64,000 nucleotides of DNA from Flammula alnicola (taxonomy: Eukaryota; Basidiomycota; Agaricomycetes; Agaricales; Strophariaceae). Below are positions 1 to 64,000 of this stretch, piece after piece. Location of the stretch: positions 124,001 through 188,000 of the forward strand of contig JADNRV010000061.1 of NCBI GenBank assembly GCA_015499995.1. The letters are read 5' to 3'. Made by a program: the position numbers and the translations under genes. The notes below the pieces were generated by a model. The model was not told where the DNA came from, ran no database searches, and worked only from the letters and a program-made list of their open reading frames with translations. Each line of letters starts with the position of its first letter. Position 1 is the first letter of the stretch.

Positions 1-1
1 A

Positions 2-1672
2 TGCTTGACGGGCGCGGCGGGCTTTTACGACACCCTCCTCTGGGGACTGGATTCACCTGGTTATGTCACGAAATCCACGCGGGTCAACGCGGGCGTGCTG
101 TCATCGGAGATGCTCGATAGTCCGGCGTATATCACCCTCATATCGAATCCCATGGACGACCTCAGTAGAATCAATTTAAACGACACATTCGGTGCAAACC
201 TCTATACCACCGGCCTCAACTTCACCCTTCCAGGCATCATCCAACCAGGATTCGCAAGAGTCGTTCCCGCTGTCGAACCCCTCTCCGGCGCAAATCTCGT
301 GTCACCTCGCATATGGCTCGACTCCAGCGGATTTGCAGTAGGCCTCGATGACGCTATCATGCGCACAGTGACCATGAACACAACGGAGACGTTCTGCAGT
401 CCGACGAACGTGCCGAACACGAACGACACCCAGGTGTGGAGGTGTAACATCCGGAATAGCGATGCGCAGGCTCTTTTTGTACAGGAAATGGGCCTCCCGC
501 AGATATGGTGGGATTTGTATCATCCCGAATATCTGCTTCCGATTCACAAGGACAATCCATGGCAGTCGTTGGGAACAGGGGGAGATACGGCAGTGATGAA
601 GCAGGTTTTCACGGTTACCAAAGGTTCGCAGAAACACACGTTCCTCCAGACAACATTCAAAGGCACCATGATCGGCTTTCCACCTCTCTTTCTCGACGAC
701 GGCGAAATCACGGACTTCATGCGGAGAACGTGGTCCACTTCCGATTCAGGCCAACCGCTCCCTCCAGCTGTGCAGTCGTTAGCTGACCTCGTCATTAGCG
801 CCAAGAACAACCAGACTAGCTTGACCTTCGGGTCGTTCATCCAAGGAAATGATACCGTATATTCATACAGCACAGAATACCTCAACTTCGCTGAAATTGT
901 TAACGGCACGGAACACATCATTTACGGTGCTCTGCGATTCGTTTCGACAACGATCGCCGTCATTCGCTCCGAAGTCCTCTTTCATGAGCCCACGCCGTTC
1001 GCTCCATGCAACCTAGTGTACCGAAATATTGCAACGGGTGGTGTCGTCCGCTCCACGAATTGCTACGACGCAGCAGCAGCAGAAAACCAGAGCGTACCTG
1101 CGACCGGCGGGTTCTTGGGCCAAATCGACACCTCGTCCGTCGTCATCATGAGCGACATCCTTGGAGACGGAACGACGAACACTAGCGTAGCGGTGTTGAA
1201 CCAGACAGGCATTGATTGGTACAACAACGTCACCGACCACATCGACCAATTGCTCATCTCGCGCGGCCTGATCCTCGGTGGGAACCGTCCCGACGTGATG
1301 GTGGACGTACAACACACCGAAGCCGCGATCTCCCATTTACAGCTGCTCCTTACACTCCTGCCTGTCCTGCTTGCGCTTTTGGTTCTTGGCACGACGTTCC
1401 GCCAGCCTATGAGCTATTTCAAAAACTCATTTATGGCGGCCGTGTTTGCAACGACGCACGTCAGCAGCCCGAAGTGCTCAAAGATTGGTTACATGCGCTC
1501 GCCGCCAGAAGTCACGCTCAAAGTGTCTAGAGAGCACACAGTACTGGGGACCCGTCATGGAGGCACTATTGCGATTGTAGGCGCAAATCAGCTCATTGCA
1601 CCTGGTATGAGCTACGAGCCGTTGCTGCAGGAGAAAGACGATGTAGAACAAAGGACAGAAGGTGTAATATAA
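2..1672 (+). CDS. C-terminal part of a glycosylated single-pass membrane protein, truncated by the window edge
   Basis: The frame is open from the first bases with no start in view, so the 5' end lies outside the window; it ends in TAA at 1670-1672. About 440 residues form an ectodomain with many N-glycosylation sequons (NTT, NDT, NQT, NGT, NTS, NVT). One strongly hydrophobic stretch (LLLTLLPVLLALLVLGTTF, coded near 1340-1400) follows, then a tail of about 90 residues. This suggests a lumenal or cell-surface domain anchored near the C terminus. No catalytic motif is recognisable and I do not know the family. It is uninterrupted over 1.67 kb, which is unusual for this window. Confidence 0.75.
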   Translation, partial: CLTGAAGFYDTLLWGLDSPGYVTKSTRVNAGVLSSEMLDSPAYITLISNPMDDLSRINLNDTFGANLYTTGLNFTLPGIIQPGFARVVPAVEPLSGANLVSPRIWLDSSGFAVGLDDAIMRTVTMNTTETFCSPTNVPNTNDTQVWRCNIRNSDAQALFVQEMGLPQIWWDLYHPEYLLPIHKDNPWQSLGTGGDTAVMKQVFTVTKGSQKHTFLQTTFKGTMIGFPPLFLDDGEITDFMRRTWSTSDSGQPLPPAVQSLADLVISAKNNQTSLTFGSFIQGNDTVYSYSTEYLNFAEIVNGTEHIIYGALRFVSTTIAVIRSEVLFHEPTPFAPCNLVYRNIATGGVVRSTNCYDAAAAENQSVPATGGFLGQIDTSSVVIMSDILGDGTTNTSVAVLNQTGIDWYNNVTDHIDQLLISRGLILGGNRPDVMVDVQHTEAAISHLQLLLTLLPVLLALLVLGTTFRQPMSYFKNSFMAAVFATTHVSSPKCSKIGYMRSPPEVTLKVSREHTVLGTRHGGTIAIVGANQLIAPGMSYEPLLQEKDDVEQRTEGVI

Positions 1673-2671
1673 GTTTTATGTAGAAGGTTGATTTTCACTT
1701 TTCTAGTACTTTATCTTTACCCTATTCACACATATACGCAGCTGGACAAGGCGAGGGGCGATATCGATTAGTGGCATTCTATGGCATAATGATGGTGTAT
1801 TAGCTCAAATGCGCAATTAGTACTATACGCCAGCACTAGATCTGTGTCAATTTTCGAGCTGACTCGCATAGTAACAGTTGACTATCACTCTGGTCCCATT
1901 CTGTACAGTAATGACAAGGACTTGAAATTTGACACGATTAAGGACTCCTCGAGGCCATTCGAGAATTTGACAAGAATTTGAAGTTTTCATTAAAAACAAT
2001 CTTCGAAATGATATGTATCTGGATGAACACTGTATTGAGAATATCTTCAGGACAGCTTTACATGAATATGTCCAGCGATTTTCTGGCCGGTGTACTTGCT
2101 GAGTGCGTCTGAGTGCGTTAAACTATATGTCTTCAAGTTGTGTCGTCCTGAGCCGCACTGTTTGATCAAGAAGCCGACAATGATGGTACTGATCCGTATT
2201 ACGTAATATCACCATAACCAAGGTCTTGCGGCCTTGGAAGTAAACCCTTCTTGATTACTTGCGGTGTGCGGAAAACTTTCCTGGTTTCGCTGTCTTTCAG
2301 TGCTTTCCCTCTCAGTACTTCCAAGTTCTTTCTGCTTCGACGCGTGCTGAAGGCTCTCACAAGGTTCTCAACACTTCAATAACATCCGTGAAAATGTCTC
2401 GGTCCTTGTGTAAACTTCGGTAATGTCAGGTTGGGCCGCTCTGAACACTGAGCGCTGAGCTCTATGTGACATGTCAAACACAGCGTTCAGGGATTGACAA
2501 GGATTGGCCATGAGGCCAAGGCACATCCGCTGGTCCGAATAGTCTCTCTCTTCCTCTTTAACGAGCATCTCCAAGACTAATACCTATTCTTAATACCCAG
2601 TCCCTGTCCATCTGTTTTCCATCAGTGCCGAATATTCTGCTTTCTTCAAAAGCCGTTCGCGGCCTAGCATA
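1673..2671. other. Intergenic region without a recognisable gene
   Basis: Short frames only, no splice-compatible coding string and no repeat shared with the rest of the window. It holds the 3' flank of the membrane-protein gene and the promoter of the small secreted protein. Confidence 0.5.
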
Positions 2672-3237
2672 ATGGTTACGGCGTTGTTCTTGGGGGCTGC
2701 TATTATTGCTGGTATGAATTTCCATGATTTTTTCTCGGTGCGAAACTTGTCATTGAATCACAATTCTAGTGGTCGTTGCCCAAGAGCAAGTCCTTGTCTA
2801 TGTTCCTTTTGAATGGGACAAAGTCCCGTTAACGGCTAGCGTCATCGGGACTGCAGGGGGAGCACAACATTTGCGTTGATCGATGGTCCAGAGACAGGCA
2901 TTGCGACTCCCGGACCAGGTGCGTTCTCCATCCCTTATTGACACTCCCCAAAATATGAGTCGATAGGCATCTTCTAGCAACCGTGATACAAGGCCCCTCT
3001 ATCGCATCGATGTATTATGTCAACGAGGCCGACACCGTCCAACCCACTCTTTCCGGAGTCTGCAATCTCATCAGTCCAGTTGCTGTGTGTACGCTCAGCG
3101 TATGGACATCAACAACCATGGATACGAGTGATATCGGCTCCAGCAGCGGCGCTGCAGGCGGTTCGTCAACAGGGACAATGATCTCGATGACTACCATTGC
3201 ACTTGGCTTCTGTATAGCCCTTGCGCTCCTGAAGTAG
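2672..3237 (+). CDS. Small secreted, probably GPI-anchored serine/threonine-rich protein (apparent one-base frameshift)
   Basis: Three exons: 2672-2711, 2770-2918 and 2978-3237, with GT-AG introns of 58 and 59 nt. The product starts MVTALFLGAAIIAVVVAQEQ, a clear signal peptide. It ends in a Ser/Gly/Thr-rich stalk (SSSGAAGGSSTG) and a hydrophobic terminus (TTIALGFCIALALLK), the layout of a GPI-anchored fungal surface protein. In exon 2 the frame breaks at a run of five G (2856-2860). Downstream the frame GSTTFALIDGPETGIATPGP continues cleanly into exon 3, so one missing G would explain it. Either an indel error or a recent null allele. Function unknown. Confidence 0.6.
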
Positions 3238-3559
3238 ACCTAATGCAGCAACGAACCTTGGACTATGATGACGATTTTTCATTTTACGGACATTTTCTAT
3301 CCATCTTAATTGCGAGTACACACCAGTAAATCCGATTTCTGGACAGTCACTAACGACGCTATTATGGTTTTGTCTCTGCTCCACGAGTGTAAGATTTCGG
3401 CAGCTTCAGAAAGTTGGTAGGGCCCGACATACTTGGTCGTCTTTCTACGCCTATCGGTTCTTCGAGCAAGCGAGACATAGTACGGCCCGGAGGTGACCAT
3501 TGGAAGGTTCCCAAACGAGTATGGGCTTAACTAAGATGTTGTTCCGGCTTTGCGACATC
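3238..3559. other. Intergenic region, nothing recognised
   Basis: No coding string longer than about 70 residues and no splice-supported exon. It lies between the secreted-protein gene and the left end of the duplicated block. Confidence 0.5.
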
Positions 3560-3999
3560 AAAACTTGATTACAACCTTTATGTACGAGGGCGAAAGCTGT
3601 TCTTCGAGTTCATACTATCCCGCCACGATCAGTCACGATCTCCTCAATGGCTAGAGAGTTTGTGAGAATGCGGAACGTACGTATTTATTTCTTCTTTCCG
3701 GATTCTCCCGAGTGCCATAATCTCTTATTTTCATCTGCAGAGCTCGAGGAACTTCAACAAACCTACAACGCTCGTCTCTATCCATCCTCGAAGACCACGT
3801 CCAGCAACATGCTCACCAATTAACTGCATATCTACCACGTACCATCCAAAGCGAACTTATGTCCAATACCAACCCTACGCCTAGGCTGCTCTCTACTTCA
3901 GCATCAGCCTCGCTCCAGGACATTAGCACAGCACATCTTGCGTGCAAGGAGACGGCATCTGCGTTTTACGCCATCAACTCCAATGACCGCATCTCCTGG
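3560..3999 (+). pseudogene. Left part of segmental duplication copy 1: relic of an unknown gene, cut by the gypsy insertion
   Basis: This stretch matches 24880-25350 in direct orientation: the same 'GGCGAAAGCTGT' start region, the same intron ending in CTGCAG/CACAG, and the same exon encoding LEELQQTYN. Small deletions relative to copy 2 destroy the frame. The segment ends at the CTGG target site (3996-3999) of the retrotransposon and resumes after 10552. The encoded family is unknown. Confidence 0.6.
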
Positions 4000-4170
4000 T
4001 GGAACCGTGGATCTGGTGCCGGGCTCGGCATAGACGGATTAGATTAGATCATAGATGGTACAGCGGATCACTGTAGGTACTGTACAGTCCGATCGCCCTA
4101 CAGAATACACATCGATCCTTGCTCCCGACTTCCATCGCGCTTGAGTCCTTCGTCTCGTTTGCCGTCTCCA
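4000..4170 (+). repeat. 5' LTR (171 bp)
   Basis: Begins TGGAACCGTGG, ends GCCGTCTCCA, and matches the 3' copy throughout. Short for a gypsy LTR. Confidence 0.92.
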
Positions 4171-4172
4171 TC

Positions 4173-4190
4173 TGGTGACAACAGAGCGAT
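4173..4190 (+). other. Putative tRNA primer-binding site
   Basis: TGGTGACAACAGAGCG begins two bases after the 5' LTR. The leading TGG is complementary to the CCA end of a tRNA, as expected for minus-strand priming. I cannot name the tRNA. Confidence 0.55.
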
Positions 4191-4550
4191 CCTACTTCTC
4201 TACGAGCTTCAGTATTCAGTCTTCAGCATTCGGCGTACGGTTATTCGGTCATTCGGTTTGGTGTTCAACAGCAAGAGTCATTATACTTCCGTCGACAGGT
4301 TCAAACCTTAAAAATTCCATCAACAAATCTGGCGAGGAGAAGGCAGCTTCCCCCCCGTGATCCTAGTGGAAAGTTTCTACCTAAACCCGTCACCGTCAAC
4401 ACAGATCTCGGGCCCAGCTACATTCCCCAGCGGATACTCGTGCCAAGGTCTATTGTGACGCCACCCGCGCCAGCGTACCAGCAGTGCACTACCGGTAATA
4501 TCCCTACAGTCGGGCCTCCCACACTGAAAACTATTCCCGACACCAACGTC

Positions 4551-5766
4551 ATGTCAGACAATCAAGGCTTGCGCATGTTCTGGGGTGATGGTGAAATCGA
4601 CGGCGAGAATCCACAGGACTTCATCAACGGCGTTGAGCGCAGCTTCCTTGCAAAGGCAAATCTCACGGAGAAGGATAAGGTTCGGACTTTTGAGTTGTGG
4701 TTGAAGTCGGGGAGAGCGGCGAAGATTTGGTGGAACGGACTAGCAGTGGATGAGAAAGACACTTGGGAGCATTTACGAGGGGCGTTTGAGAAGAGGTGGC
4801 CGGAGAAGTTAATTACGGAGAAAACAATGGAGGAGCAGCATGCAACATTGGCATCGACAGTTCTGAAAGAGGAGGATTTGGGGAGGAGGGTGAAGGTAGA
4901 CGGAGTGGAGGAATTCTCGCATGTGGTGTGGGCGGACAAGCTGGAACGACTTTCGACGGCGCTAAAGGATGACAGCGGCCTTCTCATCCCAACAGTGCGC
5001 AAATCTATGCCCAGGGCACTCAAGCTTCTCGTGGGCACGCAGCATCGCACCTGGCCAAACTTCTGTGAGGCTATCCGAAAGGTCTCGATCACGGAGTTGG
5101 AGGAAAAGCTCGAGATCGAACAGGAAGCGCGCATGATACAGGCGACGGTCACCCGTCTGGAACAGCTCCAGAAGTCACCGACCAGAGGCATCCGTGAAGC
5201 GTTGAGCACGAACGTCGCTTGGTTCACCAATTCCCGCACCGCGTTTTGCGATTCAGCGGGCAGCAACCCAGCCTGCGCCTCCTGCCACTCCGGGACCAAC
5301 TGCGGGAAGCATGGCATCAGCTCCCCAGTACCGACCTGACTCTGAGCGCCTCGTGGATGTCGTACGCCTCGCCTTGCCCATCCATCCGAATACGCCGGCA
5401 GGCAAGCTCGCATACCAAGCCCAGGTTGCAGAGTGGACCCAGAACAACTTGGGTCGTCCTGTGAATGAGATGCGGCCCTATCCTCTCAGCCCCGGTACTT
5501 CTCCTGTCGCAAGTGGGGAGTGTTGGAAGTGTGGACATGAAGGCCATCTTGGCACACTGTGTAGGACAGCAGAGCCAGTGCCGGTGATGGAGCAGAAGTG
5601 GCGGTCAATAGCTGCAACTATCAAGAGGCGTGCGGAGGCGGCTACGGTGGCGGTGAATTTTGTGATGGAGGATGGAACGTGGATCAGCAGGGACGAGTAC
5701 GATGCACAGGTCATTGCGGCACATGAAGCTAGCCGCCAGGGAAATGGAGACGGGTCGTCAGCGTAG
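4551..5766 (+). CDS. gag: Gag polyprotein of the gypsy element, with one frame change
   Basis: The first ATG in the long frame is at 4551 (MSDNQGLRMFWGDGEIDGEN), with capsid-like sequence following (FINGVERSFLA, AAKIWWNGL, LRGAFEKRWPE). This frame stops at 5337-5339. From about 5206 a different frame carries the continuation: an Ala/Pro-rich linker, then a CCHC zinc knuckle CWKCGHEGHLGTLC near 5521-5562, then TAG at 5764-5766. Gag therefore spans two overlapping frames (4551-5339 and about 5206-5766). The linker reads as normal coding sequence in the second frame only, so a one-base indel in an originally continuous gag is likelier than programmed frameshifting inside gag. Confidence 0.8.
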
Positions 5767-5848
5767 AGAAAGGAGCTCCGTTGGCGACCCTAATTCAGCG
5801 GGATGTAGGGGCAGCTGTCCCTGAGCTGTGAACGGGGGGCTCGGGGAC

Positions 5849-8800
5849 ATGAATACACCTAACGCGGAGCGTACAGAGGTTAACGATGGCAATAGGGTAG
5901 ACGAAACCACGAACCTGTACAATCTCGACGGCGAAAATGAAATATTTGACCTGTATCGCGTTGGTGTAGAGGATGAGATTGCGAGGAGTGTCCCCTTCGT
6001 GCAGACAGTCGGTTTTGCGGGGCTGAAAGGCGAGGTGGTGCGTTTGAAAGGTGTATTCGATGATGGGGCGATGGCAAATGCGATAGACGCGGGGGTTTTT
6101 GGGGGGGTGAAGGATTTTTTGTCAGCGTTAATTCCTTCTCGGAGACGGCTACGGATGGCGGATGGTCGGGTGGTTCCATCTCTCGGCATGTGGATTGGCG
6201 TTGTGTGGCTGGGTGACGTGGAAAGGAGGGGCGCTTTCGAGGTTTTCGACAGCAACGGTGCATGGGCAGTGTTGTTCGGCAAGCCTCTGCTGTCCAGCTT
6301 TGCTGCTGTCCACGACTACGGGCTGGATGTGATACACATCCCGGCGGGCAGTGGAAAATTGGTGCTTGCGAACCTATTCTCTGTGACGGAGTCGACGGCT
6401 GGCGGTCAGCCATCGATTGGGGTTGTCGGCCTCACGGATGGCATCGAGAAGCATGGCTTAGCCCAAGCCCCTCGCCCTTTAACAAGCGATGGGCGCGAGA
6501 GGCAGTCCATGGAGGAGAGGGCGGCGTGGAGGGTGTCCCAAGGATTGCCGGAGAAGAAGTCGAAGAGTGAGAGACGGTTGCGGAGTTGGATGACGCAGTT
6601 GAAGGCACGGAGGAGGGGACGGGCAGATGATGAGATTGGTGGAGGAGGAATGGCTGAGAGGGTGCATACGGGGACAGAGGTCTGGGGTGCTGAGGATGTA
6701 GTCCCGGGTGTTGTGCACAGCGAGCCACAGGAACATTGGAGCTCGGTCTGGACAGTAGATGAGGTGGCAGAAGGCGATTTTGGAGATCCTGGCGTCGAAC
6801 AACCCATGCTTGCGAGGACATTGCAACCGGACATCCTCACTCGTCGCACAGACCCATTCCTTGCGGCCAGAGTTGACGCGGTTATGGCAGAAATCACCAT
6901 TGGCGACGATCTTTCTGCCGACGAGAAGGAGAAGGTCACATCCCTGCTTCACGAATTCGCTGACTGTTTTGCATTGTCAATGAGTGAGGTTCTACCAGTC
7001 GAGGGCGCAGCTCACAAACTCAACATACCTGAAGGCGCCAAATTTCGCACCAAGGTCAATCAGCGTCCACTCAGTGTACCGCAGTGGGAGTACTTCAACG
7101 GTGTCATCGACAAGATGTTGGAGGCTGACATCATCATGCCTATTAGCCATCGAGACGTTAAGAGTTGTGGTGCCACGACGCTGGCGAGGAAAGCTCACGA
7201 GAATGGCGGATTGTCCATCGAGGATCTTCAGCATCGCGTAAACGACCAGTGCGTAGCTGCGGGTTTTCCTTCAGCTTTCGAAGACCTGCCACCCAGGCAA
7301 GACTCGCACGTACCAGGGACTGAGGACGAGGCCCCGGCGCCAAAATGGCGAGTTTGCCAGGACTTTGCTGATCTCAACCGGGTGACGCAGGTTCCCGCGC
7401 TTCCCCAGGGCGATATACGAGCGAAGCAGCAGCGCCTAAGCGGCCACCGCTGGTTGAACGTCTTCGATTTTGCATCGGGGTTTTATGCCTGTGAGGTTTC
7501 AAAGGACGATCAGCCCTACTTGTGTTTTTATGTGGAGGGGCGGGGATACTTCTGTTATAAGCGCATGCCATTTGGATTGACGGGCGCGCCATCTACATTT
7601 GGGGAGATGACGGCGAGGAATTTGGGAGATTTGGTGGGGTTGCTGTTCGAGTTGTTTGTGGATGATGGGGGAATGGCAGGGGATGAGTTCGACGAGATGT
7701 TGGGGAATTTGAGGGTTTTGCTGGAGAGGGTGAGAGAAAAGGGGTTGTCCTTGTCAGCTTCGAAGTCAAGGTTCTTCGTCACAGAAGCCGTTTTCGCCGG
7801 AGCACGAGTGGGGCCTGCAGGAATCCGTCCCGATCTGTCTAAGCTGACAGCGATTGTGGACTGGAAAACACCCACGGACTTGCAGAATCTGGGCGCTTTC
7901 ACAGGGCTGACAGGCTATTTTCGGACGTTGGTGAAGGGGTATGCGGTTATGGCTCAACCATTAACAGATCTGGCGAAAGGTTTAGACATTCCGCGGGGAA
8001 AAGGGAGGGTGGCATACAGACGGGCAATGAAGGGGTATTCTCTGGAGGGTCTATGGAAGCGCGAGCACACCCACGCTTTTCTCAAACTCAAGATCGCGCT
8101 TACATGTGAACCCGTGCTCAAGGGTCCAAAGTTCGACGGCACTCCTTTCATTGTCACTACGGATGGGTGCAAGGTTGGCTTTGCAGGCATGTTGACACAG
8201 AAGCATACGACGGTTCTGCCTAACGGAAAGGAGGTTACCCGTCTTCACCCAGTTGCTTTTGCGTCGAAACGGACATCAACAATAGAGGAGCGATATCAGC
8301 CTTACATCCTGGAATTCGCGGCACTCAAGTTCAGCCTGGACAAGTTTTCCGATATTATTTGGGGATTTCCTATCGAGCTCGAGACCGACTGTCAAGCACT
8401 ACGCGACCAACTAATTAGTACGAAGTTGAACTCCACCCACGCCAGATGGCGCGATGGAGTGCTCGCCTACAATATCATTGATGTCCGACACCGCCCTGGA
8501 CGTCTGAACCCTGTCGCCGACGGCCTCAGTCGGAAGTACGTCAATTTGCCGCTGGAGGTGGGAGACGGGCACGAGTGGACCGTTAGCGAGGATTGGGAGG
8601 TTAGGACGGGTTTAGCTCACGATATTTTCAGTATCACGGAAGCGGGAGGGGTTGACACAGGTGTGGAGGCAGCATTGAGAACGAGGTTTGCGCAGGAGAG
8701 GGTGTTCTTAGAGGTGATTGAGGCGATGCTGGAGCTGGACCATGGGAAGAGTTTGCGGGAGAAGAGGAGGGCGAGACATAGGGCGAAGGGTTACTTGATC

Positions 8801-10429
8801 AAGGGCGAAAGGTTGTGGAAGCTGGCAGATGGGAAGTCGATTCGAGCGCGGCCGAGGGTGGAGTGCGTGACGCGGGCGGAGGCGAAAGCACTGGCTTGGG
8901 AGGCTCATCGCGACGGCGGGCACTTCCAGCAGGACAATGTCAAGGCCGCCTTGTTGGATCGCATATGCAGCCCTGGACTTGATCAGTCAATAACGCTGGC
9001 CATCACGGAATGCGGGAAGTGCAAAGGATTTGGCAATACTCACCTCCACTCGCTGCTGGAACCGATAACGCGACGGCACCCATTCGAGCTCATGGTTTCC
9101 GATACCCTCACCATGCCAACGGGGAAAGGCGGCTTGAAGAAGGTCAGCCTGTACATTGACGTTTATTCTCAGCACGTTTCGGGTGGGGCGCTGCGCAAGG
9201 CTGCTACCGGGAAATCAACACGCACTGCTCTTGCGAGGGTCTGTGATACCTTCACAAACCCTGAGACATTGATGACCGATGGCGGACCCGAGTTCGACAA
9301 CTCGGAGGTGCGGGAGTTCTGCGAACTACGTGGCATCAATCTCCATATCGTGCCCGCGTACTCGCCGTGGATAAGTGGGCTAGTAGAGGGAACTAACAAG
9401 ATATTGTTGGGGCGGTTGAAGAGGTTGTGCGCGCCGGATCTGGGGGAGGATGAGTACGACAGGATGGAGGTGCCGGAGAATTGGCCTATGTACCTGGACG
9501 ACGCCATTCGTTATCTCAACAAGCGAATTCTTCCACTTCTGAAGTTCTCGCCGAACGAGCTGCTCCTGGGGCTCGTTGTCAATACCCCTCCGACACCGGT
9601 CGATATGGCGCAAGGGCCTGTGACAGGCGGCGATGTTTCCTTACAGTCGGCGTATGTGAATCAGCAGCGATTGGATGGCTATTCACAGATCGTGGAAAAT
9701 GCTCACCGTCGAAAAGAGGCTTTCGACAAGAAAGTGGAGGCCAGGGCACCTCGCGAGGTGATCTTCAAAGCGGGGCAGCTGGTCCAGGTGTACCGCAGTG
9801 ACCTCGACTACACTTTCAAGGCAATCCGGAAGATCGAGCCCAAGTGGTCTGCACCCCGTCGTGTCGTCAGCCGCCGAAAGAACTCATACAAGCTTGAAAC
9901 ATTGGAAGGACTCCCAATTGGCGGTCATTTCAGTTCTCGCCGTTTGCGGCGCTTCATTCCAAGAGACGGAACGAGTCTTCAAGCAGCGCAGAAGGCGGTA
10001 GAGGATGCGCTGGGGTTGGCAGAGGAGGATGCCGATGTGGGGGCTGAAGTTGAAGGTGACATCGACGTGGGAGAACAAGATGTTATGGCTGACAGAGATG
10101 ATGATGCCACGTCTATCTCCGAGGACGAGAGCGGAGAAGAGGGTGGGGCAGGAGCAGGGCCATCAGACAGCGAGAAGAGCGACGGTGAGAGCAGCGAGGT
10201 TAGAGAGGATCCAGAGCACGAAGAAGCAAGTGGAGGAGAAGAGGAAAACACGACGATTCCTGTGACTGGCCCGAGAAGGAGCGCGAGATTGGCAGCGCGA
10301 ATTTTTCTCCTGGGTTTCGACGAAGGCGACGATTACGTTCTTGACGCAACGAGGACGTTGCTTTCAGAGGGGGTGGGCACATGGAACCGTGGATCTGGTG
10401 CCGGGCTCGGCATAGACGGATTAGATTAG
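5849..10429 (+). CDS. pol: Pol polyprotein: aspartic protease, reverse transcriptase, RNase H, integrase
   Basis: 1526 codons without interruption from ATG 5849; an earlier GTG at 5828 is also in frame. Residues from the ATG: protease-like motif FDDGAM near 70; RT palm motif LFVDDGG near 602-608 (YVDD variant); RNase H TDGC near 771; integrase HHCC zinc motif (H..H, CGKC) near 1020-1057; integrase core acidic residues in SDTLTM, TDGGPEFDN and GLVEGTN (about 1085, 1144, 1180). A GPY/F-like module (VQVYRSDLDYTF) and an acidic tail follow; there is no chromodomain. The last codons, ending GSGAGLGIDGLD, and the stop at 10427-10429 lie inside the 3' LTR. Pol starts in a different frame from gag, 82 bp after the gag stop. 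Confidence 0.93.
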   Translation: MNTPNAERTEVNDGNRVDETTNLYNLDGENEIFDLYRVGVEDEIARSVPFVQTVGFAGLKGEVVRLKGVFDDGAMANAIDAGVFGGVKDFLSALIPSRRRLRMADGRVVPSLGMWIGVVWLGDVERRGAFEVFDSNGAWAVLFGKPLLSSFAAVHDYGLDVIHIPAGSGKLVLANLFSVTESTAGGQPSIGVVGLTDGIEKHGLAQAPRPLTSDGRERQSMEERAAWRVSQGLPEKKSKSERRLRSWMTQLKARRRGRADDEIGGGGMAERVHTGTEVWGAEDVVPGVVHSEPQEHWSSVWTVDEVAEGDFGDPGVEQPMLARTLQPDILTRRTDPFLAARVDAVMAEITIGDDLSADEKEKVTSLLHEFADCFALSMSEVLPVEGAAHKLNIPEGAKFRTKVNQRPLSVPQWEYFNGVIDKMLEADIIMPISHRDVKSCGATTLARKAHENGGLSIEDLQHRVNDQCVAAGFPSAFEDLPPRQDSHVPGTEDEAPAPKWRVCQDFADLNRVTQVPALPQGDIRAKQQRLSGHRWLNVFDFASGFYACEVSKDDQPYLCFYVEGRGYFCYKRMPFGLTGAPSTFGEMTARNLGDLVGLLFELFVDDGGMAGDEFDEMLGNLRVLLERVREKGLSLSASKSRFFVTEAVFAGARVGPAGIRPDLSKLTAIVDWKTPTDLQNLGAFTGLTGYFRTLVKGYAVMAQPLTDLAKGLDIPRGKGRVAYRRAMKGYSLEGLWKREHTHAFLKLKIALTCEPVLKGPKFDGTPFIVTTDGCKVGFAGMLTQKHTTVLPNGKEVTRLHPVAFASKRTSTIEERYQPYILEFAALKFSLDKFSDIIWGFPIELETDCQALRDQLISTKLNSTHARWRDGVLAYNIIDVRHRPGRLNPVADGLSRKYVNLPLEVGDGHEWTVSEDWEVRTGLAHDIFSITEAGGVDTGVEAALRTRFAQERVFLEVIEAMLELDHGKSLREKRRARHRAKGYLIKGERLWKLADGKSIRARPRVECVTRAEAKALAWEAHRDGGHFQQDNVKAALLDRICSPGLDQSITLAITECGKCKGFGNTHLHSLLEPITRRHPFELMVSDTLTMPTGKGGLKKVSLYIDVYSQHVSGGALRKAATGKSTRTALARVCDTFTNPETLMTDGGPEFDNSEVREFCELRGINLHIVPAYSPWISGLVEGTNKILLGRLKRLCAPDLGEDEYDRMEVPENWPMYLDDAIRYLNKRILPLLKFSPNELLLGLVVNTPPTPVDMAQGPVTGGDVSLQSAYVNQQRLDGYSQIVENAHRRKEAFDKKVEARAPREVIFKAGQLVQVYRSDLDYTFKAIRKIEPKWSAPRRVVSRRKNSYKLETLEGLPIGGHFSSRRLRRFIPRDGTSLQAAQKAVEDALGLAEEDADVGAEVEGDIDVGEQDVMADRDDDATSISEDESGEEGGAGAGPSDSEKSDGESSEVREDPEHEEASGGEEENTTIPVTGPRRSARLAARIFLLGFDEGDDYVLDATRTLLSEGVGTWNRGSGAGLGIDGLD
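10366..10377 (+). other. Putative polypurine tract
   Basis: AGAGGGGGTGGG lies four bases before the 3' LTR, the expected place for plus-strand priming. It overlaps the end of pol. Confidence 0.6.
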
Positions 10430-10552
10430 ATCATAGATGGTACAGCGGATCACTGTAGGTACTGTACAGTCCGATCGCCCTACAGAATACACATCGATCC
10501 TTGCTCCCGACTTCCATCGCGCTTGAGTCCTTCGTCTCGTTTGCCGTCTCCA
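10382..10552 (+). repeat. 3' LTR (171 bp)
   Basis: Matches the 5' LTR over its whole length and contains the last codons and stop of pol. It is followed by CTGG, the target duplication. Confidence 0.92.
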
Positions 10553-10556
10553 CTGG

Positions 10557-12047
10557 GAATGAGCCGAATTCTTAATCAACTTCGGCGGAGATGGCTCAGG
10601 TCAACATGGTTAGCGATTCGAGCAAGAAGAGCAGCAGAGAACGGGCCATTGCGCTCGCGAATGATCGGACAAAACCGTATCCTACTGTTGCCACTTATCT
10701 CGTTGGATCGGCGAGTCTGCCCTAACTCTCTGCCTCACGTTTCGACTTTGGATACATCAGGTCCTCCGCCAGCCGGTCTTCCTAATACGACATGGCGGGC
10801 CTTGGCTGGATGACACGATCTTAGCCATCGCCAGCTCATTTTGTTTCGCTCGATGCTCAATAACGCCAATGCGAGCATTGTCGCGGATGAATCGCGTCTC
10901 TCAATTCGTGAGTCACTTCCTTTTTTTCAGTCTCTCCATGTTCGTCAATAGGGATTGGAGATAGGGCGATGCTCTGAACGATACGACCACCTTGCCTTCG
11001 GAGAAGAAACGGGGGAGTGATCGATTGCGTATGAGCGGCTCCCTGAAATGTTGCGAGCTCTGAAGAGAAATCAGACAGCGGGCGATGCGGTTTCGCCTAC
11101 GTCCCCTCCGCAGCCTGCTCCCATTGCCAGTGTCCTCCACTCGACAACGTCGCTGAGCACCCGATCGTTTGCAGGAAGCAAGAGTCGTCGTCGGTACCTA
11201 CATGCGCGTCGTCCTATAGGCAGCCAACATGGTCGACGTGGCAGCTCAAGTACAGGGCGCGAGTCGATGCGAGTTTCTATCGAGCTGGATAGAGATGCGG
11301 CATCCACTATGCGGTATAACGAAGCTCTCCTCGTCATCCTTCATTGGCGTGCTCATCCTGAGATCAGTGCGTTCCATCGTCTTTTCTGTTTCTGTCTCCT
11401 TCCCCCAACTCTTCCCCCTCTTCACAGGCAATTTCGAAGAACGCCGGAGAGAAGAATGACCCGGAATACCGCTGAGAAAACCTCTCTCTCCTCAGTTTAT
11501 ACCCTGGGCCACTGGAGGCTCATTCGTATTCAGCGAATATTCCTCCTCGCTCCGAACATCGAGCGCGAACGATGGATACTTCATCTCGTCGCTTTCGCGA
11601 ATATAACGTTCACGCTGCTCATGGCGTTGCTCTGCAAAAGAGGATGGTTTCCGTTGGGTTACGTTAGCATGTGGTGTCGACGTCTACTCGATACCGTCCA
11701 ATGAAACGTTCGCTAAATGTGGGCAGCGCTGGGGTTAGACACATGTCTTGTCCTTTTAACGTACGTGGACGCCCAGCAAGACCTTCACCGAACACCCGGT
11801 ACGTACCAGACAACTAAATTGATCCTGGCAGGTGACGGTCACGATAGAGCATAAGTGGATGCTTGGTGGACAGCAATTGAGCTGAAAATGACGGATTAAG
11901 GCGCGTGCGGAGTGGAGGTAACGAGGTATTAATTGTCTGGATAGTGACAGACAATAATATCGATCCGATTACCGCAACGGAGGTGGATATTTAAGCGCAC
12001 TCTTTAGCTAATGATGATCTTCTCTGACCTCTCACTGCTCTCCGCCA
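10557..12047 (+). pseudogene. Right part of the duplicated relic in copy 1, leading to HET1
   Basis: Matches 25355-26928 in direct orientation, including shared stretches such as GCAAGAAGAGCAGCAGAGAA and the block encoding SLSTRS.AGSKSR. The longest frame here (11048-11704) is broken in copy 2, and neither copy gives a full-length product. Hydrophobic strings (FIGVLILRSVRSIVFSVSV; LVAFANITFTLLMALLC) suggest the ancestor had membrane segments. The family is not recognised. Both copies look degenerate, though single-base errors may add to that impression. Confidence 0.5.
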
Positions 12048-15000
12048 ATGGACTCTCCGACAATGGACTCTCCCTCTCCCCTAATGGACTCTCCACTAGT
12101 GGACTCTCCAATAATGGACTCTGCATCAATGGCCGGACCAAACGCACGCTGGATTGAAGTGGGTGATCTCGGCAAGGCTCTTATATTACTTTGCTGAAAG
12201 TGTCACTTCAGAAATTGGAAGACTTGCGTCAACGCCACCCAGAGGTGGTGTGTGATCTCATAAAGTTGCTAATGATATGCATATTGTTAACATAGCCTTT
12301 AGCTAAAGGACTTGGCGGTGAGTGATCTCCCTGTGTCTTTAGGAAAATAGTTGATCATGCTGGGGCGTGGGCCACGGCTATTTTCCAGATTGTAATTGAT
12401 TTTCTTTTGTTCAAGAAGAGCCGCCTTCTGACCACGTGTTGCTCGGTCATTTACACTAGGACGTAAGTGATTTTGTCCTATGATAAGTAATGGCTACCAT
12501 GCTGATTGTGTTGTCTTTTTTCTATGCTATGTTCTTCTCTTAGTGGGCATGTGTTATTTTGTCAAACTCTAAAGAATACTTTCTAACCTTGATTTGCCGT
12601 CTTTGGGCTACCAGGAAGTAAGCAAATTCATTGGATAAATGCAAAATACTTGCTAATTGTGATGCACCATTCATATGTCTTCAGAATGTATGTGCTCTTG
12701 TCAATACTTAGAGCCCTTTTGACCACAGAGTGCATCCATGATACCATCAGGAAGTATGTTTGCCCATCAAATGCATGAAAGAAAGTTGCTGATGAATTAT
12801 ACCATCATCACAGTTAGTTGGTGTTCTCGCAGAGTATGTGCACAATATTTTCTGATTGTTTTGGTCATTCTTTCCACTCAGAAAGTGTGTGAGCACTTTG
12901 ATTACATGCGTGAGATGAGCTGATCAGATTTGTCATTGAATTGGGTTTTCAGGATGTGAGGACTTTCATCAAGTCTGCACAAGAGATTTACTGACAAAAG
13001 GTGGCCATGATTTTGTGCTCAGGAAGTACATGAATCCATTAAATATTTTTCAAATTCCTAATAATAATGTGCTGCCTTTGTGTCCTCAGGCAGTATGTGA
13101 ATCCATCTAATATTTGCAATCATTTACTCATGATAATGTGCTGCTTTTGTGTCCTCAGACAGTATGTGAATCCATCTAATATTTGCGGTGATTTTCTAAT
13201 GATAATGTGCTGCCTTTGTGTCCTCAGTTTGTGCGTGAATATATCTAATATTCACAGTAATTTTTTAATGATAATGTGCTGCCTTTGTGTTCTTAGCATG
13301 TGCGTGAATCCATCTAATATTTGCAGTAATTTGCTAGTGATAATGTGCCGCCTTTGTGTTATCAGTTTGTGCGTGACTCCATCTGATATTTGCAGTAATT
13401 TGCTCATGATAATGTGCTGTCTTTGTGTCCTTAGTGGGTATGTGAATCCATCTAATATTTGCAGTAATTTGCTAATGATAATGTGCTGCCTTTGTGTCCT
13501 CAGGAAGTATGTGAATCCATCTAATATTTGCATTGATTTGTTAATGATAATGTGCTGTTTTTGTCTCCTCAGATGGTGTGTAAATCCATCTAATATTTAC
13601 AGTAATTTGCTAATGATAATGTGCCGCCTTTGTGACCTCAGGTCGTGCGTGAATCCATCTAATATTTGCAGTGATTTTCTAATGATAATGTGTTGCCTTT
13701 GTGTCCTCAGGTTGTGCGTGAATCCATCTAATATTTGCAGGGATTTGCTAATGATAATGTGCTGCTTTGTGTCCTCAGCATGTGTGTGAATCCATCTAAT
13801 ATTTGCAATGATTTATTAACCATATTGTGTTGCCTTGGTGTCCTCAGGCAGTATGTCAAATCTCTCAATTTTTACAAACATCACTGATCATATTGGGTCA
13901 CCTCTCTGTCCTTAGCGAGTATGTAATATTCATTGGGTGTGTATAACACCAACTCAAGTATTTCTCTGTGGCTTTTCTGTATCCTGCAGCAGGTGAGCAA
14001 GTCTGTCATGGCCTACAGCCGTCACTTGAGAATACATTCATTAATACCGGACTTCCAAGGACAAATACCCTCCATGTATGTCCTGATTTTTTATTTGGGA
14101 TCGGGTGTGCACTCTATATTGACTTTTTCCTTTCAAGTCATCAATAATGTCATAAATGAACACATTCAGAATCAACTTCCGATATTCCTTCTTTATCTCA
14201 AAGACATGCAGCTTGTCCGTAGGAGCACCATTGGACAGCATTTCAAGAGTGATATCGCGCAATATATCAACGACTTCGTAAAACAGGGCCGGGATCCCTC
14301 GGAGCCTCAAGTTCTACGTGATCTGACCACTCATACCAAGGAATGGGTAACGGAACAGACGGCATACGCGATTTTTTCTCATCGGTGGCTTGACGAAGGC
14401 GAATTGACTTTTCAGGACATATCAAAATTCAAGAAACTTAGCAAACGCGGATTTCAGCAATTGATTCGTAAATCCAACCGTGAGATGCGTGGGGGTGCAG
14501 ATATTTTGGACAAGGTAATCGCTTTTACTCGGAACGCCCCAAAGAACACGGAGAAGGACCGTCTCGGATTACTGGAAGTAATGAAAGAGCTGTGTAGAGG
14601 GATGTCAGATGAGGAGAAACGCAGCTGTCAAGGCTTCGTGAAGCTCGTTGAATTTTGCAATCTCTCGTTGCAGTACGGTTGCAATTACGTCTGGTTCGAC
14701 ACCGGTTGCATCGACAAGAGCAGTAGCGCCGAGCTCGAGGAGTCTATTCGCTCCATGTTCAGCTGGTACCGCAACTCCAAGGTTTGCATAGTGCACCTCG
14801 CCGACACCGTTGATCTAGGGACACTTCAATCCGATCCATGGTTCACCAGGGGCTGGACTTTACAGGAACTCTTGGCTCCAAAAACAGTCAAATTCTTTGG
14901 GAGATCATGGCGACGGATAACACCCGCCGGTTTACGCAATAACGACAAAGTTCCCGACGACATCTTACAGGTCCCTCTCTGGGAGCGTATCTCAAAAATA

Positions 15001-15711
15001 ACAGGGATTCCGATCGACCAACTTCTCAACTTTACACCTGGGGTTAACCGCGCCCGGGAAGCGCTTGTGTGGGCGTCGAAAAGGCGAACAACCCGGATCG
15101 AGGACATAGCTTATTGTCTCATCGGCTTATTGGACATCCCACTTTCGATCGCTTACGGTGAAGGCAAAATGGCGTCCTACAGATTGCAACTGGAAATTCT
15201 GCAGCGCAGCCACGACATGGGATTATTCGTTTGGAAGGGAGAGCCATCAGCCTACAACAGCATGCTCGCCGCAGGCCCACACTGCTTCTCACCTCTCCCA
15301 TTACAGCCCGTAGTCACTAAAACACAGCGAGGTGCAGACATCGACAGAGCTTACACGCTCACTAATTATGGATTGCGCATCCCGCTTTCGGTTTACGGCG
15401 TCCAGATCCCTAACGAGGCGCGTCAAGAGAGTGGGCAGGTTGACGAGTCGGTGCTTGTAGAGACTTCGTTGCGGGTGGAGGAACTGGGAGAAATCAGAGT
15501 GAAGTCGGTGAACCTGGCTAAATATGATGGTCTCGAGGTTGCTCTTCTGCGGGATGTAGTTCTGCGGGATGTAGCATCGGACGAGTCATTTGCCCTAGCT
15601 ATCTTGCTAGGTTTCAACGATGGCCGGTGCGAGAGGATAATCACCGAAGAGCACATCGCCTTACGCCGTCCCACCGAATTGCGAACGCCGGTGATCACAT
15701 TCGTAGAGTAA
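12048..15711 (+). CDS. HET-domain protein 1, with a 24-unit single-codon microexon array
   Basis: HET-domain (PF06985-type) protein, a family linked to fungal non-self recognition and cell death. Proposed exons: 12048-12158, 12212-12247, 12303-12317, 24 exons of 3 nt (12389-13992), 14060-14075 and 14138-15711, giving 607 residues. HET motifs: YAIFSHRWLDEGELTFQD (~160), CNYVWFDTGCIDKSSSAELE (~265), DPWFTRGWTLQELLAP (~315) and RTTRIEDIAYCLIGLLD (~400) followed by AYGEG. The N terminus repeats MDSP-like units, absent from HET2. All exon joins up to the 16-nt exon are phase 0. That exon ends in phase 1 and joins the HET exon as CCA-T|TC-ATC, avoiding the stops met if the frame is read through. 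A model starting at ATG 14206 would keep the HET domain but lose the array. The last exon is unbroken. About 64% identical to HET2 or better across the HET region by eye. Confidence 0.85.
12389..13992 (+). repeat. Array of 24 single-codon microexons and their introns (HET1)
   Basis: Between each 3' splice site (mostly CCTCAG or CTTAG) and the next 5' splice site (mostly GTATGT or GTGCGT) lie exactly three bases. Start and codon: 12389 ATT, 12460 GAC, 12544 TGG, 12615 GAA, 12685 AAT, 12751 GAA, 12814 TTA, 12882 AAA, 12953 GAT, 13023 GAA; then 13090 GCA, 13159 ACA, 13228 TTT, 13297 CAT, 13366 TTT, 13435 TGG, 13504 GAA, 13573 ATG, 13642 GTC, 13711 GTT, 13779 CAT; then 13848 GCA, 13916 CGA, 13990 CAG. 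Introns are 60-81 nt; those from 13026 to 13847 are near-identical, giving a 69-bp period, with a TGCTAAT or TTCTAAT branch-like motif upstream of the acceptor. No triplet is a stop. The intron after 12544 uses a GC donor. Confidence 0.8.
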
Positions 15712-16345
15712 CGTTTCGTGCGGATTCATGTCTGTTGGTTTCAAGGTGAGTCATCAAAGACTTTACATCATCCTGTATATTTATGGATTGTGTGACGTTT
15801 CCAGGGGCTGAACATACTCAAGTTCTCTCTCTCTCTTTTTGTCCATTCCATTTTCACGACTGGCTTTGCCTCTTTTTTTCCTTTTAAAAAAAATGTGTAC
15901 CACCAGAAAGTTCGCGATCGCCGAACATGTATATAGTCTTTCCGTGCAGAAAGTGTTTGTACATGTACGTAGTAGTAGGTTAGCAGAAGTCGGTTGTAAG
16001 TACTATGGTCGCATACATACGTCATGTAGTGTCTCGCTTTTCCATGCTTGTAGTGCGTTTGTCGAATCAACGCGCGTTGTTGTTAGTTGTTGGCTCCTTT
16101 TCGCACGGGTTCGCAAGGCTCCCAGAAGCACACGGCAACATAGAGGCAGCAAGGGTAAGGGCAATGAACTTCACGGTAGCAGTATTCGATTTCGTTCGCA
16201 CGTTGGGAGATAAACTGACTTCTGGGCGGCAGCACAATTTAGTTGGCCTTTTATACGCCAGCGACTTGCGGTGCTAGACTCGTTTTGAAACTTCGGCCCC
16301 GTATAATTGGCGGCTTCCCTGCGATATTCCTACTTTTTGGTAGAT
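15712..16345 (+). repeat. 3' flank of HET1, right end of duplication copy 1
   Basis: 15712-16105 matches 30912-31345, including TCAAGGTGAGTC just after the stop, which may be a 3' UTR intron donor. 16106-16345 matches 33171-33420 instead. The two matching blocks are contiguous here but 1.8 kb apart in copy 2. No gene is supported in this stretch. Confidence 0.7.
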
Positions 16346-16674
16346 ATGTAAGTGGCCGCCCATACAATGGAGTGTAGTACCGGGTCCAAGGAGATAATAA
16401 CGGCAAAGTAAGGCTTCGTCTCACGAGGACTGCTGACGGCCATACAACGCCACCGACTTTACTAGAAATGCGACAGGACGCGCCGGAGTACCAGTTCGAG
16501 ATCGTATAGAAGGCCACGAGAGAGGAAAGGGAAAGGTTGAGGTAGAAAGATGATAAGAAGAGAAAAGTAGGATGATGATGAACGGAACGAAGAGGAGAGT
16601 TGGAGTTTGACGGGGAGCGGTGCATGAATCTAAGCCATGACTCCTAGCGGAGGCAGGGTACCCGTATGCACATA
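16346..16674. other. Intergenic region, nothing recognised
   Basis: Short overlapping frames on both strands, without motif or splice support. It begins where similarity to copy 2 ends. Confidence 0.4.
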
Positions 16675-17223
16675 TCATGATGAAGCCAGGAACAACGCCC
16701 GTGAATGGATTAAGTAGAACCCACAGTCAAGGGCTTGTTCGCAGCTTCCGAAAGCCGAAAGAAGGTCCAGAGCGATGACATCGTCTCTTGCGTGCTCCAA
16801 CTTGTGTAAGAGGTTCATAGATTCGTTCCACCTATGGCTTTCGGACTGTGCCCGCAGCGCAGGAACTTGATAGGATTGCCACGTCACGCCGAAAACTCGT
16901 TGAAAAGCAAGTCGACGGAGCCTTTCATAATCAGCCCGAGTTGAGGACATGTAGGGGTAGGCAGCAGCTCAGAGCGAGGGTTGTTGAAGCTTCTCTCCCG
17001 CGTCGAGACCGAAGTTGATTCCCCTACTATCCAAGGAGATGGCGGCGTAGGATTTAGAACCAAACGACAAGAAAATCGCCTTGCGAGCGTTTGCGATGTC
17101 TTCGAAATGGGAGAGTTCCTCGTCGGCAGATGGGGCCTTGCCCACGGACGACAACAAGGCAGCTGGGTCGATCCTGGGACAATGGATGGGACCAGGGACA
17201 ACCTCTGGGGTCTGATTCTCCAT
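16675..17223 (-). pseudogene. Unknown gene fragment with an in-frame TGA
   Basis: On the minus strand one continuous frame runs from MENQTPEVVPGPIHCP (17223) to SRALFLASS (16675), interrupted only by TGA at 16969-16971. The downstream part continues AAAYPYMSSTRADYERLRRL. A CGA to TGA change would explain the stop. About 180 residues, with no domain recognised and no neighbour clearly joined to it. It may be one exon of a longer minus-strand gene or a decayed relic. Confidence 0.4.
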
Positions 17224-18292
17224 TTATCCGCTGTCTGACGGCCTGGCGGTGATGAGATGGTAAAGGTTAGTGGGAAAGAGGAGGAAAGAAGGAAAGTAGT
17301 CGGGAGATCTGATGTTGTTGGAAGGTTTGTCCCAATGCAGCAGAGGATGTAGAGGAGAGACTATGAGATGGCCAGGCCTCCTTTCAGGTGCGATCTGAGG
17401 AGCAGCACTTGTCGCATTGCAGGATTCCTTCTCCTTCATGTCATCTTTCCTCGGCGGTTCGAATGTGATTTTGGGGGAATATAGGCCAGCGTAGCAGCTG
17501 GAACGCTGACGAAGGCAAGATAAATATGTTGCGAAAACGAAGGTGGACTAAAACCAGCAACGTAGGCTGAGAGCGGATAAGTAGGGTCGTGGCACGTGAA
17601 GAGGACAGATTCCCCGTTGACAGTGGCTAGTGGAGGTTGTATTGCGACGTCATGCGAAGCAGGAAGAAACGACGACGGAACGCGAAAGGTTGAGGTGCAG
17701 GGAAATGCAGTGCATGCACAGCGACGGCTGAAGGAAACATATGTCGGTAGGACCTGGAATGCTCAGGAAAATACCTGATAGAGTCCATTCAGACTTAGTA
17801 GAGATCAGTCTTTGGGATGAACTCACGCACAAGACAAAAGACTCGCTGGAGGGGCTACGATCAAGCGATGGTTGGCCAATTTTCATGTCCAAAGTTTACT
17901 TGTCGGGAGCAACTATGGGTTCTTTCTTGTCATTATCGATGCTGCCATTGGGAAGTGAAAACACGTATAGTGACTCTTGAAATATCGACATTTGGCCCTG
18001 GATATCTTTGCGGAGCACAGAGTAGAATGCGGAAAGACATCTATACGAAGGCGTAGACGGAAAGGTTTGATGGGAGAAAAGCGGAGGAAAGAGGCCGTCG
18101 TTGGCCCTCGTTGTTGTCGACGACGAGCGGTGATATGCACACATTGTCAGTACTAGGCAAAGGCTTTCAAATCCTCTGCTCTGCCGCTCTTGAACATTGA
18201 ACGTTTGAACTTGGTTTGAACTCATCACAGCTCTCCGTACAGTGCTATGAAGAATAAATCAGTCACATGCGTGAAGCAGACGGCAAGAACAG
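17224..18292. other. No gene supported
   Basis: Many short overlapping frames on both strands. None extends through plausible introns and none carries a recognisable motif. Confidence 0.4.
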
Positions 18293-19772
18293 TTAAACCT
18301 CAACTAGAACGAAAGTTGAATATATAACGTTCAGGGAGAATTTGACGATCGACGGACATCCTAAGTTGTAATCTTCTCTCTCAATTTCCCTGGAAAATCG
18401 CCTCGAGCCCATAAAGTGGAAGAAGGCGAGTTCGTCCAAGAGAGAGGCGCCATCCGAAGCTCGCATGCGGATATCGAATAAGTACCTGACAACCTTGACG
18501 TCCTCAGTGTAAGGGTACAGTCGGGCGATGGCCAAGGATGCGAAGATTATGATACGGCTATACTTCGAGTTAAAAAGGGTTATTCCGTTAGTCAAGTACG
18601 ATAAAACTCACATTGACCGTGCTTCCAAATTCCAATCGGTGGCTCCGGACGAAGATCGTCAAAAGTCTCTGCGGGCCACATTGACTGACCAGATGGCATC
18701 GAAGGCGCAGCTCCAACCCGTGAAATGCCGGATAGAGCGGATTCTGGGTAAAGGCGGCTGGGTAACTTTTGAGGCGTAATCCTAGGTCGGGAAATGAGAT
18801 ATGACACCCATTTTGAAAAGAGAAAGGACTTACTTACGACGCATATATTGCCATGTCAGCGCAGGTCGGAGTAGCTCCGGATTATCTTATGCATAACCGT
18901 CTTCGTACTAGTGCTGAGATAAAGCTAACCCTTCAATAGGCCGTTAGATCTCTGTGCAGAAGCTGACACCTTGTCGCTCCTTACCTGATGCATAACATAG
19001 AAAGGAAGGTCGAAAACAATTCAGAGACCTCTACAATCCTTAGCTGCCGGTTCTGGAAGAACATGACAGCAGCGAGGAAGGAAATCAGTTCTATATCTGC
19101 AAGAGAGGGCTAAAGAGCATGGGGAGAAATTGAAAACGATGGATGTAGGCATCAGAATCCAGCATCCTCGAATATCTTCTCTCCAATCGCTCTCTTCAGA
19201 TTGCAGAGCCTGCATATAGATTGTCGTGTATGGGACGTCGAGGTCAGATACGACCGACATGATGGCGGAAGCATGAACAGTGAAGAGGAGAATGTATGGA
19301 AGTCCTCAGAGAATGGGTGGTGAGACATAACGCGAATGGCGAAGATGAGCTAGATATAGCTGTATTCCAAGGTCAGTAGGGCTTCGAGGTACGAACAACA
19401 TAAGAAAGACTCACATAACCGCAAGGATACCCATGCACCCATGCTCCAAAACCGTTAGCGGCGAAGAAGAACGAGTATCAACATTTAAATGGAGGATGGT
19501 CGCGGTGAACAATTCAATTACGTATCCGCCACCTGCGGGGCAAGCTCGCTTCGCCATCCAGTAGTATGGTGGGAGAACCCGCCATCCTATGTGGGTGAGT
19601 TCCCGACGACCCGGGACCTTGCAGCAACGGTCTTGTAGGAGGCTCAAGCCTGTAGAGATGTCCAAAATCCCAATTTTTTTGCATAATGATACATGCCATT
19701 GCAGTCTATAGCCGATATCAGAATCCCAAGCAAAAATACCCAGTATTGACTGTGGTATTCACGATTTAACAT
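18293..19772 (-). pseudogene. Degenerate multi-exon membrane-protein gene
   Basis: Minus strand, possible start at 19772 (MLNREYHSQYWVFLLGILIS). Exon-like blocks separated by short intron-like gaps follow in order: ELTHIGWRVLPPYYWMAKRA ending in AG|GTGAGT; a hydrophobic block YILLFTVHASAIMSVVSDL; SFLAAVMFFQNRQLRIVEV; GWSCAFDAIWSVNVARR; and SKYSRIIIFASLAIARLYPY. Several hydrophobic segments suggest a polytopic membrane protein. The frame before YILLFTV carries TGA (19306-19308), where CGA would keep it open. Not assigned to a family. Decay is likely but not proven. Confidence 0.4.
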
Positions 19773-20335
19773 GGTCCCTGCCAAACGGAAACGTGTCAAC
19801 AATTTGTATTTGTTTACATCCCGGCTCAGCCCTTAGAGAATGATTGCTCGCTGCGCTCGCAATTATTCACGAGTCGACTTCCAAACGAGAGGGAGAACAT
19901 ATAGATCGCGACGCGCGTGTCGGATTTTTATTTTTGCCGAGAAAAGGCAACGATCGGAGTTAGAAAATGTCATCGCCCTCTACAACCGCTCTAAGTATGT
20001 CTCCCTAATTGAATATTCCCTTCTCCTGCTCGTTCATCTCAATATACACATGCGAATAGTACCGAATATGATCACAATATCTTCAACCCACGGACACGCC
20101 GTCTGCGAGAACGGGCAAAGACAATGGAAGATATCGCGTATTTTTTGGTAGGAAGGAAAAGGTGTAAAAACCGTAAGCATATCTCTCCCTGTTATTATAT
20201 TTGTTCGAATGGAGGAGCATCTTCGCAAGACGACATTTAGATGATGCCTTGAAAGCCATCGAAGTCATAGTTCTGGACTAATGCCGCTGTTAAATTTCTT
20301 GCTAATGCCTGAAATTAGATTCTCGCCTCCTACCC
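19773..20335. other. Intergenic region, nothing recognised
   Basis: No supported gene. It contains GCTCGCTGCGCTCGC near 19849, also found inverted with one change near 63827. Confidence 0.4.
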
Positions 20336-22696
20336 ATGCAGCCAACCCTCAGAATCGCTCGCATTCAGGACGTCTTTGACAAGATATCTAGAGAGCCTTC
20401 GACACCAAAGTATCTACCCTGCTTCTTCTCGATCATCAACAAATGGAAAGGCAAGGTCCAAACCATCATTTGTGGATTTGGATTCCGGCGGAGTGGGATG
20501 GTGGTGGAAAGACGTGGTTGTGAGAAAGTCGCCGCTAGAAGAATGTTCTGGGGACAAGTCAGTATCCAAAATATGTGTGCCATACCGAACTCATTCAACG
20601 ATTCTGCATAGGTTCAAACGATTGCTATTATCTCCCTCCACCCATGAGGACTTCACATCTACTATCTCCCGACATGATGAGCGTATGTAGGTTCGGATAC
20701 GAATAACCATGGTATATCGCCTGCTGATTACATCTATCAGGCATTGCTTCGACACAGCCGGTGGCATACTCTACTGCCCTTGCCCAATACCAGGCAACCG
20801 ACGTGCATGGACGAAGTCTGCGGTCCTCCTAATGAGATCAGAGCTTGATTTGAAGGCACTTCGCGTACGTTTCTTTGCCCCTGTGGTGGCATATCGAGTT
20901 TTGAAATGAAACTTGCAGCAACGCGTTCAATCTCAAGGCAGTGGGACTGCTTCAAAATACAGCGCCCTTTCCATTGTCCGTCTCCAGGCCCTTGCGGAAT
21001 CCGGCTTCCAGGAACTCCTTCAACGACATTGGGTAGGCGAAGACAGCAAAAAGCCCTCATCCTCGTTGAGCTAGCCGAGCTCAAATCGAAATCATCCGAC
21101 TCGAAAATCCTGCTGGGTCGTGCCCGAGTCCAAGTGTATACGTCCTCGGTTGGTTCCTTCCTCTTGTATAAGCAATAACCATGCTAATAGAAACAGCAAA
21201 GAAGCCTCAGGCGATTCCATCCCCGTTGCCTATCGCAGCAGCCCACCATCCTGCGCATTTAAAACGCCTACGTCGCCCAGTTTTTCAAAGCAAGCCTAAA
21301 GCGCCAGCTGGGGACGACTCTGTACCTCCCGTTCCATCCCGATCACACGCTAAGATCATACTTGCAGGACACCTTGACTCTGAGAAGCATATGCGCCAAA
21401 CATTAGCCGATGCCCTCGCCCGGTGGAGAAGACAAGCCTCGAGATGAGCGAGAAATTCAAATCCCTAATGACTACGCGAACGGCACATGGAGGTCCCACC
21501 ACATCCATGGCTGGCTTTGAGACCTCCGGAACGAACGAGTCGGCACCATTAATTTCAGCCCTTAATCTGATAGAGAGCTCATGGCCTCGTTAGGATTCGA
21601 GCGCGAGTTTGACATTCTGCAGTCAGATGGTGTGGACGACGATGAAGCTCTCGAGAGGAAGCTCGAGGACATCAGAGGGTCGATTTTGCCTGCCTACCCT
21701 TCAATACCGGACTTATCTGGGCCATGACCGCCGCCTCGCGACCTTAAACCAGCTAACATCATGAAAACTGGGGATATGAAGTCGAAAATTCCGCAGACGA
21801 AAGCCACGAGCTCGAGTCGGAGTCAAACAAGGACGGCGACGACATCTGTACCGACTACGAGCTCTTCCTTGCAGGTACCAACCACGAACGGACCGAACAC
21901 TCCTTTGATGTTTCCTAGCAAGTCATCACGCAGCACCAGGCTCAAGTCGGTACGGTTCTTGATGGCCAGAAGATGCACAGGACGGCCGTCGATGTTCGGA
22001 GTCTTTAGCGGCGAGCTGAATAACGAAGTTGACAGGGTATGTTCTCTCTCTCAAAAATTCAAGCCAGGGTTCTTATCTATCATTTATGCAGCTCATAGAC
22101 GAAACCCACGATTTCCCAACAGACGACGAAGATACCAAAAATGAGTATTCCTCGCCGTACAAGACCCCCAGAGGCAAAGCGAAACAGAAAGTCAATAGGA
22201 TATGGACTGCTGGTACGCCTGCGACGGCGAAGAAGGGGACGCCGAAAGCGCGAGAGTCGTTCGCTTTGGCTCTGCTGTTGGATATGGATCCACCTATGGG
22301 CATGCCTCGTTTGGCTTCGTCGACTTGGTCTGTTTCTTCGGATGTGTTTGGTGGGGGCACCGAAGACTCGGATGACTCAGATGGTGGATGGGCTGCAAAG
22401 AATGTGGATGCTACGCCCATGCCTGCAAGGTGGAGCATGCAACGACAGATTTTCGAATCTATTGACTCTCAAGATGAAGAAGGAGACCAGATTCTCGAGG
22501 ACGAGGGGCACTCAGACGTGTTTGGCGACGATCCGCCGAGCATGACGCTCAAAGAGACTTTACTATCCGCCGATACGAGCCATTTCGATTTGTTAGGTGT
22601 GTTCTCATATTTTGTTGATCTGACGCGATTGCCGATGTTTGCTTAGAAGCAGGAAGCGAGGATATGGAAGAGGGGATGTTGGTCGATAGGCTCTAA
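20336..22696 (+). pseudogene. Broken gene for an unknown acidic, probably non-secreted protein
   Basis: Coding-like blocks follow on the plus strand: MQPTLRIARIQDVFDKISRE (20336); a block reading SKYSALSIVRLQALAESGFQ (about 20955-21015); EREFDILQSDGVDDDEALER (from 21602), interrupted by TGA at 21725-21727; and a long acidic Ser/Asp-rich C-terminal part (22029-22598, e.g. DVFGGGTEDSDDSDGGWAAK). The last block joins through a ~48-nt intron to a final exon ending EDMEEGMLVDRL at 22696. The blocks are in different frames with no clean set of introns between all of them. There is no signal peptide or membrane segment. Function not recognised; either decayed or hit by indel errors. Confidence 0.4.
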
Positions 22697-23039
22697 GTAG
22701 TGAGTCACTTGTGTACGTACTTCGGGCATCATTCTAACTATCAAGCAAGTTATTCCTAACGACTTCAATGTTGCCGAATAGATGTAACAATCACTATGAA
22801 CCTAATCATAATCAAATAAATACACAAGATTTTCTCAAGGAGTACGCACGTGCCTGCCTGGTCCTCGTGCTCCCAAATTCCCAGCAATGAGCGATGCCTA
22901 TTTTCTATCGACCGGCATAACAATTCCCTCAGCTCCATGTCAACTCCATATTCGATAGCGACCCTTGGTCGTATCTCCCCGGAACACTAGATCCGTACGC
23001 CCATTTCGGCGTCAAATACTATTGCCCCACACTCCCATT
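22697..23039. other. Intergenic region, nothing recognised
   Basis: No coding string or repeat identified. Confidence 0.4.
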
Positions 23040-23985
23040 CCTTGATGTCGTACGAGAATCTCGCATTTTCGTTATTCCCTTACCCCGAAGCCGTACGCCC
23101 TCCAGCCCTCCGGTATTCCTCCAGGTATTCAAAAAGCTGTAGTTGATATGCAGGATGAAGCTTTGAAGGCCGAATGACGCCCGCGATAAGGAGAAGTGGA
23201 TGAAGCAGGACTTTGAGGGCATTGGGCCGTTACCTGGCGGTGTTGCTCGTTATGGAGGTTGGGTTGGGTTGAGAGGAAATGGGTTGAGAGGAAACACGAA
23301 GCCTTGAAGAATCTAGAGAGAGACTGGGAACCAGGTGGACGCTGACCTCGATCATGTTATATGCTGAAGGAGGTTCGTCACACCTTCATTTCACTCGTCA
23401 TCTCATATCTAAAGCACAGACAAGATAGACGCAGCGGAAACACTCGTGGCCCTCCAACAAGAACAGGCCATCATCCGATCAATCTAACGCCCACCTTTCG
23501 CGTGTACAAATCTCTGCTCCAAGGCGGCCACTACATTGACAATCACACAACCATCAACGTTGAGTGAGTATACTGCTCTTCATGGCCTTCAGCAGCGCTT
23601 GCTAACCAATCCCTCGGTGTGGTGCTCCAGAAAGAGCCTATAACCATTGTCTTAGGGAAGGTAACTGCGTGCTTGTCGTTGCGAAATTCTATAAGGCTCT
23701 CATGCAAGGAGAGGCGAAGGAGGGAAGACGAACGCTGAAGCTCTGAAGGCTTGGTTTGGTGATGATCAACGCAGATCAAGGGTAAAGAGGCGAATGTAAA
23801 GAAGGTTCTGTTAGAGTACTGTTGTGTACGTTCTCCATTCCTCTATTCTATTTAATTTGGGTCAGAGTCAGTGGTCGCTAATCGCGCTTTTAGAACGTTC
23901 ATCGATCTATTCTGATCGACCGCATTTCGTGCGTATTGCTCTTCTACGGTACGCTAAATATAGACTTATGCGATATTTCTAGTAG
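23040..23985 (+). pseudogene. Relic A of a second duplicated segment (partner 35020-36374)
   Basis: Matches 35030-35780 in direct orientation: both encode QDFEGIGPLPG, RYGGWVGLRGN and INLTPTFRVYKSLLQGGHYI followed by a GTGAGT donor. The frame shifts repeatedly. Its last 110 bp match the end of the cytochrome P450 fragment of the partner, encoding RSSIYSDRPHF. The first part belongs to a family I do not recognise. Confidence 0.5.
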
Positions 23986-24719
23986 TAGAGGTATTGCACC
24001 TTGGCGGTATATCTCGGAACCAATGGTGCTTTGACAAATCTTACGAGAGGCAATCACCAAATGCACGCAGTTGAACGAGTTGACGCTGTCCGTCGATATC
24101 AACTCGCCACATAGCCTAGGTGTCGAATTACATGTTCCATCCTTCTGTCCACAGTCGACGAGCGCGTAATAACTTTTGTAGGCTTGTCTAAAGGAAACTA
24201 CCGCGCACCTTCCCGCACCTTCCCAACCTTCTTCGCCTCAAGCAGCTCCAAGTGTCAGTTGTGCCTGTTATTGTGTAAAAAGTGCGACATATGTCCTTTG
24301 TGCTGCGACGATTGGGAGTATCGACTCAGGTGTACATGCTGCAAGATTCGAGGTCGGAATACAGTGCTAGGACCTGGAATTAAATTGATGCAGTACTATG
24401 CCATCCTAAATATTGCTTGAATACAGACGCCAGTGCCAATATCGACACTGACAATCATTTGACCAAATGATATGACAATGGATGAGATCAAGATGATACC
24501 GAGAGAAAGATAGTATAAATAACCGTTACAGGCCTATAAGAGCGACTCAGAGGTACATACCAGTTTGAAAATCACACCTCAGCGGCTGGTTCTTCAAAGC
24601 TTCAAGGCTGGTAAACTTTGCCCCGTGTGCCATGCGCTCTGGCCAACTTTATGTTTCTCTGACCTGATTATATAAGGTGCTTTTCTCAAGTTCCTTTCTC
24701 CCGGTCCGTACATCCCCGT
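23986..24719. other. Intergenic region, nothing recognised
   Basis: A 78-residue cysteine-rich frame at 24184-24420 has no start context, signal peptide or homologous copy and is not called. Confidence 0.4.
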
Positions 24720-26928
24720 TCTCATTTCCCAACGACGGATATGTTTTCTAGTGCACAGAACGTTTGCAGCACATTACAATCACAGGAGGAACGTTTACAG
24801 TCCTCGAATAGAATGGTACCCATCGTCATTTCGTGGGCAGGCACGCTCGAGGTACGCTATCATTTGTTTCTGGCTGTAACTTTATCAAAACCTTTATGTA
24901 CGATGGCGAAAGCTGTCCCAGAGTCCGTACTATCCCTACTATCCCGCCCACGATCTCTTCAATGGCTGAAGAGTTTGTGACGAATACGGAACGTACGTCT
25001 TTCTTTTCTTCCTGTATTCTCCCCCAGTGCCATAACCTCATATGTTCATCTGCACAGCTCGAGGAACTTCAACAAACCTACAACACGCTCGTCTCTCAGG
25101 TTCCCTCCATCCTCGAAGACCACATCCAGCAACATGCTTATCATCTTTACCACGTACCACTTCTCCGAGATTTTTCGCCAATCTCTCGACTAAATCCAAA
25201 CCCAGGACGCGAACTAGGTCTAATGCCAATCCTACACCTAGGCTGCTCTCTACTTCGGCATCGGCTCGCTCCAGGACATTAGCACAGCACATCTTGCGTG
25301 CAAGGAGATGGCATCTGCGTTTTACGCCATCAACTCCAAGTACCGCATCTCCTAGGATTGTGGCGAATTCTTAGTCGAGTTCGGCGGAGGTGGCTCGGGT
25401 CAACGTGGTTAGCGACTCGAGCAAGAAGAGCAGCAGAGAACGGGCCATTACACTCGCGAATGATCAGATAAAACTGTATCCTACGGCTACCACTTGTCTC
25501 GTTGGATCGGCGAGTCTGCCCTACCTCTCCGCCTCACGTTTCGACTTTGGATACATCAGGTCCTCCGCCAGCTGGTCCTCCTAGTACGCCATGGCGGGCC
25601 TCGACAGAACGACATGATCTTAGCCATCGCCAGCTCGTTTGGCTTCGCGAGATGCTCATTAACGCCAATGCGAGCATTTCGCGGATGAATCGTGTCTATC
25701 AATTCGTGAGTCACTTCCTTCTCTTCAGTCTCTCCATGTTTGTCAATAGAGATTGGAGATAGGGCGATGCTCGGAACAGTATGACCACCTTGCCTTCGGA
25801 GGAAGAAACGGGGGAGTGGTCGATTGCGTATGAACGGCTCCGTGACATGCTGCGAGCTCTAAAGATAAGTCAGACACCGGCCGATGCGGTTTCGCCTACG
25901 ACCCCTCCGCAGCCTGCTCCTATGGCCAGAGTCCTCCCCTCGACAATGTCGCTGAGTACCCGATCGTTGGCAGGAAGCAAGAGCCGTCATCGGTACCTAC
26001 ATCCGCGTCTTCGTATGGCTAGCCAACACGCTCGACCTGGCAGCTCAAGTACACGGCGCGAGTCGATGCGGGTTTCGATGGAGCTGGATAGAGGCGGCAT
26101 CGACCACGCGGTATAACCGTACCTCCTTCTCCGCTGCGAAGCCCTCCTCGTCATCCTTCATTAGCGTGATTATACTTCAGCTGGAGATCAGTGCGTTCCA
26201 CCATCTTCTCTATTTTTGTCTCCTTCTCACAACTCTTCCCGTTATTCACAGGCAGTTTCGAAGAACGCCGAAGAGAAGAATGCCCCGGAATACCGCTGAG
26301 AAAACCTCTCTCCCCTCAGCTTATACCCTGGGCCGCTGGCTCCGTATTGAGCGAGTATTCCTCCTTGCTCCGAACATCGAACCCGAATGATTCATGTCGT
26401 CGCTTTCGGAAATATAACGTTCACGCTGCTCATGGCGTTGCTCTCCCAAAGAGGACGGGTTCCCGAGACTGCTCTGTATCCGACGATCTGGCGGATTTTA
26501 CGCCCGGGTCGCGGTAGCATTTGAAGCCGACGCTGAGTACTGCTGGGTGGGTTTAGAATGTGGTTTAGACGTCGAATCCTGGATACCGTCCAATGAAACG
26601 TTCGCTGAATGTGGGCAGAGCTGTTAGACGCGTGTCTTATCCTTGTAACGTACGTGGACGCCCATCATGACCTTCACCGAACAGCGAGCACCAGACAGCT
26701 AAATTCATCCTGGCAGGTGACGGGCACTATAGAACATACGTGGATGCTTGGTGGACAGCAATTGGGCTAATTAAGGCGCGTGTGGAGGTGATGGGCTATT
26801 AATTGTCTGGATAGTGATAGACAATAATATCGATCCGATTACCGATCCGATTATCGCAACGAGGCGGATATTTAAACGCACTCTTGAGCTAATGATGATC
26901 TGCTCTGACCTCTCACTGCTCTCCACCA
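24720..26928 (+). pseudogene. Duplicated relic in copy 2, upstream of HET2 (contains the empty gypsy site)
   Basis: 24880-25350 matches 3560-3999, and 25355-26928 matches 10557-12047. The join near 25350 (CATCTCCTAGGATTGTGG) is what copy 1 would read without the retrotransposon. Exon-like blocks include SSMAEEFVTNTE and LEELQQTYNTLVSQVPSILE, joined by a plausible intron, then SLSTRSLAGSKSRHRYLHPR. No complete frame remains. The start of HET2 follows directly. Confidence 0.5.
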
Positions 26929-29900
26929 ATGGACGAATCAAACGAAAGCTGGATCAAAGTGGGTGGTCTCGACAAGGCTCTCATATCGCTTTGCTGACAG
27001 CGTCACTTCAGAAAGTGCAAGACTTGCGTCAACGCGACCCCGAGGCGGTATGTGATCTCATCAAGTCGCTAAGGATATGCATATCGTTAACGTAGCCTTT
27101 AGCTAAAGGACGTGGAGGTGAGCGATCTCCCAGTGTCTTTAGGGAAATAGAAGTTGATTGTGCTGGGCCTGGCTATTTCCCAGTTTGTAATTAATCTCAT
27201 TCTTTTTAAGAAGAGCCGCCTCCTAACCGCGTGTTACTCGGTCATTTACAATAGGATGTAAGTGATTTTGTCCAATAACAAGTAATGGCTACCATGCTGA
27301 TTGCGTTGTCTTTTTTATGTGCCGTGTTCTTCTCTCAGTGGGCATGTGTCATCTCGCTGAACTCTAAAGAATATGTTCTAACCTTGACTTGCCGTTTTTT
27401 TGGCTATCAGGAAGTACGTAAATTTATCGGATCCATGTGACATACTTGCTAATGATGATGTACCATCAATATGTCTTTAGGACGTATGTGCTTTTATTGA
27501 TAATTAGAGCCCTTTTGACCACATAATCCATCCATAATACCATCAGGGAGTATGTTTGCCCTTTGAATACATGAAAAAAAGTCACTGAAGAACTATACCA
27601 TTATCACAGATAGTTGGTATTCTCGCAGATACATGCAGTATATTTGCTGATTGCTTTGATTATTCTTTCCACCCAGAGAGTGCGTGAGCACTTGGATTAC
27701 ATGCACAAGATTAGCTAATAAGTTTTGGCATCAAATTACATCTTTAGGGGGTAAGGACTTTTGTCAAGTTCACATAAGGGATTTACTGATGAAAGGTGAC
27801 CCTGATTTTGCGGTCAGGATGTATGTGAATTTATCAAATATTTTGAGTGATTTGCTAATGATAATGTGCTACCTTTGTGTCCTCAGGAAGTGCGTGAATC
27901 CATCTAATATATGCAGTCATTTGCTACTGATAATGTGCTGCATTTGTGTCCTCAGCATGTGCGTGAATCCATCTAATATATGCAGTCATTTGCTAATGAT
28001 AATGTGCTGCTTTTGTTTCCTCAGTATGTGCGTGAATCCATCTAATATATGCAGTTATTTTCTAATGATAATATGCTGCCTTTGTGTCCTCAGCTTGTGC
28101 GTGAATCCATCTAATATATGCAGTTATTTGCTAATGATAATGTGCTGCCTTTGTTTCCTCAGGAAGTGCGTGAATCCATCTAATATATGCAGTCATTTGC
28201 TAATGATAATATGCTCCCTTTGTGTCCTCAGACAGTATGTGAATCCATTCAATATTTGCAGTGATTTGCTAATGATAATATGCTGCCTTTGTGTCCTCAG
28301 ACAGTATGTGAATCCATCTAATATATGCAGTCACTCGCTAATGATAATGTGCTGCCTTTGTGTCCTCAGCGTGTGCGTGAATCCATCATCTAATATATGC
28401 AGTCATTTGCTAATGATAATGTGCTGCCTTTGTGTCCTTAGGAAGTGCGTGAATCCATCTAATATATGCAGTCATTTGCTAATGATAATGTGCTGCCTTT
28501 GTGTCCTCAGTTCGTGTGTGAATCCATTTAATATATGCAGTCATTTGTTAATGATAATATGCTCCCTTTGTGTCCTCAGCTCGTGCGTGAATCCATCATC
28601 TAATATATGCAGTCATTTGCTAATGATAATGTGCTGCCTTTGTGTCCTCAGGAAGTGCGTGAATCCATCTAATATATGCAGTCATTTGCTAACGATAATG
28701 TGCTGCCTTTGTGTCCTCAGGATGTGTGTGAATCCATCTAATATATGCAGTCATTTGCTAATAATAATGTGCTGCCGTTGTGTCCTCAGCATGTGTGTGA
28801 ATCCATCTAATCATTGCAGTCATTTGTTAATGATAATGTGCTGCCTTTGTGTCCTCAGGGAGTGCGTGAATCCATCTAATATATGCAGTCATTTGCTAAT
28901 GACAATGTGCTGCCTTTGTGTCCTCAGGAAGTGCGTGAATCTATCTAATATATGCAGTCATTTGTTAATGATAATATGCTCCCTTTGTGTCCTCAGCTTG
29001 TGCGTGAATCCATCTAATATTTGCAATCATTTGCTAATGATAATGTGCTGCTTTTGTGTCCTCAGGGAGTATGTGAATTTCCTCAACTTTTACAAAGATT
29101 CACTGATCATATTGGGTCACCTATCTGTCCTTAGCGAGTGTGTAATATTCATTATGTGTGCATAACAGCAGCTCAAGTGTTTCTGTGTGGCTTCTCCATG
29201 TCCTCCAGGAGGTGAGCAAGTCTGACATGGCCTTCAGCTGTCACTTGAGAATACATTCATTAATACTGGACTTCCAAGGCCAAATACCCGCTGTGTATGT
29301 CCTAATTTTTTATTTGGCATCAGCTGTGCACTATATTCACTTTTTGCCTTTCAAGTGATCAATAATGTCATAAACGAACACATTCAGAATCAACTTCCGA
29401 TATTCCTTCTTTCCCTCAAAGACATGCGGCTTGTCCGTAGGAGCGCCATCGGACATCATTTCAAGAGTGATATTGCGCAATATATCCACGACTGCGTAGA
29501 ACAGGACGGGGATCCCGAGGAGCCTCAAGTTCTACGTGATCTAACCGTTCATACCAAGGAATGGATAACGGAACAGACGGCATACGCAATTTTTTCTCAT
29601 CGTTGGCTTGACGAGGGTGAATTGACTTTTCAGGACGTATCAAAATTCGAGAAACTCAGCAAACGCGGATTTCAGCAATTGATTGGTAGTAAACCCAACC
29701 GTGACATACGTAGAGGTGCAGATATTTTGGACCAGGCAATCCGTTTTACTCCGAACGGCCCAGAGAATATGGCGAAGGACGGTCTCGGAATACTGGAAGT
29801 AATGAAGAAGCTGTGTAAAGGGATGTCAGCCGAGGAGAAACGCCGATGTCAGGACTTCGTGAAGCTCGTTGAATTTTGCAATCTCTCGTTGCAGTACGGT

Positions 29901-30911
29901 TGCAATTATGTCTGGTTCGACACCGGTTGCATCGACAAGAGCAGTAGCGCCGAGCTCGAGGAGTCTATTCGCTCCATGTTCAGCTGGTATCATAACTCCA
30001 AGGTTTGCATAGTGCACCTCGCCGGCACCGGTAATCTACGGAGTCTTCAACACGATCCATGGTTCACCAGGGGCTGGACTTTACAGGAACTCTTGGCTCC
30101 AAAAACAATCAAGTTCTTTGGGAAATCCTGGCGACGGATATCACCCACCGGTTTACGCAATAACGACAAAGTTGCCGACGACGTCTTACAGGTCCCTCTC
30201 TGGGACAATATCTCAAGAATAACAGGGATTCCGATCGACCAACTTCTCAACTTTACACCTGGGGTTGACCACGCCCGGGAAGCGCTTGTGTGGGCATCGA
30301 AAAGGCAAACAACCCGAATCGAGGACATAGCTTACTGTCTCATTGGCTTATTGGACATCCCACTTTCGATCGCTTACGGTGAAGGGAAAATGGCGTCCTA
30401 CAGATTGCAAGTGGAAATTCTGCAGCGCAGGCATGACATGGGATTATTCGCTTGGCAGGGAAAGCCATCCGCCTACAACAGTATGCTCGCTGAAGGCCCA
30501 CACTGCTTCTCACCTCTCCCAATACTGCCCGTAGTCACCGAAACACAGCCAGGTGCAGACATCGACACTTACACGCTCACTAATCGTGGATTGCGCATCC
30601 CGCTATCTGTTTACGGCGTCCAGATCCGTAACAAGGCGCGTCAAGAGAGTGGGCGGGTTGACGAGTGGGTGCTTGTAGAGACTTCGTTGCGGGTGGAGGA
30701 ATTGGGGAAAATCAGAGTGAAGTCGATGAACCTGGCTAAATATGATCGCCTCGAGGTTGCTATTCTGCGGGATGTATCCGACCGGAGAGATACCCTTGCT
30801 ATCTTGCTGGGTTTCAAGAATAGTCGGTGCGAGAGGATCATCACCCAAGAGCACATCAAGTTACGCCGTCCCACCGAATTGCGAACGCCGGTGATCAGAT
30901 TCGTAGAGTAA
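26929..30911 (+). CDS. HET-domain protein 2, with a 30-unit single-codon microexon array
   Basis: Paralogue of HET1. Proposed exons: 26929-26958 (MDESNESWIK), 27012-27047 (KVQDLRQRDPEA), 27103-27117 (LKDVE), 30 exons of 3 nt (27184-29211), 29279-29294, and 29356-30911; total 580 residues. The 16-nt exon joins the last exon as CTG-T|TG-ATC, restoring the same AKYPLL-INNVINEH frame as in HET1. Without splicing, the upstream frame stops at TGA 29356-29358. HET motifs are all present: YAIFSHRWLDEGELTFQD, VWFDTGCIDKSSSAELEESI, DPWFTRGWTLQELLAPK and TTRIEDIAYCLIGLLDIPLS. The last exon is intact. The family acts in heterokaryon incompatibility and related cell death; a role here is inference. Confidence 0.85.
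27184..29211 (+). repeat. Array of 30 single-codon microexons and their introns (HET2)
   Basis: Start and codon: 27184 TTT, 27255 GAT, 27339 TGG, 27411 GAA, 27481 GAC, 27547 GGA, 27610 ATA, 27677 AGA, 27748 GGG, 27818 GAT; then 27887 GAA, 27956 CAT, 28025 TAT, 28094 CTT, 28163 GAA, 28232 ACA, 28301 ACA, 28370 CGT, 28442 GAA, 28511 TTC, 28580 CTC, 28652 GAA, 28721 GAT, 28790 CAT, 28859 GGA, 28928 GAA, 28997 CTT; then 29066 GGA, 29135 CGA, 29209 GAG. Eighteen introns between 27821 and 29065 are near-identical, 66 nt each except two of 69 nt with an extra ATC. Donor GTGCGT, TGCTAAT branch-like motif, acceptor TTTGTGTCCTCAG. The remaining introns are diverged. No triplet is a stop. The intron after 27339 has a GC donor, as in HET1. 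Confidence 0.82.
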
Positions 30912-31345
30912 CGTTTCGTACCGATTCATGACTGTTGGTTTCAAGGTGAGTCGTCGAAGACTTTATATTCTTGTATATTCACGGATTGTGTGCATTTCCA
31001 GTGGCTGAATGTACTCAGGCTCTCTCTCTGTTTTTTGCCTATTCCATTTTTTACGGCCCATTTTACCTCTTTTTTTAAACGTGTACCAGAAGTTTGCGAT
31101 CAGTGAAACATGTACTTATATAGTTTTTCCGCTCAGAAAGTGTCCCATATCGTTTGTATTTTACTCCTACACAAGTACGTAGTAGGTTAGCAGAAGTCGG
31201 TTGTACTATAGTCGCGTACATACGTCTTGTTCTAGTCCTTGCGCGTCTCTCAATTTTTCCTTTGTTCGCAGTTTGTATTTAGGCTTGTACTACGTTTTAC
31301 GTACTTTGTCGAATCAACGCGCTTTGTTGGCTCCTTTTTGCACGC
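30912..31345 (+). repeat. 3' flank of HET2, matching 15712-16105
   Basis: The same sequence follows both HET stops, with scattered substitutions and indels. Similarity breaks off after GTTGGCTCCTTTTTGCACG at 31345. No gene is supported. Confidence 0.7.
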
Positions 31346-33170
31346 TCCCACTGGCAGAGTTTCCGGCTATCCTTGACCGTAGCATACTGAACTCCTCGTG
31401 CTTCAATCTCAACCAAACGCTCGTCGTTCATTTACTAAATAATCTGCGCCACAAAATCAACGTCTTTGCATCCCGAGGCTATACTGTGTCCTGCCAAACA
31501 GGTATGTGGTCTTCTTTGTCTGTCTCATCGGCGCTGACCTATTGCCGACTTCAGGAAGTCGTCGACCGCCTCCCACTTTGCGCAATTTAACGGATGTCCG
31601 CTATCCCTTTTTTACATCGTTATCGTGCATGAAATTCGGCGACACGATAGCCATTTGCTGGCATGAGACGAGCTTGGGGCAGGTATCGAGCGCGGAAGAG
31701 AATCGTCATGTTCATTGGTTCGTCGGCTTATACTGTAAACCTGATTTGACTCGGAGAGGTCTATCTCGTCTAATTTTCTCTATCCCAGCTGGCCAGGAAA
31801 GGCGTCCTCGAACTGTGGTTGAACATGGATCAATTCTCCCTCGATGCAATCCCCCTACATCTATAACCCGTACTATTCCCTTCACCTGATTGTTCAGTCG
31901 CCGAGCTCCTTGCGCACCTTGCGCACCTCACAGGCAGTAATAGATACCCTTCAGCGCCACTCTCTGATCCCAAGACATGCCGTCTTCTATCTTTTACACC
32001 CATCTCCCCAGGCGAGTATCCCTCACATTCCATTGCCTTCCCTGTCTGGATTGTTGCATATTGGACCCATGTCTCGCGATTACGGCGCCATGCCCTAGCG
32101 CCTTGGGTGCGAGCAGAACAATGGCCGAAACTGCCAGGTTTATTTCACCTTCAGGTAGACATGAGCTGGTGGACAATGTCCGTTCCCTCCTCCGAAATGT
32201 TTCCTGGACCGGGAAGACACACGGTTTCACGAAGAACCCATGCTCAAATACGCGACTTACCTTTCTTCCGACTGGCTCAGCACGATCCAGACCTCCTGCG
32301 CCAACGACTTGCGTATGCCTCCGACACCTACACTTTCGAGATCGCAATGACGGGTTTTTTAACAAGATCATCGAATTGCGCTGGCCCAAATGTCGTCTAT
32401 GAGCCAAACCGTCGCGGGACTCGCCACCTTTGGACGGTTGGTGAACAACTCGCTGATTCGAACTTCCCTCGAACGATGCTCGCTGGGATTGTGAATATCA
32501 AAGGCTGCACTGGTAACAGTTGTCATCGACGTTGGGCAGTCAGCTATCTTGTTCGGAGACTCACAAGTTGCGATGGACGTCTTACCATTTATCCATACAG
32601 TCCTTCTCATCGGCCGTCAGACGGATGGTGTTTTCTGCGGTCTTTTTCTCCAGCACCCATTCTTTCACCAGAAATATCTTCAATTTTTGTTCTCCAAGCA
32701 GTTGCGATTATAGTCGAGGACGCCGCTATTGGTATAAGGAAAGAAGCTTAGCGCTAAGGTGTCGTGGCTGGTTGGGTATTTATGGGTTTTATGTTAGTTT
32801 GCATAACTAGACATTAGAAAGATTGAAGCTATTAAAATTATTCTCCGCCATATATCAAGATAAATTTACCTTCTGAGGCCATCAAGGAATGGACCGCAGC
32901 AACGATATCCGGATGGGCCTGCCAATATTCAGTGTTAGAGAGCGTTGACTGCGTGTAAAGGTGTTACAGAGATGACACACATTTCTGTCGGAGACGTCGT
33001 GGAGAACAGTGAGAAGGGTGTCTCCAGTGGCTGCTACGACTTTGAATGCTGGTATGAGATACATACAAGGCTTCCAGCAACCGGTCCATCGGCTGTAAAA
33101 TATCTTAGCTACCATTAAAAAAAGTAGAAATGGATGATCATACATCGGAAGGTGATGGGGATGGGAGTAG
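31346..33170 (+). other. Segment present only in duplication copy 2; broken coding blocks of unknown family
   Basis: This 1.8 kb separates two blocks that are adjacent in copy 1. Coding-like blocks on the plus strand include FPAILDRSILNSSCFNLNQT (31360), PFFRLAQHDPDLLRQRLAYA (about 32263-32322) and a block reading VTVVIDVGQSAILFGDSQVA (about 32515-32575). They lie in different frames with no consistent intron set. No domain recognised. Either an insertion in copy 2 or a deletion in copy 1. Confidence 0.4.
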
Positions 33171-33420
33171 GGTTCGCAAGGCCCCCAGAAGCATATGCCA
33201 ACATAGAGGCAGCGAGGGGCAAGGGCAATGAACTTCATGTTAGAGGTATTCGATTTCGTTCGCACGTTGGGAGATAGGCTGACTTCTCGGCACAGCACAA
33301 TTTTGTACGTTGCGGTGCTAGACTCGTTTTGATACTTCGGCCGCGTATAATTGGCGGCTTCCTTTGGATATTCCTAACAGCGACAGTCGGGTCATCGTAT
33401 TGTAAAGATATGTAACGGGA
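33171..33420 (+). repeat. Right end of duplication copy 2, matching 16106-16345
   Basis: Starts GGTTCGCAAGGC and runs through TATAATTGGCGGCTTCC to TAGATATGTAA-like sequence, as in copy 1. No gene called. Confidence 0.65.
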
Positions 33421-33645
33421 TGAGTTCGGAGCCTTTCACGCCCTGTGTTTGAACGTGAGCTCAGATCGTTATACAACTATACTGAAAATTTTACCGGAGA
33501 ATCTGACCCTCCCTGAGGTTTACTGCGTTTTCCAACCGAGGCCAGAGGGTGACCTCAGTCATTCACAGTCCCAGTCAAATGTAGGATCACGACATCACAC
33601 CACACCCAACAGCCCCACTCATCAAACCGAACCTCCAAAAATCTT

Positions 33646-34952
33646 TCATCCACGAAGCTGTTGTAGGTCCGGCGTGACGGTGGCACAAATCCAACTCGTG
33701 CCTGACCCAGCCCAGATACCGCGAACATTCAGAATCTTCTCGTCATCGCCTGGTGGAGGCCACAGCCTGACGGGTGTCGGTACGTCGTCCGTATGCCCCA
33801 TCCCGAGGTTTCCATGTTCGTTCCATCCCCATCCCCATACGTGCGGCGACTGAGCTTGTGAGACGGCGGCTGGATTGGGAGTGACGAGGCGAGGACGTGC
33901 TCGCTCCCACATGCGAGATTAATGGCGGTTCTGTGAGCGTCTGCGGTTACTGGAAATCCGACCACGTCTACGGAAGTAGTTCCATTCGAGTTCCATCCAA
34001 GCTGGCTATGAGAGTTGCTCCCAGACGAATATACATTCCAACGTCCCTCGCTCTGGACGACAACGTAGGTGCCATTCCAAGTACACCCAATGTTTTGGAT
34101 GCGGCCTGCTTCTGGCGGCAAAGTCTTTACGACTTGTAGTTGGCCCTTGCGATCTGAGCCATGACATGAAAGTCGGCCCGACTCCTGGAGGATGACGCTG
34201 TGGTGTATACCGAGCGCAATGGATGTAACAGGATCGTTTGCGAGGTCGATTTCCGTGATAATGATCTGCGGAGTAGAGGCAAAGGGTGTACTGGCATGAC
34301 TCCCGAGCTGACCGTGACGAGAGGTGCCCCAGCCCAGCAAGATGGAAGACGAACTTGACGTTGTATAAAGGATGATGTGACGCTGGCCCGAGTGCATAGC
34401 CCGTACTTTCAGAGTCTCAGAGAGGGATGGGATATGATCAAACTGGACGATATGAAAGTCCGTCGTGGGTTTCTTTCCCTTCAGGCCACCGATACCCAGG
34501 TCACCATAGTCGTCGGAACCCATGGATATCACTACGTCCTTCTTTCCTTCGCAGGAGAGAACAACGTAGCTCGTCTCCCATGTGGCTGAGATAAGTTTGA
34601 AGCGATAGCTCCCGAGGCCCACATCTTCCAATGCCAGGTCGAGTTTCCGGAACAACGTCGTGGAGCTCCTTCAACTATTGTATGCTCATACTTTTGCCCA
34701 AGTTGACCTTTCCTACCATCTCCACATCCCCACAACTCTCGTTTGTTTCCCGTCATTTCTAACAGGAGCAAAGTGTGGTTCGCTCCTGTAGCGACCTCTA
34801 GAACTTGTGAAGTCCCCGAAGGTAAAGTATTAGTGGATGATCGGCGAAAGAGCATGGTTGGAAAATTCGAGAGTCATCGAGAGAGCGCTTCCTAACTGAC
34901 CATGGGAGTTTGATCCAGATGATAGGAGAGAAAGTATCGGTTTTGAGGACAT
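33646..34952 (-). pseudogene. RCC1-repeat (Ats1-like) beta-propeller protein, frameshifted
   Basis: Minus strand from ATG 34952 (MSSKPILSLLSSGSNSHGQL), after one intron near 34890, to TGA 33646. RCC1 blades are plain: LSSGSNSHGQLG, LWGCGDGRKGQLGQK, GSDDYGDLGIG, LGWGTSRHGQLGSH, HGSDRKGQL, GSNSHSQLGWNSNG and WGWGWNEHGNLGMGH. RCC1-type propellers bind other proteins; Ats1-like members have been linked to tRNA wobble modification. The frame changes at least three times (near 34870, 34665 and 33890), each explained by one missing base, e.g. CCAACG read as CCACG. Either a pseudogene or indel errors in the assembly. A C-terminal fragment recurs inverted at 61670-61895. Confidence 0.7.
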
Positions 34953-35019
34953 TGAAGAGACAGTTAGGTCATGATGGACTCGGCCGTGTCACGTTGTCAC
35001 GGGTTGTTGCTTGAGTTCG

Positions 35020-35987
35020 TACTACTGCACTGAATCTCGCGTTACTCCCTTAACCCAAAGCCGCACACCCTCCGGTATTCCTCTAGGCATGCAAAAAGCT
35101 GTAATTGATATGCGGATGCAGCTTTGAATCGAATGACGCCCGCGATAAGGAAAGTGGATGAAGCAGGATTTTGAGGGCATTGGGCCTTTACCGGGTTGCT
35201 CGTTATGGAGGTTGGGTTGGGTTGAGAGGAAATACGAAGCGGAATCTAGAGAGGCTCCGGGAACCAAGTGGACGCCCTCGATCATCTGGAGGAGGTCGTC
35301 ACACCTTCATTTCACTCGACGTCTCATATCTAAAGCCTACCACCTTTCACAGACAAGACAGAAGCGCGGAAATACTTCTCAAAACTCATGGCTCTCCAAC
35401 AAAAACAGGCCATCATTCGATCAATCTAACGCCCACCTTTCGCGTGTACAAATCTCTGCTCCAAGGCGGCCATTACATTGACAATCACACTACCATCGAC
35501 GTTGAGTGAGTATACTGCTCTTCATGGCCTTCAGCAGCGCTCGCTAACCAATTGCTCGATGTGGTGCCCAGAAAGAGCCTATAGCCATTATCTCAGGGAT
35601 GGTAATGGCGCGTTTGTCGTTGCGAAATTCTATACGGCTTTCATCCGAGGAGAGGCGAAGGATGGAAGACGAACGCTGAATCTCTGAAGGCTTGGTTTAG
35701 TGACGATTAACGCAGGTCGAGGGTAGAGCAGCGAATTGCAAGAAGGTTCTGTTAAAAAGTTGACATTACTTTGAGTACTGTCGTGTACGTTCTCCGTTCC
35801 TCTTTTCTATTTTATTTGGTAATTGTTTGAATCCAGAGTTCTTCGGGCGACGAGTCAATGGATTTTCAATGAACGCCTTCCCTTGCGGATACAGCCCGTT
35901 CGTTTAGTGACTTCATTCAAAAGTCTCGTGAATGACGCAACGCTCTAAGGGCTCGGGATAAATCGCTACTGCCTCCTCAAGTACAGG
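35020..35987 (+). pseudogene. Relic B of the second duplicated segment (partner 23040-23985)
   Basis: Contains the same coding blocks as relic A (QDFEGIGPLPG, SHLHFTR, INLTPTFRVYKSLLQGGHYI) with different indels. Neither copy gives an open gene, and the family is unknown. A P450 fragment follows directly. Confidence 0.5.
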
Positions 35988-36374
35988 ATGCGCGGAAGAG
36001 GGTTCTCAACAGCTATGGATCAATTCTCTCTTCCCGCTTTAAGCGGTGCAGCTGTCCTCAGTGGTTTTCTATTCTGCTATGGATTGTCGTTGATCCAAAA
36101 GAAGACGAGATTGCCACCCGGACCACTTCGACTACGACAGGCAATGCCCACCAGACGCCAACGAAAACGCCCTCGCTGGTGTTCTCCGAGTGGGGAACAA
36201 CTTACCATATGGAATCTTGGTATTATCGGACCGAGAAAGAGTCAATGGTCGTTAATCGCGCTTTTAGAACGTTCATCGATCTATTCTGATCGACCGCATT
36301 TCGCGGGTATTACTCTTGTACGGTACGCCAAATATAGGTTTATGCGATTATGGCAGGTGAACGTCGAACTGTGA
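35988..36374 (+). pseudogene. N-terminal fragment of a cytochrome P450
   Basis: The frame reads MDQFSLPALSGAAVLSGFLF (membrane anchor, ATG 36015), then KKTRLPPGP, the proline-rich hinge of microsomal P450s. It ends RSSIYSDRPHFA, typical of the region before helix B in fungal P450s. Between these, the expected coding (GNAHQTPTKTPSLVFSEWGT) sits in another frame, so two compensating indels are implied. The I-helix, ExxR and haem-binding cysteine regions are absent, so this is a truncated exon, not a working enzyme. Confidence 0.7.
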
Positions 36375-36754
36375 GTAGAATTGTCTAATTGTAAAGTGTC
36401 ACCGTCTGACAAATCACCTTCTTATGTTTTGTTTTGTTCGATGAGTATAGCATGCTAGCCAGCAGGTATATAGCTCTTCTCATGCTTTAAGGTGGGGATA
36501 GCGTTGTGCACATGGGCCCAACGCCAACTTTCCCGCAGCGATTGTCGCCCATAAGGCGATCGTGTAAACTTAGCCTTTTGGCGCGTACATCGCTTGCCGC
36601 GACTGCTCATTTTTTCTCACTAACTGAGTGCAACCTTTGCCAATCTTGTGCCTCACCTCAAACGTGCATGATATACTTAGCACCTCCACCGTCCATAAAA
36701 CACCTCCAACACTTCATCGTGTTGTTCGACTAAGACATCGACTCTCGTCAAGCG
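36375..36754. other. Promoter region of the sphingomyelinase gene
   Basis: No coding support. Contains CCATAAAACACC about 60 bp before the start at 36755, a weak TATA-like candidate. Confidence 0.35.
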
Positions 36755-39700
36755 ATGTTACGTATTGGTGCATTTGTAGCTCTTTTCGCGGCGTGTCTTG
36801 ACGTGCATGCAAACCCGGTGGCCAACCCCACCGTACCACTGGCAGCTGCATCGAGGTCTGCCGCCTCTACGTCTACTGCCGCCTTTTTCGCGACTCCACC
36901 AGCTTCGCTGGGCGTCCCAGCCGATTTCACAGCGGGTGCATTCTTCGCGACTGACTTCCTTCAGGCATTTTTCCCTGGATTCGGACCGAGTCAAACCTCC
37001 GTAGAGCCTCAGCCACTCATCACAGATCCAGTCGTGAGTGTTTTTGATAAATACCTGTTTGAAGCCATGCTCAAAGATGAACGCGATTAATAGTCCAAAA
37101 CTGTTTTCCCGCTTGATCTCACGAACCCCAAAACAATTCCAACGCAGAATGTTAACGACCCTGTCGTACTTCCTCCGTCCGAATTGACCAACTCCCCCAC
37201 TGTAATCTCGCCTTCAGCCAACCTTTCTACTCCGGGCTCGATCGCCTTGCGCCAGAATGCTTTCAACGAAATCACTGCGATCCTCAACAATACTGAAAAG
37301 ACTTTCAGCTCTACATGCCAACAGTGCATTTCCAGTTTGCTCGTTTACAAGAACCTTGCGCTCACTGCTCCGTGGGAGGTGCCACCGCTTTTGATTGAAA
37401 TTTGCAATTTTGTCGACTTTAATGGTAATCTATAATTTTCGTCATTCATATTATTAACAGGATTTACTCAATATTGTTGGTTGTAGCTTTCGGAAGCTGT
37501 CAAGACGAATTCATGGCCAACTCTGATGGTCAAATCGCGACTCAACTACTCGCTAACGCCGATGTTGCTGGACAGGATGGACAGGTAAGTATTTTTTTGC
37601 ACCAAACTCTCCCAAATTCATTTCTTTGGGGCTCTTTAGTGGATTTGTGCAAGAGATGTGATCGGTCTCCGCAAGTCGTGCCCTCAGCCTCCCCAAATGA
37701 CCTGACAGAGGTTCTTTCAACCTGGTTCGCGAAGCCCAAACCCGCCAACGCCGTGGCGCCTCCTCCCAGCGGAAAACCAAATATGCGAGTCGTCCATCTT
37801 AGTGATTTGTGAGTAGAAGTTATTATGAAGGTGGTCACTGACTCACGCACAAATCCCGTCAGCCACATAGATCCTCGTATGTTTCACGCTTATATATTAT
37901 CAAATTGATATTGATTAGGGAATCTTCTTCGCAGGATATACGATTGGTGCAGAAGCTAATTGTTCTTCGTTCCTCTGTTGCCGTCCTGGTGTATCCTTGT
38001 TCGCAGTTCTCTTCTTCTGAGTATTGAACGATCTCTGAAGCGTAGCGCATATTTCAGCTCACCTGGCGGCCCCTCGTGCTTCCTGCTCCCCGCTTCGGTG
38101 CTTATGAATGCGACACTCCATGGAACTTAGCGAGTGCGGTCATGCACGCGGTTGGGCCTTTGACAGGCACGGCTAGTGGAAAAAATAAAGGGGGAGAGGG
38201 TAAGATATTTTTTCCCCATTTCATTGACACTACATGTGGCGTATAATGAAAATATGTATCTCCAGGGAAAAACAACGCCTTCACGATCTTCACTGGTGAT
38301 CTTACTTCGCACGATAATGACAACCATTGTCTCGAGCATACGTCGAATACGTGGAAAGTGCCGTTTACAGTTTGTTCAAGGCTTATCTCGCAGGTCCTGT
38401 ATACGCTGCCATGGTATGCCAAGTAGCATTTTTTACAGCGCTAAGATGTTTCTCAGTCGATGTACTGTATAGGGTAACCATGATACATGGCCCCAAGCAT
38501 TCGACGCACCTCACAGCATCCAACCGCAGACTCTTTCAAGCCAGTTTGAGTGGAACTATGCTCATTTAGCCGAGTAAGCGACTTATTTCCTGGTACCACT
38601 TTTCGTCCTTGTTCATAGGTTTATAGTCTCTGGGAAACCGAAGGCTGGATTTCAGCTGACGTTGCAAGCGTCTCTAAGGCTACGTGAGTCGTTACAACTT
38701 TCAGACAGACTGCACTATCTCAGTGCATCTTCACGTTCCGTTTAGATATTCCGCTTACGCTACTATAACGCCCTTTGGACTCAAGATTATTACGTGAGCC
38801 ATTTCCTCAAGTTGTCGCCATATACTTATATCCCATGTTGTCGCACAGCGTGAATACTGATTTCTGGTATGATGATAAGTAAGTTCTTTTTAACCCATGC
38901 TGCAAAACTATCGATCTCATCCTTTCCCGCCTTGTTTAGCTGGTTTAAGTGAGCGTCATGCTACGATATCTTCTCTCGGTAACTGAGATTCATTAAAACT
39001 CTTCATTCAATGTTAAAGCTACATCAACGTAAGTGTCCAACCCACGCTCCGTGATCCTTTCAGATGTTTCTGATTCTCACGCTGTCCAGACCACCAACCC
39101 CGATGTGAGCGGCATGCTTCGTTTCCTCACGGATGAGCTGCAAGCCGCCGAGGATGCCGGGCAGAGAGTCTGGATTCTGGACACGTTCTCCCAGGTTCGT
39201 TAACCCTCACTTACTGACATATCGTGGTCCATTTGAAGATTAACTACTCGTACTTCTACAGGCTGGGATGGAACCAGTGCGCTTCTTAACGGTCCTAATT
39301 TGCTCTACCAGATTATCGATCGTTTCTCGCCCCATGTTATCGCCAATGTCTTTATGGGGCATATCCACGATGAGGTCCGGTACATCTACTACGCGTGTGT
39401 AATATTTCGCATTATATCCATGATATTTAGACTTATATTTGCATGATCAGAAACAATGGTACCGTCATGGACAACACTACCGCACTGACACCACTTGGGT
39501 CGGTGGCTCTGTTACCCCTCTGTCCGGATTGAATTCTGGTTCGTGTACATCATGTCGTATCCGAACTTAGACCTTTACTGATCATTGGGTTATAGGCTTA
39601 GTATGTATGAAGTAGACCCTGTGACATTTGAGTAAGTACTACCTACCTTCTCGCTGTCATTTTCCCCTGCTGATGGCCCGTCAGTATTATGGAAGCCTAC

Positions 39701-40252
39701 ACATGGTTCGCCGACGTTAACGATTTCGATACTTTGGATCATCAAACCAAAGTTGGTGCTGCGTAGTTTGTTAAATGTTTTTATAACGTGTCAAATAACT
39801 GATCTACATTCAGGTATCACTTCGAGTACAGCACACGTGAGACGTATGGTGTTGGTTTCGACTGGCCGAAAACGGCCCCTTGAGTGGGCAACTGTTCTAT
39901 GCCATTTGAATATGACTAAATGGCCTCCATTTTCAGATGCGACATGGTGGCACCTTGTCACTGAGAGTACGCATATTTTTCTCAAAAGGTTAACTTCTTT
40001 TAACCGTAATTCTACGTTAGGTTTCCTCGAGAATTCTACCCTCGTCGATATGTGGACGCTGAACCAAGGCCGCCAGTCTGCCCTCACGGCGAACGTGAGT
40101 GAAAGTTTCTGAACAAAAGATCCCTACTCACGAACTTGACACTATAGTGCACCTCCACCGAGTGCCAAGAGGCGAAGGTATGTTACCTTCGAAGCGGATC
40201 TCCCCCCATTGCAGCGCGTTGTACAAAAGGCTTTGGGAGTGTTCAAATGTGA
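36755..40252 (+). CDS. Secreted acid sphingomyelinase-like phosphodiesterase (metallophosphatase)
   Basis: Many-exon gene from ATG 36755 to TGA 40250-40252. Signal peptide MLRIGAFVALFAACLDVHA; a saposin-like part with CQQC and GSCQDEF; then the metallophosphatase ligands in order: HLSDFHIDPRY (around introns at 37808 and 37880), FTGDLTSHDND (~38300), GNHDTWPQ (~38475) and MGHIHDE (~39356). Further exons encode YHFEYSTRETYGVGFDWPKT and the C terminus CTSTECQEAK. Such enzymes cleave phosphodiester head groups from sphingomyelin-like lipids outside the cell or in acidic compartments. The frame shifts by one base near 38325 (DNDN then LSRAYVEYVE). The first intron is 37033-37093, with others of 50-70 nt. 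A single-base error or a damaged gene. Confidence 0.8.
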
Positions 40253-40747
40253 TTTCTTTTGTGATATTTGGATTACTGGAACCACGTACAATGTATACAG
40301 AAAATGTGATTGTTACGGAGCGTGTTAGAAGTACCGGATCGCCACATGTAGTCTGCACCACTCTTGAAGGCTTGATCCTTGACTCTCTCTACCAATTTCA
40401 TTCCGAATTCCTTGTAACTGTGAAAGTTTTTTTCGCCAACTTCATCTCTAATCATTGGAATCCGGATCTGTTATATTTACAGTAAGGACTACTTGTGGCT
40501 GAAAATATCAGTCACGGCACGCCAATGTTTAGCGTTTGTGCGAATTTAAAGAGCAAAAACAGAGGGTCTATACAGAGATGTCGATGGGAGGCATGTACTT
40601 AATCCTGGGCGTCGGAACTCACCGATCTTTAAGCGCCGCCTAGCTTATATCATAACTTGAACATCATTGAACTTCTACCGCCGCGGTCATACATATTTCT
40701 TACGACGAAAACATTCAGCTGATACTCATACAAGACCCTTGTCAGAC
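40253..40747. other. Intergenic region between the sphingomyelinase and MYND genes
   Basis: A 128-residue frame overlapping the sphingomyelinase end (40099-40485) is a shadow. No other gene evidence. Confidence 0.45.
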
Positions 40748-41776
40748 ATGTCCCTGAACTTGGATTCGAAGCTTGTTTTTAAGCCACCTTCCACCAAAGT
40801 TGCCTCAGGTAGAAACAATTTGGCATCTTGTGCGCACTCGCAATGCAGCAACGAAGAAAAATTAGGAAAACCCAAGTTCCCAGTCTGTGCTTCGTGTAAG
40901 CACACTCGATATTGCGTACGTTTGCATTTCTTCTGTGGCTTTCAAAATCTGATTTCACTTGTAAATGAATGATAGAGTCGGGAACACCAAATTGCGGATT
41001 GGAAAGTACACAAGAAGCGATGCAAGGAGTATCAGGATAAAGACAGAACGGATGGCATTTTGGCGGGATCTAGTATTTTGACGGAAGCTCAAATCGTTTC
41101 CAATCTCCTCGAGGACTTCGTTCACTTGCATGAATCGACTTTCCACCAGATCTTCAACTATGCCTATCACACACAATTGGTGGGCAAGGAGATTGACCTT
41201 TCCCGGCTTTGCGCAACAGTAAATCTCGAATACCTTCCGATTGTGGCGGAAATCCATCCAGGGCATTCCATTTGCGAAACATTGAACTCGTTGAGGTTGG
41301 ACCTAACAGCCTAGCGCCGGAAACAAAGAAATTTAGAGATGACTTCAACACGAATCGAAAAAATGATTCGACATTTATTCAAGGTATCTTTTGCGGATGT
41401 AGGTAATTTCCAAATAGTTTTTGCCACATGATTTTCATTGACTTTGGTAATAGATCGTATTGACGGGTTTGAGTCGCTCTATGAGCCTACCGGAGTGAAG
41501 TATACTCAGTGGGCTGGCATATATATTGAAGATGTACCTTTCAAACTTACGCAGAAGTGGTACGACACGATGCTAACTATTCTTGGGATTGGCCTCGTCC
41601 TCCGAAAGGTCAAGCTTACTGGGAGCGAGAAGGCTTCCTGGACTCCCGGAATCATGGTACAGTCGGGCTCAAAATGGGTGTGGAAGCAGGTGTCCCTGGA
41701 GGGATTAGCGCGCTGCAGAATCGAACTCCCGCTGGTAGGCCCTCAGTCTGTGGATGCCTTGCTAAAACCATGTTGA
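40748..41776 (+). CDS. MYND zinc-finger protein
   Basis: Starts MSLNLDSKLVFKPPSTKVAS. A MYND finger runs across the first intron: CAHSQCSNEEKLGKPKFPVC and CASCKHTRYC, then SREHQIADWKVHKKRCKEYQ, supplying the seven Cys and one His of the fold. The rest (FVHLHESTFHQIFNYAYHTQ and onwards) is a helical tail typical of the large basidiomycete MYND families, whose functions are mostly unknown; the finger mediates protein contacts. The frame breaks near 41240-41260 and resumes as NPSRAFHLRNIELVEVGPNS. The last exon begins after an intron ending near 41454. The C-terminal frame is less certain, since two frames are open there. Confidence 0.7.
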
Positions 41777-42712
41777 CACTAAACGCTTGGGTCTAGATCA
41801 AACACTGGGCTAGACGCAAGATAACAGGCGTTATACACTGTCCTGGGGACGGAAGTATTCCCTGGGTTGCCCCTAGTAATTTTTCATGGGAAGACTAGAA
41901 TGTGTGTTAGTTATACACACTGCGAGTCGGGCCCCGAATCTAACCACGAAGCCGGAACCTCCATTCTATCGGGATCGGGTTCGTGCAAACCACCTATTCC
42001 TGGGATAACGATGGATCGATCCAAGCCTAACACTGAACGAGTTTTGACGTAACTCCAGGACGCGTCGAGCTCGTCCTAATCTAATCTATGCGAGTTCTGG
42101 TATTTTGGTGCCTGCAATCAGCGGCCAGATGGGATGTGACACTGCGTGAACTTTGGGGTATTTTTAATCTGGATGCGTTGTATCAAAGTTTGTTCAAATT
42201 TATTCTGATAGTTCTTAATCGGAGGCTGAGCGCTGATGTTTGGAGTCTCGAAAGTTGACGACACGTCGACACCGCAGCCATGAATTGATAGGCATGCTTT
42301 ACCCTGAGATACAGATTTCGTTTTCTCTCTTCGCTTTACGAAGTCCACGGCCATCACTTTGTCCAAGCGTCTGCCACAGCGCTAGCAGAGCTACTACCCA
42401 TCGCAATAGGATACCTTATTGCCTTGTTACTGGTATGCCAGCTTCTCAAGAGACGGCGGAGGCATGGAGGTTTCTTTGTGCTTCATAATGCTGTCCGTAG
42501 GCACCTTTCATAAGATGGAATTTGAACACTACAGTAAAAGGGGACTTGCTTTTGAGTGGTTTACCGTTTGGCCATCGCAGTTGTCAGCGAACCCGGAGAA
42601 GGGGCTTCCAAAATCCAATTCCGGGAGAACAAAGTTCAGTGAAACCTTCTCGATAGGTGGTTCTCTTGCATTGTCTACTCTTGAGGCAACTTTTGATTTG
42701 CGGCTGGGAATT
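41777..42712. other. No gene supported
   Basis: Short frames only. No splice-supported coding string, repeat or RNA gene seen. Confidence 0.4.
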
Positions 42713-43076
42713 TTATTGTTCTTTGCCTGATACGAATATTGCTTCTGAACTGGATATCGATTTCAACCCCAACATCAGTTCTGTTTTATCGCAAGAGTGG
42801 AATGTTGGCATACCACTGCTCGCTTCCTCAGCAGGTTCGCTCTCGCCCAATGGCTTGAGAACACCGTATTCAACATACGGTGCACCCACCCATTTAGAGC
42901 CATCTTTAGAGTCGACATAAAATCGCCTTCCGCTGTCAGCGTCATATCCCGTGCATGTTATGCCTTCTGGAAGGCGATCATCGTCCTGGAACAGCAATAC
43001 ACAATGTCATTCGATTTTAAGTCCTTCAATGTTATGTGAGTATACTCACACCGTAAGGATCTGAGAAGCGGCCCAT
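42713..43076 (-). CDS. Small unknown protein of the 'GYDAD' type
   Basis: Two exons on the minus strand: 43076-43050 (MGRFSDPYG) and 42985-42713, joined in phase 0 across an intron with GTGAGT donor and CCAG acceptor. The product begins DDDRLPEGITCTGYDADSGR and continues YVDSKDGSKWVGAPYVEYG. This resembles a short conserved block of basidiomycete proteins ('GYDADT..Y...DGS.WEGAPG..YG') whose role I do not know. It ends KEQ-TAA at 42713, but further spliced exons downstream cannot be excluded. Confidence 0.5.
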
Positions 43077-43830
43077 CTAGCCTGAGTACTCCGAGCACGA
43101 CGTTGACCAACAGTATGAGTTAAGTTAAGTCTTTAGGATTGAAATTGATGGAACAGTGAGGTTGAATGTCTGCTTTAAGCACTACTCTTATATCTTTCAC
43201 GAATACGTACAGAACTAGATCAGGTCCGCTGGTTATTTAAATCCTCTGGCTAGTACCGTCAGATTGCCCAGAATACCATATCATCCATAAATACCCCAGT
43301 CGAATGAGATGGATCGCCAGTTATGCCATACTTATGTGGACTTGAAAGTTGAGGTGGCCGAGGGGCTGAGATGCAGTGAGATCGATGTCCAAATCACGCA
43401 CTGGCAGCGTGTTCGGACAAACCCAGATAATTGCCAGAGTTGTGCCAGAGAAGACAAAAGTCAGCCCCGCATCCTGCGTCCTATACCTTCCCTAGAACTC
43501 AAATTTCAATCACAATTCTTCAATCAATCTTACCTCCTATTGCACTGGAGAGGAAGTTGACGAGAGCGGCCAAAGAGCGGCGGCCATTTGTCTAAATATG
43601 CAACTTTGTCCGTCAGCGTCCCGGGCCTCCCGCTGATGACACCACGTGACTTATTTTCTTTCGCAGACCCTTTGAAATTGTAGACTGTCAACAACAGCGA
43701 CAACAAGGTCAGACTCGACGACAACCCGAGGGAAGAACTATCCTAGGCATTACTTCCTGCGATAGAGCAAGGTAATTTATATTCGACAGACCCGTTGAAA
43801 CCGAACTAAATCATCTCAATCTAGAATATA
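43077..43830. other. Intergenic region upstream of mS29/DAP3
   Basis: Divergent promoter region of the small minus-strand gene and mS29. No coding support. Confidence 0.4.
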
Positions 43831-45636
43831 ATGTCTGCGCTCGCCGCTGTCGCCCGACCTGGACCGTCAACAGTCTTGTCGCGTGTTTTGGCACCCCAAA
43901 CTTCGAGAGAGACACGGAGATATAAAAGTGTCAAGACCAATGTCGGTCAGGTGGCTTCCTCGCGTACGCTTTGGTTTTGGTGACTGTGATGCCGGTCTAA
44001 TGAACATGTACAGAGGCGGGATATTTGTTGAAAAGGAAGGCAGACCAGGAGAAAAAGAGCAAGAATAGGAAGAAACTTCCCGTACGTTCATGCGAACAAG
44101 GACTACAGTCAAATGCTCAAGCCTTTATATGATCAGATGTTCAAATCTCTTCCTCCTGCGCAATTGGATCATCCACTGTTCAAAGCCAAAGCCGCCTTCG
44201 AAGTGCAGCCTTTCCAACCCGTGCGTGTACACGAGAAGCTCTGTGTACCCCTGTGTTCATCTGTCTTCATAGAAAACCATTCAAGACCCAACGACAATCG
44301 GCCAGCCTTTCGTAATAAACCCACCAGAAAATGACCCTATGCGTATCTTTGGTCTGCCGAGAAAACTATGGTTAGAGGTATGCCTTCAGGCCCGTGGAAC
44401 TAAGCAATGCCTTAATCGCGTATTTTCAGTTTAAACTACTCTCCAAACCCTATACGGTTGTGCGCCAAGTCACGAAGGATGCCCTCGACCTGCTAGCAAT
44501 AGCAAAGAATCAACCGAGTTCAGAAACTCGGGTCGTCTTTAGTAAGCCTGATTTTTTGCTTTTCCATCGTTTCTGCATTAACCTGCCTATCTAGCGGGTC
44601 GGCCGGGATGTGGAAAGAGCTTCCTTCTCCTCCAGGCCGTTGAAAATTGCGTCCAACAAAACTGGGTCGTCCTCTATTTTCCCCGTGGCATCGACCTGAT
44701 AAATTCAACGACAACTATACCTACGACATCCGCACGCAGACCTACCTCCAGCCCTGGTATTCCTTCCAGACCCTTCAACGCATGCTCACAGTCAACAAGA
44801 AGGCGTTTAAGAAGATAACACTACCAGTGGACCTGGTCCTCGAGAAACAGGTGTTGGAGAAAGGTACACCGTGACCAGCGTGATCGAGGCCGCCATGGCG
44901 GAGAGGAATAGGAGTGTGCACAGGCTCCTGTGTACTTGGAGGCGGTGATGAAGGCTCTCGAGGCGCAGAAAGAGTAAGCTTACTTCACACAGTCTCAATA
45001 TTTCATGCCTAATGTTTGTTTTCCATCGCAGCTACCCTGTCCTCCTGGCAGTCGACGAGTTCCAGACGTTATACGGCAAGACCGAGTACCGCGACCCACA
45101 CTTCGTGCCTATCCATTCCTACCATCTGTCACTGCCTAGGATGATCATGGAGTATGCATCTGGAAAGCGGTCTTTCGTAAGTCTTTTCGTTTTTTCATCT
45201 TGTTTCTCCACTGACAGGCCGACTGGCGCAACAGCAAAAAGGCGCCATCCTCGGCTCGATCTCTGCCTCGCGAACAACGCATCCGCTTCCACTAGAGCTC
45301 CGCGATGCACTCGCGCTCAACTCGCCCGACTTGCGCCCTGTATCGCCGTATGAGAAGCGTAATAAGACGATGCTTGAGTACGCAGAAGGCCTGAGGAGTC
45401 TGGAGGTACCAGAGAAACTTACTCTGGCGGAGGCTGTTGGGGTGTTTGAGGTCTGGAAGCAACAGCAGGTGTTTGGAAACGGTCAGCCTTTTTTCCCCGT
45501 GATTTTCCATCTTTCCTAAAGTCTTCGATTAGAGAAATTCTTCTACGACGAGGCCTTCCTTGGGAAGTACACCGAGTCTGGTGGAAATGCGAGAGACTTC
45601 GTGTGGAAGGGCCTGCTTGCTAGCTTGGACGCATAA
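43831..45636 (+). CDS. Mitochondrial small ribosomal subunit protein mS29 (DAP3/Rsm23 family)
   Basis: ATG 43831 starts a basic mitochondrial-targeting N terminus (MSALAAVARPGPSTVLSRVL). Later blocks: IGQPFVINPPENDPMRIFGL; the P-loop GRPGCGKSFLLLQ (Walker A, ~44597), formed across an intron; YTYDIRTQTYLQPWYSFQTL; VLLAVDEFQTLYGKTEYRD (Walker B-like); and the C terminus FLGKYTESGGNARDFVWKGL ending at TAA 45636. mS29 is the GTP-binding protein of the mitoribosomal small subunit and is normally single copy and essential for mitochondrial translation. One-base breaks occur near 44712, 44872 and 44918 (and perhaps 44085). They are hard to accept in such a gene, so assembly error is likely. Confidence 0.85.
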
Positions 45637-46234
45637 TGGCAATGCAGATGGGCCTATGTCTTGCTGCTTTGTATATTTGCACGTATCCTGTAAGTAGAGG
45701 AATACAAGACTAATTTTAATACTCGCAACGAAGATGCAAATCTCGGAGCGTATCCCAACTTTCATCAATGCGGGGCCATCCGAGGTCAGAGAAGCACAGA
45801 GCCGTGTTTGTCGTCAAAGCTGCTGGCGAAGACCCACTTTCGAAGTCGAACCCTCAAGGTGAGTAGGAATTTCTCCGAGGTCGGAATCTATCTAAATATG
45901 ACCTCAGTCTCCTAAACCCCACAACACTGCGACTTTCTAAAGACACATGGAACAGTGCGACTAAAAGGCCCGTGAATGATAAATAAACTGATACCTGGGG
46001 CATCCCGAAACCACGTTCAGTGCCAATGTGTCAACGACGACCTGCTTCTTCCTCCGATTTTGTGAAGCAATGGGTAAGTTACGGTTTATATTCGACGTTG
46101 ACATCCCTTCAGGCCCAGAATAGAAAAATGAGGCGGAACTGCTTATAAGAACCTGGGGGAAGAAAGGAGGGATTTACAGACTTTTAGTGCGGCATTTCTT
46201 CAGACATTCAAGCCATACGGTCATCTAACTGACG
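45637..46234. other. Intergenic region, nothing recognised
   Basis: Short frames only; promoter region of the next gene. Confidence 0.4.
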
Positions 46235-47892
46235 ATGTGGGCAAACAAAGTGGAGCCATCACCGTCATCTGGACCCCCTGGCGAGAATGCGAGGGTCAGT
46301 CTGGCCGACGGTTGGCTATTGGTTGGACCGCCGTATTCCCACTATTTTATCCCCAAGCCTAAGATACCGCTACGGAGGGTGCTAACGAAGAAATCTCCGC
46401 GCGAGGCTCGTGGTACGTCTTCCATCTGTATGATCATCATTCATGCACATAGTCTGCTAACTCTATCTTGACATTGCTTCAATCTTTATGGCATAAAGCT
46501 GTCCTCAAAAAGAGACGTAGCATGTCGGACGACCCGAGACTCAGACCACCTAAAGAAGAACGACGCCCGAGACCCTTTACCTACGTTGAAGAGACGCAGA
46601 AGATGCAGAACCTCCAGAACCCGCATTCCAAGTCGGCGTCAATGTCCAAGCAAAGCATTTTGTTGCCGAATCTTCGCGCCGATTCGTTGTGGCTGAATAG
46701 GCCTACGCAGCCTCTGCATATACGAAAGGCTTCTCAAGCTTCTCCTCCTGGCAATGGGTCCTACGTAGTCGCGAATTCTCCCATACTTCCTATCGGAAGT
46801 GTCATATCGAACACTATGCCCCGACCGATGTCAAAGCCTCTGCCTCAGGTCCCACCCAGCATGGAGGCTTCGACCAGCACATTCGATGCATCTGACACTT
46901 CCGGACTAGAAACCCTCATCGCATCAGTCAAGTCGGAACTCAATTATAGCGACTCGACGCATCTAACCCGCAGTGCACGACGGCCGTCGCGACACCCCTC
47001 GGTCGCCACCTCGCTCTCCGTGTACAGCCAGGCGAGCTATTCGCATAGCCTCCAAGTTGAAAGGGAAGTCGCTGAACTAGCTGAAGGTGAAGACCAGGAG
47101 TTCGATCAAGAATCGGCGCACACCAGTGCAACGTATGGAAGTATTCGAGATCGAGTGGCCTCGGACAGCGTGTCTATGCAGACTATCGACACCTTAGAGG
47201 CCCAGGCTCCTACCCCTCGACGCCCCAGTATGGATCAGTCAGCATGGTGGGTAACGTATGCTCATGACTCGACGAGCTCCCAGAATGTCATATCTTTTGA
47301 TAATGATGTGCGGTCGAGCTGCTTAACGTCAGCACCCACCACGACCTCGACTTCGCCGACGATTGTTAGTTCGAGCACACATAACCGCGATCATCACAGG
47401 CGAGAATTGAGTCTCCAACCATGCCCAAGCTTGGCGAGCTCCAGCCCGACTTCGACATTTATCGACCTTCCGCCCGACCACGATTCGCCCACGACTGGCA
47501 TCAAGTCAACATATCGACCCCACGACCTCGAGGACAAAGGCAAATCGCCCTTCGATGACGACATATGCGCGGACTACGATTACATCCAGGCTATTGACGT
47601 TCTGATCTACGGTGCGCGGCCCTTGTCAGACGTGCCACCCACCGATGTCGTTCGACGTCCCTCCAACACGCTTATGAGGAGAGAAAACGTTGCGGTACGC
47701 CGTCGGACCTCCGACAGGAGATCCAACCCTGGGTTGAAGAAGAATTTCAATGTTGGGGCTTCGGGTTCCATGAAGGGCAAGACGAAGAAGAATATTAATG
47801 CGAAGGCGGATAATAGAGAACAGAACGGGCGGAGGAGATCTATATTCTTCCAAGTGTCGCATTTGTTCGGGAAGAGCCAGTCGTCGGCTTAA
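46235..47892 (+). CDS. Unknown serine-rich, mostly disordered protein (523 residues)
   Basis: Two exons: 46235-46412 and 46499-47892, joined in phase 1 (CGT-G|CT-GTC). The product starts MWANKVEPSPSSGPPGENAR, and a short folded-looking part (DGWLLVGPPYSHYFIPKP) sits in exon 1. Exon 2 is long and low in hydrophobic residues, with many Ser/Thr/Pro stretches (TTTSTSPTIVSSSTH), basic patches (VLKKRRSM, VRRRTSDRRS) and a Lys-rich end (MKGKTKKNINAK). No domain recognised. The single clean frame and codon regularity support a real gene; regulatory or cytoskeletal roles would be guesses. Confidence 0.75.
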
Positions 47893-48568
47893 CGAGGTAT
47901 TTGGGAGGAAGTGCTCCATTTGCTTTGGTACGGTTTTTGACACTCTTTATTTAAATTAGCGAAATGTGTTTGAGAGGAATGCCTCTGTCAAAAGGACAGC
48001 ACATACGTACTCATGATAACCTTAAGATGCAATTATCTTCAAGAAATATATTTTTATATGATGACTGGCGACGACGATCCGTCAGTGTTGTTCTTGGAAT
48101 TGCGTGTATATGCCGCTGTACGTAGTCGATGCGACTGCTCAGCTAAAGACAGGTGTCGTAGGGCGGTGATAGGGCAGATATCCGTCACCATCGGCTTGCC
48201 ATGGATGCTTAGTCAATTTGTAGAGGTGACTTCCTTGTACGCAGGTGACTCATTTTGACAGAGAGAAATAATCGCACGGATAAATCAGCGAAAAGGGCAG
48301 AAATATACCACTTACAGGCGTGCTTGCCTCGTATTGAGGACAAACTGATCCTTGTCCTAATAGCCCAAGAGTTATACTTCGGCGCATCTGATGCCCATGA
48401 TTTCCAAACCACTCGAAGGAAGCTAAGGTTTGACGATTGAAATTATATTAGAATTTCCGATTGCTTGTTGCGTTGCAGACACTATTGAAACACATTTGGT
48501 TTGTTAGAAATTGAGGAAATACAGAGCACCAGCACCCTCTTGTACACATCGAAATATGAAATGATCCT
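47893..48568. other. Convergent intergenic region between the disordered protein and Mms2
   Basis: 3' regions of two converging genes. Nothing else recognised. Confidence 0.5.
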
Positions 48569-49190
48569 CTAGAAAACTGAACCTTCTGGCGGTTGAGGTA
48601 GCTTTCTATTGTTGAACGATGCCATCTCCCTAGAGAACCATCGCGATCAGTCAACATCGAGAAAGAGCGTAAAAGAAGTCACTGACTTCCGGATCTCTAC
48701 AAGGACATTCTCGATGCTGAGATTCCTAGACCAGTTCGCCAGCACTGGGAGCTTGGTGTAATCGACTTTGCCGTTTGTCTGATTGACAAAGGGCAAGTTC
48801 AGGCGGGAGATGAACTGGACATCGGGTCGCACGTCGGGGTATGACTGTCCACAGGTGATCTTGAGGCTGTAGATGCGGTTCTCGTGCACGGTCTGATTAT
48901 ATCGCGATCAAAGGGTAAGGCGGCGATGGAGGCTTTGATTTTAGCTCTCTAAGCGACATCATAAGCGAGTCTGAGGATGCTTACGTGCCCTGGGCCAATG
49001 ATGGTGCCGTTCCAGTTGCTCATCAAGATATCGTCGCCGTCCTCCAGTCCGTAGGAACATGAGCCGTCTCCAATGCCTTTCTCGCCCTTCTCGAGTTCTT
49101 CGAGAAGACGGAAATTTCTAGGAACTGTTTGTTGATTGAATTTCAGTATTCTGTTCGACTGAGAATGTAAGAATGGGCACCTTTGGCCAT
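48569..49190 (-). CDS. mms2: Ubiquitin-conjugating enzyme variant Mms2/Uev1
   Basis: Four exons on the minus strand: 49190-49181, 49124-48985, 48892-48687 and 48629-48569; 138 residues, the normal length. Starts [20 protein letters not shown]; then [34 protein letters not shown] and [18 protein letters not shown]; ends [12 protein letters not shown]. The E2 fold is clear, but the catalytic cysteine is absent, as in all UEVs. Mms2 pairs with Ubc13 to build Lys63-linked ubiquitin chains, notably on PCNA in error-free DNA damage tolerance. The gene is complete and unbroken, and divergent from Hse1 across about 200 bp. Confidence 0.95.
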
Positions 49191-49397
49191 TGCGAATGTG
49201 ATAGTCGAGAAGAAAGGGTCGGATTGGCAATATGGCAAGTTGTAACGCTGAGTCACAGCAAGGGGCTCTTACTGGCATAGCCATATTCTCTTCATCCGAG
49301 ATCGACTCCGCAGCCACCATTCCGCAGGTCCTCCTCCTTGCTTTTCTACTATAACTCTCACCAGGAAACTCAGCGCACCTTAGAAACATAGTCGACC
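49191..49397. promoter_or_regulatory. Bidirectional promoter between Mms2 and Hse1
   Basis: Only 207 bp separates the two divergent start codons, so both promoters must lie here or overlap the 5' ends. No clear TATA box. A longer Mms2-strand frame (48949-49389) across it is a shadow. Confidence 0.6.
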
Positions 49398-52300
49398 ATG
49401 TTTGGCGGTGGTACTTCGACAGAGTACGAGGATATCGTCAGTGAGTGACCTTACCCCATATTTTCCGACTAACAACGCTGATATCTTCAAATTCCAACCA
49501 GACAAGACCACAGACGAGAATTTGACCAGCGAGAACTGGGAACTGATATTAAACTTGTGTGATAAGGTGCAGGATGAGGGACAGCCAGGGTATGCAAGCA
49601 AAGTTCCTGTGACATAGCATCTTAATCCTCATCTGCGTAATCTAGAGCTCATGCCGCAATTGCTGCTATTCTCAAACGCCTTGCCCACCGGAACCCAAAC
49701 GTCCAACTTTACGCACTTTCTCTTACCGAGGCGCTAAGCAAGAATGTCGGAATCGAAATTCATCGCGAACTTGCATCCAGAGCGTTCACGCAAGGCCTCG
49801 AAAAGTTGATCACAGATCGGGTGCGTAATTCTCTCCAGAACAAAGATCCAACCTCATCTGAGACGTCAAATGTAGAATACCCATGAAAAGGTTCGTCGGC
49901 GGGCCTTGGGCTTGATAGCCTTGTGGGCTGCCGAATTCGAGAAGGACGAGACTCTGGGGATAATGGAGGATTGTTACAATAACCTGGAGGCCAAAAGTCA
50001 GTGCCATTGCTCGAAAACAACCCCTGATTTTTTTTCAATGACTTCTTGCTTTCTGTCATTTAACCATAACAGACTACAAATTCGAACAACCACAAGAAAC
50101 TCCTCCACCCAATGTCGATGACGAAATCAGACGCAAAGAAGAAGAAGAGCTCCAACGTGTCCTGGAGATGTCCATGCAAGACAAAGGTGGCCGCTCTCAA
50201 TGGTCGGAGTACAGTCTTGCCTCGGGCTCAACGTCCAGCGGTGCGGGCGCCCAGGTCCCAGTGGTTCTGGCTTGGGCCCAGTTCGACGCCGACCGCTTCT
50301 GCATCTACATCTACCCCTGCCGCAAGCTCTTCTCATCCGTTTGCCCAACCGAAGTACGCCGGAGGTGGATATGTGCCCGCTCGGACTCCCTCTCCGAAAG
50401 GATGGCTGCGCAACAACGTCAGCACAGCAGCAATACCACGAAGCGCAGCGCAGCACAGGAACAACAGCACGACTTCGGTCACTGATATCAGCACACCTAC
50501 TGTGACTGTCGCTCCGGCTCCGGCTCCGACCTCAAGTAGCCCTCCTGCGACCTCAATGTCTGCAAATGGGAATATTGTCACTCGCGTACGGGCTTTGCAC
50601 ACATTTGAGCCTACAGAGCCGGGAGAGTTGGCCTTTGAGAAGGGCGATATCATCAAGGTTGTCGATCGGGGATACAAAGACTGGTGGAGAGGTCACTGAA
50701 GGGCCGTACGGGCATTTTCCCCGTCAATTATGTGGTCGGTGCCTCTCTCGAATTTGCTCCGATTTCTTTTTCTTAATGGTGTAATAATCGATTATAGGAA
50801 GCTATGCCGGAACCTACTGCTGCTGAGTTGGCTAAGGAAGCAGAACAAGAGGCTGCTGTGTTCGCCCAGGCAGTCAACGTCGAGAAGTTGTTGAACATGT
50901 TGAGGCGATGGACCTGCAAAAGACAACCTTGCTGATAATGAAGAGATCCAGGTTGGCGTCTTCTTTGATGCAATTTTTTTTTCGAGATTATTGATCGTTT
51001 CCTGTCCAGGAATTATATCGATCAAGTATGGCCCTACGTCCCAAGATCGTGAAGCTCATCGACAAGTATAGTCAGAAGCGAGGTATGATTATCCTTTGAA
51101 GCAAGTAGTTCCGCATTTAACAATGACATGTAGCCGATCTCGTGTCAATGAACGAAACCTTCGTTCGTGCGCGAACTATCTTCGACAGGATGATGGAAGA
51201 GAGTTTGGCGAGACACTCCGGAGGTACGCTCTCATCTTTATTTTTCTTACCATTTATCGAATCGCCCTCAACGCTATAGTAGTCTACGATCAACCCACGT
51301 TCCGCCCTTCACAGTATGTACAGGGTCGACCCGACTCGCGGGGTGCTGCTGGCCGCCGTTCTGAGTACGGACCTACTGGTCCGCCGCAAGCATACGGATG
51401 GAATAACCCTCAACCAGGGTACGGCGCCTACCCTTCCCCTGCTAATGCGTATGGCATGCCTGGACCACAGCCTGGACCAGAGATGTTGGGTGGCACGTAT
51501 CCTGCGCCTGGTCCCGGACAACCCGGTTTGGGTCCTCAGCAGCCCGGGCAGCAGCAACAGCAGCAGGGTGGTTATGTAGACCCGGCTGCTGGCGCTGCCT
51601 ATGGCGGTATACCTCCTCAAGGACAGCAGCAACAGCAAGTTCCTGGAGGTTATGGCGTTGTTCCGCAGGGCGGATACGCGGGTCATCAGCCAGGCGTACC
51701 GTACACCCAGCAGGGCCCAACTCCTTACCCTGCTCAGCAACAACAATCTCAGCCTCAGCAGCAGCCCGTCCAACAGCAGCCTATCCAGCAGCAGCCTATC
51801 CAGCAGCAACCTATCCAGCAGCAGCCCATTCAACAGCAGCCCATTCAGCAGCAACCAATCCAAGCTCAATCAATCCAACAGCAGCAACCACAACCAGTTC
51901 AACAGGTCCATCCTCAGCAGATTCCTCAGCAGCAGCAGCAGCCTATCCAGGTTCAGACGGAGGCTATTCAAGCCACGTTGTCGGCTGGTAGTGCAGCATC
52001 TCCTCAGCCTCAACCTCAGCCCAACCTCAGCCACAGCCACAAGTACAAGCAGAACCTCAGCCACAACCACAACCCCAGGCTCAACCTCAACCTCAGCAAC
52101 CCATTTCTGGCCCTCCTCCATACGTCTATAATCCCTCATACACCTACGCTGACCCGAATGTGCAAGCTTGGGCACAGTATTACGCTCAGGGCGGCAAAGA
52201 TCTCGCTGGATCTGTTTATTTCGTCTCTATCCTGGCGTTACGGTCGCGACGGTAGCAGGTCCACAGCAGCGGCAGCCAGAAGGATATGGCGCTCAGCATC

Positions 52301-52875
52301 ACCAACAGCAGCAACAGCAACAGCAGGGTTTGGGACGTCAACAATCTCTCCAGGCTCAGGTTCAACCTCAGGCCGCTCATGTACAGGTTCAACCAGCTGA
52401 GAGTGACCTTCCTTACGCTGCTGCGACTGCTGTCCGAGCTGCGTCTCCTGCTCAGCAACAACCACAACAGCAGCCCATTTCCTATCAACTCCAGGACCAA
52501 GCTCAACCTCAGATCCAACCCCAGTATGCGACCCAATACCAACCATCTCACGCCGACCTCGCGCCCAAACAGTCGAGTCCGTCATCGCCATCATATGGAG
52601 GCGCACGTCCGGGTAGCGGAGGGTACTCCAGCAGCCCTACACAGTCATCGTCTACTCCATCGTGGGTCCTGCCGAAGAAGACTGGGCCCGCAGGTAGCGC
52701 GACGTCGGTACATGGTCCTGGTCCAGCAGGAGGAGAAGCGTACTTCCCTGTTACGAACCAGATGGGTGGATTGACTCTGACCGACCCGGCAGTGGCAGTG
52801 CTGTCTCTGGTTAAGTTGGATAGATGGGTGTTCTGCGCAGTGGATGTGAGTTACAGTTGTCGTTTGATGCATTGA
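49398..52875 (+). CDS. hse1: ESCRT-0 subunit Hse1 (VHS-UIM-SH3-GAT)
   Basis: Exon 1 is 49398-49440 ([14 protein letters not shown]), and exon 2 starts at 49502. VHS domain: [20 protein letters not shown] and [39 protein letters not shown] (~50130). SH3: [20 protein letters not shown] and GYKDWWRG (~50590-50730). GAT-like helix: [20 protein letters not shown] (~51030). A long Pro/Gln-rich tail with a PIQQQ tandem repeat follows (51770-51880). Hse1 and Vps27 form ESCRT-0, sorting ubiquitinated cargo at endosomes. One-base breaks near 50252, 50281, 50697 and about 52020 interrupt an otherwise clear product (e.g. WWRG-[Q][13 protein letters not shown]). The exact 3' end is uncertain. Confidence 0.87.
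51771..51882 (+). repeat. 15-bp minisatellite encoding PIQQQ units in Hse1
   Basis: About seven copies of a 15-bp unit reading CC(T/C)AT(C/T)CA(G/A)CAGCA(G/A) in frame. The length is a multiple of three, so copy number can vary without breaking the frame. Surrounding sequence is also Gln-rich. Confidence 0.85.
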
Positions 52876-53452
52876 AATGGGACTGTTGAATGGATTGGCT
52901 CGTTGAATTCGTATTCGTACATCTGGGGCGTGGAGTGACCCATAATCGGAATGTATTTTCTGTTACCCTTCTTTTACTCTCTCCTCCCTTTTTCTAACCT
53001 CCGTATTCCCATTTTACTTCCTTCGTACGTAGACACTGTTATTCATGTTGATCAAATCTTATCATTTATGATTGTCTCGTACCAAGACCGTCCACGCCTT
53101 GTGAGAGGGGATTTGATTAAGCCTATCAATATCGCATCAATATCCAGATCATTTTCATACCCTCCTTTTTTTGGCTACGCCCTCAGAATCAGAACTTGCA
53201 TAGCGCATAACCGACGGTCGATAATGCTCAGTATCTTGATGCACATTCGAAAACAAGGAAAACATTCTTGGTATTGATTGCTAGAGAAGTGGTATACGAG
53301 AGGTGTCTAAGTGTCTAAGTTACAGATTGCATTTGGATTGCATCAAACAAGGTTCGTTGAAACTCATTCATTATCCCGACTCGCCATCGTCTTCGGGGTC
53401 CTTTGGCAATCGTCCAGTTATGATCACCACTGCGTCTTGTTTGTATACACCT
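52876..53452. other. Convergent intergenic region between Hse1 and the first calpain
   Basis: 3' regions of both genes. No gene evidence. Confidence 0.5.
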
Positions 53453-56400
53453 TCAATCCCAGGAATAGGGATTTTCATCTTCATCATCGCCGCTCACTTT
53501 GAGTTTCGTGGCGGCATCCGCTTCAGAGGCATCTGCTCCTGCAGATTCATATCCGCCTCCATATTCGGTAGTTTCGTATCCCTCGAATACGTAGTAACCG
53601 CGGTCGGCAGGTAATGACGTGAGCAGTGGGTATTCTGCGTTGTCTCCACCGACGGAGTATGGCTCAACGGAAATTGGTTCAGGCACCGTAGGTTTGGCTG
53701 TCGGTTTCTTTTCTGATGAAGTTATCTTCGATGAAGAACCTAAAGTGCCTTTCGTTTTCTTCTCTTCAACGACTACTACTGTGGTTGTCGTCGTGGTAGT
53801 CGTTGTAGTGGTGTCGTCGGCTTCCTCGGTATTGTCGTCTTTCTCCTTTGTTTCCTCGGTACTTTTGGTCTTGGAATCTTGGTCGATGAGGGTCTTTAAG
53901 GGTGTGGGAATAAACCTCTTCTTGTCACTGCGGAAAATTTCTATATCAGATACATTCCAATATGAAGTGCTTTTCACCCACCCAATCTCGTAATCTGCAA
54001 ATCCAAGGAGTAATGCAATCAATATCGAGTATATCACAGGCGAAACCTGACGTACTTGAAGCGATAGCTCTTCCTTTCGTCCTCTCGGTCAACACCCGTG
54101 CAAGCTTGCGTTTATTCCAGAATTTGACGCCATCTTCGAAGTATCCCTGGAGAGAAGACAGTATGAGGGGTCAAAAGCCTACTATACAAGATTAGATGGA
54201 ATGCTATCCATGGTCACATACTTTACTGTTAGTCGGAATCAAATCAATCCTGGGCTATAAATGTCACGAATAAATAATCAGAGACAGAGGCAATAAAGCA
54301 GATAAGCACTCACATAAACAACGTATTCTCCTTCTTCGAGGTCAAGCTCGCAAGAGACGCTTCGCTGACAAAATGTACCAGCATAGGATTCTCCAGTTAA
54401 TGCTGTTTCGCCCCTCTTGTAGACTACAAAGTCCAAGTTGGTACTCGTTACACCATCGAGGTACTTGAAGTAGCGATCGTCGAGCTGTGACAGGACGATG
54501 ATGGTGGGCGATGCCTTTGGCAGGGTAAAACTGACTATAAGAGAATGAAGTAAGTTTCCAGTGTCCATCGAGACTATATGGACAGTCGTACAGAAAACGT
54601 CTCCGTACGTCCAGGCGTGGGCGGGTGATTTCGGCGGAAGACGTAACCAATGAGATGACATGACCCAACTGGGGTCAAATATTGTCGTTCGCTGGATAAT
54701 TACCCAAGTTTCCAGGAAGTCAGTATCTTGAAAGCATATCAGTATTCAATGCCAAAGCAGACAAATGACAGCACGTACATTCCATGACAAACTCTCCATC
54801 ATCTCCGAGAACATGATCAAGCTCCTTAAGCACCTTAATCCACTCGCCATTCCACTCCTTTGATCCGTCCGACCACGGACCTGTCCACTCGGAACTGCCC
54901 CATGGGTTCCGAATGATGACAAAGCGTTTGCCTTTGCACTCCTTCACTTTGAGGATGGAGTAGGCGTGTGCCCCGTATAGCCCTCGGACAGTTGTATTGG
55001 ATTGCCCACTCCGCGCTTCATCGAGCCCTGGGAAGGAAACTCCAAAAAGGTGGTTCTTGTTGTTGGCGTGTACAAGTTCTTCGTTCCAGAACCGATCTGG
55101 GTCGAGGATATCCTACATGACTTGACTGAGATGGGTCGTCTTTAACCGTAGGTGTCTAGAACTCACTGCTGTTTTAAACATGACAGAAACGCCTCTGTAT
55201 GATAGGATTTCAATGTTCAATGCTTTTTCAACAATATATCTTGACGTACCCAGTAAGATCCTCAATACCTTCGGACATCCTACCTCCAGTTAATGAGACA
55301 TAGTCTCCGTGCAATTTTGCGTATGCCTTTTCAATCAATGGGACCCAAGTCTCTCCGGCCGTACCAGACTTCGCGAAACGCAGCCCCTTTCCCCCTTTCC
55401 GTGCCATGCTATTATAGATATCTCTGTCTTCATGGTAAAGTTCTTGTTCCTCTTTCCTGAGCTCCTCGAACTTTGGGATAGACCAAAACAATTGGCTGTT
55501 GATCGAAACAAAACAATCAGGCAAAACTGAAAGGAAAGAATGTCGAAAAAACATACTCGTCGATGACGACATTGACCCAATGGCTATCCCTGAAGAATAT
55601 GAACCCGTAAACACCAACTTCTTCATCACGCTGCAACGGAGTCAATTTCGACATGTACTCATTATAGTTGGAAGATATCGTGCTCACTGCGATCCATAAT
55701 TTCTCCACCAGACCTGGCGAGGTCGTCATCGTCGAAAGCGCGGACAAGAACCAGCAATCTCCCAGGGCTCCTTGGATGATATCATTTGAATCCGGCCCAT
55801 TTACGAAGAACTTTGGATTCTCAAAGATCTCAGTGACGCGCTTCACATCGGGAGGTGCGGTGCTTCCATCAGAGTACAGCCCGAATTGGCATCGAACCCC
55901 GTCGTTTTCAAGATCAAATTCGATGTCTCTAAGAAGTCATAAGCGTGCCATGACAGTGATTGTGATGTGAGTAACCCATAAAGCACGCGACCGTAGAACT
56001 CTGCTCACCTAAACTTTTTATTCGCAGCACGGCATTCCCTCGCAATACGTTCCACCTTTTCCTTGCACTCCTTCAAAGCTTGTTCAAGTTCGGCGTTTAC
56101 GAGGAGTCCAACTTGATTTTTTGGCGGCGGACGCGAAATTTCAGTGGTTTCGTCCGAGTACGCGTGGAAGCCATCACTCGAGCTTCAACCACGTTTTCAG
56201 AGACTTCGGTTCAGTAACGTCCTCAAGCAGAGCTGGAGCCTGTATGAGGATGTCGGACTTGAATGAGGGATCGCCGACAATGGTTTCCAGAGCTGTTTCT
56301 CGAGGTTTCGCTCCGAGCTCGGTGTCGTCTTGTTTTTCATGCTTTTCGTCGGCCATGACTGTTGATGTCGATATCCTGGATGAAAGAGGAAACAAGCCAA

Positions 56401-56521
56401 GCTTTCGAGCTCTAATGTAGAGAATTAATCCAGCACATATGAGAAAGAGAGCAGAGAGCCTGAGGGTCGTAAATGTAAAAAAGTGTCTCGGATCGTCGAC
56501 AGAGTCCAACAAGGATGGCAT
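53453..56521 (-). CDS. Calpain-family cysteine protease 1 (with N-terminal membrane segment)
   Basis: Minus strand from ATG 56521. N-terminal hydrophobic segment LSALFLICAGLILYI, then a charged linker. The catalytic core is split over many exons: [29 protein letters not shown] (catalytic Cys, ~55760), [31 protein letters not shown] (His, ~54965) and VIIRNPWGSSEWTGPWSDGS (Asn, ~54900). The full triad is therefore present. Then come C2-like calpain beta domains (TIIVLSQLDDRYFKYLDGV) and a tail with eleven Thr in a row, acidic stretches and the end DDEDENPYSWD. Calpains are calcium-responsive intracellular proteases. The frame shifts near 56174. Lies 394 bp downstream of calpain 2. Confidence 0.85.
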
Positions 56522-56914
56522 AAGAGGGGCGATTGTTCAAACGTCCAAGCGAGAAATTCAAGCCTGCGTTGTCATGAAAGGTATCGGCGGATCCTTGGAT
56601 TGGGCGTCAACAATGAGTCTCCCTCATGGTAGTAGTAAAACAAACATATATAGAACATGGCTGTGATGTTGTGTTGCTTCAGAGTTTGATGGCTTGATAT
56701 GTGCCCCCACTCGGCCACCGGTCAGCCAACATCTGAAACCAGCGCCGGTTGGTCGATTAACGAGCATTGCAAATTCTCGCTATGTATGTCAGTTTTAAAT
56801 TGGATAAACATATGTATAAAAAATCCATACAAAATCCATATTACAAAAAAAGTACACGAATGTCGGGCGGCGACTCGCTAGATGACTTTTCGAATGAGTT
56901 GTGTAGTATTAATA
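56522..56914. promoter_or_regulatory. Promoter region of calpain 1
   Basis: 393 bp between the calpain 2 stop and the calpain 1 start. On the minus strand CTATATATG lies about 125 bp before the ATG, a TATA-box candidate. Otherwise AT-rich without features. Confidence 0.45.
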
Positions 56915-59728
56915 CTATAGTACAAGTGTACAAGAATGTAAGGAAAGAACATTATGACGAATCGGAGGTGGTCGTGGCGGAGTAGAATCTGTCTTCAATC
57001 GTCCAACGACGACCGCAGGGACATCCTTGTGCGTGTACACCCTAAGTCCAACGTGCACGGTGTCTTGGTCATCGTGCGGCACGAGAACCTTGCCCTTCTC
57101 TGGAGTTGACTCATCGGGGGTGTCTCCGTACGTCACCATCCTCGAGGCCATTCTAGCTTTGGCCTTCCGGCCTCGCTGGCGATCACTGAAGTTGTCTGGC
57201 GTGTTAGGGTCTTCCGAGGACACATTCGGCGCAGCTGGAGTGACCGTTCCACTGGCGGTTGGTTCGCTTGGAACGTCTAGTTTGGATGGAAGGACGATTG
57301 AGGTGGGCTTTTCATCAGGCTTTTCGGTAGAAGATGCGCTAGATTGCTCTGTTTTAGCTGTCTTCTTGCTGCTGACGACGATGGTTTCGACCTTAGTGGT
57401 TGTGGTTGTCGTAGTGGTGGTGACGGTTCCGTCCTCGCTGATTCTTCCACGTCTTCACGACTTCCGCTTCAGCTTTCTTCTTTTTCTCGTATTCCTCCAA
57501 GTCACGTTTGATGAGTTCATCCAATGAGTTGGTAAGTACTTGGAGTGGTCACTGATGAAGCAAGTACAAAGTTAGCAATTAAACGTCAGTGTCGAAGAGT
57601 GGGGCGTACTCAGCCTTAAAATCTTGGGAAAGACAATGAGCAGCTTTTCGATAAGGAAGGAATACAGACAACTCACTGGAAGCTATCGATTGACTTTTTG
57701 CACGCTCCGTTATTATTCGTGACATTTTTCGCAATTGCCATTCCTCGATACTCTTGTTATCCTATATTTTTTAAATCAGAGGGAGAGCGTTTACCAAAAG
57801 ACAAGAAGATATTACCTCATTGCGATCCAAGGTACGATCTAATCGAACATAAACGATGTAGTTTCCTGCTTCCAATTCGATTTCGCGGTGGACGCTCCGG
57901 AGGTAGAATTCTGAATGGGCCGATTCTGCAATTGGCTCCTTCTCGCCTTCCTTAACCACTGTGAAATCCATAGTCCAAGACGCGCGTCCTGCTACGTCTC
58001 TGTAATACCTGGAATCCAGTTGAGAAAGGACAATCACAGTATTTGAGGGACCGGCAAGCGAGAAGGTAACTTGATGAGTATCGAGTTAGCAGCATTAATG
58101 ACTTGGAAGATAGGTTCACGTACAAGAAACATCTCCGTAGGACCATGCGGCGGGTAAAGGTTGGGTAGTGACATGGAGCCACTGGGAAGACATCATCCAA
58201 TTTGAATCGAATAGGATGGTGCGATCGATTTGGCCAAAACATTCGAGCCAATCGCTATCTGTAACGAATGCTGGCATGAGCAAACGGAACACTAGCTTTT
58301 CACAGCGGAGAAAGGTCGCACATTCCATAACAAATTGCCCATCATCGCCGAATTGGTGGCCAAGCTTGGGCAAAACTTCCAACCATTCTTGCGTCCACTC
58401 CTTCGAGCCATCAGACCATCGACCCGTCCACTCGGACTTGCCCCACGGGTTACGAACCACCACAAATCGCTTGTTTTTAACCTCGACTGATCGGAGAACA
58501 GAATATGCATGATTTCCTATCAAGCCTTGCACCTTGGCTCCTGATACACCGCTTCGTGTGCTGTCGAGGTTATTGAAAGAACAGCCGAACAGACGGTCGT
58601 TGTTGGCACGGCCCAGCTCTTCATCCCAGAAACGATCAGGATCCAGAATGTCCTAAGAATACGAAATGAATAGGTCGCAAGGCGCAAAAACAGATCAAAC
58701 ACCATCATACCTTGCTTTGCAAGACAGTTGACACGCCACTGAGAATAGATAATCATACATCAGCACGCAATGTCCGAAGAAGCTCTGCCACATGACTTGC
58801 CCAGTGAGGTCCTCGATAGCATCGCACTCCTGCCCCCCGAGCAGATGCGAGTAGTTTCCATGCAGTTTCGCGTACGCCTTCTCGATCAACGGCACCCATG
58901 TCTCGCCTGCTGTACCCGATTTAGCGAAATATAACGATTTTCCACCCTTCCTCGCCGATTTGTTATAGATGTCCTTGTCATAATGGTACAGTTCCTGTTC
59001 AGTGGCCTTGAGCTCCTCGTATTTCGGAACACGTGTATACAGCATGCTGCAAGGGGCACGCGATCGGTAATCAGAACGTGGCAAAAAATCACCGAGAGAC
59101 TCACTCGTCGATGATGACCGTGACCCAGGCGTTGTCTCTGAAGAAGATGAATCCGTACACGCCCACTTTTTCGTCTCTCTGAAATGAAATATCATAAAAG
59201 TCAGTTAATGTAATAAAATGAGTCGAGTGGCGTGGAACGCACAGCAACGCAGAACTTCTCCACCAGACCCGGGGCCGTCGAGACAGTGGCGAGAGCCGAC
59301 AAGAACCAGCAATCTCCCAATGCCCCTTGAATGATATCGTTTGAATCTGCCGCGCCACCCACAAAGAACTGGGGGTTGTCAAAGATCTGCGTAACGCGGT
59401 GAACGTCGGCTGGTGAGTGGTTTTCACCAGTTTGCGTGAAAAGACCGTAGAGGCATCTGTTCTTGTCGTTCTCGAGGTCGAATTCGATGTCTCTGGAGGT
59501 GTCTACATGTAAGCGTGTTGCGGCGCTCGATGCTATTAGAAGCACTCACCTGAACTTCCTGTTCTTCGCACGACAATCCCTCGCGATTCGCTCCACTTTT
59601 GCTTTACAATCCTCAATAGCCTTTTCCAGTTCCTTTGTAACAAGGAGACCCGGCTCCTCCTTCACGAAGGACACCGTGCTGGGCGCAGCTGTGGTCTTTT
59701 CGATGGTGGTCACCACGGTCGTGGTCAT
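56915..59728 (-). CDS. Calpain-family cysteine protease 2 (tandem paralogue)
   Basis: Minus strand; ATG 59728 ([20 protein letters not shown]) is preferred because it is the first ATG of the frame and follows the non-ATG start. Core: [29 protein letters not shown] (Cys), [31 protein letters not shown] (His) and [20 protein letters not shown] (Asn): complete triad. Then [18 protein letters not shown]. After [20 protein letters not shown] a one-base break near 57440 leads into a tail with a run of eight Thr and a basic end ([16 protein letters not shown]). The exon order and tail layout match calpain 1, so the pair arose by tandem duplication. It lacks the N-terminal membrane segment. Confidence 0.85.
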
Positions 59729-61335
59729 GATGATGGTGGAGGAAATCAAAGTCGTGGAACAATGATTTTGCCTCAGCTTTGATCTTTATACGAAACGGGG
59801 CTATGACCGTCGACCCTGGAACCACTAATATCGGGGTTCGGATGAGATCTTGGGCGCTAATTGGTTGGCTTGTCAGTTCGGAATGCGGCTTGATTTCGAC
59901 ATGATCACCAACCAGTAGATTGCCGAGCTAGCAAACAATTGATGAACATGCCACTGACACAGCTTGAGATGAGTCCCAGACTAGACGGCCATTGTCGTAT
60001 ATGGCGGTGGTAAGTCGCCTGAGGCATTGTGATGGTGGGAGATTCAATAGAAATGTCTAGAACGCCTGTCCATGAATCAATGTAAAGGTTAGCTAAAGAA
60101 GCAATAGAGAAAGGGCTCGGGGAACCTCCGGGCTCGGAAAGCACCCTCCCGCGTGTTGGTTACGGCAAGCGCGGTGATGACAGTTGGCCAAGTGACAATA
60201 TTTTCGCCTGCCCAAATAAGGTGATCTGATCTGATAACGCAGTGCTCACCACACGTATTGCACCCGCGCTGGTCGTTAGAGGTATTCCTGCATATTTGCG
60301 TATATGATTTAGTCTTTCGATATGTGGACAGGTGGCTGATCAGACTCTGGCGTCACTCGAACCCATATCCAATAAATTATCTGCAAAGGATGTGAGCAAC
60401 ATGCCAATTGGAACCAAAAAAAGTTTTATGCACTCACCGCCACCGTGACGCCAAACCTCGCAATCTTCCATCTTCGTCGCGCAGAACCTATATAATTAGG
60501 AGAATAGCGGGGACACTTCGTAAGGTCCGAGACGATGACCTATAAGGGTAAAATTTAGGCAAGTACTCGCTAAGTCCAGGATCCCTAAATCTGAAACAGT
60601 CGCATCCACACTTGTTATAGTTTGACAGATGGATAGATCCACTCCCTACTTTACACAAACGGACATATGTCAGTAAAGAATCTCCGACTCGCACGAGAGA
60701 ATGAATGGAAAGGGCCGTACATACTACTTATGAGTATCAGACCCGCTTCCCCTATTGGCCTTGATTTTCGTGTTTCTTTACGCGTCTCTCTTGCCGCAGA
60801 CTCAAACGACATCCACGACGCATATAACTGGTAATATAGATAAGTCAGGCCGCGGCTAGCCGACTCCCCGCCTGCGCAGTACGGTGCGACAGCCCACGAG
60901 TACGCCTGTTTGCTCAACTTTGCACCTGAGGGCTACCTGTCATAGCTATGTGAATCGACAGATAGACGTGTGTGTTTGGAATTGAAAACTCTGCATCGCG
61001 AAGTTACTTTGTGGACTTTGTTGTGGAGAACGGGATACCATAAAAACCGACCTCGTCGGAGTGGATGGAGAACACGTGACAGGACATTGCCAAATGGCCC
61101 CGTCACTGTCAGATAACTGAGATATGATGCAGCTGCCCAATTTTAAATTTAGTGCGAACGCTGTGAGCGCTTCGATTCAAAGCCCAATCCTGCGCGATTC
61201 ACACTGCATGAATTGAAGATCAAGAGATGAAGCAAGCAGCGGCCAGAAGGCACTGCTTAGGAAGCGCACTTGGCGATGTAGTAGTACTATGCATAGGCTA
61301 TACAAGATACTACTTTTCTTCCGTCTAGTCCTACG
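59729..61335. other. Gene-poor stretch of 1.6 kb
   Basis: Upstream of calpain 2. Short minus-strand frames only; no motifs, repeats or RNA genes recognised. Confidence 0.45.
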
Positions 61336-62215
61336 TCGATTCAATCTCGATTGCACGATGCAGTGACTCTGGTATTAGACGGCGCTGGCAGGATTCACCT
61401 GGAGACAATAAACATGTGATCAATTTGGGCGCTTAAATTAAACGCGACTCCTCGAACAACTTGCGTAGGCGGTACACGCCGTCGCCGTTGACACTAAACA
61501 TCAGCGCTCAGCCTCTGATTTAGAATGATGTACTTGAATAATCTTTGATATAATGCAACAAGATTAAAGATTTCCAAAGCTCACTATAGCTCATCTCTGG
61601 CTGATGACAGGTATCAAAAGTCTGGCAATCGTGTAAATCAGATTGGCACGGCGCTGCCTCGACGCGTTCCCAAGTCACCGCAAGTATGGGAATGGGGATG
61701 GAACGAACATGGAAACCTCGGGATGAGCCATACGGAGGACGCACCGACATCCGTCAAGTTGTGGCCTCCACCAGGCGACGACGAGAAGGTTCTGAATGTT
61801 TGCGGTATCTGGGCTGGGTCTGGCACGAGTTGGATTTGTGCCACCGTCACGCCGGACCTGCAATAGCTTCGTAGGCGAAACGGTTTTGGCGGTTTGGTTT
61901 GGCGGGCGGGGGTGTTATGTTGTGTTTGAATGGCGCTGGCTAGGAGGTCAGGCCGCAGCCAGCTGGCCTTCGTTGGCTTTCGAAATGCAGGGCCTGAGGC
62001 CTGAGAGCCTCCGGAATTCATCCCGTTGCACATCTTATGTGACGACCCGACTGTCGCATTTCTAGTAACGTCGGCGACGTTGCCAGTGTATGGTATATAG
62101 ATTCCATCCAATCCTATGTCAATTGCAGGATGCAGCGCCTCGTGCACCGTATGACACTTCCAGGGTCCACCTGGAGACAATAAACAGGCTATTAACTTGG
62201 GCGCTTAAACGACAT
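61336..62215. repeat. Short direct repeats flanking an inverted RCC1 fragment
   Basis: 61336-61440 and about 62105-62215 share CACCTGGAGACAATAAACA, TTGGGCGCTTAAA and neighbouring sequence in direct orientation. Between them, 61670-61895 on the plus strand encodes WEWGWNEHGNLGM and GIWAGSGTSWICATVTPDLQ, a copy of the last exon of the RCC1-like gene at 33646-33912. Orientation is opposite to that gene. No complete gene here. Confidence 0.6.
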
Positions 62216-62419
62216 CTGTCAGCCAGGCGCGCAGAGCATCATTGCAGGTATCTGAGATGGTTTATTGATGGCTTTACACAACTCGAGCGCGTTTTACAAA
62301 TGATACTCTATCTTCACTCTGGAAGCTCTCCGCTAATTTTCTCAGATCTTTCCGTCATAGTCTCCTCCTCCTCATCGTCTTCCCACTCGCGAGAAGGTAT
62401 TCGGCTTCATCGTCGTCAG

Positions 62420-63489
62420 TCAGACCAGAAAAGAATCTAGGGAACATGAATCCCTTGCTCGGTCCACCTTCTTGCTCCACCGTAATATCTGCAGCTTCTC
62501 GCCAACTGGCAGAGTTCGATTCGATTTGATATAAATTCGGATTCGTGCCACACCCTTCGGCAACGGCGTCAACCCGTTCAACACGACGGTCTCGCGCTCG
62601 AGGTTGTCCTTTGCCAAAGGATGGTTACCGAGAAGGAGTTGGATTGTGGCGCTGGTCTGATTCTCGACCGAAGTGGTCAAGGTAATGTATTGGTCCGTCG
62701 GAATCCTATAACCATCTGGAACCAAAGCGACAGCAGTACCATTGGACATGGCGATACTGACAGGGATGGGAACTACATATTGTGCACGGTTTGTAAAAAG
62801 AGGAGGATGGCTCCGCATGATATATAGGAATGTCGCTGCGGCATGCGAGATTATGCCAGGATTGGATGTAACCATGGGTGCATTGGGGAACAGTTGTGAT
62901 ATGGTCGTTTCAGCGCGTTCTGTCAAGGATCCAAGTCGACGGGAATAATCCAATAAGATCCGCGTGATAGGTCCTTGCGAAATTCCATAGGATAGCGCCT
63001 TCTTCAGCGCATCTTCCAATCCATCCTCCTCTGCGAGTGCAATATGTGTTTCGTGAACAATGGAGGGTATGAGTTGGCCGTCCTGCTCGAGATCGATGTT
63101 GCGGATATATTGACAGGAAATACGGGATGGAGAAAGGTAGAGAATACGATGAGAGATGTATTCTCTGCCTCCGGGAGAGTGGAGTAGTATGCCTGTCCGT
63201 ATGTAATAGGGAAATATCCTATAAACCCTGTCAAGGCCTCCAAGACATCGTGAAATCTGTCTGGGGATAGGGCACTAGAGAGAGACGAGAGATAATATTT
63301 CGGCTCAGCATCTGTGAATTCCGCAAGAAGGGATCTAAGTGTCGCCGCAAGGGTGGAGGTTGTCGATGCCTCTGAGGACGATTTAGTACCAATGACTGAT
63401 CCGTCTACTGACGACACGAGAGTTGCTGAGATGCTGTATTTGTTCTGATTCTCTGCATCTGGAGAGACTGCGATTCCAACGATAGACAT
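62420..63489 (-). CDS. Divergent Hsp70-like protein
   Basis: Minus strand from ATG 63489 (MSIVGIAVSPDAENQNKYSI) to the stop at 62420. The frame shifts by one base near 63030 (FTKHI then ALAEEDGLEDALKKALSYGI). The second half resembles the Hsp70 substrate-binding beta domain: PIPVSIAMSNGTAVALVPDG, IPTDQYITLTTSVENQTSAT, LGNHPLAKDNLE and GLTPLPKGVARIRI align in order with known Hsp70 blocks. The N-terminal ATPase phosphate loops are not obvious, so it is a short, diverged relative, about 355 residues, perhaps a ribosome-associated Ssz1-like co-chaperone. Assignment is from pattern memory only. Confidence 0.5.
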
Positions 63490-64000
63490 GGTGTTTTCGA
63501 TAAAGTGGGAGGATCGAAAAGGTTCGCCAAGTTATATGCGACGCAACAGAAGTTCTTATGGATGTAACGGCGACGTGTGAGTTGATGATACTATCATAGG
63601 ATCACTGTTGGACCCACTCTGGACCCACTACAGCCTTGAACCCACACTTCCGTCGGGCGGCTCCGGAAGGTCACACCTTTAAGTTTTTGAGGGAGAATTG
63701 TCATGTAACGACGGTAACGTGATAGAAGCCACAATTCATGTAATTTGATAGAATTTGATTGGCTCTCCCGAAAAGAAGCTTGTGGATTATCACAGATATT
63801 AAGTACACAGCGGGTTTTTGATTATTGCGAGCGAAGCGAGCATTCTTTCTCTAGGGTGGAACCGTCGAACAAACAGAGCCAAACCTGGTTGCAAGAATGA
63901 ACTCGTTTTCAGCCCATGTTGCGTGCGTCATATCTCAATTGTTATCGCCCCTCGTCCTTTGAACTTATGGGACTGGATAGTTTTTCATGTATTGTATACA
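63490..64000. other. Right edge of the window, no gene supported
   Basis: Promoter region of the Hsp70-like gene. Contains GCGAGCGAAGCGAGC near 63827, an inverted near-copy of 19849. Confidence 0.4.

Follow-up and report, generated by a model that had tools for sequence, protein, structure and literature searches.

Two tandem genes of the basidiomycete Flammula alnicola that encode HET-domain proteins probably contain long runs of exons of one codon each. The genes lie on the forward strand of the window, the 64,000-nt stretch of contig JADNRV010000061.1 that was analyzed, and are called HET1 and HET2 here (these are labels, the first taken over from an earlier note on this DNA, and not published names). 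HET1 has 24 predicted 3-nt exons in succession and HET2 has 30, both counts depending on how a single genome assembly (74.4 Mb) resolved a tandem repeat. We think it probable that these arrays are spliced as one-codon exons and that they are likely a module for diversifying a cell-death (self/non-self) protein. The one-codon reading, which the earlier note had put forward for HET1, has good sequence support (two paralogs, conserved splice sites, a constant length of 3, constant phase and hypervariable triplets), the exons as such being predicted from sequence. The features of both genes are collected in Table 1.

Table 1. Predicted features of HET1 and HET2 (positions are those of the window)
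Feature	Position	Strand	Remarks
HET1 whole gene	12048-15711	+	product of 607 residues from predicted gene model
HET1 exon 1, predicted	12048..12158	+	111 nt; N-terminus with MDSP repeat
HET1 exon 2, predicted	12212..12247	+	36 nt; 31/36 identical to HET2 counterpart
HET1 exon 3, predicted	12303..12317	+	15 nt; 13/15 identical to HET2 counterpart
HET1 array, 24 predicted 3-nt exons	12389..13992	+	from splice signals and paralog comparison
HET1 array unit starts 1-12	12389, 12460, 12544, 12615, 12685, 12751, 12814, 12882, 12953, 13023, 13090, 13159	+	
HET1 array unit starts 13-24	13228, 13297, 13366, 13435, 13504, 13573, 13642, 13711, 13779, 13848, 13916, 13990	+	
HET1 array homogenized core	13058..13856	+	69-nt period, 11.6 copies (Tandem Repeats Finder)
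HET1 16-nt exon, predicted	14060..14075	+	joins HET exon in frame
HET1 last exon, HET domain (PF06985)	14138..15711	+	
HET2 whole gene	26929-30911	+	product of 580 residues from predicted gene model
HET2 exon 1, predicted	26929..26958	+	30 nt
HET2 exon 2, predicted	27012..27047	+	36 nt
HET2 exon 3, predicted	27103..27117	+	15 nt
HET2 array, 30 predicted 3-nt exons	27184..29211	+	predicted peptide FDWEDGIRGDEHYLETTREFLEDHGELGRE
HET2 array homogenized core	27814..29078	+	69-nt period, 18.2 copies (Tandem Repeats Finder)
HET2 16-nt exon, predicted	29279..29294	+	
HET2 last exon, HET domain	29356..30911	+	deposited as BDZ97DRAFT_1166513, without the array

The layout that the earlier note described for HET1 proved correct in most respects. 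YAG stands before each of the 24 triplets, with GT after 23 of them and GC after one, the array introns are 60-81 nt long, and the lengths of the three upstream exons and the in-frame junction of the 16-nt exon with the HET exon were as claimed. Two descriptions were too general. Donors had been given as GTRNGT with one GC: 17 of the 24 fit and the GC donor is there, but six deviate (GTAATT, GTAAGC, GTTGGT, GTGAGG, GTACAT and GTGAGC). A branch-like motif had been attributed to the introns, and CTNAY occurs 10-45 nt before the intron end in 19 of 28. The weakest unit is unit 7 (TTA, donor GTTGGT); dropping it would leave 23. The predicted array peptide is IDWENELKDEATFHFWEMVVHARQ. It had been described as a plausible helical segment, a suggestion that is not supported, its amphipathicity being no greater than that of shuffled sequence (P 0.57); the HET2 array peptide lacks an amphipathic signal too (P 0.11 against shuffled sequence). 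At the N-terminus of HET1 there is a second length-variable stretch, a 15-nt exonic repeat (MDSPx, 12048-12122), which exon 1 of HET2 does not have.

HET2, whose 30-unit array was missing from the earlier note, is a tandem paralog of HET1 lying 15 kb downstream. The two genes lie in the two copies of a segmental duplication arranged in tandem (about 10553-16027 and 25352-31230), the aligned pieces of which are 82-86% identical. Both gene models have the order exon 1, 36-nt exon, 15-nt exon, array, 16-nt exon and HET exon, and all exons outside the array have the same phase in the two genes. In HET2 25 of the 30 donors match GTRNGT, and CTNAY is found 10-45 nt from the end of 25 of the 34 introns. 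The GC donor (GCATGT), which follows a TGG codon, is common to both paralogs (12544 and 27339). Profile PF06985 matches the two HET exons with 38.5 and 40.1 bits (curated cut-off 22.5), covering positions 42-89 and 42-90 of its 146.

The surroundings of the genes hold other repeated DNA. An LTR retroelement (4000-10556) with 176-bp ends that are 99.4% identical sits in the HET1 copy of the duplication; its ORF (5828-10429) has reverse transcriptase, RNase H and integrase domains. Since the alignment to the HET2 copy near 25352 continues on either side and the element is absent there, it was likely inserted after the duplication. Another repeated segment, 81% identical, lies on either side of HET2 (23070-23860 and 35040-35819), and an ORF with RCC1 repeats is found downstream of HET2 on the minus strand (33732-34655).

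Could such a run of splice signals arise by chance? Taking the arrays together, YAG precedes 54 of 54 triplets, GT or GC follows 54 of 54, and the exon length is always 3; all predicted introns, 28 in HET1 and 34 in HET2, run from GT or GC to AG and measure 53-81 nt. When a chain was defined strictly as YAG-NNN-G(T/C)RNG units spaced 45-100 nt apart, its maximum length was 14 units for HET1 and 23 for HET2. A null set of 2000 Markov sequences (2.4 kb each, with the HET1 region as model) contained no chain of more than three units, and that length came up twice. The units of the cores are near-copies of one another and so not independent, for which reason the later tests ask where variation falls.

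The reading frame was also informative. None of the 54 triplets is a stop codon (P 0.037 with the array composition, 0.075 with uniform composition), and retention of one array intron would give a stop or a frameshift in 23 of 23 cases in HET1 and 28 of 29 in HET2. All triplets are in phase 0, and skipping any number of them leaves the frame intact. The frame would thus survive complete skipping, and exons of 3 nt are sterically hard to splice; both points favor a situation in which the microexons, though real, are skipped for the most part, so that the main product joins exon 3 to the 16-nt exon and isoforms with array codons are minor. Constant skipping would not, however, maintain the unit-by-unit conservation of splice sites, and we judge this arrangement unlikely.

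Variation within the array cores, which the earlier note had not remarked on, is concentrated on the predicted exons. Among the 67 three-base windows of the 69-nt unit, the triplet is the most variable in each core (ranking based on 10 units of HET1 and 15 of HET2, with the array edges and two HET2 units carrying a 3-nt insertion left out). The column minor frequency is 0.5-0.6 in the HET1 triplet against a mean of 0.077 elsewhere, and 0.40-0.53 against 0.042 in HET2, although three single non-triplet columns of HET1 reach 0.5 and are as variable as a triplet column. Entropy gave a similar picture: 1.8-1.9 bits per triplet column in HET1 (12 units) and 1.4-1.8 bits in HET2 (18 units), against ungapped means outside the triplet of 0.46 and 0.33 bits and highest single non-triplet columns of 1.78 and 1.45, respectively. 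With gaps handled, 76% of core triplet sites in HET1 (11 triplets) and 66% in HET2 (19) differ between units, as against 12% (10 introns) and 8% (18) of intron sites; the introns are, in other words, 88-92% alike.

Such a contrast might come from a mutational process targeted to the triplets, which would then be real exons whose variability owes nothing to selection. Some HET2 units with two flank differences do differ at two or three of the three triplet sites (e.g. TTC and GAA). Triplets are not always the first to change, however: the HET2 GAA units, which have near-identical flanks (1-2 differences), keep their codon, a pattern that fits recent duplication of a GAA cassette. Homogenization of introns by short conversion tracts gives the same contrast, the triplets lack stops, and we know of no mutator that targets three bases between splice sites. 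We therefore hold targeted mutation to be very improbable.

The two paralogs permit a further comparison. By position, 13 units have a counterpart in the other gene, 10 of them at the 5' end and 3 at the 3' end. Triplet sites differ in 12 of 39 cases and intron sites in 132 of 809 (one-sided Fisher P 0.022), and the residue is changed in 9 of the 13 paired codons. All 52 splice-site bases (26 dinucleotides) are conserved in these units, the introns being 16% divergent (P 9e-5 at the intron rate). The NG86 method gave dN 0.38 and dS 0.48 for the 39 paired triplet sites, and dN 0.083 and dS 0.132 for the HET exon; 39 sites from 13 triplets are too few, and positive selection is not shown by this codon comparison alone. 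Since the triplet excess stands against the introns but the few synonymous sites do not show it, we grade diversifying selection on the triplets as likely.

These data also bear on the simplest alternative, in which each array is a minisatellite of 69-bp units inside one long intron, with untranslated triplets and with splice-like motifs that are relics or decoys. The 69-nt tandem period is indeed plain in both arrays, and the array codons do not occur in order in the deposited HET2 protein, the start of which reads like one unit. But one does not expect a repeat that evolves neutrally to be hypervariable at precisely the three positions flanked by AG and GT, and in both arrays, nor to keep every splice-site base between paralogs at that level of intron divergence; the lack of stops in the 54 triplets is a weaker point in the same direction. 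We give a minisatellite intron little chance.

The deposited protein, BDZ97DRAFT_1166513 of Flammula alnicola, shows full identity to the product of the HET2 exon along 89% of the query. It starts with MIMCCLCVL, nine residues that lie in the frame obtained by reading straight through the array, and this start, which resembles a repeat unit, looks like a gene-prediction artefact. Alternatively, the arrays could be coding throughout, with LMIMCCLCVL(S/R)xCVNPSNICSHL as a cysteine-rich 23-residue repeat in which the S/R-x pair is hypervariable. Besides the start of the deposited protein, this has in its favor open ORFs at 13067-13789 (240 aa) and 27684-29165 (493 aa) and the absence of TAG-making triplets from the cores (0 of 31, 3.8 expected), which is nominally stronger than the absence of stops in the one-codon frame (0 of 31, 1.3 expected). 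However, a 69-nt unit would by chance leave at least one of the three frames open more often than not (estimate about 0.7), and synonymous changes outside the triplet are not in excess (HET1, 8 of 28, P 0.17; HET2, 6 of 27, P 0.44; expected, 20%). The frame is moreover broken in HET1 by a 65-nt intron, the 5' units of HET1, spaced 63-84 nt, are out of register, and the splice signals are left unexplained. Read-through seems to us very unlikely.

The HET region itself was compared with its homologs. Of the first 62 listed, 27 (the window's own protein included) carry the motif HIQN..LPI close to where the HET exon begins, and 21 of the 27 have a deposited frame that starts at most nine residues from this motif. 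This is consistent with an exon boundary close to HIQN..LPI and another exon upstream. The predicted structure of BDZ97DRAFT_1166513 folds confidently, and its first helix (residues 2-22) crosses the start of the HET exon; going by this model, the array peptide would directly precede the helical start of the HET region. Nothing further is drawn from this helix because its first nine residues are likely misannotated. None of the best 120 of 5036 protein matches covers more than 90% of the query, only the HET exon being homologous, and among them an array could be shown for no homolog from outside this genome. Homologs in related agarics include some of 55-62% identity and CVT25_007700 of Psilocybe cyanescens. 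In one scan of viral contigs no relative was confirmed.

Are there other arrays in this genome? DNA queries made from three core units or from the diverged 5' units matched nothing beyond HET1 and HET2, and the three places with a two-unit GTATGT pattern are all within these arrays. Searching with HET protein yielded 35 matches, of which 33 lie outside the two genes. In 28 of these 33 loci, taken with 1.5-kb flanks, there was no run of at least four units, and in 20 of them taken with longer upstream stretches no chain was longer than two. The search covers these queries and HET loci, and the genome may hold arrays elsewhere.

How might a one-codon-exon array work and evolve? The cassette of about 69 nt would comprise one codon and one complete short intron. 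Introns of 60-81 nt with full donor and acceptor signals would be spliced by intron definition and removed one at a time; because intron definition should need nothing from the exon letters, these three letters would be free to change. Recombination among near-identical introns could prevent the splice signals from drifting apart and could insert or delete residues one by one, with the codons still diverging; we infer such homogenization by exchange from the pattern of variation and the difference between 24 and 30 units. Selection would act on the codons, with a presumed role in cell death or non-self recognition. Alternative inclusion of the phase-0 triplets would also be possible, as reported for truffle nank genes (see below).

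A bolder proposal, which we offer tentatively and with more doubt than confidence, is that the arrays are a codon-by-codon library. Unequal exchange among introns would edit the peptide residue by residue, and skip-safe alternative splicing of 24-30 phase-0 exons could yield in-frame combinations numbering as many as 2^24 to 2^30 and hence many receptor variants per gene; the array would be a specificity region for allorecognition or immunity, convergent with the truffle case.

The earlier note knew of no tandem run of 3-nt exons, but one is in print, in the nank (NACHT-ANK) genes of the ascomycete Tuber melanosporum (PMC4986451, PMC3689799, PMC10197012). According to the citing papers, which credit Iotti et al. 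2012 (Fungal Biol. 116:261), these genes diversify by alternative splicing of codon-sized microexons (PMC4986451, PMC3689799), which are put at 'tens' in PMC3689799 and at 3 bp in PMC10197012. Iotti et al. are also cited among reports of fungal microexons in PMC11121469, where it is stated that functional microexons have not been described in filamentous fungi and that experimental tests of fungal microexons have been confined to Schizosaccharomyces pombe. As far as nank can be compared through such descriptions, the likeness lies in tens of 3-bp exons (here predicted) in a fast-evolving fungal gene of immune type, the microexons being a reported diversification mechanism in nank. The difference is that nank is an ascomycete NLR family with reported alternative splicing, whereas HET1 and HET2 are basidiomycete HET-domain genes with predicted exons. 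In these two genes the hypervariable triplets lie among homogenized introns. The profile scan, run on the HET exons (the upstream predicted exons total fewer than 90 codons), found only PF06985 in either gene, with neither the NACHT and ankyrin domains of nank nor the NACHT and WD40 domains of the HNWD architecture. The arrays would extend a known kind, the one-codon-exon array, to a different phylum and a different gene family. No array of 3-nt exons from a basidiomycete was found in the literature searched, which covers few subscription papers and no preprints, so that absence is unproven; in the parts of basidiomycete papers PMC4014442, PMC3990503 and PMC8022950 that use the word, 'microexon' refers to read-mapping settings.

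If the arrays are transcribed as predicted, they are a case of extreme splicing, with up to 30 successive 3-nt exons, and offer a simple test of the minimum exon size under intron definition. Gene models can miss such arrays, as in the deposited HET2 protein, and other HET genes may hide them likewise. Should they be confirmed, one-codon-exon arrays would occur both in a HET gene of a basidiomycete and in NLRs of ascomycetes, which would point to a recurrent route for diversifying fungal self/non-self proteins.

Other systems resemble the arrays in part. HET-E, HET-D and HET-R of Podospora anserina (HNWD) are allorecognition genes with near-identical WD repeats under concerted evolution, each repeat being one WD40 protein unit with four positions under diversifying selection (PMC4986451). 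HET1 and HET2 share with them the HET cell-death domain and homogenized repeats in which few codons take up the variation (of 67 windows the triplet has the top rank in both cores), but the homogenized part is here predicted intron, and a single codon makes up the whole exon. Rapid evolution is a feature in common with the Schistosoma MEG genes (PMC10526429) and the aphid bicycle genes (PMC9168663). MEG genes have many short, mostly in-frame exons of 6-81 bp (also given as 3-81), mostly 15 bp, separated by long introns, and encode secreted products; the predicted array exons are 3 nt and the introns 53-81 nt, and a run of 3-nt exons in homogenized repeats does not figure in the description of MEG genes in PMC10526429. 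The closest report found for basidiomycetes concerns the P450 genes of Phanerochaete chrysosporium, which likewise have very short exons between short introns (microexons of 2-10 codons, the shortest 6 bp), but these are described as scattered over many genes and not as a one-codon tandem array (PMC1184071). A one-codon exon is also known from Drosophila homothorax; it is isolated and conserved (PMC7392893), whereas those predicted in HET1 and HET2 are tandem and variable.
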